Shown here: positions 1-47,090 of the stretch, piece after piece | How positions within the stretch are numbered: the stretch's first letter is position 1 | Layout of the letters: every line of letters starts with the position of its first letter | Source of the DNA: a virus | IMG/VR virus record: IMGVR_UViG_3300009161_000075 | Span: 1 to 47,090 of that record | Reading direction: 5' to 3' (one strand) | Length of the DNA: 47,090 bases | Position numbers and translations under genes: made by a program | The notes under the pieces: generated by a model | The model's input: only the letters and a program-made list of their open reading frames with translations | Told to the model about the DNA's origin: nothing | The model's database searches: none

Positions 1-1
1 A

Positions 2-478
2 GGTGGTCAGGGTGGCGGTGCGCAAATTAATGCTAATGGTGGTTGTGCTGAATATGGTGGTGGGGCTGGTGGCGCTGGTGGTGGTAGGGCCGTGGGTTAT
101 TGTGGTGGAAGTTCCTTGTATGGTGCTGGTGGTGGTGGTGGTGGAGGAAGTATATCCAATGGTAATATTTTAGGTACTGTAGGTGTTGGGGGTTCTTCTG
201 GGTCATATATAGCAGGGAATGGTGGTGCCGCAGGGGCAAATGGTAACCCACCAACTGCTGGTAGTTCTGGTACAACTAGAAGTTTGGGTTCTAGATGTGG
301 TGATGGTGGAGGTGGTGGTGGTTCTAATAATGTTGCAGGTGGTGTTGGTGGAAATGGTGGTGTTGGTGGTCTTCCTGGTGGTGGTGGAGGTGGTGGTGGA
401 TGCGGTACTAATCCAAGTGGGGGTGCGGGATTGGGTGGTAATGGTGGTCGTGGTGAGGTAAGGGTTTATTCATGGTAA
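2..478 (+). CDS. Glycine-rich phage appendage/adhesin-like protein (5' partial)
   Basis: The frame is open from the first bases of the window, so this is the C-terminal part (about 158 residues) of a longer protein. It is dominated by Gly runs encoded mostly by GGT, interrupted by short Ser/Ala/Asn stretches. It ends in a conserved C-terminus (GGRGEVRVYSW) that recurs almost unchanged in the next two genes, so the three are paralogues. Gly-rich domains of this kind occur in phage tail fibres and distal adhesins, where polyglycine-II helix packing is known (for example gp38 of Salmonella phage S16). A receptor-binding or appendage role is inferred from composition and from its place beside tail genes. 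It could instead be a fibre-associated structural protein. Calling it an appendage protein is fairly safe; the exact role is not. Confidence 0.7.
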   Translation, partial: GGQGGGAQINANGGCAEYGGGAGGAGGGRAVGYCGGSSLYGAGGGGGGGSISNGNILGTVGVGGSSGSYIAGNGGAAGANGNPPTAGSSGTTRSLGSRCGDGGGGGGSNNVAGGVGGNGGVGGLPGGGGGGGGCGTNPSGGAGLGGNGGRGEVRVYSW

Positions 479-488
479 AAATTAATAT

Positions 489-1466
489 ATGGCAATAGGA
501 AACGCATTGAATAGCGCGAAAGATGTTCAAGTATTCACAACAACAGGTACAACCACATGGACAAAGCCCACTGGGGCAAAATTTGTATATGTTGTATGTA
601 TAGGTGGGGGGGGAGGTGGTGGCGGTTCTGCTCCGTTAGCTGTATCCACATCAAACGTTGGTGGTTCTGGTGGTGGTGGTGGTGCTGTTGTTTCAAAATT
701 TATAACCGCTAGTGATTTACCCACAAGTGTTCCTGTTGTTGTTGGTTCGGGTGGAACAGGTGGTGTCAATGCTGGTAGTTTGGGTACAAATGGAAGTTCG
801 GGTGGTACATCAACGTTTGGTTCAGGTGCCACAATATATGTAGTATCATATGGTGGTGGTGGTGGTGGTTTGGGTGGTGGTAATACTAATAGACCTGGTG
901 GTGGTGGTGGTGGTACTGGTAGTGTTGGTTTTACGCCTGGTGCTGTTACTACAATATCAGGTGGATTACCTGGTGGTTCAACTACAACGGCAATTGCGGG
1001 AAATGGTGGTAGTGGTAATAACGCGGCAGCTGGGGGTAATGCGGAGTATGGAGGTGGTGGTGGTGGTGCAAAAAATGGCGCAACGGCTTCTTTTTTTGGT
1101 GGTAGTTCAATGTATGGTGCTGGTGGTGGTGGTGCGGGTGGGACTATTGGAACAGTAGGAAATTCAACTCCGTCTGCTGGTGGCGCTTCTGGGTCATATA
1201 TAGCGGGTGGTGGCGGTGCAGCAGGGACAAATGGTAGTACAACAACTGCTGGTAGTTCTGGTACAACTAGAGGTTCAGGGTGTGGTGATGGAGGTGGAGG
1301 TGGTGGTGCTGCGACATTTAATGTAAATAACGTTTCTGGTAGTAATGGAGGTGCTGGTGGTGCTCCTGGTGGCGGTGGAGGAGGTGGTGGTGCTGCAACT
1401 GGTACGGGAACCGCAGGTTTAGGTGGAAATGGTGGTCGTGGTGAGGTAAGAGTTTATACTTTTTAA
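489..1466 (+). CDS. Glycine-rich phage appendage/adhesin-like protein, paralogue 2
   Basis: 325 residues. The N-terminal 40 or so residues hold the non-repetitive signature (FTTTGTTTWTKPTGAKFVYV) that starts Gly-rich phage tail domains: a Trp-x-x-Pro turn followed by a hydrophobic strand leading into the first Gly run. The rest is Gly-rich sarcomere-like repetition with Ser/Ala/Thr spacers, ending in GGRGEVRVYTF. It starts 10 bases after the previous stop, behind the leader AAAAATTAATATATGG, which is nearly repeated before paralogue 3. The duplicated unit therefore includes the intergenic leader. I infer a structural or adhesin role on the tail; no enzyme motif is present. Long Pro-rich and Val-rich readings in the other frames are by-products of the GGT repeats. 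Confidence 0.75.
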   Translation: MAIGNALNSAKDVQVFTTTGTTTWTKPTGAKFVYVVCIGGGGGGGGSAPLAVSTSNVGGSGGGGGAVVSKFITASDLPTSVPVVVGSGGTGGVNAGSLGTNGSSGGTSTFGSGATIYVVSYGGGGGGLGGGNTNRPGGGGGGTGSVGFTPGAVTTISGGLPGGSTTTAIAGNGGSGNNAAAGGNAEYGGGGGGAKNGATASFFGGSSMYGAGGGGAGGTIGTVGNSTPSAGGASGSYIAGGGGAAGTNGSTTTAGSSGTTRGSGCGDGGGGGGAATFNVNNVSGSNGGAGGAPGGGGGGGGAATGTGTAGLGGNGGRGEVRVYTF

Positions 1467-1478
1467 AAATTATAATAT

Positions 1479-2483
1479 ATGGCAGTTAATAATAGAATAA
1501 ATGAGGTAAGTGATGTTCAAATATTCACAACAACTGGTGCTACTACATGGACAAAGCCCACAGGTATAAAATTTGTATATGTTGTATGTGTTGGTGGAGG
1601 AGGTGGTGGTGGTGGTGGTTCTGCAGCAAATGTGGCTATAACGCGTTCGGGTGGAAGTGCTGGTGGTGGTGGGGCTTTGTCGTCGGCATTTTATAGTGCT
1701 AGTGATTTAAGTTCAACAGAACCTATTTTTGTTGCTTCAGGTGGAACTGGTGGTTTAGGGGCAACAACTTTATCGGGAAATACTTTTGATGGCAGCGTAG
1801 GTGGAAATTCAACATTTAGCTCTGGTGCAACATTACTTGTCGCTTACGGTGGAGGTGGTGGGTTTAGGGGTCTTTTTAATACTAACTATCGTGCTGGTGG
1901 AGGTGGTGGAGGAGGAACTGCAAGTGCGGGAGCGACTGGTGTTTCGGGTGCCACAACAACACCTGTAGGTGGTGGGTTACCTGGGGCAGCAACTAATACA
2001 GCTGTTGGTGGGCATGGGGGTGATACAGGTGATATAAACAGTACTGCAGTTATGTGTGCAGAATATGGTGGTGGTGCGGGTGGATATATAAATTGGAATA
2101 GTGGAAATGATTTAAATAGAGGTGGTAGTTCCGTTTTTGGTGCTGGCGGAGGTTCTGCTGGTGGCATTGGAACTGGTAATGGTTCTTACGTACCCGCGGA
2201 CACGGCTGGTATATCAAGTGGTTATACGAGAGGTGGTGGTGCTGCGGGTGGGTCAGGTCTTACTGGCGCAAGTGGTGCTACTGGCGCAAATGGTAACTCG
2301 TATCGTTGTGGTGGTGGTGGTGGTGGTGGTGCGCCTCACTCTACAGGTACTAATGGCCCAGGCGGAAATGGTGGTGCTGGTGGTGCTGTAGGTGGTGGTG
2401 GTGGCGGCGGTGGTGGTGGTACAACAACTGGTGGAAACGGAGGAACAGGAGGTAGAGGTGAAGTAAGAGTTTATTCTTGGTAA
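1479..2483 (+). CDS. Glycine-rich phage appendage/adhesin-like protein, paralogue 3
   Basis: 334 residues, 12 bases after the previous stop, with the same architecture as paralogue 2. The N-terminal signature reads FTTTGATTWTKPTGIKFVYV, followed by Gly-rich blocks and the C-terminal GRGEVRVYSW. The ends are strongly conserved between copies, while the middle differs in length and in the residues between Gly runs. That is what would be expected if the middle is the exposed, diversifying part. This copy carries more Tyr/Asn/Asp-containing loops around residues 180-250 than its neighbour. Function is inferred as in the other copies: an appendage or receptor-contact protein. No signal peptide or membrane segment is visible, as usual for a virion protein. 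Confidence 0.75.
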   Translation: MAVNNRINEVSDVQIFTTTGATTWTKPTGIKFVYVVCVGGGGGGGGGSAANVAITRSGGSAGGGGALSSAFYSASDLSSTEPIFVASGGTGGLGATTLSGNTFDGSVGGNSTFSSGATLLVAYGGGGGFRGLFNTNYRAGGGGGGGTASAGATGVSGATTTPVGGGLPGAATNTAVGGHGGDTGDINSTAVMCAEYGGGAGGYINWNSGNDLNRGGSSVFGAGGGSAGGIGTGNGSYVPADTAGISSGYTRGGGAAGGSGLTGASGATGANGNSYRCGGGGGGGAPHSTGTNGPGGNGGAGGAVGGGGGGGGGGTTTGGNGGTGGRGEVRVYSW

Positions 2484-2505
2484 GAGATATTTAAAATAAA
2501 AGAAA

Positions 2506-3102
2506 ATGATAACATTTGAATTACAAATAAACAACTTTGAGATTTCGATAAGCTCAGATGAATTATTTTATTATGTTTCGGTAATTGATTACACGTATTC
2601 GGCTACAGATGCTATGAATAACATAATAAACTATGATAATGTTTTATCGTATGGTGAAAATGACGCACCTCTGATTCGAGGTGAATCGGATATTACAAAT
2701 AATGATATCATTGATTTTTTATTATCTCGTGTTGATTTTACCCAAATTAAACAAGAATTAACCATACAATTGAGTGTTATTGCTAACCCAGTAACATATA
2801 CTTGGTATATCTATGAAATGGAAAACATCCCAAATTATAACGGACAACAGAATTTTGTATCTAAAATCTACTGGAGATACAACGCTGTTAGTAATGATGG
2901 TTTTGTTGCAAATATTGAAAGCATCTCAACATTTAATGAACAAAACGGCACAAATTACACTCAATATTTTGATTTAACACAGGATATTGTTATTGGTTGG
3001 TTGGAGACAAGTAATGATATGTCAGATTTGCAATATAAATTGAATAGTATTATTAACGAAAAAAGAAACCCACCTGTTGTTGTTTTACCGTTGCCTTGGT
3101 AA
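2506..3102 (+). CDS. Small tail-associated protein of unknown function
   Basis: 198 residues. The first 20 or so residues (MITFELQINNFEISISSDEL) look like beta strands. The middle contains a Trp/Tyr-rich strand (KIYWRYNAVSNDG, about residues 122-134). A DLTQDIVIGWLE segment near residue 163 follows, and the protein ends in a Pro-rich tail (VVVLPLPW). This arrangement (WRY strand, then V-x-GW-[LV]-E helix, then PLPW end) resembles small proteins I have seen beside tail-fibre genes in T4-like phages, but I cannot assign a role. It starts 22 bases after the last Gly-rich gene and is followed by a long hairpin, so it is probably the last gene of the appendage transcript. The leader AGATATTTAAAATAAAAG includes a near match to the ATATTTAT element. 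Confidence 0.65.
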   Translation: MITFELQINNFEISISSDELFYYVSVIDYTYSATDAMNNIINYDNVLSYGENDAPLIRGESDITNNDIIDFLLSRVDFTQIKQELTIQLSVIANPVTYTWYIYEMENIPNYNGQQNFVSKIYWRYNAVSNDGFVANIESISTFNEQNGTNYTQYFDLTQDIVIGWLETSNDMSDLQYKLNSIINEKRNPPVVVLPLPW

Positions 3103-3131
3103 AATTAAATTTTAATTTACTATTGATATTT

Positions 3132-3170
3132 TGCGTTTAATGTTTATTTTTTTGATAAACATTAAACGCA
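3132..3170 (+). terminator. Perfect 16-bp inverted repeat abutting the next start codon
   Basis: Bases 3132-3147 (TGCGTTTAATGTTTAT) are the exact reverse complement of 3155-3170, with a 7-base T-rich loop. The right arm ends one base before the ATG at 3172. There is no U-tract after the stem, so a classical rho-independent terminator is not obvious. It may instead insulate transcription or fold over the initiation region of the glycosyltransferase gene. Confidence 0.55.
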
Positions 3171-3171
3171 T

Positions 3172-6100
3172 ATGAGTTTAGCGCTGGTTATTCATACCGA
3201 AAATAAAAATAATCTAAAAAGACTTTTTGAATTAATTAATAATCACCCAAATAAGAGTGAGTTTTCTTTAGTATTAAACGCAAAGGGTTATCTTCCATGG
3301 GAAGATGAAATATTAAAAAATTCAATAATTAACTTCAAAGAATTTTATGCATATCCCACCCAAAAAAATAGAGTTGAGTCTATTGTAGAATTAATTTCAA
3401 AATCAAAAAGTGAAAAAATTCTATTGTTAGACGAAAATATAAAAAAATTAGATTTAACGTTATTAAATGAAGATAATCATAATTCTTTATATTTCAGAAA
3501 AAAAGATTTAATAAAGGTAAACTTAGATACAAAATACCAAACAATTAAATGGTTTATTGTTGATTTGTTGTCACAAATTAAAAAAATTAAAATTAATGCT
3601 GTTGATAAGTCGGCGGACTACGAAAGATATTCAAAAAAAATACAATCACCTTTATTTCAGGAAAAAGTAATTTACATAGATGGTGGTATGGGTGACCATA
3701 TAATGGCTTTACCATTATTAGAAAAAGCAGGTAAAGATGTTTATGTGTCTTGCAAATATCCATTTGTTTATGAACACTTAGAGTTAAAGGGTAATATACA
3801 TTGGAATGAAGAGTTGTTTGGTGGTTATAATAGATTTGTATATGAATACGGTTCAGCGAATAACAGCAAAACAATCGTAGATGCTTTTTTTGAAATGTAT
3901 GGTTATGAAAGAACAAAAAACGATGTTTTAAAATACACGGGTAAAAGAGAAGAAAATCCAGATATACCACAAGACAAAAAAATAGCTTTGATTTGTACTA
4001 GCGCAGCAAAAGTGCAGGGGTTAGATTCGAATAAAGATTGGCGAGATATTAGATGGTTAAAGCTTGTTAATGAATTGCAGAAAATGGGATATTTTGTTGT
4101 TCAAGTTGGTAGTAAACCTGATAATCAAATTCCAAATGTTAATCTAAAGTTTTTAGATAAACCCCTACCAAATATTGCCGACCTTGTTGATAGGTGTTCT
4201 TTATGGGTTAGCGTTGATACATTTTTTCATCATTTTGCTTCTGCAATTAAACCTCAGGTAGGGGTGTGTTTAACACCATTTTATAATGACCACGCAAAAC
4301 ACTCTGGTGTTACTTACATTGAAAAGGATTGTGGTAAGGATTTTTCAGAAAGAAGATGGTGGTTGGATTTACAGCAACCCGAAAGAAAAGAGTGTATGGA
4401 CTTAATTAAAATAGAAGATGTCCTTAATTCAATTAATGAAAAGACATCAAAATTAAAAATATTAATAGCTAGTCTACAATTTAATGGATTAAGTGGTTCT
4501 GAACTATACGTTTATGAATTAGCAAAACAATTTGTAAAAATGGGTCATGACGTTAGCGTTATAGCTGAAGTAATTGGTGGTAAATTAACAAAAATGGCGG
4601 AAAAAGAAAATATAAAAGTTTTTTCAATGTGCGCACCTCTTGGTTACGAGTATGGAAAAACGCCTGAAAATTCTCATTTATTGTATAAAACACATGATGT
4701 TAAATTTGACATTATACACGTAAACCAATACCATATAACAGACTTTATTTGTAAGCTTTACCCAAATGTAAAAAAGATAGCTACAATTCATTCTGAAGTT
4801 ATTGAAGAGTTTGAAAAACCATACATTCATGAATCAATAGTTAAATATATTTGCATAAGGCCTGAAATACAAAATCACATAATTAAAAATTATAACATAA
4901 GTAGGGAAAAAACAACTCTTATATATAATCCTGTAGATAATAACAAGTTTAAAAATAAAAATAATTCTGATAAAAACTATATTTTATTTGTTGGTAGTTT
5001 AAATTATTTAAGACAAAAACCAACATTTGATTTAATTGAACGAGCTAAAAAAGAAGGTAAAGAATTGTGGATTGTTGGGTATAGTAATGGGTCACCATAT
5101 ATTGATGATATATTGGGTATTGAACATTTAAAATATTTTGAGGATACTCAAAATATTGAAGAATTTGTAAAAAACTCTTCATATACGGTAAGTGTTTTAT
5201 TTGGTAGGACGGCAATAGAAAGTTTTATGTGTGGTAAAAACTGTTTAATATATGACATAGATGAGGTTGGAAATATTTTAAATAGTAAAATGCATACACC
5301 ACCAAATGATTTAAAAAAATATTATTCAGACAATGTTGGTGAAGAAATTGTTAAACTTTACTATAATGTTTTAGAAAAAACAACCAGATTTCCTGTTTGC
5401 ATAAACGTTAATTTTTATAATAAACACTTATTGAACCAAAATATAGAAAACTGTTTAGAATTTACTAACGATATTTTTTTAAATATTGAAGACAAATTGG
5501 ATTTGTATATAGATGAATTTAATGAATTAAAAAATAAAAAATTAATAAAAGATTTTTTAAAAATTAAAAACAAAACAAATTTTTTTACTGATTTAAATTA
5601 TAATAATTTTATAACTTTTGATGCTGATGAGTTTATAGAATACGACAAAGTTAAAGATATGGCAAATTTTTTTGAGAGTAACAAATATTCATCACTAGAT
5701 ATAAAAGTAATTAAACATTTTAAAAATTTGAATCACGAGTTAATTTCAGAGATACCCGACTATAAAAAAATTGTTTTTTCAACAAAAGAAACAAATAATG
5801 ATTTTGTAACTGATATATTTGAGCTTCATGATGTCAAACAAACATATATTGAAAATAAAAGTGAACGCGAATTAGAAGTTCATAAAAATTTTTATTATTT
5901 TAATGATTTTAATACTTTAACAATAAATAACAAAATCTACAAAATAGAAAGAAAAGATAAATGTTTTTTAAAATTTAAAAATTTAAAAAATGTAATAGTT
6001 TTTTGTAAAGATGCAAATGATAACTGTTCAAATTGGAGAGCCTTTCAACCATACGATAGATTTGAAAATAATATAAATTACGACATAGATTCAAATCTAG

Positions 6101-6978
6101 TTTTTAATTTAGATAAAGTTAAAAATTATGATTTATTTATCATATCCAGACCAATTTTAAATATTGCTTGGTATTTTAAAATGATAATGGAAAGTGGTGT
6201 TAAAGTAATGGTTGACTATGACGACCCATTTCCTTTAGAGCCATGTTATGTACCAAATTATAGAGAAATTATGAAAGAGTGCTATAATATTATATGGGAT
6301 AATTTAAATGTTTTATCGACAACAACAGAGGCTCTACAAAGATATTATCAATTACTTACTTTAAATGAAGTTGTTTGTTTACCAAATATTGTTAAACCAA
6401 ACTTATATACGCCAAAAATAGAAAGAAATGATGGTAAAATATATTTAGGTTGGTACGGTAGCGGTGGGCATATTGTTTGTTTAGAAAAAATAAAAAATGA
6501 CATTTTTAAAATATTAGACGAATTTGAAAATGTTTATTTTGTATTAGCAACTGATAACATAGATTTGAAAAATTTTATGAATCACCCTAAAACAATACAT
6601 CATAATTATGATTTTAATTTTTTAAACTTTGAAAAAAGTTATAGCACAATTGATATAAATTTATCTCCGTTAGCAGAAACACCAGATTTTTTATGTAAAT
6701 CAAATATACGTGTTCAACTAGCGGCTATGAAGGGAATACCTAGCATAGCAACTAATTTTGGAGAATATAAAATATTTGGTAGATTAAATAATGGCGCATT
6801 GCTAACAGAAAACGATGAATGGTACGACAAAATTAAATTTTTAGTTACAAATGAAAACGAAAGAATTGAATTAGGTAAAAGAGCAAAAGAAACAATTGAA
6901 AAATACTATAACTATAAAAAACATTCTTTTTTAAGAGATGTACAAATAAAAAAAATTATAAACCGTGCAAAGATTTGA
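3172..6978 (+). CDS. Multidomain glycosyltransferase (GT9-like + two GT4-like domains)
   Basis: 1268 residues, far longer than a single glycosyltransferase (about 350-400). Residues 1-150 may be a degenerate GT-A-like domain (LLLDENIKKLD), but this is weak. Residues 166-420 resemble the GT9/heptosyltransferase fold: a GGMGDHIMALPLL start, then LICTSAA, DWRDIRW and a late SVDTFFHHFASAI segment. Residues about 429-735 look GT4-like: LIASLQFNGLSGSELYVYELA at the N-terminus, then IYNPVD, ILFVGSLNY and a C-terminal FGRTAIESFMCGK motif. After a Lys/Asn-rich linker, residues about 940-1268 form a further GT-B-like unit (NWRAFQPYDRF, VDYDDPF, LGWYGSGGH, LAAMKGIPSIATNFGEY). Donor and acceptor are unknown. 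The gene overlaps the next by 14 bases. It is A/T-richer and Lys/Asn-richer than the structural genes, consistent with horizontal acquisition. Probable role: sugar decoration of virion parts or of host surface polymers. Confidence 0.8.
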   Translation: MSLALVIHTENKNNLKRLFELINNHPNKSEFSLVLNAKGYLPWEDEILKNSIINFKEFYAYPTQKNRVESIVELISKSKSEKILLLDENIKKLDLTLLNEDNHNSLYFRKKDLIKVNLDTKYQTIKWFIVDLLSQIKKIKINAVDKSADYERYSKKIQSPLFQEKVIYIDGGMGDHIMALPLLEKAGKDVYVSCKYPFVYEHLELKGNIHWNEELFGGYNRFVYEYGSANNSKTIVDAFFEMYGYERTKNDVLKYTGKREENPDIPQDKKIALICTSAAKVQGLDSNKDWRDIRWLKLVNELQKMGYFVVQVGSKPDNQIPNVNLKFLDKPLPNIADLVDRCSLWVSVDTFFHHFASAIKPQVGVCLTPFYNDHAKHSGVTYIEKDCGKDFSERRWWLDLQQPERKECMDLIKIEDVLNSINEKTSKLKILIASLQFNGLSGSELYVYELAKQFVKMGHDVSVIAEVIGGKLTKMAEKENIKVFSMCAPLGYEYGKTPENSHLLYKTHDVKFDIIHVNQYHITDFICKLYPNVKKIATIHSEVIEEFEKPYIHESIVKYICIRPEIQNHIIKNYNISREKTTLIYNPVDNNKFKNKNNSDKNYILFVGSLNYLRQKPTFDLIERAKKEGKELWIVGYSNGSPYIDDILGIEHLKYFEDTQNIEEFVKNSSYTVSVLFGRTAIESFMCGKNCLIYDIDEVGNILNSKMHTPPNDLKKYYSDNVGEEIVKLYYNVLEKTTRFPVCINVNFYNKHLLNQNIENCLEFTNDIFLNIEDKLDLYIDEFNELKNKKLIKDFLKIKNKTNFFTDLNYNNFITFDADEFIEYDKVKDMANFFESNKYSSLDIKVIKHFKNLNHELISEIPDYKKIVFSTKETNNDFVTDIFELHDVKQTYIENKSERELEVHKNFYYFNDFNTLTINNKIYKIERKDKCFLKFKNLKNVIVFCKDANDNCSNWRAFQPYDRFENNINYDIDSNLVFNLDKVKNYDLFIISRPILNIAWYFKMIMESGVKVMVDYDDPFPLEPCYVPNYREIMKECYNIIWDNLNVLSTTTEALQRYYQLLTLNEVVCLPNIVKPNLYTPKIERNDGKIYLGWYGSGGHIVCLEKIKNDIFKILDEFENVYFVLATDNIDLKNFMNHPKTIHHNYDFNFLNFEKSYSTIDINLSPLAETPDFLCKSNIRVQLAAMKGIPSIATNFGEYKIFGRLNNGALLTENDEWYDKIKFLVTNENERIELGKRAKETIEKYYNYKKHSFLRDVQIKKIINRAKI

Positions 6979-7582
6979 AATAATAAATGAGCTAATTAAA
7001 AAGAATAATTATAGCACCTATTTAGAAATTGGTGTTAGAAATCCAAACGATTGCTATAATCATATCGTATGTGAATTTAAAGAAGGGGTTGACCCATGTA
7101 TTGAAGAAGAGCATCCTGTTACATATAAAATGACATCTGATGAATTTTTTAAAACACACAAAAAAAAATACGATATTATTTTTATTGATGGACTGCACAT
7201 AGATGAACAAGTTGAAAGGGATATTATTAATTGCCTAAATTCATTAAATGAAAATGGAATAATAGTATTGCACGATTGTAACCCCCCATCATTACATTTT
7301 GCAAGAGAAGAATATTACGATTTCTCAACCCATGCAGGAATACTTTGGAATGGTACTGTGTGGAAAGCGATAGTAAATGTAAGAGAAAATATTAATAATA
7401 TTTATACTTCAGTAGTTGATACAGATTGGGGTATTGGACTCATAAAAAAATCAGAAAATCCAAATCCAATTATAAATAAAAATAAATATTTTTCTTTTAA
7501 AAAATTTGAAGAAAAAAGACAATACTATCTTAATTTGATAACAGTTGAAGAATTTAACAAAATGTATTTACAAAATGATTAA
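6965..7582 (+). CDS. Class I SAM-dependent methyltransferase
   Basis: 205 residues, starting at a GTG inside the end of the glycosyltransferase gene (14-base overlap); no nearby in-frame ATG fits better. Motif I (YLEIGVRNPND, about residues 19-29) is the SAM-binding loop. The pair YDIIFIDGLH (about residues 69-78) and NGIIVLHDCNPP (about 97-108) is characteristic of the Methyltransf_24 type, in which IDG-x-H and HD help bind metal or cofactor. Family members often O-methylate sugars or small molecules. Lying translationally coupled between two glycosyltransferases, it probably methylates the glycan made by its neighbours. It could instead act on a nucleotide sugar precursor. It has no DNA-methyltransferase DPPY/NPPY-type motif. 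Confidence 0.75.
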   Translation: MQRFEIINELIKKNNYSTYLEIGVRNPNDCYNHIVCEFKEGVDPCIEEEHPVTYKMTSDEFFKTHKKKYDIIFIDGLHIDEQVERDIINCLNSLNENGIIVLHDCNPPSLHFAREEYYDFSTHAGILWNGTVWKAIVNVRENINNIYTSVVDTDWGIGLIKKSENPNPIINKNKYFSFKKFEEKRQYYLNLITVEEFNKMYLQND

Positions 7583-9338
7583 TTTAACTTGGCTTGCAAA
7601 ATTTGATGATTATTCATCAATGGGTATTTTATCACAAAAAATAATTGAAAATTTAAAATCAACTAACGTATCCTGTAAATCAATTATTGGAGATAGCGCT
7701 ACTTCTAATGAATTAATAATTAATTTGTTAAAAGAAAAATCAAAAAATGAAATAGGTATAATGTTTTCATACCCAGACCAACACCCACAATTAAATCAAT
7801 ATCAAACAAAGGTAATCTACACAGGTGTTGACTCAACAGGTGGAATACCAAATTTCGCAAATAATGCAAATAATGTTGATTTTATTTTAACACCATCAAA
7901 CAAATCAAAAAAAAGAATGGAAATTTTGGGTGTTAAAAAACCAATATTTGTATTTCCACATGGAATTGACCCAAATGTATTTAAATATAGCGAAAGGGTA
8001 AAATCAGATGTTTTTAAGTTTCTTTACGTTGGTGAATGTTCGGATAGAAAAGGAATTTTTCAACTATTAGAAGCGTTTATTGATACATTTGAAGATAATG
8101 AAAAAATTCAATTACATATCAAATCAAATACTGATATGCTTTTTTATGGTGGGGATAAAATTAAAAGTATTATAAGTTCCCATAAAAATATATTTTGGCA
8201 CACAGGGAATGAAGGGCATGATTATGTTTTAGATTTATATCGCAGTTGTCATGCATATGTATATCCATCAAGAGCTGACACGTTTGGTATGACTCTGATT
8301 GAAGCTATGGCTTGTGGGTTACCAATAATATCAACTAGTGAACCAGGCGCAACTGAATTAATAGAAGGTAGGTATTTTAAAATATCAACTACAAATGTTC
8401 CAGTTAAAGAACATCCATGGATGTTAGGTGAGTGGGGAGAACCAAGTATTAACGATTTAAAATTATTAATGATAAAGGTATACGATAATTATGAAAACAT
8501 TATTGCTTCCAACAGTTTAAAACAAAACTCAAATTTTATAAAAAATAATTATTCTTGGGAAAAAGTAACTAAAGATTTTGAAGACAAAATTTTACCACAA
8601 TTAAAAAAAGAAACAAAAATATTAACATTATTAACATCTTATAACAGACCAAATCATATTAAAAATATAATTAATTCATTAAAAGATATTAGGCAGGAGG
8701 GTATTATTAACGATGTTTACATTGTAGATAATTCAAACGGCGATAATAAAGAAGAAATTGTTAGTCTTATTAATGAAATAATAGATAATAGATTTACGTT
8801 GTATGTATCTGATTTTAATATGGGACAAAGAGGTGCTTTGCTTCAGATGTTAGAAGATGTTAATATTGATGATTACGATTATATTCAGTTTACTGACCAA
8901 GATAACATATTTAATGAAAATCTTAGTACTTATTGTGAAATATTAAATGAAAACCCTGATGTATTTTTTACTACGGGATATATGAGCAAAGAACATGCTG
9001 AGTTGGGTTGGAGAAACACAAAACACGGAAAGCTTTGTGAAAAACGTTCATTAAGGGCTGGTCATATGTTCATGAGAAAAAATGATTTAAAAAGCCTGTA
9101 TCCTTTGCATTTAGATGCGCATTACGGTGAAGCTTACAATTCATCATGGAATGCTGGATTGGATTGGGAGTTATCTTGGTGGAACGCTAAGTCGCCTGGT
9201 AAAACACGGAGTAATAACTTTGTTTTATGTGTGCCTGGTGGGGTATTGCACAAGGGTGTTGATAGTACAATGTATGCTTGGGACGTAGAGGCTAACGAAT
9301 ATCAACTAGAGGAGTTGGTTGATTTAAGAAATAAATAA
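7575..9338 (+). CDS. Bifunctional glycosyltransferase (GT4-like + GT2-like)
   Basis: 587 residues from the ATG at 7575, which overlaps the upstream stop by 8 bases. A TTG ten codons earlier is possible but less likely. The N-terminal half is GT4-like (GT-B fold): FLYVGECSDRKGIFQLLEAF, then PSRADTFGMTLIEAMACG, where the E-x7-E motif appears as D235-x7-E243. The second half, from about residue 347, is GT2-like (GT-A fold): LTLLTSYNRPNHIKNIINSL, then a DQD metal/nucleotide motif at 441-443. Two transferase folds in one chain suggest two successive sugar additions. It forms a coupled operon with the two upstream genes and lies directly before the tail sheath gene. Together they look like a phage glycan-building cassette. 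The specific sugars cannot be read from the sequence. Confidence 0.82.
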   Translation: MINLTWLAKFDDYSSMGILSQKIIENLKSTNVSCKSIIGDSATSNELIINLLKEKSKNEIGIMFSYPDQHPQLNQYQTKVIYTGVDSTGGIPNFANNANNVDFILTPSNKSKKRMEILGVKKPIFVFPHGIDPNVFKYSERVKSDVFKFLYVGECSDRKGIFQLLEAFIDTFEDNEKIQLHIKSNTDMLFYGGDKIKSIISSHKNIFWHTGNEGHDYVLDLYRSCHAYVYPSRADTFGMTLIEAMACGLPIISTSEPGATELIEGRYFKISTTNVPVKEHPWMLGEWGEPSINDLKLLMIKVYDNYENIIASNSLKQNSNFIKNNYSWEKVTKDFEDKILPQLKKETKILTLLTSYNRPNHIKNIINSLKDIRQEGIINDVYIVDNSNGDNKEEIVSLINEIIDNRFTLYVSDFNMGQRGALLQMLEDVNIDDYDYIQFTDQDNIFNENLSTYCEILNENPDVFFTTGYMSKEHAELGWRNTKHGKLCEKRSLRAGHMFMRKNDLKSLYPLHLDAHYGEAYNSSWNAGLDWELSWWNAKSPGKTRSNNFVLCVPGGVLHKGVDSTMYAWDVEANEYQLEELVDLRNK

Positions 9339-9395
9339 ACTCTAATATGCTTATTGTCTTTTTTTGTAAAATATATCTTGGTGACTAATTTTTAA

Positions 9396-9442
9396 ATATT
9401 TATCCTTATATATTTAATTTTCGGTTTTTCTTGAATATTTAT
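9396..9442 (+). promoter_or_regulatory. Two copies of the ATATTTAT element upstream of the sheath gene
   Basis: ATATTTAT occurs at 9396-9403 and at 9435-9442 in the 148-base gap before the sheath start at 9487. The same element precedes nine other start codons in this window. A promoter role is inferred from its position. The gap otherwise holds only A/T-rich sequence, with an A-rich leader before the ATG. Confidence 0.5.
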
Positions 9443-9486
9443 TTAGTAACAAGAAATAATTTTTAAAAAAAATAAAAAAAAATAAC

Positions 9487-12400
9487 ATGGCAGAAAAAGT
9501 ATTCGTTAGTCCTGGTGTCTACACTTCAGAAAAAGACTTAACATTTGTGACACGTCAAGTAGGTGTTACAACATTAGGTTTGGTGGGTGAAACAACGAAA
9601 GGACCAGCATTTCAACCTATTTTCATTAGTAACTACGGCGAGTTTCAATCGTTTTTTGGTGGTTTAAATAATACATTGGTAAATGGTCCAGACGGAAATG
9701 GTTCACCTTTGTATGAATTACCATACATCGCAAAATCATATCTATCACAATCGAATCAATTATTCGTAACAAGAATTCTTGGTTATTCTGGTTATGATGC
9801 TGGTAAGGCTTGGGGTATAACACTTGATGCTGCTTTAGATAATTCAACAGTAACGGCAACAACAAGTTCTTATACCCCTAGTGTTATATATACTGCGACA
9901 AATTCTAACGTATTGGTAAGTACGGTTATTAATGACCCAATATTGCGTTATTTGGTTGGTACTGGTGATGTTAGTTTAGCCCCATTACCAACATTAACGG
10001 TTGGTCAGATATTAACATTAAGTGTAAGTACAAAAAAAGATAGTGGTTTATTTACTGGTGCTAATAGTCAATTACTTGTTACTCAAGCTGGTACTTCACC
10101 TAATGTGTTAGACCCAACAACAACTGGTTCAACATTAACAAACGTTAGTATCACCCCATTTGCATCATTTACAGCAGACCCTTCAAACAATCTATTAAAT
10201 ATTGTAATAAATGATTCTTTAGTTACTAGTCTTTATAATAATGGTAACTTTAGTCTTAGTACCTTACCTACATTAACAATAGGTGGAACAGGTGTTATTC
10301 CAAATTCATTTATAAATGTTGGTGGTACAAGTTATAGCGGTGCTGGTGCTGTTTATACTGTTATTTCAGGTGGTACAACCCCTATGACTTTAAGCTCTGC
10401 CACTGTTGGTTTAATTAGCACTGCAAATACTAATCCGTTTATTATCTACACATCAACAACTGGTGGTGTTCTTTCTGCTATTCAAATTAATGAACCAAAT
10501 ACAAATGCAGCATATAATAATTCAAACTTTAGCTTAAGCGGTATAACTACATTAGCTGTTGGTTCTACAGGTTCAATTGCTAGAAACTATCTAAATGTTG
10601 GTGCTAGCTTTACTGGTAATGAATCTAACTATGTTGTAATTGCAACTGGTTTAACACAAAGTGGTGTTAATACAACAACAACCGCAAGTACAACTAGTGA
10701 TAGTTTTTCACCATTCATTAATTACACAGCAACAACTGGTAATACATTAATTACTGCAACAATTGCGGACTCATTAACTAATAGCCTATATCAAGCTGGT
10801 AATTTTAGTCTTAGTGGCTTACCTGCAACAGCAACTGGTCTTACTAGTTCAATACCACAGTCGTTTATTTATAATGGCTCAATATTTACTGGTGCTAGTG
10901 CATCATATACCGTATCACAAACTGGTATTACACCATACTATTTTAATGCATCTAGTACTGGTGTTTCAACAACAGCGAATTATAACCCATTAATAAGTTA
11001 CACAGCAACAACTGGTGGTTTATTAACAACAGCTATAATTGCAGACCCATTAACAAGTGCGTTTTCTGGAGCTTCTTTAATTAGTTTGGCGTCGGTGCCT
11101 GGATTGGGTGTTGGTGTTAGAGGTGTGATTCCTTTTGTTATGACAGGTTCTGGAGCCGTTTATACAGGTGCTTCTTCAAATTATATCATTACAAGTAAAG
11201 TAACAGTTCCAGCGGCAATTAATACAGCAACAACTGGCTTAACAAATGGTTCATCAACACCTATAAACGCTAATCCATTAATTACATATCAAACAAATAC
11301 ATTAACAAACAGTACAAGTTATGTTATTAATAATAATGTTCTAAATGCAATGTTTGTTGCAGGTAACTTTAGTTTAGCTACATTGTTTAGTGGTGCACCA
11401 GTTGGTACATCGTTTAGTGTACCTCTTAGTTTTGTACAAAGTGGCTCATCGTATGTTGGTGCTTCTGCGGTATTCTCAGCAGCAACTTCAGGTGCAACAC
11501 CTCAAACAATAAATGCTAGTACAATTGCAACTTCTAGTAGTTTTATTCAAACTAATTGGTTTCAGTTTTCTGCAAATACAGCAACAAATACAGCAAGTAT
11601 TAGTATTACTAACGATACATTGCCATTATTTAATGCGTTTTTAACAGCAAATAATTTAACAAATCCAACAGGTGTAGCGGGTGCTAACGCAATTAATTGG
11701 TTAGTTGGTAAACAACCAGCACCATTAGCATATTATCAGTTTTTATATACTCAGACATCACAATTTTCAGCAGTTGGTGCAACATATTCTGGTATTTCGA
11801 CCTTTGTTATAATAAAATCAACAGGGGCTACTGCAAATCCAAATATTTACACTGGTTTGACTCAAGGTTTTGAGTATGTTCAAACAGCGTCTGCAAACCC
11901 ACCATTTGTTACAGGTACAACATCTGGATTTACAATTCAATATAGTGGTGCTCAAACAGCAGCGTATATAGCAGGTATTGCTTCAGGTATAACAACATTC
12001 TATTCTGGTTCGGGTATTAACTATAAAACAGGTACAACATTCGGAAACGTATCGTACTTATCTGGTAACCCATTAACAGTTTATAGAACGGGTACGACAT
12101 CTGGCTTTACAGGTATATATTCAGGTACTGGTGCATTTCTTAATACAGGTACTACATCGGCAATTGTAAATTACTATTCAGGTACTTCAGTTGCAGTATA
12201 TAAAACAGGTTCAACATCTGGTTTTACAACATATAGTGTTGGTAGAGGTTACGCCGATGTTGAAGATAAATTAGTTAGTTTACTTCGCTCTAGAGGTACT
12301 GTTAATGTTCAAACTCAATTACCTGTGTTCCAAGTTAGTGCTACAACAGGATTAAATTTTGACCCAACAATTACAACAGCAGAACTAGACCCTTACGGTT

Positions 12401-14418
12401 CATTCTCTTTAATTGGTACATCAAATACTCAGGGCGCATTTACTTATGATTGTTCTTTCGATAGAACACAGAGAAATTACATAACTAAAGTTCTTGGTAG
12501 AGCACCATTAGATGGTAAAACTGCTGTATACGTTGAAGAATTCTTTGATAAAATGTTTGTTGAGTATGTTAATGACGGTAAAGTTAGAGGTATCAATTTA
12601 GATGTTATCGACTATGCTGGCCAATACTCAGATTACTTACAAGAATATCAACCAGCGGTTACACCTTATGTTGTATCAGAATTAAGAGGTAATAAATTGT
12701 TAAGATTATTTAGAATCTGGACTATATCTGACGGTAACGCAGCAAATGAACAATATAAAATTTCAATCGCTAACATTAAACCAGATACAAGAGAGTTTGA
12801 TGTATTAGTAAGAGGTTTTTATGATACAGATGCTAATCCTAATATCATTGAAGCTTATTCACGTTGTACAATGGACCCAACTTCAAACAACTTCGTTGCT
12901 AGAAGAATAGGTACATTAGATGGTGTATACGCATCAAAATCTGCTCACATCTTACTTGAACTTGATGAAAGTTCTGATACAAGTGATGCATTCCCAGCTG
13001 GTTTCATTGGATTCCCAGTTAGAGATTATGAAATTAACTCTAACCCAAATGTTCAAACACCTAGCATAATGTATAAGCAAACTTATGGTGCTTTTGAAAA
13101 TAAACGTAAGTACTATTTAGGTTTATCTAATACAATCGGTATTGATGCTGACTTCTTTGATTACAAAGGTATACCTGTTGGTCAAGATTATGATATGTGG
13201 ACTGGTTTAACAAAAGGTTTCCACATGGATATTGATGCTACAGGTGCTACAATTGATAATGTTAAAGTTGTTATTAATAATAGTGGTGGTACATATAGTC
13301 CAATATTCTTATTCGACACTGGTGATTGGCAGTTTAGAACTGACGCTGGTTTACTTAATGGACCATATGAAAAAGTATATGCTCGTAAATTTACTTTTGC
13401 ACCTTATGGAGGTTTCGATGGTTTCGACCCTTACAGAACAAGAAGAACTAACCTAGATAGCTTTACTATCAATGGTACAAGAGGTGCTGCTGGTTTAAGT
13501 GTTGGAACATTCGCAAACAAAACTCTAACTAATGGTGATTTAGGTATTACATCTGATTACTACGCTTACTTAGAAGGTATCTGGACATTCAAAAACCCAG
13601 AAGCTGTAAACATTAATGTGTTTGCTACGCCTGGTATTGATGACATTGATAACACAAATCTTGTTGAAGCTAGTATCGAAATGATTGAGCAAGACAGAGC
13701 TGACTCTTTATATGTTGTAACAACACCTGATACAAATTCTGATGGTACAATATTAAGTGTTGGTGATATAACTAACCAATTATCAGATATGTACGATAGT
13801 AGCTACACCGCAACATACTGGCCTTGGATTCAAATCCTTGATGCTGAGAACAATGTGTACATCTACGTACCGCCAACAAGAGACGTTGTAAGAAACATTG
13901 CTTTAACTGATAATATTGCATTCCCTTGGTTCGCAGTAGCAGGTATTCAAAGAGGTGATGTTGACGCTCTTAAGGCTCGTAAGAAGTTAACTTTAAGTGA
14001 AAGAGACGTTCTTTACGAAAACAGAATCAACCCAATCGCAACATTTACATCTGATGGTATTAAGATTTGGGGTAATAAAACTCTACAAGTTAAAGAAAGT
14101 GCTCTTGACAGAATCAATGTTAGAAGACTTCTTTTACAAGCTAGAAAACTTATCTCTGCTGTGGCTATTAGATTGTTGTTCGAACAAAATGATACTATCG
14201 TAAGAAACCAATTCTTGTCACTTGTTAATCCAATCTTGGATAGCATTAGAACCGAGAGAGGTTTAGTAGACTTCAGAGTTGTTTTAAGTAACGACCCAGA
14301 AGATATCGATAGAAATCAATTAACAGGTAAGATTTACCTTAAACCAACAAGAGCTCTAGAATTTATCATTGTTGAATTCAACATCATGAACACTGGTGCT
14401 TCATTCGATAACATTTAA
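9487..14418 (+). CDS. Tail sheath protein with a large repeat insertion (T4 gp18-like)
   Basis: 1643 residues, against 659 for T4 gp18. The N-terminal segment (about 1-120) has the sheath start: SPGVYTSEKDLTF, then GLVGETTKGPAFQP and a long helix ending QLFVTRILGYSGY. The C-terminal part (about 919-1643) is the conserved sheath core, with NINVFATPGI, YWPWIQI, VPPTRDVVRN, FPWFAVAG and a C-terminal EFIIVEFNIMNTG strand. This strand extends between subunits in contractile sheaths. Between them, about 800 residues form a Thr/Ser/Asn/Gly-rich beta-type insertion made of two repeat families (annotated separately). The core would form the contractile cylinder around the tube; the insertion would decorate the outside. 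The gene is preceded by two ATATTTAT elements and followed by a strong terminator. Confidence 0.93.
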   Translation: MAEKVFVSPGVYTSEKDLTFVTRQVGVTTLGLVGETTKGPAFQPIFISNYGEFQSFFGGLNNTLVNGPDGNGSPLYELPYIAKSYLSQSNQLFVTRILGYSGYDAGKAWGITLDAALDNSTVTATTSSYTPSVIYTATNSNVLVSTVINDPILRYLVGTGDVSLAPLPTLTVGQILTLSVSTKKDSGLFTGANSQLLVTQAGTSPNVLDPTTTGSTLTNVSITPFASFTADPSNNLLNIVINDSLVTSLYNNGNFSLSTLPTLTIGGTGVIPNSFINVGGTSYSGAGAVYTVISGGTTPMTLSSATVGLISTANTNPFIIYTSTTGGVLSAIQINEPNTNAAYNNSNFSLSGITTLAVGSTGSIARNYLNVGASFTGNESNYVVIATGLTQSGVNTTTTASTTSDSFSPFINYTATTGNTLITATIADSLTNSLYQAGNFSLSGLPATATGLTSSIPQSFIYNGSIFTGASASYTVSQTGITPYYFNASSTGVSTTANYNPLISYTATTGGLLTTAIIADPLTSAFSGASLISLASVPGLGVGVRGVIPFVMTGSGAVYTGASSNYIITSKVTVPAAINTATTGLTNGSSTPINANPLITYQTNTLTNSTSYVINNNVLNAMFVAGNFSLATLFSGAPVGTSFSVPLSFVQSGSSYVGASAVFSAATSGATPQTINASTIATSSSFIQTNWFQFSANTATNTASISITNDTLPLFNAFLTANNLTNPTGVAGANAINWLVGKQPAPLAYYQFLYTQTSQFSAVGATYSGISTFVIIKSTGATANPNIYTGLTQGFEYVQTASANPPFVTGTTSGFTIQYSGAQTAAYIAGIASGITTFYSGSGINYKTGTTFGNVSYLSGNPLTVYRTGTTSGFTGIYSGTGAFLNTGTTSAIVNYYSGTSVAVYKTGSTSGFTTYSVGRGYADVEDKLVSLLRSRGTVNVQTQLPVFQVSATTGLNFDPTITTAELDPYGSFSLIGTSNTQGAFTYDCSFDRTQRNYITKVLGRAPLDGKTAVYVEEFFDKMFVEYVNDGKVRGINLDVIDYAGQYSDYLQEYQPAVTPYVVSELRGNKLLRLFRIWTISDGNAANEQYKISIANIKPDTREFDVLVRGFYDTDANPNIIEAYSRCTMDPTSNNFVARRIGTLDGVYASKSAHILLELDESSDTSDAFPAGFIGFPVRDYEINSNPNVQTPSIMYKQTYGAFENKRKYYLGLSNTIGIDADFFDYKGIPVGQDYDMWTGLTKGFHMDIDATGATIDNVKVVINNSGGTYSPIFLFDTGDWQFRTDAGLLNGPYEKVYARKFTFAPYGGFDGFDPYRTRRTNLDSFTINGTRGAAGLSVGTFANKTLTNGDLGITSDYYAYLEGIWTFKNPEAVNINVFATPGIDDIDNTNLVEASIEMIEQDRADSLYVVTTPDTNSDGTILSVGDITNQLSDMYDSSYTATYWPWIQILDAENNVYIYVPPTRDVVRNIALTDNIAFPWFAVAGIQRGDVDALKARKKLTLSERDVLYENRINPIATFTSDGIKIWGNKTLQVKESALDRINVRRLLLQARKLISAVAIRLLFEQNDTIVRNQFLSLVNPILDSIRTERGLVDFRVVLSNDPEDIDRNQLTGKIYLKPTRALEFIIVEFNIMNTGASFDNI
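9877..11838 (+). repeat. Seven ~93-residue repeats inside the sheath gene
   Basis: Equivalent residues of successive units fall at 9877, 10156, 10435, 10711, 10987, 11275 and 11557, so units are 276-288 bases (92-96 residues). A unit reads roughly P-[FL]-I-x-Y-T-x-T-T-G, then T-x-x-I-x-D, GNFSLSxLP, a Gly-rich turn, and YTGAxAxYTV. Units differ at the DNA level, so this is an old, diverged protein repeat and not a recent tandem duplication. The last unit is the most divergent. Confidence 0.8.
11911..12240 (+). repeat. Six ~20-residue TGTTSGF repeats inside the sheath gene
   Basis: A shorter repeat follows the long units. TG[TS]TSGF-type motifs begin near 11911, 11968 (degenerate), 12028, 12088, 12145 and 12205, giving units of 57-60 bases (19-20 residues). 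Each pairs with a Y-[YS]-S-G turn. The regular spacing suggests a beta-solenoid or stacked hairpins leading back into the sheath core. Confidence 0.7.
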
Positions 14419-14437
14419 TCGATTAAAAATAAATAAG

Positions 14438-14466
14438 AAACCCCTGATTATCAGGGGTTTTTTATT
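14438..14466 (+). terminator. Rho-independent terminator after the sheath gene
   Basis: AAACCCCTGA (14438-14447) pairs perfectly with TCAGGGGTTT (14451-14460) across a 3-base loop and is followed by a T-rich tail. It lies 20 bases after the sheath stop codon. Confidence 0.9.
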
Positions 14467-14474
14467 TTATAATG

Positions 14475-14482
14475 ATATTTAT
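14475..14482 (+). promoter_or_regulatory. ATATTTAT element
   Basis: GATATTTAT lies directly after the sheath terminator and only 4 bases before the preferred start at 14487. If it is a promoter, the transcript would be nearly leaderless here. Confidence 0.4.
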
Positions 14483-14486
14483 TGGT

Positions 14487-14924
14487 ATGGCAAAAATAAT
14501 AATTTCTGAACGACAATATAAGCTAATAACAAAACATGTTGAGGAATCAATAGACCCAAATGAAGCGTATAATAACGAATCAGCCATGCAAACAGTTTTA
14601 GATGGTAGAAGAGGTATTGCTTTTTTAGTGGCTTATCATGATAAATCAAGACAGCTTGTTTTAAGAGCTAAAGAAATGGGTTTTAATGTTATATCAATGC
14701 CGCAAAAGGGTGGTAGTTTTAAAGGTTCTGTAGCAAATGTTGTTTATAGGAATGGTTATGAGGAGGAAGCTCAAAGACTTTTTAATATTGTTAGAAAAAA
14801 TAATGGATTTTTACCAATAAAAACACCAGAAGAAACTTATGAAATTGGTATTCTGTTAGATTATGACCCTGAGAAAGTAAAAGAATTTGTATTAAAAAAC
14901 TTTCCAAACTTTAAATTTTATTAA
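14487..14924 (+). CDS. Unknown virion-associated protein with IISERQY N-terminus
   Basis: 145 residues from ATG 14487. An in-frame ATG at 14472 would add five residues, but the later start aligns with the N-terminus of the next gene (KIIISERQYKLI against KIILTEEQHYVI) and is preferred. The body has a hydrophobic strand (GIAFLVAYHD), a Gly-rich segment (MPQKGGSFKGSVANVVY) and a helix-rich C-terminus ending NFPNFKFY. No enzymatic motif is recognised. It lies alone between the sheath terminator and the 915-residue gene. The shared N-terminal motif suggests that both proteins are handled by the same targeting or assembly step. Being inside the tail module it is probably structural or an assembly factor. 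Confidence 0.65.
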   Translation: MAKIIISERQYKLITKHVEESIDPNEAYNNESAMQTVLDGRRGIAFLVAYHDKSRQLVLRAKEMGFNVISMPQKGGSFKGSVANVVYRNGYEEEAQRLFNIVRKNNGFLPIKTPEETYEIGILLDYDPEKVKEFVLKNFPNFKFY

Positions 14925-14932
14925 AATAACAG

Positions 14933-14940
14933 ATATTTAT
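14933..14940 (+). promoter_or_regulatory. ATATTTAT element
   Basis: GATATTTATATAATAA lies 17 bases before the start at 14958, in the same position and orientation as the other copies of the element. Confidence 0.5.
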
Positions 14941-14957
14941 ATAATAAAAAACGTATT

Positions 14958-17705
14958 ATGTCACAAAAGATTATATTAACTGAAGAACAACATTATGTTA
15001 TTATAAACCATATCCTAAGAGAAATGGTTGAAACAGATTCAACAATGAATGAAGAAATGTTGGACGAAGGTATGTGGGAAAAAATTAAATATGGTCTATC
15101 TAAATTAGGTAGATATAAAGCTGGGGGTAAAATATTTGGTAAAGGTAAAATAGACCAAGCAGCAGCAGCTAAAATTCAATCAATTATCGATAAAAAAGGT
15201 AATGAAATGATTAAAGCCCTTGACGCTGATATAAAACAAAAAAATCCAGAATTTCCAAACAATGAAAAGGGTGTTGAGTTTTTAAACACCATAATGGAAA
15301 TTTCAGCAGTATATGATTCAGTTATAGCCGCAACACAAAAAGACCCTAAAGATGAGGGTTATTTACCAATTGATGCAGCTAATGGTATTATTAACGACCT
15401 TAGAGAATACGTTAAAAAATTCTTAGATGTTGATTTAACAGCGGCATACTCTGTTGTTGATGAAGCTGAAGGAAATGTTGTTGAATTATCTGAGGAAGAA
15501 TTAAAAAAATTAGACGAAGATTGGAACCCAAAGGATTTTAATGATGAACCTCAGGAAGATAAAAGTGAGGAAGATGACGATGAAGTAAAAAATGCTAAGA
15601 CTGGTGACGAAAGTGGAATGGAGCGTAATATAGATGAAGATGCTGCAGATGATACAAGAAAAGCATTACAAGCAAAAAAAGGTACTGGTAAAGATTTTGA
15701 TAGTGATAGAATGAAGGGACTTAAATCAAATAAGCTACCATTGATATTAGCAGGTATTGGTGGTTCAATGGGTGGTTTATCTTGGTTAGCTAAAACAGAA
15801 TGGTTTAAAAATTGGTTAGAAGGTTTATTAGGTGCTGACCATACTGTGACAACACCTGAAATAACACAACAAATTACTGGCGGTGCTCCAGATTCAAAAG
15901 GTATGTTGAATTGGATGGGTCAAATTGATGGCCACCCAATGAAAACTGGTGCTGATGTTCAAGGATTCATTGACAAATATGGTGCTGAAAACGTTAAACA
16001 TATGTTTGACGGTAATGGTGGTGGTTCGCCAGATACACAAATTCAACAATTACAACAATTAGTTGGTGGTGATAACGCATCTAAACCAGTTGGTCAATTA
16101 TTCAACCCAAGTAATGATACTTTTGGTAGTATGAAAGGTGCTCAAAACCTTTTTGGTGTTTCGAAGGCTGCTAGTTTTTTAGGTCAAATAGTAATTAAAA
16201 AAGCAACAAGCACTTTAATTAAAGGAGCTGGAACAGCATTAGCTACTAAATTTGCTGGTTTAGCTGGTGTATTAGGACCTGTTGGTATTGCAATTATGAG
16301 TGCTGGTGCGCTTGTTAAGATAATGAGAATGAAAGGTGAAAGACAATCCAGAGCAAAAACACTTAATGACCTATATCAATCAATGAGAAATATTGAAGGT
16401 GGTGCTGGTATCATTGAACCAAATGGACCAACAATTGATAAAGACGAAGCACAAGACCCTAAAATAATTGATGGTAAAAATAAAGAAGAAGGCGGTAAAG
16501 ATGGTGGTAAAGGTGATGGTAAAGGCGGTAATAAAGGTGCTGGTGGTTTTGATGATGATTTATACAATAGTTTAAAAAACTTATTTAAGTTTATTGTCAA
16601 TAATAGAAAAATGTTAGGCGTTCGTGCGGCTGATAATGTCGGTACTGGTGGTGCAGCTGCTGGTAGTAAATCAAAAGGTGATAACTCAACACCTGAAACA
16701 TTTAAAAAAGGCGATAAAGTAATTTACAAAGGTAGAAATGTTACCGTTACAGTTCCAAATGTTTCACCAGGTTATACACAAATTGACGCTGATGGTAACG
16801 GACCTGAGAAAAAAACATATGCTGTTAAAACAGCAGATTTAAAAAAACAATTATCTGAAGGAAAGTATATCAAAGATAAAAGGTTAGTTCAATTCTTACA
16901 AAAAAATCTATCGTTTGACAAATTAAAATCATTTGAAGATTTTATGAACAGAGTTGAGATAATTAGAAATAAAGTTAAAAAACTTGGTAATAGTGAAGAC
17001 AAAGCAATTCAAAACTTTATGAAAAGTCTTGATAGCAATCCTATCATGGCAACTAATTTTGCTCAATTATTTGAAATTGACCCTGATAACGCACAAGCTG
17101 TTAATGCCCTAAAAGCATTTATTGATGATATATTTGTTAGCGTTTATTCTGGTAAATTCAAATATGGTAACATGATTGATAAAATGGCTAAACTTGGTGA
17201 TGGTGATATAAACAAAATTCAAGAAGAAAAAGGTTATAGTTCAAAAGAACCAAACAAAGCATTTATTAGAGATGCGCAAGATAGAGGAAGATTTAAAAAG
17301 AATCTAATTGAGTTCATGACCACAGCTATTAATTTATTCCAATATTTACACAAACAAAAAGCTGAAATGGCTAAAGGTGGTGGTAAAAGTGGTAAAAAAG
17401 GAAGTGGTGCAGCAGCTGGTGGTTCCACTGCAGGTGGTGGAAGTACTGCTGGTAGTTCTGCGACAGGTGGTGGTGGAAGCGCTGCTGGTGGTACTCCTAC
17501 GGCTACACCGCCTAGTGGTGGTGATGCTGAAGCTTCAGATGCTGATGCGTCTTCAGGTGCGTCTGGTGGTGGTGATGATGATGAATCATCAGACGGTGAA
17601 TCTAAACCATTTAAGCCAGCAACATATGAATCAGTTAATGGTAAAAATAAAGTATTAACTGAAGAAATAGAAAGAATTAAAAAAATAATGAGTAGTTTAA
17701 TATAA
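14958..17705 (+). CDS. Large unknown protein between sheath and tube genes
   Basis: 915 residues, not recognised. The N-terminus (KIILTEEQHYVIINHILREM) matches the preceding gene's N-terminal motif, and the C-terminus (LTEEIERIKKIM) is a similar amphipathic helix. Residues about 190-240 are strongly acidic. Two hydrophobic Gly-rich stretches, near residues 255-290 (LPLILAGIGGSMGGLSWLAK) and 420-455 (FAGLAGVLGPVGIAIMSAG), could insert into membrane or pack as helical hairpins. Residues about 512-530 are Gly/Lys-rich, 575-630 contain a small beta domain (FKKGDKVIYKGRNVTVTVP), and 805-880 are Gly/Ser/Ala low complexity. The position between sheath and tube argues for a virion or tail-assembly role, perhaps a protein ejected with the DNA, but this is inference. 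Confidence 0.7.
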   Translation: MSQKIILTEEQHYVIINHILREMVETDSTMNEEMLDEGMWEKIKYGLSKLGRYKAGGKIFGKGKIDQAAAAKIQSIIDKKGNEMIKALDADIKQKNPEFPNNEKGVEFLNTIMEISAVYDSVIAATQKDPKDEGYLPIDAANGIINDLREYVKKFLDVDLTAAYSVVDEAEGNVVELSEEELKKLDEDWNPKDFNDEPQEDKSEEDDDEVKNAKTGDESGMERNIDEDAADDTRKALQAKKGTGKDFDSDRMKGLKSNKLPLILAGIGGSMGGLSWLAKTEWFKNWLEGLLGADHTVTTPEITQQITGGAPDSKGMLNWMGQIDGHPMKTGADVQGFIDKYGAENVKHMFDGNGGGSPDTQIQQLQQLVGGDNASKPVGQLFNPSNDTFGSMKGAQNLFGVSKAASFLGQIVIKKATSTLIKGAGTALATKFAGLAGVLGPVGIAIMSAGALVKIMRMKGERQSRAKTLNDLYQSMRNIEGGAGIIEPNGPTIDKDEAQDPKIIDGKNKEEGGKDGGKGDGKGGNKGAGGFDDDLYNSLKNLFKFIVNNRKMLGVRAADNVGTGGAAAGSKSKGDNSTPETFKKGDKVIYKGRNVTVTVPNVSPGYTQIDADGNGPEKKTYAVKTADLKKQLSEGKYIKDKRLVQFLQKNLSFDKLKSFEDFMNRVEIIRNKVKKLGNSEDKAIQNFMKSLDSNPIMATNFAQLFEIDPDNAQAVNALKAFIDDIFVSVYSGKFKYGNMIDKMAKLGDGDINKIQEEKGYSSKEPNKAFIRDAQDRGRFKKNLIEFMTTAINLFQYLHKQKAEMAKGGGKSGKKGSGAAAGGSTAGGGSTAGSSATGGGGSAAGGTPTATPPSGGDAEASDADASSGASGGGDDDESSDGESKPFKPATYESVNGKNKVLTEEIERIKKIMSSLI

Positions 17706-17721
17706 AAAAATAAAAAACTAC

Positions 17722-17729
17722 ATATTTAT
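17722..17729 (+). promoter_or_regulatory. ATATTTAT element
   Basis: CATATTTATAATAATAAAAC, 33 bases before the tail tube start. The downstream AAAAC and TTTTAAAATATGG leader is shared with the genes at 18362 and 19920. Confidence 0.5.
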
Positions 17730-17762
17730 AATAATAAAACAAAAAATTAAAATTTTTAAAAT

Positions 17763-18251
17763 ATGGCCGATTTATTAATGAAGATGCCTTTGCCTTACGA
17801 ACCGAAGAAAAAGAATCGTTGGCTTATCACATTTCCTGCTGATTTAGGTATTCAACAATGGTGGTTAGAAACTGCTTCTAGACCTTCAATTACACAAAAT
17901 GAAGTTGAGATTCCATTCTTGAACACTTCTACTTGGGTTATTGGTAGATTTACATGGGAAACTATTGATGTTACATTTAGAGACCCTATTGGCCCTTCAG
18001 CTACTCAAGCTATTATGGAGTGGGTTCGTTTACACTCTGAATCTATTACTGGTCGTCAAGGTTACGCAGCTGGTTATAAAAGACCTGTTGAACTTGAAAT
18101 GCTTGACCCGACTGGTGTTGTTGTTGAAAAATGGTTATTAGATGGTACTATGCTTACAAACGTTGGCTTTGGTGACTTAGCAATGGATGATGATGGTATC
18201 GCTCAAATCACTGCAACACTTAGATTTGACAGAGCAATCTTATTATTCTAA
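17763..18251 (+). CDS. Tail tube protein (T4 gp19-like)
   Basis: 162 residues, matching T4 gp19 in length (163). It has the tube-protein pattern: a basic N-terminal loop (PLPYEPKKKNRWLITFPADL), then beta strands with TASRPSITQNEVEIPFLN and WETIDVTFRDPIGPSATQAI. A loop with RQGYAAGYKRPVELEMLDP and a final strand (ITATLRFDRAILLF) follow. These form the stacked hexameric rings through which DNA passes. The gene is monocistronic in appearance: an ATATTTAT element lies upstream and a terminator downstream, as expected for a protein needed in many copies. Codon choice is less extreme than in the glycosyltransferase cluster. Confidence 0.95.
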   Translation: MADLLMKMPLPYEPKKKNRWLITFPADLGIQQWWLETASRPSITQNEVEIPFLNTSTWVIGRFTWETIDVTFRDPIGPSATQAIMEWVRLHSESITGRQGYAAGYKRPVELEMLDPTGVVVEKWLLDGTMLTNVGFGDLAMDDDGIAQITATLRFDRAILLF

Positions 18252-18273
18252 TTAATAAAAAATATATTAAAAG

Positions 18274-18305
18274 TACCCTGTAAAATATTACGGGGTATTT
18301 TTATT
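18274..18305 (+). terminator. Rho-independent terminator after the tube gene
   Basis: TACCCTGTAA (18274-18283) pairs with TTACGGGGTA (18288-18297), with one G-U pair and a 4-base loop, followed by a T-rich tail. It lies about 22 bases after the tube stop. Confidence 0.85.
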
Positions 18306-18332
18306 TCTATTTACAAAAAAATACAGTATTCT

Positions 18333-18340
18333 ATATTTAT
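18333..18340 (+). promoter_or_regulatory. ATATTTAT element
   Basis: CTATATTTATAATAAATAAAAC, 21 bases before the start at 18362 and directly after the tube terminator. Confidence 0.5.
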
Positions 18341-18361
18341 AATAAATAAAACGTTTTAAAT

Positions 18362-19600
18362 ATGGATAAAAAGCCAAACGTGTTTCCCACAAACACACCA
18401 CAAAATCAAAATATCCCTCAACAACCTGTTAATGTTGATTCGGATTACGAAGCAAAAAGAATCGAAGCAGCAAATGAAATATACAGTAATTCAATGAATG
18501 AAACTGGTTTATCTGCTGTTGAGGTTATGCGTAGAAGAACTGAAGAGCAGATAAGATTAAGGGATGAACAATTGAGAAAAAATGTTGAGAATACTCAGCA
18601 GTATCAAAATAGTTTTAATACGGCGTCTGAAAGAACACAACAACAATATCAACAACAACCGCAGCAACCGCAACAACAGGTACAACAAGAACAATATCAG
18701 CAGCAGTATCAGCAACAACAGCAGCAACAACAGCAGCAACAACAGTATCAAGAACCTCAAAAAGTTCCTTTAAAATCAGATTCTAAACAACCAATAACCA
18801 ATATGGTACCATCGAATTTAATTATGAATAACAGTGATATGTATATTCAGCAACTAAGTCAACCACAATATAACGCAGCTTTTGACGTTATTCCTTTACC
18901 TTCTGAAGGTAAGTTATATAAAAATAAAAAACCAAACGTTAAAGTTGCTTATATGACAACCGCTGACGAAAATATTCTAACATCACCAAACCTATTACAA
19001 AGTGGTGAGTTTTTAGAAATCCTAATTAATAGAAAATTATTGGAACCAGACCTAAGATACAAAGATTTGCATGTAGGTGATAGAAATGCTATCATGTTAT
19101 GGTTAAGAGCAACAAGTTATGGTGAAATGTACCCGATTACAATGTATGATGAAGATGGTGCACCATTTGAAAGTGAGGTTGATTTGAATAGCCTAAAAAC
19201 TATTAAACTATCTATTGAACCAGATGCTGAAGGTTATTTTGATTTTTACCTACCAATAGCAAAGGCAAATATTAAATTTAAATTATTGACGGTAGGTGAT
19301 TTAGACCAAATTGAAAAAATGGTTACTGAAGATGAAAAAAATGAAATACCTGTAAATAGTGTAATTACATATAGATTAGAAAGACAAATTGTAGATGTTA
19401 ATGGTAATAGAGACAAAGGTTTTATTAAAGATTTTATTGAAAAAATGAGAGTTCGTGATTCTAAAGAATTAAAAGATTATATTGAAAAAATAGATTGTGG
19501 GGTTGACCTAGCAATCGAAGTTAAGACTCCCCGAGGTGAGTCTATTTCTACCTTTCTTCCCCTTAGCGTCAGATTTTTTTGGCCTGACTTACCAGTATAA
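18362..19600 (+). CDS. T4 gp26-like baseplate/tail-assembly protein with Gln-rich linker
   Basis: 412 residues. Residues 1-90 are polar and helical. Residues about 92-135 are an almost pure Gln tract (CAA/CAG). From about residue 175 the chain matches the T4_baseplate (gp26) family: VIPLPSEGKLYKNKKPNVKV, TTADENILTSPNLLQSGEFL, DLRYKDLHVGDRNAIMLWLR, ATSYGEMYPI and a C-terminal FFWPDLPV. T4 gp26 is 208 residues, so the N-terminal extension and Gln linker are extra. The position between tube and tape measure is where many phages encode frameshifting tail-assembly chaperones. Its 3' end overlaps the next frame by 65 bases, with a run of seven T at 19574-19580. Likely role: hub or tail assembly chaperone. 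Confidence 0.8.
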   Translation: MDKKPNVFPTNTPQNQNIPQQPVNVDSDYEAKRIEAANEIYSNSMNETGLSAVEVMRRRTEEQIRLRDEQLRKNVENTQQYQNSFNTASERTQQQYQQQPQQPQQQVQQEQYQQQYQQQQQQQQQQQQYQEPQKVPLKSDSKQPITNMVPSNLIMNNSDMYIQQLSQPQYNAAFDVIPLPSEGKLYKNKKPNVKVAYMTTADENILTSPNLLQSGEFLEILINRKLLEPDLRYKDLHVGDRNAIMLWLRATSYGEMYPITMYDEDGAPFESEVDLNSLKTIKLSIEPDAEGYFDFYLPIAKANIKFKLLTVGDLDQIEKMVTEDEKNEIPVNSVITYRLERQIVDVNGNRDKGFIKDFIEKMRVRDSKELKDYIEKIDCGVDLAIEVKTPRGESISTFLPLSVRFFWPDLPV

Positions 19601-19853
19601 ACCATCTTTATGGGAAGAAATATTTGTTTGTATGCAATATTTAAAAATAGGTTATAATGACGTTTTAAATATGCCAACAAATGAGAGAAGATACTATATG
19701 GGAATGCTTATTAAGTCAAAACAAGAAGAACAAGCTAAGGCTGAAGAGATGACAAACAAAGCAAATTCAAATGCTAAGGGTAGTAGAAAAACAAAGGTGA
19801 GTGGTGAAGCATTAAAAAATAAAATAAAATCTGGGGAAGTTCCCTTATCATAA
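19536..19853 (+). CDS. Downstream chaperone-like frame (possible +1 frameshift extension)
   Basis: The open frame encodes up to 105 residues from a GTG at 19536, but most of its first 15 residues overlap the gp26-like gene and look unnatural. The convincing part starts at about 19581 (GLTYQYKPSLWEEIFVCMQY) and continues with YNDVLNMPTNERRYYMGML before a charged Lys/Glu-rich end. Three expression routes are possible: GTG 19536, the in-frame ATG near 19632, or a +1 shift at TTT-TTT-T (19574-19580). The shift would fuse residues 1-406 of the upstream protein to 90 residues from this frame. Location before the tape measure and the ERRYYMGML helix fit a tail-assembly chaperone (T segment of a G/GT-like pair). 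A terminator follows directly. Confidence 0.7.
   Translation: MSLFLPFFPLASDFFGLTYQYKPSLWEEIFVCMQYLKIGYNDVLNMPTNERRYYMGMLIKSKQEEQAKAEEMTNKANSNAKGSRKTKVSGEALKNKIKSGEVPLS
19574..19580 (+). other. Candidate +1 frameshift site (run of seven T)
   Basis: In the upstream frame the codons are AGA TTT TTT TGG. Slipping one base forward on the T run gives TTT TTT GGC, joining VRFF to GLTYQYKPSLW in the downstream frame. The upstream stop is at 19598-19600, so the shift would occur seven codons before termination. It is also compatible with no frameshift and re-initiation. Confidence 0.35.
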
Positions 19854-19880
19854 AACCCTATTTATAGGGTTTTTTTTATT
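19852..19880 (+). terminator. Rho-independent terminator before the tape-measure gene
   Basis: AAAACCCTAT (19852-19861) pairs with ATAGGGTTTT (19864-19873), followed by a T-rich tract. It begins inside the stop codon of the preceding frame. Confidence 0.85.
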
Positions 19881-19885
19881 TTTAG

Positions 19886-19893
19886 ATATTTAT
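19886..19893 (+). promoter_or_regulatory. ATATTTAT element
   Basis: AGATATTTATAATAACAAAG, 26 bases before the tape-measure start. It follows the terminator directly, so it would restart transcription for the tape measure. Confidence 0.55.
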
Positions 19894-19919
19894 AATAACA
19901 AAGTAAAACATTTTAATAT

Positions 19920-22550
19920 ATGGATGATTATGAATTATCAAGGTTGAATAATGAAGAGTTAAGAGAAAGGATAAAACTTTTAGAAAAAGAAAAAAAGCTT
20001 AAGGAGGGGTTAAATAAATCCCAATACGAGTATGTCCAGAATGTTAGAGAGAGTATGGATATACAGAAATCTATACTTGGTGATGCTAAGCAGTACATGG
20101 TATATGTTAAAAAAGTAAAAGAGCTTGAAAAAGATATTGCCTTTTATCAAAAACAAAAAGCTTTGGCCACTGAAGATGAGGCTAAGGCGTTAGATAAAGA
20201 AATAGCTAAATTAAAATCACAAAAACAATTATACGAAGCAAATCTTCAGGCTGTTAGTAAAACTAAAATGCTTGTTAATGAAACGGTTAAGGCGTTGAAT
20301 AAGTTGCCTGGTGCTATAGGGGATGCTTACAGTAAGATTAAGGGTTATGGACTTTTTGATATGGATAAAGCTGTTAGACGTTCAGCTTTAAGTATGGGAT
20401 TATTGAAATCAAGAAGTGATACTTTTCGTAAAAGTATTACTGCCGCTTCAGGTCAAATTACTGAAATGGGTGGTACGATTGAAGAAACTACAAAGATGCA
20501 ATCTGCATATAGTGAAGAAATCGGTAGGTCAGTGTTATTGGGTGCAAAAAATTTAGTTAATATTACAGCCATTGCTAAAGGAACTGGTATGGGCGCCGAT
20601 GAGGCTGCTAAGATGGCTGCCGAGTTTGAGCAACAAGGTATGTCTGTCGAAAAGGTTGCAAAGTTTATGAACCAAACAATGATGGATGCTAGCAAAATGG
20701 GTTTAAATTCATCAAAAGTTATTAAGAATATGACATCTAATATGAAGATGCTTAATAGATATAACTTTAAAGGTGGTGTTCAGGGATTTAAAAAAATGGC
20801 TGAAACGGTTACCAAGTTAGGTATAAATATGAATTCTGTAGCTGGTATGGCAGATAAGTTGATGAATATTGAGGGTGCGGTTGAAATGTCAGCTAAACTT
20901 CAAGTTTTGGGTGGTAAATGGTCTCAATTGGCCGACCCATTCAAGTTGATGTATATGGCTCGTAATGATATGGAAGGTTTAACAAAAGCTGTTGCTGATG
21001 CTGCGTCTCAAAACGCTAAATTTGACAAAGAGGGTAATGTGCAATTGGCGGCTGTTGAGATGTCAAGACTTAGGGAAGTAGCAGAAGCGACTGGTGTTGA
21101 ATTGGAAACATTGGTTACAGCTGGTAAAAATATGGCTAAATTTAAGGCTATTAAAACTCAAATGAATGTTACTGGATTAACAGATGATGAAAAAGAATTT
21201 TTGGAGAATACAGCACAATTTAACGATAAAGGGCAAGCGTATATTGAAATTGACGGAAACCCAAAATTACTTAGTCAATTAGGTAGTTCAGCAAAAAATG
21301 CTATTCGAGCACAAATGGCGGAAAAAGAAAGTCTTAAAGATAGAGCTAAAAAAGCAATGTCGTTTGATGAACAAATAAATAGTTTAATAGAACAATTTAA
21401 AGTTATTTTATTACCAATTGCAGAAAAATTAGCAGATGCATTTGGAAAAAAAGGTGGGGTTGGTGAAAAACTCGGAGCTGCACTTACTAAATTTGCAGAT
21501 TTTTTAGAAAAAGAAAAAATTGCTGATAAGCTAGGTGCTATTTTTGAGTGGATTGGTGGAAAAATTAGTCAATTTATTTCGTATGTTACTGAAAACCCAA
21601 TTAAATCTTTTGCTATTGCATTGGCTGGTAAAGCTGCTATGTGGATTGCTAATGGTGTATCATTGGCTACAGGATTTAGAATGGGAATGGCTGGTTTTAA
21701 TTTATTTGGTATGGGGGGTAGTGCTGCTGCTAGTACGGCAACTGCTGCTGGGAGTACTGTTGCTGGGAGTACTGTTGCTGGGGGTACTGTTGCTGCTGGT
21801 GGTACTAAGGCTGCTGGTGGAATGAGTAAATTATTGAAAGGGGCTGGTGGTAAATTATTAATAGCGTCTACTCTGAAGGATATATTTGATTTTGGTTCTT
21901 CTAAAAGTTTGAGAAAAACAGGAGTTTCTGGGTTTTTAGAATCAATGGGTGGTGCTGGTATGGATATTTTAGAATTGGGTGGTATGAATGTTGGTTTAAG
22001 TAAATTTAATGAATATATTGGTTTAGGTATTGACAATATGGGTAGTGATAATGTTGCTAATGCTAGAGCAGTATATAGAAATATTCACCCAAATGCACCA
22101 ACATTCATACCTAATAAAGATTTATTAGCTGATATCAAAAATAACCCAGGTGCTTATCCAGATTCTGTTATTGAAGACGCTGCAGATGCTAAACTAAATG
22201 ATGGTTTAATTAGTTTTAACGCTAAAGATAAATTTATGAAGTTGAATGATTCAACAATGATAGCTGGAACTAATGTTAATGGTAATAATAATCTTGCAAA
22301 ATCAATAATGTCGATGTATTCAAGAAGACCTGGTGGAATGATGGGTGGTGGTTCATTTGGTGCAAATTCTGCTGTAAATGTAAAAGTTGATGAAATTAGA
22401 CTGAATGGTACCATTGATGTAAGATTTAATGGTGGTGATGTAAATAAAGAAATTGGTCATAATTTAATGCATGACCCATTGTTTATCAGAGAGTTATCTG
22501 TTAAGATTAACCAAGCAGCATCAAGAGCAATTAGTGGAAAAAATACATAA
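19920..22550 (+). CDS. Tail tape measure protein
   Basis: 876 residues. Residues 1-130 are a highly charged coiled coil (RLNNEELRERIKLLEKEKKL, then repeated Lys/Glu/Gln heptads). Residues about 130-480 are helix-rich, with Met/Ala/Gly-rich segments typical of tape measures (EEIGRSVLLGAKNLVNITAI, GADEAAKMAAEFEQQGMSVE). Residues about 555-640 contain a hydrophobic stretch (SFAIALAGKAAMWIANGVSL) and an Ala/Gly/Thr/Ser tract that includes an imperfect 15-base tandem repeat (21747-21791). The C-terminus is Gly/Met-rich and ends in a helix. It would set tail length and be released into the host envelope during ejection. Synteny (tube, chaperone, tape measure, hub) supports the call, although T4 gp29 itself is not closely similar. 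Confidence 0.88.
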   Translation: MDDYELSRLNNEELRERIKLLEKEKKLKEGLNKSQYEYVQNVRESMDIQKSILGDAKQYMVYVKKVKELEKDIAFYQKQKALATEDEAKALDKEIAKLKSQKQLYEANLQAVSKTKMLVNETVKALNKLPGAIGDAYSKIKGYGLFDMDKAVRRSALSMGLLKSRSDTFRKSITAASGQITEMGGTIEETTKMQSAYSEEIGRSVLLGAKNLVNITAIAKGTGMGADEAAKMAAEFEQQGMSVEKVAKFMNQTMMDASKMGLNSSKVIKNMTSNMKMLNRYNFKGGVQGFKKMAETVTKLGINMNSVAGMADKLMNIEGAVEMSAKLQVLGGKWSQLADPFKLMYMARNDMEGLTKAVADAASQNAKFDKEGNVQLAAVEMSRLREVAEATGVELETLVTAGKNMAKFKAIKTQMNVTGLTDDEKEFLENTAQFNDKGQAYIEIDGNPKLLSQLGSSAKNAIRAQMAEKESLKDRAKKAMSFDEQINSLIEQFKVILLPIAEKLADAFGKKGGVGEKLGAALTKFADFLEKEKIADKLGAIFEWIGGKISQFISYVTENPIKSFAIALAGKAAMWIANGVSLATGFRMGMAGFNLFGMGGSAAASTATAAGSTVAGSTVAGGTVAAGGTKAAGGMSKLLKGAGGKLLIASTLKDIFDFGSSKSLRKTGVSGFLESMGGAGMDILELGGMNVGLSKFNEYIGLGIDNMGSDNVANARAVYRNIHPNAPTFIPNKDLLADIKNNPGAYPDSVIEDAADAKLNDGLISFNAKDKFMKLNDSTMIAGTNVNGNNNLAKSIMSMYSRRPGGMMGGGSFGANSAVNVKVDEIRLNGTIDVRFNGGDVNKEIGHNLMHDPLFIRELSVKINQAASRAISGKNT
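21747..21791 (+). repeat. 15-base tandem repeat (3 units) in the tape-measure gene
   Basis: GCTGGGAGTACTGTT occurs at 21747 and 21762 exactly and at 21777 with one change, encoding repeated AGSTV. It lies in the Ala/Gly/Ser/Thr linker of the tape measure. Confidence 0.8.
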
Positions 22551-22553
22551 TAC

Positions 22554-22584
22554 TTGACTTTGTCATAAAAAAACCGTATATTTG
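22554..22584 (+). promoter_or_regulatory. Bacteroidota-type promoter (TTG-N20-TATATTTG)
   Basis: TTGAC at 22554 and TATATTTG at 22577-22584 are 20 bases apart counted from the TTG. This matches the -33 TTTG / -7 TAnnTTTG pattern of Bacteroidota primary sigma factor promoters. It lies just after the tape-measure stop. The hairpin at 22651 downstream would shorten its transcript unless read through. Confidence 0.65.
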
Positions 22585-22650
22585 AATATATAATATTAAT
22601 TGAAATAAATAATATACTTTAATAAACAATATAATACAATATATAAATAG

Positions 22651-22678
22651 TAAGCCCGTCGTGGGCTTATTTGTTTTT
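22651..22678 (+). terminator. Rho-independent terminator between tape measure and baseplate genes
   Basis: TAAGCCC (22651-22657) pairs with GGGCTTA (22663-22669) over a 5-base loop, followed by TTTGTTTTT. With the promoter at 22554 upstream, the pair could bracket a short transcript of about 80 bases with no obvious coding content. Confidence 0.75.
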
Positions 22679-22726
22679 ATATAAAAACAATTTTAGGTTT
22701 ATTTTGATAAATTTTTAAGTATAATG

Positions 22727-22734
22727 GTATTTAT
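22727..22734 (+). promoter_or_regulatory. ATATTTAT-like element (GTATTTAT)
   Basis: GTATTTATATATAAAATATAG, 14 bases before the start at 22749. It differs from the consensus at the first base. Confidence 0.45.
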
Positions 22735-22748
22735 ATATAAAATATAGT

Positions 22749-25700
22749 ATGCCAATAATATATTATGATACATCAGCGCCTACGGCGGTAAATAAGAATT
22801 CAATTACTAGAACGGCATTAGATTTTGGTATTCGTGATTTTTTATTAAATTTAAATATTCAAAATCCAATTAGGTATCCACAGTTACCTACATCTGTTAA
22901 TGGTTCACCAAGAGGTGGAGAACCATTTTTGGATACAATGGTTGGTAATGGTTCTGTACCACAACAAAATCCACTTGAAGTAGATGGTGTATTTCGTTAT
23001 GATAATGCTATCATAATGAATCTTTATAAAAACCAAGACCCAGCTGCGCCACAGTTCTTAGATATTATTGATATTACAACAACACCAATATTTCCTGTTC
23101 CTCCAAATGGAACCACTCAATATCCAACAACACCAAATTCAGATACAGAACAATATGGTTTATTAGCAAAAAGTGATTTTGCTGAATACAGAAAACAAGC
23201 AACAATCAAGAATCTATATTTAGATGCTACTAAGCAAGTTGATATGGCTGATTATATATCACTTCAACCTGTTCAAACAGCACAACAATTACCAAGTTAT
23301 GATGAAGCATTTGGTCAACTGTTAGGTTTAGGAAAAGAAGCAACTCAAGCAGCTGATATTTTAGGTAGTTTATTAAATGGCCAGGGTGTTGGTATTGCTG
23401 GCGGTGCTGGTGGACTTAGTATAGTTCCAAATTTTGACTTAAGGTCATCATTAGCTGGTAGAGTATTAGGTGTTGCTGGTATTCTTAATGATACAAAATT
23501 AGGTATAATAGGTGCTGAACAATTAGCATTAGCATTAGCAAATAATGCAGCATTTAACACAGAACAAGCAATATTAGGTAAATTAAACCTTCAACAAAAT
23601 TTAAATGCAATACTTGGCGCAGGTGATTTTGAATTTCCAAGACCAAATTATAAAATTACTGTATCAGATGATTTATTAGGTAAAGTGGTTGGTACAGCTG
23701 AGCGTATATTAGGATTTACACTACCAAAAAGTAGGTTAGATGATAGTGGTTCTTTATTTTTTACTGAGAGTGGTGCGATATCAAATATAGATAGAGCTAA
23801 CTCAATGCTTGCAAATACTGGTAAAGGTCAAAGAAAAGCATTAGAGGTTCAATTCAAAGCAAATTTGTTAGGTACATCAAGTGACGGTAAAACAGATAAC
23901 CCAGATGAAACACCTTTTAGAAGTGGTTACTCACCTATGTATAAAGTTGGAGGTTCTAGCGACTTTTTAGTAGCTGGTGGTAAACCAAATTTATATGCTT
24001 TTAATGATTCACCAAGTGGTGATAATTCAGGTGCAAAAAGTGGAATAGTTAAGAATTTTTTAAAACCTGTAACTGAAGAGGAACCAATTAATGAAATGAA
24101 TTGGAATCGTGAAAAGCTAGTTACAGATGCTGGATTCGTTGGAACTCCTAACTCATCAAACCCAGCACCATTTGCTCAAAATTTTGCTTGGACATCAAGT
24201 AAAGGCGCTACAACAAATGTACTTCAAGGTGGACAAGTAGAATTAATTGATGCTGCATTTCCAGATAGCGATAATCCACAAATTACTGGCGAAAAGAAAT
24301 CACTATTAAGTAAAACACAAAAATTATTTAATAGCAGAGGTATGATGACAATGGTTTCAGCATACGGTAGCGCTGAAGCTGGTTATAATAAAGAACAGAC
24401 ACAAACGGCTGTATCACCAAATGGGTTTATATCAAAAGGTTCTGGTGTTTTAGCGGCTGGAAGGTTTAATCCAGACGGTACACTTGGAAATAGTACCGCC
24501 GATGATTCTGCTGCTAGTACTTTTTGTCGTGTATGGATACCACAAAATAGATATGATAAGGTTAATAAACTAATTAGAAGCCGTGGTTTAAACCAAAAAG
24601 AATTAAGTGGTGGTCAGATATTAACAGGTGGTACAAGGGGTTGGAGATTACATAATTCAGAAAGAATGTCTGTTTTAGATGATAATGGATTTGTAAAAAT
24701 TACACCATATAAGACTGATAACTTAACTAGACAATCTACAATACCTAAAAAATATATGTTCTCAATTGAGAACTTAGCGTGGGTTGGTTCACCAGCTGTA
24801 AATTTATTACCAATAGAACAAGGGCCAGGCGACCTTCTTACAGGTAAGTTTGGTAGGATAATGTGGTTTCCGCCATACGACTTAACATTTAGTGAATCTA
24901 GTTCTGTTAACCTAGAAAGTAATGTGTTTATTGGTAGAGGCGAGCCATTATATACGTATAATAACACTGAAAGAACTGGACAGCTTTCATTTAAGATAGT
25001 TGTTGACCATCCTAGTACAATGAATGGATTTAAAGGTAATAATGGGCCAACAGATGAATATATACGCTCATGGTTTGCTGGTTGTATAGATGATGATTAT
25101 TATTCAAGTTTATTAACACAAGAAGAAAAGACACAAATAACAACGAAACAAAGAGAAGTTGTTACAGAAAAAACATTGCCTCCACCACCAGACATTCCGC
25201 CATTTAAAGTTTATTTTAAAAATGATAGAGTTGATGTTGACCCGTTATATGAAGCGGCACCATATGGTAGCTCAGGCATAGGCACTTATTCTAGTATTGA
25301 ATTAGATTGGAAAAGGCAACCAGATGGTAAATGTATTAAATTAAAAAATACACGTAATTGGGATGATAAAACTAGCTACGCTTTAAATACAAAAGAAATA
25401 ACATTTGGTGATAAAAAGTTAAAAGGTTGGATTGACCCAGATTTTGCAAAAGCTATATCAGATTATCTGAGCAGTCCACCATTTAAAGATGTACAAGTAG
25501 AAATAAATGTAAAAGGCTGGGCCAGCACTCAAGGTTGTAAAGAACAAAATGTAATACTTGCAAACGAAAGAGGTAAAGCTGTTGCCGATTATTTAACAGA
25601 AATACTTAAACCTTTACCTGGTAATATATCAATTGCGTATATAAAAAATCCAGCAGCAGAAAAACCAGGAAATTATAATGCAAATACACCACAAGATGAT

Positions 25701-28700
25701 TCGGGTCCAAAAGCAGCTAGATTCGCTGAAGTTAAATTTATTGTTGATAAGTCAAAAACTAAAACAGAAAAAACAATCACATACGTCGATGAACCAGTTC
25801 CAATTTCATTAAATTCACAAGTGGCAAAAAGATATTATACTGAACAAGACTTCTTTGAAAAATTAACTAGAGAAGATTCATTTGTATTTGATAAGTTAAG
25901 ACAAAAGATAAGATATTTTCACCCAGCATTCCATTCAACAACACCAGAAGGATTAAATTCTAGATTAACATTTTTATTACAATGTACTAGACAAGGTCCA
26001 ACAACAAACACAAATCAAAACCCAAATAATCTAGCGTTTGGTCCAGCACCTGTTTGTATATTAAGAATCGGAGATTTTTATAATACAAAAATAATGATGG
26101 ATAATTTAAGTATTGATTATGAACCATTAGTTTGGGATTTAAACCCAGAAGGAATTGGTGTTCAACCAATGATTGCAAATGTAACAATATCATTTAAATA
26201 TATTGGTGGCTCTAGCATGTACGGACCTATCAATAAATTACAAAATGCTCTTTCATTTAATTACTTTGCAAACTCACAAGTTTATGACCCTAGAGCAGAC
26301 TATATTGCTTCTGTTGAAGATATTCAAAGTATTATTCCTAATTACAAGGGTGAAAAAACAAGAACAACATTTAAATCTGAAACAACACTAATGCCAGAAG
26401 GTACACAAGAAACAAATTATGGTTTAGTGCCTGGTTTAGATTCTGTTAATGATTCCATGGGTGCACTTGAAAATAAAATTCCAATCGGAAACCAACAACC
26501 AAATGTTAACCAACCAGCTACCAATAATAAAGAAACCGCACAAGAAACAAAACAAGCTGAAACCAATAATGTAACGGTAACACCATGTCAAACTGATACA
26601 AATGCGTTAAATTGGATTGAAACTGGTGGTGGTACAGATGCTGATAGAAAACCAATTAAATTTTATGAGAAATCTGGTATTTGGACATGTTACTTTAATA
26701 TCAATACAATTAATAATCAAGAACTAACACAAGATTACGTTTTAAGTGTTGAGGTATATGACAATCAAACAACTAGTAGATACTTAGATGATGCCACATC
26801 TATTACAATACCTAAAGGCCCATATAACGGAACCCTAGCATCAACTAGTATACCATCAAATAATTTTTCACCTAATATACCAGAAACATTACTCAGAAGT
26901 GGTAATTATATAGTTACACTTATATTTAAAAATGCAACCTCTGGATGTGAAATAAAACTTGATACTACTAATGATAATGGTGGTACGGCATTATCAATTT
27001 GCGATACTGATACTAAGATTGTTGCAGTTGGTGCCACAAGTTCTGATTCGTCAGACCCTTCACTTGTGGTTGCTAAAGATTCAAAAGGTAATTATATAAA
27101 CTTTTTTGTTACAGCAAAAGACACAACCGTTGATTTACAACAAGATTATAAATTAACAGTAAAATTAATTAACACTAGAGATAAATCAGAATATAAGTGG
27201 AATAAAACATTAGACATTTCAAAAACATATATGGATGTACCTTCGGTTGTTAATAATTTGTATTTTTCAGACACAACGCCAAAAACGCCAGAATTAATAC
27301 CAGGCAACGAAGAACAATATGATATATCATTTGATTTTCTTGGAAAATCAACACCGTGTACATTTAATATTTATGTTGGTGCACTTACTAATTCAACACA
27401 AGCAAACGAATTTGCAATATCAAAATTAGTTGTTCAAAACGTATCAGCAACAAACGCACAAACAAAAGACGGTGTGGTTGCTTTTAATATATTTAATAAT
27501 GACCCTTCTAAAATTATTGTTGGTGGTAATTATAAAGTTAAATCAATAATAAAAAGTAATGATGGTACTGAACAATTTATGATAATAAATAAAGCTGCAA
27601 CATCTGGTAATGGCCAAATGGCTGGGGATGATTTTATTTATAACGCAAAAGTTAGTAGAGATACTTATTTTTCAATTAATTTTCCAGAAACAACACAAGC
27701 TTGTACTGGTTTTAAAGACGGTAAACAATATTTTTTAGAAACTATATTGTTTGATGCTGATAAAAACTCACAAGTTAGTTTAAATAAAGTAACGTTAACA
27801 AATACTGTACTTACAAATGCAAGTGCACCAACAGGTCCAACAATTAATGGATTTGGTGATTTTGCTGTGGATAAAATACCAAATACGACTAAACGAACAG
27901 TTTTCATGTCTTTAAATTCAATAGGAATATACAAAAAAGAAAATGGTACAGCAAATCTATTAATTACAGAAGATGAACTTAAAGCCATTATTGATAAAGG
28001 TATTAATATAAAAATTAAATATAATAGCGGCCAAACAAACGAAACACCTAATTTAGATAAAACATTAACAAATGTTGTTGGCGGTATTAATAGCGCTATA
28101 GATTCGCTTAACTCAAAAACACTATTAGGTGACCCAGACAGCACAATTACCACGTCTCCTGCAGTAGTAAATTTCCCAACACAAGGTGAATATTTATTTG
28201 AATTATATTATGAAAATAATTTAATTGAGACAATTGTAGTAAATGTTGATGATAGGCAACATATTACACCTGATGCAACACTCTCACCAACACCAGCACC
28301 AACACCAGTAGCTAATACCGATAAAGATGCTGATGTTATAAAGGCTATTGGTATTAAAAAAGTTTATCCGTATGATAAATCATTGGATACTATAACTGTT
28401 GACTTTGAGTGGAATAGGACAGGTGCATTACCGACATTTGCATTACAATCATCAAAAACATATAAAGGTGAGGTTGTAATACAAGCTAAAATAAATGGTA
28501 GTAGCATTACACTTGGTTTAGGTGCTGAAGGAACATTTAATGTTAGCAGAAATGATAACACCTCAGTTATTTTTGATTCTGGTCCTGACTCAAGTAATCA
28601 AGTTATTCTAGCAAATACAGAGGTAGCCGCAGACCAACCTAGCGGTAAAGCTTGGGAAAATGGCACAACTTGGGTAGGTATTTTAGATTTTAATGATATT

Positions 28701-29375
28701 GATGAAGATAATAAAAATACTATATTAGAAGCACAAAAAGACCCTAGTAGTCGATTTACAATAAATTGGGAAACTGGTGCCAAACCAGGTATTAGTTTTT
28801 ATCTAGACAACACACCAGCCGCACCACCACCATCTGGACCAACATTACCAGTGACACATACTGATTATTATACATCAAGCTCTTGCGACCCAGCACATGA
28901 CTTCTCAAGTCAAAAGGGTGTTAATAGTAATAAGTCGCTTATAGATGCTGTTAATGATATACAAAACACATTATATAATGCAGGTATTAATCCAAAAATT
29001 ACAAGCTTAACCGTTACAATAAGTAAAAACGGTTCAACATATAAAACAGAATATACTGCTGTTGTCAATAGAAGTAGTGATGGAAAAGCTTGGATGGGAT
29101 TTGGAACAAAAGGTTCTTGTGGTATATCTACTTGTAGTGATAATCGCGTTCTTGATTATATTACTAGGGCTGACGGACAATATAATGGTACAACAGATAC
29201 ATGTATTGTTAAAGCATCATCACCATGTTACGGTAAGTCAATGGAACAATGTTTTAAAGATAGTACAACAACAAATGCTGTTGATTGGGATTTAATACTA
29301 ACATACCAAAACACTGCATTGCAGTTTAAACAATATTTTGTCCAATTTACAAAATCGGACAAACCAGCAAAATAA
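22749..29375 (+). CDS. Giant baseplate/hub protein with OmpA-like domain
   Basis: 2208 residues. Residues about 668-790 look like a baseplate domain of the LysM/XkdP or gp48/54 type: FGRIMWFPPYDLTFSESSSV, then FIGRGEPLYTYNNTERTGQL and SFKIVVDHPS. Residues about 880-1005 are OmpA-like: VEINVKGWASTQGCKEQNVI, LANERGKAVADYL. In this domain the Arg of the peptidoglycan-binding motif is present, but the usual Asp (GHTD-type) is replaced, so binding may be altered. A second baseplate-like stretch lies around residues 1095-1180 (ILRIGDFYNTKIMMDNLSID, FKYIGGSSMYGP). Residues about 1270-2030 look like successive Ig-like beta domains with Thr/Asn-rich linkers and a Pro-rich hinge. The C-terminus is Cys-rich (SSCDPAHDF, GSCGISTCSD). 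It is followed by the gp53-like gene after 6 bases. Probably a structural baseplate part contacting the cell wall. Confidence 0.8.
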   Translation: MPIIYYDTSAPTAVNKNSITRTALDFGIRDFLLNLNIQNPIRYPQLPTSVNGSPRGGEPFLDTMVGNGSVPQQNPLEVDGVFRYDNAIIMNLYKNQDPAAPQFLDIIDITTTPIFPVPPNGTTQYPTTPNSDTEQYGLLAKSDFAEYRKQATIKNLYLDATKQVDMADYISLQPVQTAQQLPSYDEAFGQLLGLGKEATQAADILGSLLNGQGVGIAGGAGGLSIVPNFDLRSSLAGRVLGVAGILNDTKLGIIGAEQLALALANNAAFNTEQAILGKLNLQQNLNAILGAGDFEFPRPNYKITVSDDLLGKVVGTAERILGFTLPKSRLDDSGSLFFTESGAISNIDRANSMLANTGKGQRKALEVQFKANLLGTSSDGKTDNPDETPFRSGYSPMYKVGGSSDFLVAGGKPNLYAFNDSPSGDNSGAKSGIVKNFLKPVTEEEPINEMNWNREKLVTDAGFVGTPNSSNPAPFAQNFAWTSSKGATTNVLQGGQVELIDAAFPDSDNPQITGEKKSLLSKTQKLFNSRGMMTMVSAYGSAEAGYNKEQTQTAVSPNGFISKGSGVLAAGRFNPDGTLGNSTADDSAASTFCRVWIPQNRYDKVNKLIRSRGLNQKELSGGQILTGGTRGWRLHNSERMSVLDDNGFVKITPYKTDNLTRQSTIPKKYMFSIENLAWVGSPAVNLLPIEQGPGDLLTGKFGRIMWFPPYDLTFSESSSVNLESNVFIGRGEPLYTYNNTERTGQLSFKIVVDHPSTMNGFKGNNGPTDEYIRSWFAGCIDDDYYSSLLTQEEKTQITTKQREVVTEKTLPPPPDIPPFKVYFKNDRVDVDPLYEAAPYGSSGIGTYSSIELDWKRQPDGKCIKLKNTRNWDDKTSYALNTKEITFGDKKLKGWIDPDFAKAISDYLSSPPFKDVQVEINVKGWASTQGCKEQNVILANERGKAVADYLTEILKPLPGNISIAYIKNPAAEKPGNYNANTPQDDSGPKAARFAEVKFIVDKSKTKTEKTITYVDEPVPISLNSQVAKRYYTEQDFFEKLTREDSFVFDKLRQKIRYFHPAFHSTTPEGLNSRLTFLLQCTRQGPTTNTNQNPNNLAFGPAPVCILRIGDFYNTKIMMDNLSIDYEPLVWDLNPEGIGVQPMIANVTISFKYIGGSSMYGPINKLQNALSFNYFANSQVYDPRADYIASVEDIQSIIPNYKGEKTRTTFKSETTLMPEGTQETNYGLVPGLDSVNDSMGALENKIPIGNQQPNVNQPATNNKETAQETKQAETNNVTVTPCQTDTNALNWIETGGGTDADRKPIKFYEKSGIWTCYFNINTINNQELTQDYVLSVEVYDNQTTSRYLDDATSITIPKGPYNGTLASTSIPSNNFSPNIPETLLRSGNYIVTLIFKNATSGCEIKLDTTNDNGGTALSICDTDTKIVAVGATSSDSSDPSLVVAKDSKGNYINFFVTAKDTTVDLQQDYKLTVKLINTRDKSEYKWNKTLDISKTYMDVPSVVNNLYFSDTTPKTPELIPGNEEQYDISFDFLGKSTPCTFNIYVGALTNSTQANEFAISKLVVQNVSATNAQTKDGVVAFNIFNNDPSKIIVGGNYKVKSIIKSNDGTEQFMIINKAATSGNGQMAGDDFIYNAKVSRDTYFSINFPETTQACTGFKDGKQYFLETILFDADKNSQVSLNKVTLTNTVLTNASAPTGPTINGFGDFAVDKIPNTTKRTVFMSLNSIGIYKKENGTANLLITEDELKAIIDKGINIKIKYNSGQTNETPNLDKTLTNVVGGINSAIDSLNSKTLLGDPDSTITTSPAVVNFPTQGEYLFELYYENNLIETIVVNVDDRQHITPDATLSPTPAPTPVANTDKDADVIKAIGIKKVYPYDKSLDTITVDFEWNRTGALPTFALQSSKTYKGEVVIQAKINGSSITLGLGAEGTFNVSRNDNTSVIFDSGPDSSNQVILANTEVAADQPSGKAWENGTTWVGILDFNDIDEDNKNTILEAQKDPSSRFTINWETGAKPGISFYLDNTPAAPPPSGPTLPVTHTDYYTSSSCDPAHDFSSQKGVNSNKSLIDAVNDIQNTLYNAGINPKITSLTVTISKNGSTYKTEYTAVVNRSSDGKAWMGFGTKGSCGISTCSDNRVLDYITRADGQYNGTTDTCIVKASSPCYGKSMEQCFKDSTTTNAVDWDLILTYQNTALQFKQYFVQFTKSDKPAK

Positions 29376-29381
29376 AATTAT

Positions 29382-29702
29382 ATGGCAAGATATTTTGATA
29401 GATACGAAGAATTTAGAAATAGCGACTCGATAAAGCCAATGCCTGGCCTTACGTTAACACCAACCGCTAGTGATAAAACAGTATTATATAAACTAGGTGA
29501 GACAAGGCTTGACAAATTGAGTAATACATATTATAATTCACCATACTTTGGTTGGTTGATAATGTCTGCAAATCCACAATTTGGTGGTTTGGAATTTTTA
29601 ATTCCTGACCAAGCAACAATTGTTGTTCCATTTCCCTTTGAGGATGCGATTAGCAGGTATGTACAATTAGTAAACAATTATAAATTACTGTATGGGGGAT
29701 AA
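29382..29702 (+). CDS. LysM-like baseplate protein (T4 gp53-like)
   Basis: 106 residues, shorter than T4 gp53 (196). The core (KLGETRLDKLSNTYYNSPYF, GWLIMSANPQ, FLIPDQATIVVPFP) matches the LysM-like fold of gp53 and tail protein X families. In that fold a [GD]-E-[TS]-R-x-D turn leads into a helix, a W-x-[LI]-[IM] strand, and a closing I-P-x-x-x-x-[IV]-x-[VI]-P strand. In T4 gp53 joins wedges around the hub; in P2-type phages LysM proteins sit at the hub. It starts 6 bases after the giant baseplate gene and its stop overlaps the next start by 11 bases, so the three genes are one operon and probably one assembly unit. Confidence 0.78.
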   Translation: MARYFDRYEEFRNSDSIKPMPGLTLTPTASDKTVLYKLGETRLDKLSNTYYNSPYFGWLIMSANPQFGGLEFLIPDQATIVVPFPFEDAISRYVQLVNNYKLLYGG

Positions 29703-32700
29703 TTCTAGAATAAAAACAAATGGCAGGTTCAGCATAGTGGACCCAAATAATTTTGACTACCAATATACTGGCGATATGTTTGGTGATACAAATTATAATA
29801 TGTCTGTACCACCAGAAGAATTATCAATTATCGTTGAGTTAACGACCACATCTAAAGGAAGAAGTGTATTAATAAACAGTACTCAAAATGGTACCGTTAC
29901 AAAAACTGAAACTAGCGAAGGCGGTAATTTTGTAACATTTATTAAAGGAAAAAATGACGCAACAACAGGTTATGGTAATTTTTTAACAACCAGTTATACA
30001 GACTTAGGAACCGAAAATATTATTGAAGAAGCTCTTGGTATAACAAACATAAAAATAGATTTTAATTCATCATTTGCACCAATGGTCAACATTGATTTTA
30101 TTGATGTGAGAGGCGGTGCAATTTTTCAATCTGGTGCAAAATCAATATATAATGTTTTATTTAGATTACCATATCCATTATTTGAGTTGAAAGTTAAAGG
30201 GTTTTATGGTAAACCTGTTGTTTATTGTTTACATATGGTTAAATGTAATACTAGATTTAATTCACAAACAGGCAATTTTGAAATTAGTGCAAATTTTGTT
30301 GGTTATACTTATGCTATGCTAGCAGATATGATTGTTGGTTATGTTAGAGCCGCCGCTAGAATGAAAGAAGGCGTTGATTTATTGGCTAGTAAAAATACAA
30401 TATCTATTAACGAATTCATGACAAAAATGAATAATATTGATGCGTTAATAAAAAAACAATTAGAAGATTCATCAAATCAAGATAGAAATAACTATGCGTT
30501 GGCAAATCAGTTAGAAACGGATTTAACAGTTATTGAAGATTTAATAAATGGATTTATTTTAAATATTAAAGATTCATCTGTAGCTAATGCAACAGCTGGT
30601 GACGTTCCAGAACCATATACTAATAATATTGTTTTTGTTGCCGACACTAACCCTTCAGACACAAGTAATTTTAACGATAATAAGACATTTAAATTTTGTC
30701 AAGATTTTGTCGTTGAATATAACAAAAAAGTTGATGAATTTAATACCAAGGCAGGTGATTTAGAAACTGTAAAAATACAACAAAAAACAACTGTTGTACC
30801 TAGGGTTATAATGAAAATAAACCAATTAATTGGTCCAAACGGCGGGGCAACCAACACCGAATTAATATCTGCAGTAAAAAAAGCTTATGGTGGAATTATA
30901 GATGTCACATCGGATAGCAATGTAACTGACGTTATAAATAGATTACAAGCAGCGGTACCAAAAACATTATCCGCAAGTGATGCATATATTAAAACATATG
31001 ACGTTACAAATATACGTTTATTTTTAAAACTATCAAAAGATGAATTAGTAGAACAAAAAAAGGAATTAACAAAAATACTAGCAGAAGATTTGGCTAACAA
31101 AATTACTAGTGAATTAACGTTTCAACCAAACATAAGAAATATATTTAAAATGTTTACAACACACATTGAAATATTTCTTGAATTAATTTTTAATGTTTCA
31201 TCTAAATACTTAGACACCGAAAGAATAAACGAACTTAAAAAATTTAGACAAAATACTAAAGAACGTTTAGATATTAAAAATTCTGCTGACGCAACAATAT
31301 ATCCATGGCCAGAATATATTGAAAACGACCAAGAAAAATATCTTGGTGCTGCTGGCGTTTTAACAAATCCACTTAATGTCCCAGAAGTTAAATTTGTCGA
31401 GGATTTGTATGCGGCAATGGTTAAAAATATAGAAGAAGATAAACAAGTTCAAGCCAATGGAAACGGAGCACCTTCTTGGCAAGCATTTGCACCTATTGAT
31501 TCAAATAGGTCAATAGAAATTTTACCATATAATAGATTACCAGATAGTGCAACGCATAATGATGTTGCTAGACTTATTGTTTTAAGGGCAACTGGTTTAC
31601 TCGGTTATGAAAATAATTATTTAGATAATACTGAATTAGAATCTTTTGCAAAAGCTGAAGCACAATTAATTATTGAAAAATTTAAAGATAATAAAACAAT
31701 TGTCCCAGCATTAGCACAAAATTACGATACAGTTGATAAATACGCACAAGTTAAGGGTACCGTTGATGGTAAAGATATAAATGTATTAATAGCATCTGGA
31801 ACTGATTACTGGCAATACAAATATATTGAAACAGATTTCACATCTTTTAAAAGATATGATTTACCTGTTGATAAAGGTTTTACTAATATAACGGGTCCTT
31901 ATTATGGTAAGTATTCTAACTTAAAACTATCAAATAGAACATCCGCAACAGTATATACTCCTACAGCTGAAAATGCGGATATTGCAAAGTATATTGATTT
32001 TATTACCTCTGACGATTACGAAAATGGAAAAGATGTAAAGTCACCATTAACAATTAGTCCTAGTGTTTTTAAATATGATGGATTAAGTAAAGAAATTACG
32101 TCAACCAAAGATTCATTAGATACTGGGTTTTTTCTTAGTAATGGTAAATATGGTGTTCAAGATTTTACATTAGTTGACTATTCTTCAAAATCTGAATATG
32201 GTACAAATGGTAATTTAAGTTTTTTTAGTTTATTTTATAATAATCCATTGATTGACAATGATTACGAAACAAATTTACCAGGTCTATCATCACCAAGAAT
32301 TCAAAAAATTGGCGATTTAACAGTTGATATGAAATTTTCTGGAGGTAATTTTGGGGCATATACATTTATTGATGATACAAATTTTTTTGGTTCTCCAACT
32401 GATTTAACAAATTGGTTTTTTCAAAAATTAAATGCACCAAATAATAATCACGAATCTGTTGGAAAAAACATAACATTATTTAATAACGAAACAACACAAG
32501 ACCAAGTAGCGTTTCCATTTTTAAATTTTGGTATTTATAGCGATGTGATTTTTGATGCACCAATATTTGGTAGTAGATTTTATAACGCACAAGATTCTTA
32601 TTCTGCAAAAACATTTTTATTTTTACATTCTTTGCCATGGAGAGGTTTAATGGGTCAATCGGCATATGAAACATCTATTGGTACAATGACAAGCTATGTG

Positions 32701-35700
32701 GGTATTTTTAAACAAAAAGAATTAATAAACACATTTAAATTTAGAGCTGGATATGTTCAAGCCCCAAAATTATGGCCAGCATTTATAGGTGGATTACTTT
32801 GGAGATACGAACAAGGTAAAGCAGGAACAGACCCAATAAAATTTATTGGTGCTTCAAGTGCTGATAACTTAATACCAACAATAAATAGCGATTACCCAAA
32901 ATATAATCAATTTTTAAAAGTTATACCAAAATATGAAAGAATTTTAGCAGCTGCAGGTGAAAAACCAATAACTCAAGGCCTTTTAGGATATTGGCTATCA
33001 AGTCCAGCTAGTCTTGTTCAAAGTAATTATCCGATGTGTTTTTCAGATAAAACAATAACAACTGAATATCCTGAAATAGATAATGAGTTAATAGCATTAC
33101 CACCACCAGTTAAAAAAATGTTTATTAATGAATTTGCTAGTTTTGTTCAAGAATTTGAATCTGATATATCAAACACACTTGAATTAAAACCTAAAGATAC
33201 ATCTAAAGGTAGCAATGACGCAAATTGGAAATCTGCTTGGCTATCAATTAACAATAGCACTATTATTGATACTAGTAAAGCTACATTAGTTAAACACGAA
33301 TTAAACAATATTGGGACATATGTTTCGCTTAATACACCAGCAAACATTAATGCTCATTTAACAAATGGTGTTAACCCAGATAAATTAGAAGAAGATTATG
33401 CAATATTAACTTACAACTATTATAATTATAAACAAAAAACCGTTAATGGTGTTACAATACCCGTAACTAATAATATAAATAATTATAATTTCTTTATTGA
33501 ATATAAACAAAATGGTAAAGTTGAAAATAAATTAAAAGAATTATTTTTTAGTAAAAAATACATTGAAAATGATTCAACTTATATGTGGTCGAATGGAACA
33601 AACGACAAGAACCCAATAATATATTTTTCTAAAAGTAGATTTTCAAAATACATTGATACAATTAATCAAGAATTAAAAACAAAAGTTGCTGAAGACCAAA
33701 AAACAATTGTTAATACAGCAGAAAATGAACAGATTAAATTAGAAATATATAGAACCCTTAAAAAAATATATGATAAATGGATTGCTGGTGTTGCTGGTGG
33801 TCCAAGACCATTTAGCGATATACTATTTCAATGTTGTTCACGTGGAACAAATTTACCATATAGATTAACAGGGGACACAGAAATAAATAAATTACAAGGT
33901 GGTACTGGCGACCTAAAGTCACTAAACCTTATTGATAGTTTTAGATTTGTTACTAGGTCTTTTGAAGACATTGGAACTAAATTTCAAATAAACCCAGTAA
34001 CTGTAACACATCAATTATACGAAAGTTCTGATACTAGCGTTTATGATTTATTTGGTAGAATTTTAACTGAAAATAATTTTGAATTTATTGCACTACCAAA
34101 TTTTATTAATTTTAATGACCCTAAAGAATTAGGTGCTGTTTTTGAACCATATCCATATTATATGGCTGATAAACAAACAACTACAGGTCCATCATTTGTT
34201 TGTGTGTATGTTGGTCAAACGTCAACTAAATTAGATTTTGGACCAAACTCAGATTATCCAAACGATGGTTTTGATATAACAAATGATAAAACATGGCCTA
34301 AAGATTTTTCAGACCAAAAAGCTAGTTGGGAGGATTTTGCTTCAGCGTTTGTTGTTAGATACGGACAACAAAATCAAAATATTTTTAAAGATATAAGACT
34401 TGACCAATCAGAATTTAACGAGACGGCAGAATCATTAGCAATAACTGATGCAATATCAAATTCACTAAGTAAAACAAATCAATCGTATGTTGGTCAAAAT
34501 TTATATAATGTTTATTCAGTAAGAAGTTATAAAGCTGAAGTTGAAATGATGGGTGATGCAATGATTCAACCCATGATGTATTTTCAATTAGATAACATAC
34601 CCATGTTTCATGGTGCTTATTTAATTACGAAGGTTAGTCATTCTATTGTTCCAAATAATATGACAACAACATTTACTGGCACAAGAATTAGAATAGCAAA
34701 AACACCAATAATTGATGTTGCAACATTATATTCTGCATTGTTAGCAGGAAACGAAATTGGACCTGCATCTGCTGGTAATGCAATAACAACAACTGGTGGT
34801 GGTGGTAGTACTGGTGATAGACTTAATACTAAAAAGAATTTTTCTAAACTACAAACACAAGCTCAATTTGACGCAAATCAAAGAGCAGTATTTAATAATT
34901 TAAAAAATAGAGGATTGACAAGAGAGCAAGTCGCTGGTATTATGGGTAATATGGAGGCCGAATCAGGGTTCGTTACTGAAAATGGTGGTCAAGATGTCGT
35001 ATCAGAAAGCTGGGGTTTAATACAATGGAATCTAAAGGCAAATGGTTTTAATACTAAAGAAGAATTATTTGCCGCTATTGGTAGAGATGCTGATTCGCAA
35101 ACTAATTCTTTATTTAAAGTACCAGCAGGCGGAAAACCAAAACAAGCAACAAATGGAATGCCTAAATTTTTAATTGAGTCAAAAAAATCAACAACAGCCG
35201 ATAATGCAGCATTTCTTTTTGCACGATATGTTGAAATATGCGCTGGATGTGTTGTAGATACAGATTGTGACGGTAAAAAAATACAACCTGAGTATGCTTA
35301 TTATAATGGAATATGTAAAATTTACAGAGGCAAACGAACAACAATTAAACAATACAAAAGAAGTCAATACGCAAATGATTTTTATCTTAGATTTAATGAC
35401 CCTAATGATGCGTTATATTGGGGTAGCACAATTACAATTACACCACCAACAACTAGTTTAGATACAATTATTATTGGTGACTCATTATCATCATGTATAG
35501 AAGCACAAGTAAAAAAGAAAAACGGTAAAGCAAGAATGATATCATCAGCAGAAGGTGAAGCATCATTACATCAAGGTGGTAAAAATGTAACATGGTTAAT
35601 AGGCGCATTACAAAAATACCCAGTAACAACAACAGTTAAAAATGTGATTGTTAGCATTGGTACTAATGGAGGGTTTAGTAGCGGTGACAACCAAACAGGA

Positions 35701-35958
35701 TTAATTACTGAATTAAGAAGAGTGTTTCCAAATGCTAAATATATTTTTATAACTGGAAGTTATGGTTGGGGTGGAAATGTTAATATAACCGAAGCAAATG
35801 TAACAACATATTATAACGTATTTAAAAATGCGGGTGCAACAATAATAAAAGGGTCTGGCTACGCGGCTAGTGATGCTGACGCACACTCTTGTAGTGCTAC
35901 CAAGTTACCTAACTTACCAACGATGGCGGCTGATATAATTAGAGAGGCTGGCGGATAA
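29692..35958 (+). CDS. Giant hub protein with tail lysozyme and SGNH-hydrolase-like domains
   Basis: 2088 residues starting inside the previous gene's end. Residues 1-250 contain baseplate hub-like strands (NIKIDFNSSFAPMVNIDFID, LPYPLFELKVKGFYG, GNFEISANFVGYTY). Residues about 1470-1690 look like the hub core (FQINPVTVTHQLYESSDTSV, YDLFGRILTENNFEFIALPN, MIQPMMYFQLDNIPMFHGAY, LITKVSHSI). Residues about 1728-1905 match the phage tail lysozyme family: GLTREQVAGIMGNMEAESGF, then SWGLIQW; E1755 or E1757 is the catalytic candidate. Residues about 1925-2088 resemble an SGNH/GDSL hydrolase: IIIGDSLSSC with Ser1931, SIGTNGG as the Gly/Asn block, and His2065 in DADAHS. The Asp spacing is not the canonical DxxH. 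Likely function: cell-wall puncture and local digestion, with possible removal of O-acetyl or lipid groups. Confidence 0.82.
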   Translation: MGDNSRIKTNGRFSIVDPNNFDYQYTGDMFGDTNYNMSVPPEELSIIVELTTTSKGRSVLINSTQNGTVTKTETSEGGNFVTFIKGKNDATTGYGNFLTTSYTDLGTENIIEEALGITNIKIDFNSSFAPMVNIDFIDVRGGAIFQSGAKSIYNVLFRLPYPLFELKVKGFYGKPVVYCLHMVKCNTRFNSQTGNFEISANFVGYTYAMLADMIVGYVRAAARMKEGVDLLASKNTISINEFMTKMNNIDALIKKQLEDSSNQDRNNYALANQLETDLTVIEDLINGFILNIKDSSVANATAGDVPEPYTNNIVFVADTNPSDTSNFNDNKTFKFCQDFVVEYNKKVDEFNTKAGDLETVKIQQKTTVVPRVIMKINQLIGPNGGATNTELISAVKKAYGGIIDVTSDSNVTDVINRLQAAVPKTLSASDAYIKTYDVTNIRLFLKLSKDELVEQKKELTKILAEDLANKITSELTFQPNIRNIFKMFTTHIEIFLELIFNVSSKYLDTERINELKKFRQNTKERLDIKNSADATIYPWPEYIENDQEKYLGAAGVLTNPLNVPEVKFVEDLYAAMVKNIEEDKQVQANGNGAPSWQAFAPIDSNRSIEILPYNRLPDSATHNDVARLIVLRATGLLGYENNYLDNTELESFAKAEAQLIIEKFKDNKTIVPALAQNYDTVDKYAQVKGTVDGKDINVLIASGTDYWQYKYIETDFTSFKRYDLPVDKGFTNITGPYYGKYSNLKLSNRTSATVYTPTAENADIAKYIDFITSDDYENGKDVKSPLTISPSVFKYDGLSKEITSTKDSLDTGFFLSNGKYGVQDFTLVDYSSKSEYGTNGNLSFFSLFYNNPLIDNDYETNLPGLSSPRIQKIGDLTVDMKFSGGNFGAYTFIDDTNFFGSPTDLTNWFFQKLNAPNNNHESVGKNITLFNNETTQDQVAFPFLNFGIYSDVIFDAPIFGSRFYNAQDSYSAKTFLFLHSLPWRGLMGQSAYETSIGTMTSYVGIFKQKELINTFKFRAGYVQAPKLWPAFIGGLLWRYEQGKAGTDPIKFIGASSADNLIPTINSDYPKYNQFLKVIPKYERILAAAGEKPITQGLLGYWLSSPASLVQSNYPMCFSDKTITTEYPEIDNELIALPPPVKKMFINEFASFVQEFESDISNTLELKPKDTSKGSNDANWKSAWLSINNSTIIDTSKATLVKHELNNIGTYVSLNTPANINAHLTNGVNPDKLEEDYAILTYNYYNYKQKTVNGVTIPVTNNINNYNFFIEYKQNGKVENKLKELFFSKKYIENDSTYMWSNGTNDKNPIIYFSKSRFSKYIDTINQELKTKVAEDQKTIVNTAENEQIKLEIYRTLKKIYDKWIAGVAGGPRPFSDILFQCCSRGTNLPYRLTGDTEINKLQGGTGDLKSLNLIDSFRFVTRSFEDIGTKFQINPVTVTHQLYESSDTSVYDLFGRILTENNFEFIALPNFINFNDPKELGAVFEPYPYYMADKQTTTGPSFVCVYVGQTSTKLDFGPNSDYPNDGFDITNDKTWPKDFSDQKASWEDFASAFVVRYGQQNQNIFKDIRLDQSEFNETAESLAITDAISNSLSKTNQSYVGQNLYNVYSVRSYKAEVEMMGDAMIQPMMYFQLDNIPMFHGAYLITKVSHSIVPNNMTTTFTGTRIRIAKTPIIDVATLYSALLAGNEIGPASAGNAITTTGGGGSTGDRLNTKKNFSKLQTQAQFDANQRAVFNNLKNRGLTREQVAGIMGNMEAESGFVTENGGQDVVSESWGLIQWNLKANGFNTKEELFAAIGRDADSQTNSLFKVPAGGKPKQATNGMPKFLIESKKSTTADNAAFLFARYVEICAGCVVDTDCDGKKIQPEYAYYNGICKIYRGKRTTIKQYKRSQYANDFYLRFNDPNDALYWGSTITITPPTTSLDTIIIGDSLSSCIEAQVKKKNGKARMISSAEGEASLHQGGKNVTWLIGALQKYPVTTTVKNVIVSIGTNGGFSSGDNQTGLITELRRVFPNAKYIFITGSYGWGGNVNITEANVTTYYNVFKNAGATIIKGSGYAASDADAHSCSATKLPNLPTMAADIIREAGG

Positions 35959-35960
35959 AA

Positions 35961-35991
35961 TTTGACATTGTTATATTTTTTCGTATATTTG
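35961..35991 (+). promoter_or_regulatory. Bacteroidota-type promoter, apparently leaderless
   Basis: TTTG at 35961-35964 and TATATTTG at 35984-35991 are 19 bases apart, a close fit to the Bacteroidota -33/-7 pattern. The ATG at 35996 lies 4 bases after the -7 box, where the transcript would be expected to begin. Confidence 0.75.
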
Positions 35992-35995
35992 TAAC

Positions 35996-36592
35996 ATGCT
36001 AATAGCAAATATTGTTTCTGCTAATAATGTAAATGTTTCTTGTGATTTTAATGTGGTTAAATCCTTGGACCTAACGGTTCAGGGATTACCCACGTTAATA
36101 GTAGGCTGGGATTACATCAAGAAACATTATCCAGACTACGATATAATTAATAGAAAAATATCCGATAATTTATATTGGACATTTAAAAAAACAGAACGAC
36201 GAGAACTACACGAAGAAGACATATACAATTTTGTCGAAAGAGTCTACAAACAACTTACTAACAATATCAAATACACGTTCGTTGACCCAATATTATTTGA
36301 TAGAAAAACAATCGTAAAATTAATAAAAAAGATTAACAAAACAAATGAAATTATATCGTATAAGCATGACAGTATGTTATATGTATATTTCGAAACATTT
36401 ATTTTTGGTTTTGACTTAGAACTGATTGAATTTATTGGTTTGAATGTTGAAAAATTTTTATTGAAAATAAAGAATAAAAGTAAAGTGTTTTTAGAAAAAA
36501 ATATGATATTTATTGAGTATAAAACTAGAATTGAAAATCTTGATAATCAGGTCAAGTATATTCCGTACTTATACTCTATAGAAAATGAATAA
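35996..36592 (+). CDS. Unknown protein, likely early-expressed
   Basis: 198 residues, not recognised. The N-terminal part is strand-rich with a hydrophobic segment (GLPTLIVGWDYIKKHYPDYD, about residues 31-50). The middle is helical with many Lys/Arg/Glu (KKTERRELHEEDIYNFVERV), and residues about 120-165 are aromatic and hydrophobic (MLYVYFETFIFGFDLELIEF). No catalytic motif stands out. It has its own host-type promoter immediately upstream with almost no leader, and its stop overlaps the next start by 8 bases, so the two are probably co-translated and work together. The promoter type links it with the replication genes rather than with the preceding baseplate operon. The start is fixed by the lack of another ATG nearby. 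Confidence 0.7.
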   Translation: MLIANIVSANNVNVSCDFNVVKSLDLTVQGLPTLIVGWDYIKKHYPDYDIINRKISDNLYWTFKKTERRELHEEDIYNFVERVYKQLTNNIKYTFVDPILFDRKTIVKLIKKINKTNEIISYKHDSMLYVYFETFIFGFDLELIEFIGLNVEKFLLKIKNKSKVFLEKNMIFIEYKTRIENLDNQVKYIPYLYSIENE

Positions 36593-36986
36593 ATCAATAT
36601 TATTAGCTTGCTTTATATTCCCAGAACGATTAGATTGGTTCTTAAGTTATTTAGAGACAAAATTCAACGTAACTAAAGATAAAGTTTATTGTTATAGTAA
36701 TCTAAAAGACGAATCAAAAATCATACTAACTTTTAAATTAACACTACCAGAAGGTAAAAAAATAGACCTTAAAAACCTCTTCCCTAACGCTGTAATAATC
36801 CACAAAAAAGGTACAGCATTTTATACTATAAACGCCTTAAATAAGTTAATAGAATCTAAAATTGGTGATTCAATTGGAAATATTGATTATAAGTCGTATC
36901 AGGTAGATTGGTCTGAATACCAAGACAAAATGATATTGATAGATAATAAAGAATTAATTGTTTTGGATTTAAAACGAGTTTTTTAA
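36585..36986 (+). CDS. Unknown protein coupled to the preceding gene
   Basis: 133 residues, not recognised. It begins ILLACFIFPERLDWFLSYLE, giving an aromatic helix. Alternating strands and helices follow (KIILTFKLTLPEGKKIDLKN, NAVIIHKKGTAFYTINALNK), with a strand-rich end (KMILIDNKELIVLDL). Size and pattern suggest a small alpha/beta domain. The 8-base overlap with the upstream gene indicates translational coupling. An ATATTTAT element follows the stop, so transcription probably restarts for the next gene. No role can be assigned. Confidence 0.68.
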   Translation: MNKSILLACFIFPERLDWFLSYLETKFNVTKDKVYCYSNLKDESKIILTFKLTLPEGKKIDLKNLFPNAVIIHKKGTAFYTINALNKLIESKIGDSIGNIDYKSYQVDWSEYQDKMILIDNKELIVLDLKRVF

Positions 36987-36996
36987 TTAAATTAAG

Positions 36997-37004
36997 ATAT
37001 TTAT
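36997..37004 (+). promoter_or_regulatory. ATATTTAT element
   Basis: AGATATTTATTAGTAGAATAATG, 32 bases before the start at 37037 and 10 bases after the preceding stop. Confidence 0.5.
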
Positions 37005-37036
37005 TAGTAGAATAATGTATTAATAAAACAAAGTTT

Positions 37037-37231
37037 ATGTATAATAAAACAAATGAAAAAGACCTTAAAAAAGCTATGGATAGCTTTTTAAGTGAAAAAC
37101 CAAACCTAGACGAGTCAAATCAAGAAATGGATTGTAGCTCAGGTGTTTGTGTTATTAAAAACGACAAAAGCATTCTAGAAAGAATCAACAAAAAAATAAT
37201 AACAGAGGACGGAAGACAATTATTAACGTAA
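37037..37231 (+). CDS. Small unknown protein with CSSGVCVIK motif
   Basis: 64 residues. The N-terminal half is Lys/Glu/Asp-rich and helical (NEKDLKKAMDSFLSEKPNLD). A small Cys pair (MDCSSGVCVIK, about residues 32-42) follows, then a helix-and-turn end (SILERINKKIITEDGRQLL). The terminal motif resembles the amphipathic N- or C-terminal segments of the genes at 14487, 14958 and 37233. It lies one base before the next gene and behind an ATATTTAT element, so the two are expected to be co-expressed. Being short and acidic, it may be an accessory or scaffold-type factor; nothing firmer can be said. Confidence 0.62.
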   Translation: MYNKTNEKDLKKAMDSFLSEKPNLDESNQEMDCSSGVCVIKNDKSILERINKKIITEDGRQLLT

Positions 37232-37232
37232 T

Positions 37233-38015
37233 ATGGGTAAGAAAATTAATCAAAAATTACTAAACGAAGAGCTTAAAAAATTTAGGCTTTTATCGGAATA
37301 TTCGTTTTATACTGAAGCACCTAAAGGAACAGACGACGATTTAATTTTAGGTGCTGTAGATGAAGCTGATGAAGAAGCCGCAACAGAACAACCTGCCGAC
37401 GATTCAAAAACAGCTGAAAAATCTGCAGAAACTACTGATACAGGTGCCGACGCTGGTGAAACTGACGATTCAAATATGTTTGGAACTGAAGACGCTGGAA
37501 CTGAAGACGCTGGAACCGAAGATGCTGGAACCGAAGATGCTGGAACCGAAGATGCTGGAACCGAAGATGCTGGAACCGAAGACATGGGTACAGGAGAAGA
37601 AGATGTTGAAGTAGATGTAACACAATTAGTTAAAGGCAGTGAAGAGGCAAAAAAATCGGCTGATTTAAGTTTTTTAAAAACAACTGAACTTTTAAATAAG
37701 TTTAATGATTTGGAACAAAGAGTTGCGGCGATGGATTCAATAACTAGTAAAATTGACACATTAGAAAAAGAAATCGTTAAAAGAAACCCTACGCCAGTAG
37801 AGAAGTTAGAGATGAGGTCTATGGATTCATTTCCATATAATATTAAACTAACGGATTATTGGAAAGATGTCCCAGGTTATGACGCAACGAGCGAAAAAAA
37901 ACCTGAAGAATATATTTTAAGAAAAGACGATGTAGATACTGGGATTGTAGACGCATCAATTAAAAAAACATTCGATGTTCCAGAAGATTACGAAGAAGAA
38001 GACGTATATGCATAA
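37233..38015 (+). CDS. Acidic protein with GTEDA tandem repeats
   Basis: 260 residues. The N-terminus (KINQKLLNEELKKFRLLSEY) is a basic amphipathic helix of the type shared with neighbouring genes. Residues about 45-125 are very acidic Ala/Glu/Asp/Thr sequence with six exact GTEDA copies and one variant. A coiled-coil-like stretch follows (LLNKFNDLEQRVAAMDSITS, then KIDTLEKEIVKRN). The C-terminal 70 residues look folded, with Tyr/Trp/Pro (FPYNIKLTDYWKDVPGYDAT) and an acidic tail. The layout (targeting helix, acidic low complexity, coiled coil) would suit a scaffold or core-type assembly protein. No homologue is recognised, and a DNA-mimic role is equally untested. A terminator follows 24 bases after the stop. 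Confidence 0.68.
   Translation: MGKKINQKLLNEELKKFRLLSEYSFYTEAPKGTDDDLILGAVDEADEEAATEQPADDSKTAEKSAETTDTGADAGETDDSNMFGTEDAGTEDAGTEDAGTEDAGTEDAGTEDAGTEDMGTGEEDVEVDVTQLVKGSEEAKKSADLSFLKTTELLNKFNDLEQRVAAMDSITSKIDTLEKEIVKRNPTPVEKLEMRSMDSFPYNIKLTDYWKDVPGYDATSEKKPEEYILRKDDVDTGIVDASIKKTFDVPEDYEEEDVYA
37482..37586 (+). repeat. 15-base tandem repeat encoding GTEDA (6 exact residue copies + 1 variant)
   Basis: Units begin at 37482, 37497, 37512, 37527, 37542, 37557 and 37572. The first two read GGAACTGAAGACGCT, the next four GGAACCGAAGATGCT, and the last ends GACATG. The near-identity of the middle four at DNA level points to recent slippage or unequal recombination. Confidence 0.95.
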
Positions 38016-38039
38016 TAATTAATAATTACAAAACAAATA

Positions 38040-38070
38040 GGGGTGTTAAAAAAACATCCCTTTTTTATTT
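38040..38070 (+). terminator. Rho-independent terminator
   Basis: GGGGTGTT (38040-38047) pairs with AACATCCC (38053-38060), with one G-U pair and an A-rich loop, followed by TTTTTTATTT. It separates the GTEDA gene from the replication operon. Confidence 0.85.
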
Positions 38071-38099
38071 GCATTATATCAAAAATGTCAGTATATTTG
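38068..38099 (+). promoter_or_regulatory. Bacteroidota-type promoter P1 for the replication genes
   Basis: TTTG at 38068-38071 and TATATTTG at 38092-38099, spaced 20 bases. The -33 box overlaps the terminator tail. It gives a leader of about 125 bases before the ssDNA-binding gene. Confidence 0.6.
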
Positions 38100-38145
38100 C
38101 TCTGATAATATTTTAATTTTTCACATTAAAAAGTTGACTCCCAAC

Positions 38146-38175
38146 TTGACTTTTCCCAAATTTTTCGTATATTTG
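38146..38175 (+). promoter_or_regulatory. Bacteroidota-type promoter P2 for the replication genes
   Basis: TTGAC at 38146 and TATATTTG at 38168-38175, 19 bases after the TTG. CGTATATTTG is identical to the promoter at 35984. A tandem arrangement with P1 suits the high demand for an ssDNA-binding protein. No further gene lies between 38016 and 38228. Confidence 0.72.
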
Positions 38176-38228
38176 TATAATTAAAAACAAGTAAATAACA
38201 TCTACATATATTTTAAAAAACAACAATT

Positions 38229-39137
38229 ATGAGTAATCAAGATGCATTAGCAGCTATGCTAAAACAGTATGAGGGCAATTCTAGTTCTTATGCTAAAAAC
38301 AGTTCAGCTAAAGAGTATGATTTGAAGAACTACTTCACAACATATCTTTCTGAAAAACAAAAAACGGCGACTAAAAGAATTAGAGTTCTACCTACTTCTG
38401 ACGGTACCACACCATTTAGAGAAATTCACGGTCACAAAATGCAAGTTGACGGCGAGTGGAAAACATTCGTATGCTTAAAGCATGAGAAAGGTGAAGACTG
38501 CCCTCTTTGTGAGGCACATGAAGCTTTGCGTGCCACAGGTAAAGATTCTGATAAAGAATTAGCAAAAAAATACAACGCTAAAAAAATGTACGTTGTAAAA
38601 ATTATCGATAGAGATAATGAAGCTGATGGAGTTAAATTCTGGCGTTTTAATCATGACTATCGTAAACAAGGTATTTATGACAAAATTTATGGTGTTTTGA
38701 CTGCAATCAAACAAAACATCACCGACCCAAAGACTGGTAGAGATTTAATGATTATGATTGCTAGAGACCAAAACAACCGTCCAGTTGTTCAGAGTATTTC
38801 ACACATGGACCCATCACCACTTTCTGAAGATGCTGAAGTTTCAGCTGAATGGTTATCAGATAGTAGAACTTGGGAAGACGTGTATAGTGTAAAACCATAC
38901 GATTATCTTGAAATCATCGTTAAGGGTGGTACACCAACTTGGGATAAAGAAGCAAAAAAATTCGTTGATAAAGCTTCTTTAACAGACAAAGAAAGTGATG
39001 ATTTGGATGAAGAATTATCATTGGGTACACCTAACGTTAAACCAACAGTTACTGCTGCTGCTAAAACAACAACACCAGTTGTAAAGGTTACTGAACCTGA
39101 AGATGAAGAAGATGAGAACGATGATTTGCCGTTCTAA
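38229..39137 (+). CDS. Single-stranded DNA-binding protein (T4 gp32-like)
   Basis: 302 residues, close to T4 gp32 (301). The N-terminal region is polar and would mediate cooperative self-association. The core includes a strand-rich OB-fold region (KRIRVLPTSDGTTPFREI) and a zinc site C82-x2-H85-x5-C91-x2-C94, comparable to the His/Cys3 zinc ribbon of gp32 but with different spacing. Further conserved-looking elements are MYVVKIIDRDNEADGVKFWR and KIYGVLTAIKQNITDPKTGR. The C-terminus is acidic and ends EDENDDLPF, resembling the protein-interaction tip of bacterial SSB (DDIPF) more than the plain acidic tail of gp32. It is preceded by two tandem host-type promoters and heads the replication module. 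It would coat ssDNA during replication and recombination and recruit partners through the tail. Confidence 0.92.
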   Translation: MSNQDALAAMLKQYEGNSSSYAKNSSAKEYDLKNYFTTYLSEKQKTATKRIRVLPTSDGTTPFREIHGHKMQVDGEWKTFVCLKHEKGEDCPLCEAHEALRATGKDSDKELAKKYNAKKMYVVKIIDRDNEADGVKFWRFNHDYRKQGIYDKIYGVLTAIKQNITDPKTGRDLMIMIARDQNNRPVVQSISHMDPSPLSEDAEVSAEWLSDSRTWEDVYSVKPYDYLEIIVKGGTPTWDKEAKKFVDKASLTDKESDDLDEELSLGTPNVKPTVTAAAKTTTPVVKVTEPEDEEDENDDLPF

Positions 39138-39144
39138 ATAATTT

Positions 39145-39184
39145 ATGATAGAAATGGGTGGTATATCGCCGCCCATTCTCTATT
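39145..39184 (+). terminator. Hairpin after the ssDNA-binding gene
   Basis: AATGGGTGG (39153-39161) pairs with CCGCCCATT (39169-39177), with one G-U pair. Flanking ATAGA / TCTAT sequence extends the stem with a bulge. There is no clean T tract, so it may only attenuate. That would leave more ssDNA-binding mRNA than UvsX mRNA. Confidence 0.6.
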
Positions 39185-39220
39185 ATATAAATAATAATAT
39201 TATTTTTTAACTATATACAC

Positions 39221-40315
39221 ATGGGCACAAAGCCGAAAAAAATTATTGAGAAAAAATCGTTCGACCTAGATAACTTTAAAGAAAGTGAAGGGCTAGATTT
39301 TACGATTAAAGAAAAAGAAATACAATGGATTCCATTGTCTGAAGCTTTTCATGAGGCTGTTAAAGTGCCTGGGATTCCGATGGGGTATTTTGTATCTTTT
39401 AGAGGATATTCAAATACAGGCAAATCAACTTCTATATATGAGGCGGTTGCAGGTTGTCAAAAGATTGGTGTATTACCGATTATCTTTGAAACTGAAAATA
39501 ACTGGAATTGGGAACACGCTAGAAATATTGGTATGCAATACGAAGAAGTTGTTGACCCTGATACTGGTGAGATTATTAACTATAAAGGTGATTTCATCTT
39601 TATGCAAGGTCCAGACCTATTAAAAAAGTATCAAAACTATGACCATCAGCACAGTAAGATGGGTACTAAAGCATTAAGATATGAACCAGTTGTTGAAGAT
39701 ATATCAACATATATGCACTTTATATTAGATAAACAACAAGAAGGTTCATTACCTAGAGATGTTGCATTTTTTTGGGATTCTGTTGGTTCTATTAATTGCT
39801 TTAAGGGTGCTACATCAAAAACAACTAACAATCAATGGACTGCAGGCGCATTAGCAACATGTTTTAAATCATTGATTAATTACCGTATCCCAGCATCAAG
39901 AAGAGAAGACATACCATACACAGCAACATTTGCGGTTGTTCAACAAATTTGGTTGGACAATGAGAATAAAGTTATCAAACATAAGGGTGGTGAAGCTTTC
40001 TTTTACGCTCCAAGAATGATATTCCATTTTGGTGGTATCTTAACACACAGTACTGAGAAATTAAAAGCAACATACAAGGGTGAAGATTATCAATTTGGTA
40101 TCGTAACTAAAATTCGTTGCGAGAAAAACCAAGTTAATGGTATTGAACAAAAGGGTAGCATAGCATCAACACCACATGGATATTGGAACCCTGACAAAAT
40201 TGATTCTTACAAAGAGATTCACAAAGAATTCATTAAAGAAAAGTTAAACACACAGTACGATGATTTTGTTATCGAAACAGAATTAGTTAATGGTAGTGTT
40301 GAAACAGACGATTAA
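39221..40315 (+). CDS. uvsX: UvsX/RecA-family recombinase
   Basis: 364 residues (T4 UvsX 391). Walker A is GYSNTGKST at residues 62-70 with K68. A polar acidic patch follows (IIFETENNWNWEHARNIG, where E would activate water). Walker B is VAFFWDSVGSI with D186. The C-terminal part carries a basic DNA-binding region (IVTKIRCEKNQ). The protein would form filaments on ssDNA and promote strand exchange and recombination-dependent replication, displacing the gp32-like protein encoded immediately upstream. A TATAAATA sequence at 39186-39193, identical to the T4 late promoter core, lies 27 bases before the start. For a replication gene this may be coincidence. The next gene starts 32 bases after the stop. 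Confidence 0.93.
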   Translation: MGTKPKKIIEKKSFDLDNFKESEGLDFTIKEKEIQWIPLSEAFHEAVKVPGIPMGYFVSFRGYSNTGKSTSIYEAVAGCQKIGVLPIIFETENNWNWEHARNIGMQYEEVVDPDTGEIINYKGDFIFMQGPDLLKKYQNYDHQHSKMGTKALRYEPVVEDISTYMHFILDKQQEGSLPRDVAFFWDSVGSINCFKGATSKTTNNQWTAGALATCFKSLINYRIPASRREDIPYTATFAVVQQIWLDNENKVIKHKGGEAFFYAPRMIFHFGGILTHSTEKLKATYKGEDYQFGIVTKIRCEKNQVNGIEQKGSIASTPHGYWNPDKIDSYKEIHKEFIKEKLNTQYDDFVIETELVNGSVETDD

Positions 40316-40347
40316 AACATTTTTTTTCACTTATTAACAATTAAGTT

Positions 40348-41397
40348 TTGAACAAAAGACCACCAAAAAATGGTGAACGGATTAAAGTTATAAATACACT
40401 CTTGGTTGACGGGAATGCCTTATTTAAATTTGGATTTCATGGAGCCAAGAGTGAATATAACCATCGTGGAGAACACATCGGTGGGTTATACCAATTTTTA
40501 ACTATATTACGTAAACTATTAGGTGAAAATCTATATCATAGAGTTTATGTTTTTTGGGATGGCAAGTTTAGTGGTAAACTAAGATATAATATATACGAAC
40601 CATATAAAAGTGGTCGTGGTAAAAATTATATTGATGGTACTGAACCTGATGAGTCTGAAATGAAACAAAAAAAGATGATATGGAATTATCTGGAGGAATT
40701 ATGTATTAGACAAATACAACACGAATTTGTTGAGAGCGATGATTTCATTGGTTACTATTGCCTTAATAGACAAGAAAATGAATTTATTACCATCTGCACA
40801 ACGGATAGGGATATGTGCCAATTAATATCTGAAAGAGTTAGAATCTATTTTTGCGATTTAAAAACTTATATCGATACCAATAATTATTCAAACCAGTTTA
40901 GTCATTACTACGAAAACGCTGCGTTAATTAAAATCATAACTGGAGATAATAGCGATACCATAAAGGGTATAAAAGGTGTAAAAGAAGCAACACTGATATC
41001 CTTAATTCCTGATATTAAAACCAAAAAAGTCACGTTAGAATCTTTACTAGAAAAAGCTAAAGTATTACAAGAAGAAAGATTAAAATCAAAACAAAAACCA
41101 TTAAAATCATTAGATAACATTATAAATGGTGTTACTGATGGTGTACAAGGTGAAAAGCTTTACGAGATAAACACTGCACTAGTCGACTTAAAGAACCCTT
41201 TAATTACTGATGACGCTATTGAACAATTAAACGATTTAATCGATGGGGTGTTCAATATGGATGAAAGAAACCTTAAAAACGTTTTAAAACAAATGAAAGT
41301 TGACGGATTAGAAAAAACTATTGGTTCGTACAGATATGGTGAATACTTAATACCCTTTAAACAACTAATTGAACGAGAAATTAAACAATCAAATTAA
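40348..41397 (+). CDS. rnh: 5'-3' exonuclease / RNase H (T4 Rnh-like)
   Basis: 349 residues from a TTG start; no in-frame ATG lies near the first conserved block. The acidic two-metal motifs of the FEN-1/T4 RNase H family are in order: LLVDGNALF (first Asp), VYVFWDGK, FVESDDFIGYY, TTDRDMCQL and ITGDNSDTIKGIKGV. The last resembles the helix-hairpin-helix/H3TH entry. T4 RNase H is 305 residues and removes RNA primers and adjacent DNA from lagging-strand fragments. The same role is inferred here, consistent with neighbours encoding the ssDNA-binding protein, recombinase and helicase. A weak TTG start and absent Shine-Dalgarno suggest modest expression. Confidence 0.86.
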   Translation: MNKRPPKNGERIKVINTLLVDGNALFKFGFHGAKSEYNHRGEHIGGLYQFLTILRKLLGENLYHRVYVFWDGKFSGKLRYNIYEPYKSGRGKNYIDGTEPDESEMKQKKMIWNYLEELCIRQIQHEFVESDDFIGYYCLNRQENEFITICTTDRDMCQLISERVRIYFCDLKTYIDTNNYSNQFSHYYENAALIKIITGDNSDTIKGIKGVKEATLISLIPDIKTKKVTLESLLEKAKVLQEERLKSKQKPLKSLDNIINGVTDGVQGEKLYEINTALVDLKNPLITDDAIEQLNDLIDGVFNMDERNLKNVLKQMKVDGLEKTIGSYRYGEYLIPFKQLIEREIKQSN

Positions 41398-41407
41398 AAA
41401 AAACATT

Positions 41408-41887
41408 ATGAACAAAAAAATTGAAGAACAGAGATTTGAGTTTTTGTTGTACATCAACAAACACATTATTTGCCAAAGATACTTTAGTATCAAGGATTAC
41501 AATGAAAAAGTAACTAATTCCTTAGAGTTAAAGGAATTAATGGATAAAATCGTAGGTATGAGTAATGACGATTTCGGCGGTATGGGTATTATTCCTAGCC
41601 ATTTAAAAAAGAAATCACGTGAGTATCTTTACAAATTTTTTAACCCATATGCACCTTCAAAAGAAGAGCCGTATAAAAACATTTTTGAAAAAGAAGATAT
41701 CTTTGATTTTGAGATTAGAGTTGATAAATTAGCTATTGCTCAAAGCTCATTCTCAGGAAATTATTTTCCACCACAAGTAAGATATCAGGTAGATATTAAA
41801 GAATTAATTCCCAATATTATATCTGAAATTAAGGACACGTTAAGTCAAAAAAAATATACAACAAAGTATGCTGATGTGCAACTTTAG
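41408..41887 (+). CDS. Unknown protein in the replication operon
   Basis: 159 residues from ATG 41408. An upstream in-frame TTG at 41369 would overlap the exonuclease gene and is less likely. It is helical and charged (KKIEEQRFEFLLYINKHIIC, then YNEKVTNSLELKELMDKIVG). The middle contains SNDDFGGMGIIPSHLKKKSR, and later FNPYAPSKEEPYKN and IRVDKLAIAQSSFSGNYFPP. No catalytic motif is apparent. The position between a 5'-3' exonuclease and a DnaB-type helicase gene is where T4-like phages may encode a helicase loader (gp59) or small replication accessory, but no similarity to gp59 can be claimed. It is probably replication-linked. Confidence 0.72.
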   Translation: MNKKIEEQRFEFLLYINKHIICQRYFSIKDYNEKVTNSLELKELMDKIVGMSNDDFGGMGIIPSHLKKKSREYLYKFFNPYAPSKEEPYKNIFEKEDIFDFEIRVDKLAIAQSSFSGNYFPPQVRYQVDIKELIPNIISEIKDTLSQKKYTTKYADVQL

Positions 41888-41888
41888 G

Positions 41889-41896
41889 ATATTTAT
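41889..41896 (+). promoter_or_regulatory. ATATTTAT element
   Basis: GGATATTTATAAAAATCACAAG, 37 bases before the helicase start and 1 base after the preceding stop. It is the only clear copy inside the replication block. Confidence 0.45.
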
Positions 41897-41933
41897 AAAA
41901 ATCACAAGTTTTTAAAAAAAAAGTTAATATTAA

Positions 41934-43367
41934 ATGGCAAAAATAAGTAGAGAAAGTTTTGGGTATCTAGGGGATGATTTTCAACTTAGATTAATCGCAC
42001 AACTTCTTGTTGACAACAGATTTGCCGAATCAATAATTGAAATAATTGACGCAAACTATTTTGAGGGTAATGCACTAAAACTTATTGTTTCAACAATAAA
42101 AGAGGCCTATTCAAAACACAACATTATATTAGATATTGGTAGTCTAGAATACAGACTATTAGATGTTATAACTAATGAAATTGATAAAAAATGGGCACTT
42201 GCTGAGTTAAAAAGAATAAAAGACGTTAACCTAAACGATACTCTTGGTGTTCAAGAAAAGGCGATGAAGTTTTGCAAAACACAAGAATTAAAGAAATCAA
42301 TCAAGCAAATTAGTAATATTATTGAGGTTGGCGATGATGCTAGATACGATGAGTGTGAAGAACTATTAAAGAAGGCGCTAGAGCATGGTGACCTTAAAGA
42401 TAACGGTATAAATGTTCTAGACAATATAGAGTCCGTACTACTAGATGACTTTAGAAAGCCAATACCGACTGGTATAAAGGGGTTAGATGAAATCATGGAT
42501 GGTGGGCTATCAAAAGGTGAACTTGCGATTATATTAGCACCATTTGGTGTTGGTAAAACCACAATGATTACCAAGATAGCAAATACGGCCAAGAATTTAG
42601 GTTATAATGTATTACAAATATTTTTTGAAGATGCCGCAAAGGTCATCCAAAGAAAGCATTTAGCTTGTTGGTCAGGTTACGAACTTAATAGTTTATCTTT
42701 ACACAAAGATGAATTAAAGAATTTAGTTAAACAAAAAGAATCGGAAAAGGGAGTACTAAGACTTAAAAAATTTCCTAGCGATGGAACAACAATACCAATT
42801 ATTAGGACCTATATTAGAAAGTTGATAGCACAAGGTTTTAGACCAGATATCGTTTTAGTTGATTACATTGACTGCGTACAACCATCTAGGAAATTTGATG
42901 ATGTTAATGTTGGTGAAGGGAATGTTATGAGACAATTTGAAACATTATTATCTGAATTAGATATGGCAGGTTGGACCGCCGTTCAAGGTAATAGAAGCTC
43001 AATTAAAGCAACAGTTGTTGAATCAGACCAAATGGGTGGTTCAATTAAGAAAGGACAAATAGGTCACTTCGTTGTTTCAATAGCTAAAACCTTAGACCAA
43101 AAAGAAAATGGAACCGCTACTATGGCTATCCTTAAATCTAGATTTGCTAAAGATGGTATAATATTAGAGGACATAATTTTTGATAACTCTAGAATTCAAA
43201 TCGATATGAACCCTAATAAAAAAGCAAGAACCCAAGGCGAATTTAATAAAGGTAAAGAAAAAGAAACTAACGACTATGTTGCTGGTTTATTAAATGGAAT
43301 GCAAGAAAGAAAAAAAGTTCTTAACAATACAGACAACGTTTCAGACGAAGAAAATAACAACAATTAA
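41934..43367 (+). CDS. Replicative DNA helicase, DnaB/gp41-like
   Basis: 477 residues (T4 gp41 475). The N-terminal region (about 1-150) is helical, as in the DnaB N-domain, followed by a linker. The RecA-like motor has TGIKGLDEIMDGGLSKGELA, Walker A GVGKTT at 205-210 with K208, a Q/E-containing strand (VLQIFFEDAA), Walker B IVLVDYIDC, and WTAVQGNRSS with the sensor Gln. The basic C-terminus has KSRFAKDG, then a low-complexity Asn/Glu tail. It would unwind DNA 5'-3' on the lagging strand as a hexamer and recruit a primase; no primase gene is within this window. It is followed after 26 bases by the ribonucleotide reductase gene. Confidence 0.92.
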   Translation: MAKISRESFGYLGDDFQLRLIAQLLVDNRFAESIIEIIDANYFEGNALKLIVSTIKEAYSKHNIILDIGSLEYRLLDVITNEIDKKWALAELKRIKDVNLNDTLGVQEKAMKFCKTQELKKSIKQISNIIEVGDDARYDECEELLKKALEHGDLKDNGINVLDNIESVLLDDFRKPIPTGIKGLDEIMDGGLSKGELAIILAPFGVGKTTMITKIANTAKNLGYNVLQIFFEDAAKVIQRKHLACWSGYELNSLSLHKDELKNLVKQKESEKGVLRLKKFPSDGTTIPIIRTYIRKLIAQGFRPDIVLVDYIDCVQPSRKFDDVNVGEGNVMRQFETLLSELDMAGWTAVQGNRSSIKATVVESDQMGGSIKKGQIGHFVVSIAKTLDQKENGTATMAILKSRFAKDGIILEDIIFDNSRIQIDMNPNKKARTQGEFNKGKEKETNDYVAGLLNGMQERKKVLNNTDNVSDEENNNN

Positions 43368-43393
43368 AAACAACAAAACAAATTTAAATTAAA

Positions 43394-45370
43394 ATGGATT
43401 TATCAACAAAAATTTTATCTGACATTACCGTACATATGAAATACGCCAAGTATATGCCAGAGCTACAAAGAAGAGAAACTTGGGAAGAGTTAGTAACAAG
43501 AAACAAAGAAATGCACAAGAAAAAATATCCGCACATTACGGATGAAATTGAAAAAGCATATGAGTTTGTTTATGCAAAAAAAGTATTACCATCAATGAGG
43601 TCATTACAATTCGGTGGAAAATCAATTGAAATATCACCAAACAGAATTTATAACTGCGCTTATTTACCAATCGACGATTGGAGAGCATTCAGTGAAACAA
43701 TGTTTCTTCTATTAGGTGGTACAGGTGTTGGTTTTTCAGTACAAAGACATCACGTAGACCAATTACCAGAAATTAGAAAACCTAATACAACTAGGACTAG
43801 AAGATATCTTATTGGGGATAGTATTGAAGGATGGGCAGACGCAATTAAAACCCTTATGAGGTCTTATTTTGAAGGCATGTCAACACCAGATTTTGATTAC
43901 TCAGATATTCGTCAAAAAGGTGCGTTATTGGTAACTAGTGGTGGCAGAGCACCTGGACCACAACCACTTAAAGATTGTGTTCACAATATTAAAAAAATAT
44001 TAGATACTAAAAATGACGGTGAAAAATTATCACCAATCGAATGCCATGATATAATTTGTTTTATTGCTGATGCTGTATTAACTGGTGGTATTCGTAGAGC
44101 TGCTCTTATTTCATTATTCTCAATTGATGATGAAGAAATGTTATCAGCTAAATCAGGTGCTTGGTGGGAATTAAACCCACAAAGAGGTAGAGCAAACAAT
44201 TCAGCTGTTATCTTAAGACATAAAATAACTGAAGAAAAATTCTATCAACTATGGAAAAAAATTGAAGATAGTAACAGTGGAGAACCAGGTGTTTATTTCT
44301 CAAACGATAAAGATTGGGGTACAAATCCTTGTTGTGAAATCGGATTAAGACCATATCAGTTCTGTAACCTTTGTGAGGTTAATGTATCGGATATCGAATC
44401 ACAAGAAGATTTAGAAGCTAGAGCTAAAGCGGCATCATTCATAGGTACACTACAAGCTGGCTATACAGACTTTCATTATCTTCGTGACGTATGGAAGCGT
44501 ACAACAGAGAAAGATGCTCTAATCGGTGTTGGAATGACTGGTATTGGGTCTGGAGAGGTTCTTAAATATGATTTAGAATTAGCATCAAAGGCTGTATTAA
44601 AAGAAAACGCTAGAGTTGCTAAATTAATCGGTATAAATAAGGCGGCTAGAACAACAACGGTAAAACCATCTGGAACTAGTTCACTAGTATTAGGTACAGC
44701 ATCTGGAATACATGCTTGGCATAATGATTATTATGTTCGTAGAATTCGTGTTGGTAAAAATGAATCAATATACACATATCTTTCAATCTACCACCCAGAA
44801 TTGATTGAAGACGAATATTTCAAACCAAAAGAACAAGCAGTAATCTCATTACCCGTAAGAGCACCAGAAGGTTCTATTTACAGATTTGAATCACCTATGA
44901 ATCTTTTAGAAAGAGTAAGTACGTTTAACAAAAATTGGGTTAGGACTGGACATAGAGATGGTCAAAATACACATAACGTTTCGGTAACTGTTTCTATTAA
45001 GAAAGAAACCGAAAAATTATCTAAACTAGACGAAAATGGTAAAGTTGTTTTAGATTCAAACAATAACCCAATTAAAGAAGATAGAAGAGACGAGAAAGGA
45101 AATTTGGTTTATAAAATAAATGAATGGCCAATGGTAGGAAAATGGATGTGGGAAAATCGTGAATCATTTAATGGTATTTCAGTATTAAACTATGATGGAG
45201 GAAGTTATATCCAAGCTCCTTTTGAAGATTGTAATAAAGAAAAGTACGAAAAAATGATGGAAGCTTTACGAGATATTGACCTAACAAAAGTTATAGAAGT
45301 AAGCGATTCCACCAATTTATCTGGAGAGGTAGCTTGCGGTGCTGGAGGTTGCGAGGTTACAACAGCATAG
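43394..45370 (+). CDS. Class II (adenosylcobalamin-dependent) ribonucleoside-triphosphate reductase
   Basis: 658 residues, shorter than Lactobacillus leichmannii RTPR (739). The active-site motif N311-P-C313-C-E315 gives the thiyl Cys and the catalytic Asn/Glu. C88 (YNCAYL) and C324 (FCNLCEVN) would be the redox pair in the barrel. The C-terminal pair C648 and C653 (CGAGGCE) would regenerate them. The segment LLLGGTGVGFSVQRHHV and the substrate loop KPSGTSSLVLG are typical of the family, and there is no separate radical-generating subunit gene beside it. It makes deoxynucleotides for phage DNA and needs B12 from the host or its surroundings. It ends the replication operon and is followed by a strong terminator. 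Similarity to the monomeric RTPR type is clear from motif order. Confidence 0.92.
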   Translation: MDLSTKILSDITVHMKYAKYMPELQRRETWEELVTRNKEMHKKKYPHITDEIEKAYEFVYAKKVLPSMRSLQFGGKSIEISPNRIYNCAYLPIDDWRAFSETMFLLLGGTGVGFSVQRHHVDQLPEIRKPNTTRTRRYLIGDSIEGWADAIKTLMRSYFEGMSTPDFDYSDIRQKGALLVTSGGRAPGPQPLKDCVHNIKKILDTKNDGEKLSPIECHDIICFIADAVLTGGIRRAALISLFSIDDEEMLSAKSGAWWELNPQRGRANNSAVILRHKITEEKFYQLWKKIEDSNSGEPGVYFSNDKDWGTNPCCEIGLRPYQFCNLCEVNVSDIESQEDLEARAKAASFIGTLQAGYTDFHYLRDVWKRTTEKDALIGVGMTGIGSGEVLKYDLELASKAVLKENARVAKLIGINKAARTTTVKPSGTSSLVLGTASGIHAWHNDYYVRRIRVGKNESIYTYLSIYHPELIEDEYFKPKEQAVISLPVRAPEGSIYRFESPMNLLERVSTFNKNWVRTGHRDGQNTHNVSVTVSIKKETEKLSKLDENGKVVLDSNNNPIKEDRRDEKGNLVYKINEWPMVGKWMWENRESFNGISVLNYDGGSYIQAPFEDCNKEKYEKMMEALRDIDLTKVIEVSDSTNLSGEVACGAGGCEVTTA

Positions 45371-45390
45371 TAAAATAAAAAAATAATACA

Positions 45391-45417
45391 AAAGGGTCCA
45401 ATCGGACCCTTTTTTTA
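45391..45417 (+). terminator. Rho-independent terminator after the reductase gene
   Basis: AAAGGGTCC (45391-45399) pairs with GGACCCTTT (45404-45412) over a 4-base loop, followed by a T tract. An ATG in the tail (45417) is in frame with gp25 but is not the likely start. Confidence 0.92.
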
Positions 45418-45447
45418 TGGATTTACTTCTAAAAATAAATTATTATC

Positions 45448-45455
45448 ATATTTAT
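45448..45455 (+). promoter_or_regulatory. ATATTTAT element
   Basis: CATATTTATCATATAAAAGG, 15 bases before the gp25 start. It lies after the reductase terminator, so it would begin the second baseplate transcript. Confidence 0.5.
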
Positions 45456-45470
45456 CATATAAAAGGTATT

Positions 45471-45857
45471 ATGGCAAACGGAAAATACATAAATATTGAC
45501 TACCCCTTTAAAAATAGTACAAACGGTTTCTTTATAAAGCTCAACGATAATGAACAACGAGCAGTAAAAGCCGACCTAATGCATCTATTATTAACAAGAA
45601 AAGGTCAAAGACTATACAACCCAGATTTTGGTACGGATATACTTAGATATATTTTTGAACCAAATGACGCACTAACATGGGAATCTGTACAAGACGAGGT
45701 TAAAAATTCAGTAAAAAAATATTTACCAAAGTTAAATATTACTAGCTTAACCGTTACACAGTCTGAAGAAAGCGAATACGCTGCAACAATAAGATTAGAA
45801 TATACAATAACAGATAATGTTTTTGATATTTCCGATTCAGTTACAATAAATGTTTAA
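45471..45857 (+). CDS. Baseplate wedge protein gp25-like
   Basis: 128 residues (T4 gp25 132) from ATG 45471. A longer reading from 45417 would start in the terminator tail and place the ATATTTAT element inside the gene. The family pattern is clear: IDYPFKNSTNGFFIKLNDNE, then LMHLLLTRKGQRLYNPDFGT, ILRYIFEPND, and strands ending in ITDNVFDISDSVTINV. The EPR-like core of gp25 appears as FEPND. gp25 joins the wedge to the first sheath ring and helps initiate sheath polymerisation, so it should contact the sheath encoded at 9487. The next gene starts 13 bases after the stop, as in the T4 25-6 order. Confidence 0.93.
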   Translation: MANGKYINIDYPFKNSTNGFFIKLNDNEQRAVKADLMHLLLTRKGQRLYNPDFGTDILRYIFEPNDALTWESVQDEVKNSVKKYLPKLNITSLTVTQSEESEYAATIRLEYTITDNVFDISDSVTINV

Positions 45858-45870
45858 AATATAATATATT

Positions 45871-47090
45871 ATGGCACAAATGGTTAATTACACATCAAGA
45901 AACTTTGCTGATATTAGACGAGACTTAGTCAATATGGTTAGACAATACTATCCAGACATCTTCAATGATTTTAACGATGCATCAGTAGGTATGATGTTAC
46001 TTGAATTAAATGCGGCGGTTGGGGACATGCTATCATTTAATACAGATAGAATGTTTCAAGAAACACAAATAGACTATGCACAAGAAAGAAGTTCAATATT
46101 ATCAATGGCTAGAACTTTTGGTTTAAAAGTACCAGGTAGACGACCATCAGTAACAATATTAGACTTTAGTGTTACAGTACCTGTTTTAGGTGATACGTTT
46201 GATGTTACGTATTGTCCAATAATGCAAGCTGGTGCTCAAGGAACTGGTTCAGGTAAAGTTTTTGAAACATTATATGATGTTGATTTTTCATCACCATTTA
46301 GCATTGGTGGAATACCGAATAGAATTATTGTTCCAAATATAAATTCAAATGGGACCTTAATCAATTATACATTAACTAAACGAGAAATTGCTGTAAATGG
46401 TTTTACAAAATACTATCAAAAAACAATAACACCAGCTGATGTTGTACCGTTTTTAGAAGTAATATTACCTGACAACGATGTTATCAGTGTTGAATCTGTA
46501 ATTGCATTGCCTGGTACAAATTATACTACAATACCAACATATTCTCAATTTTTAAACCCAGCGGCAAAATGGTATGAGGTTGACGCACTAGCTGAAGATA
46601 AAGTGTTTATTGAAGACTTTAACGCATTAAGTGACAATCCATCCGTAAGACCAGGAAAATATATAAAGGTTGATAAAAAATTTATAACCGAATACACCGA
46701 TAACGGATTTTTAAAATTAATTTTTGGTGGTGGAACACAAGACATAAGTTCATTAACAGATTTTGATACGAATCCAACGCTAATCGCTCAAATAGGTGAT
46801 TTTATTAATAACCTATCTTTAGGTATAACACAATCACCAAACACAACTTTATTTGTGAAATACAAAGTTGGTGGTGGATTAGACACCAATTTAGGTCAAG
46901 GCGCTATAACATCCTTAGGTTTAGTTAACATGACAGTCAATGGTTCTGATTCAGGCGTTAATAATACGGTTAAAAACTCTTTAAAAGTAAACAACCCAGT
47001 ACCAGCAATAGGTGGTAAAAACGAACCATCAGTCGAAGAAATTAGAAACTTGGTTAGATATAATTTCTCAGCTCAAAATAGAGCTGTAAC
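45871..47090 (+). CDS. Baseplate wedge protein gp6-like (3' partial)
   Basis: The open frame starts at ATG 45871 and runs off the window with no stop, giving 406 residues so far. The N-terminus MAQMVNYTSRNFADIRRDLV with FNDASVGMMLLELNAAVGDM and RMFQETQIDYAQERSSILSM is the gp6 / baseplate J-like start: NYTSR, then S-x-G-x-M-L-x-E. The last residues before the window ends (PSVEEIRNLVRYNFSAQNRA) match the gp6 region preceding RAVT-x-x-DY. T4 gp6 is 660 residues and forms the wedge dimers that drive baseplate expansion. Placement directly after gp25 matches T4. The leader AAAATATAATATATTATGG has no Shine-Dalgarno. Confidence 0.92.
   Translation, partial: MAQMVNYTSRNFADIRRDLVNMVRQYYPDIFNDFNDASVGMMLLELNAAVGDMLSFNTDRMFQETQIDYAQERSSILSMARTFGLKVPGRRPSVTILDFSVTVPVLGDTFDVTYCPIMQAGAQGTGSGKVFETLYDVDFSSPFSIGGIPNRIIVPNINSNGTLINYTLTKREIAVNGFTKYYQKTITPADVVPFLEVILPDNDVISVESVIALPGTNYTTIPTYSQFLNPAAKWYEVDALAEDKVFIEDFNALSDNPSVRPGKYIKVDKKFITEYTDNGFLKLIFGGGTQDISSLTDFDTNPTLIAQIGDFINNLSLGITQSPNTTLFVKYKVGGGLDTNLGQGAITSLGLVNMTVNGSDSGVNNTVKNSLKVNNPVPAIGGKNEPSVEEIRNLVRYNFSAQNRAV

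Follow-up and report, generated by a model that had tools for sequence, protein, structure and literature searches.

The tail sheath protein encoded in the window (the whole stretch of DNA analyzed, 47,090 nucleotides) contains a large internal array built from a domain that most related sheaths carry once. The sequence available from the window's own genome is this single 47-kb record, IMGVR_UViG_3300009161_000075, from a virus of bacteria. The explanation toward which we lean, with modest confidence in it as a whole, is that one optional outer sheath domain was amplified about sevenfold to give a nested outward arm, and that these arms provide a weakly binding or shielding coat.

The sheath gene occupies positions 9487–14418 (+ strand) as one unbroken reading frame of 1643 codons (1643 amino acids). 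Its C-terminal half is matched by PF04984 (Phage_sheath_1) at the family's own cut-off, by PF17482 (1C) under its own cut-off, and by the tail sheath family PHROG 23 (3.5e-52). In a PDB profile search, a profile of single-copy relatives recovered T4 gp18 at 5.4e-49, with gp18 residues 3–82 aligning before the slot that holds the insertion and residues 339–653 after it; the N-terminal match is weak alone. The core comprises an N-terminal part (amino acids 1–118; 9487–9840, +), which contains the gp18 3–82 alignment and is 97% identical to the long sheath L001 and 93% identical to the single-copy sheath L007, and a C-terminal part (amino acids 924–1643 plus stop; 12256–14418, +), which carries the Pfam, PHROG 23, and gp18 matches. 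Judged from its sequence, the product is an intact T4-type contractile tail sheath protein. A tail tube gene (17763–18251; PHROG 4542, 4.9e-26) lies downstream, with two genes in between. The two genes that separate sheath from tube (14472–17705; 150 and 915 amino acids) have no PHROG match, and sheath-to-tube spacing across relatives ranges from about 70 bases to more than 3 kb.

The insert (amino acids 132–923) consists of six clear repeats of ~93 amino acids (A1–A6), a diverged seventh (A7), and then seven repeats of ~20 amino acids (B1–B7). A1–A6 (amino acids 132–690; 9880–11556, +) are 92–96 amino acids each and match the single-copy A profile at 1.5e-5 to 2.6e-17 per unit. They start at residues 132 (A1, 9880–10158), 225 (A2, 10159–10437), 318 (A3, 10438–10713), 410 (A4, 10714–10989), 502 (A5, 10990–11277), and 598 (A6, 11278–11556), all on the + strand. 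A7 (amino acids 691–788; 11557–11850, +) is located mid-insert and is strongly diverged, with weak A similarity. B1–B7 span amino acids 789–923 in units of 17–20 residues. B1–B6 (amino acids 789–906; 11851–12204, +; 19–20 amino acids each) follow the consensus TGTTSGFTxxYSGT, with B2, B4, B5, and B6 starting at 11911, 12028, 12088, and 12145 (+), respectively. B7 (amino acids 907–923; 12205–12255, +) directly precedes DVENKLVALLRSRG and aligns with the relatives' TGTTxGVTVYYSGTxY; it is the ortholog of their sole B and represents the ancestral copy, which is present in every single-copy relative among the matches listed.

A profile of the single-copy slot sequence from 43 relatives matched the window sheath at 2.2e-56, with six domains tiling amino acids 118–692; it also marks a weak seventh unit and the ~20-residue B repeats up to about residue 903. 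No other window protein gave a significant match to this profile. The first-pass annotation had described seven ~93-residue and six ~20-residue repeats in an insertion of about 800 residues. The seven longer units hold, A7 being strongly diverged, and the shorter ones number seven once the ancestral B7 is counted. The insertion is unusually large, as claimed, but its excess over close kin is about 690 rather than 800 residues, since the group ordinarily carries ~115 residues of this domain (one A and one B).

The insert is rich in Thr, Ser, Gly, and Asn (Thr plus Ser make up 30%), and charged residues (K/R/D/E) account for 3.2% of it, versus 20.9% of the core. It has no match to any Pfam family at E ≤ 1, and hence to no Ig-like family, no PDB sequence match, and zero matches among 50,697 phage records. 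A1–A6 share 22–47% identity among themselves and 73–92% with the matching unit of L001. A7 is 14–26% identical to the other A units and 35% identical to its L001 counterpart, compared with 73–92% for the flanking units. Repeats are detectable at the DNA level at 11911, 12028, 12088, 12145, and 12205, but they are short and imperfect, which indicates that the expansion is not recent.

An array of this kind could reflect a faulty assembly join or a reading error, and relatives bear directly on this point. The long sheaths L001–L004 (1636 amino acids) have the window-type array, and it is also visible in L005 and L011, which are cut by contig ends. L001, L002, L004, and L011 seem to represent a single virus, which leaves four distinct long sequences: the window, L001, L003, and L005. 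Relative to the window, dN/dS is 0.25–0.35 in A1–A6 and B1–B6. Because the architecture recurs in three other distinct sequences and its repeats are under coding constraint, assembly error is excluded in practice, and the proposed large insertion within an otherwise normal sheath is real. Relatives also do not encode a normal sheath with the insertion as a separate protein; the single copy sits inside their sheath, and the unit was not found outside sheath genes in any retrieved locus. Among the matches listed, multi-copy sheaths come from environmental contigs only, and the sole match in a bacterial genome is distant and lies in a small MAG contig. Judging by the Microcystis phage relative described below, phages of this group probably live in fresh water.

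Copy number varies widely among these relatives. The viral-contig scans returned the best 80 loci per query, and intermediate copy numbers may have escaped them. The first scan yielded at least 80 loci, in most of which the sheath is 941–959 amino acids long (~947) with one A and one B. About 100 distinct single-copy inserts, A followed by B, occupy the window's slot among the matches listed. After wider scans there were at least 190 unique inserts, all in the slot bounded by SGYDAGxxW and LLRSRG, and their lengths cluster at 11–16 residues (no domain), 126–137 (one domain), 185–202 (clade C), 239–250, 320–352, and 815–822. Zero-copy sheaths (L212, L250, L263, and others) are ~800 amino acids long with a slot of 11–16 amino acids, and the domain is likewise absent from Microcystis phage Mel-JY01 (812 amino acids) and its relatives (810–819). 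Thus the slot holds no domain in Mel-JY01, one in L007, and about seven in the window, although these sheaths, including L007 and others of ~947 amino acids, have their core in common. This natural series of none, one, and about seven copies in related phages offers a comparative test of the domain's function, the geometry of the arm, and the limits on a contracting sheath.

One sheath, L062 (1064 amino acids), was considered as a two-copy intermediate and rejected; its second unit lacks significant similarity to A (E 0.82), and this stretch is therefore counted as additional sequence at the A/B boundary. Clade C shares the ends of the slot, but its A domain is not clearly shared (hhalign aligned the first 34 columns only). 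In L286, two distinct sheath genes stand in tandem (3495–6359, 955 amino acids; 6456–9416, 987 amino acids), and each encodes a separate version of the slot domain; the start of a second tandem sheath gene is also visible in L285.

A core tree that took in three zero-copy sheaths and left out clade C places the multi-copy sheaths in one monophyletic group (support 1.0), which forms a supported group (0.994) with L007, L009, L024, and L062. The zero-copy sheaths are also monophyletic (1.0) and are sister to the single-copy L277 (0.997). Since they nest inside the single-copy tree, the domain was lost in this subgroup; its loss from a derived subgroup indicates that it is dispensable for contraction. 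The expansion is older than the split between the window and L001, because A1–A6 are nearer to their L001 counterparts than to each other. Between the same two sequences, dN/dS is 0.06–0.12 in the core and about 0.8 in A7, rough values given that dS exceeds 0.8. Evolution is faster in the insert than in the core, and fastest of all at the insert's center (A7), which is farthest from both anchors.

The range from zero to about seven copies in related sheaths is what might be expected of a nearly neutral expansion that has no specific function and is tolerated because the slot faces outward. We consider this unlikely: six units stay in frame, with dN/dS of 0.21–0.28 across all pairs, and the array has persisted through the divergence of four distinct sequences.

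The order of the units is A...A B...B rather than ABAB. Simple tandem duplication would give ABAB, whereas the observed order is explained if copies were inserted at the A/B junction. This order suggests recursive nesting, in which A belongs to the outgoing and B to the returning chain. In the predicted structure of L007 (whole-model pLDDT 60.5), the end of A and the start of B form two 17-residue strands joined by a 3-residue turn (local pLDDT about 73–84). In a mean-field covariation analysis of 106 inserts (Neff 78), the strongest pair falls on this hairpin's antiparallel diagonal, as do two others among the 25 highest-ranked; because the insert set is small, this result is supportive only. 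Extra linkers and domains in other sheath lineages are located exactly at the A/B junction, which marks it as an acceptor site. The stretch between the end of A and LRSRG has a median length of 40 residues in single-copy sheaths. In clade C it measures 42 residues without extras, 75 with a Thr/Pro linker, and 152 with a ~90-residue domain. The ~90-residue domain found between A and B in L330, L359, L367, and L374 of this clade has no Pfam match.

These observations can be combined in a tentative mechanism. In relatives the domain consists of a ~93-residue A part and a ~20-residue B strand leading back to the core, with the last strand of A and B forming the predicted hairpin. New copies would enter at the turn of this hairpin, the A/B junction, so that the chain would exit via A1–A7 and return via B1–B7. 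Each A_i would probably be completed by B_(8-i), which would place A7 and B1 at the arm tip. The resulting protein would be recursive, a domain inserted about six times into the hairpin turn of a copy of itself to form a seven-level nested arm displayed on every sheath subunit; we regard this as plausible, its chances falling a little short of even. If nesting is right, it would represent an unusual case of protein growth through repeated self-insertion of a domain.

Alternatively, the surface domain may have been amplified without nesting, the A units being independent beads, the B units a separate strand-rich stalk, and the two arrays having grown independently by slippage. In a model of the whole insert that is too poor to weigh on nesting (mean pLDDT 36.6), A4 alone is confident, with a beta-beta-alpha-beta-beta fold predicted without a B partner, and neither an arm nor A_i–B_(8-i) pairing is seen. 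The similarity matrices of the A and B units also fail to track each other under nested pairing (r = 0.26, with 22% of permutations as good; r = −0.20 without A7), and DNA similarity is still recognizable among the B repeats. The A4 fold, the similarity matrices, and the DNA similarity of the B repeats would suit un-nested arrays. However, A and B lie within one predicted domain in single-copy sheaths, their counts agree (1/1 in relatives, about 7/7 in the window), and the extra material of other lineages falls exactly between them. We rate the un-nested reading as possible but doubtful.

The position of the slot provides information on where nested arms would be displayed. T4 gp18 is the best structural match of the L007 model. 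In gp18, Domain II is interrupted by Domain I (residues 98–188), which projects outward from the tail and does not contact other subunits (PMC3004832). The slot directly follows the gp18 3–82 alignment, and Domain I starts at residue 98 (PMC3004832); with the profile alignment stopping at residue 82, the insertion adjoins the place of the outward domain of gp18. Each sheath subunit would accordingly bear one arm that points away from the tail, beside the position of Domain I. We infer the outward direction, and with it an absence of hindrance to contraction, from sequence order relative to gp18 and not from a reliable superposition. Surface arms, put forward by the first-pass annotation, are the natural reading of this position, although no arm appears in the low-confidence whole-insert model.

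The core of the window sheath is homologous to that of gp18 (659 amino acids; 5.4e-49), which has a nested architecture of its own (Domain I within II within III within IV), with its outward Domain I at a nearby chain position (PMC3004832). The two differ in that gp18 has one ~90-residue Domain I, whereas the window slot is occupied by a domain in about seven copies, without a Pfam or PDB sequence match. Domain I is a six-stranded beta-barrel plus a helix. For the L007 domain and for A4, the models predict strands and a helix. Type 3 multi-domain sheaths of large phages also carry extra, mostly beta, domains away from the tube, some of them formed by one chain stretch running out and another running back (PMC9230969). 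Repeats go unmentioned in the searched text of that article, and the window sheath would represent serial amplification of one domain; unlike type 3 sheaths, it belongs to a series of none, one, and seven copies among relatives.

For the outer domains of phage tail sheaths, the proposed roles include both stability and adhesion (PMC9230969). In the phage 812 sheath, an additional domain touches neighboring subunits, and stabilization has been proposed for such domains (PMC9230969); by analogy, neighboring arms might touch and cement the extended sheath. That role seems improbable here: domain-less relatives evidently manage, gp18 Domain I lacks subunit contacts (PMC3004832), and the near-free divergence of the central unit is unlike that of a lattice contact. 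Adhesion or shielding is what is usually proposed for such domains (PMC9230969). The best-fitting function would be that of tail-surface arms for adhesion or shielding, most likely a weakly binding or shielding tail coat that keeps the phage near its host. The jumbo phages CBB and phAPEC6 have tail whiskers, surface appendages proposed to aid host contact, but the phAPEC6 filaments occur at discrete rings, the CBB gene is unknown, and whiskers are not known to be sheath repeats (PMC5259590, PMC7247149).

The first-pass annotation also suggested that the repeats are the substrate of glycosyltransferases encoded upstream, where the window contains two glycosyltransferase genes and a methyltransferase-like gene (3172–9338) flanked by a DUF7936 protein and the sheath. 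These genes and the 30% Thr plus Ser content of the insert would suit a scaffold for sugars. The idea is weakened and finds no support in relatives, since L001 and L003 have the array with no counterpart of the three-gene block beside the sheath. Weak glycosyltransferase-like matches, under the family cut-off, occur at other places in the L001 genome, but a single-copy relative has them as well, and D(S/T)(A/I/L/M/T/V) motifs number just three in the insert, equal to the core. Among the explanations weighed, we give sugar attachment the lowest probability.

Elsewhere in the window, two adjacent glycine-rich tail proteins (489–2483; Pfam Gly_rich_2) are apparent tandem paralogues, and similar genes occur in relatives. 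A 2208-amino acid protein (22749–29375) has a weak OmpA-like stretch, and a 2088-amino acid protein (29692–35958) matches tape-measure proteins in part. Should this second protein be the tape measure, a very long tail is possible.
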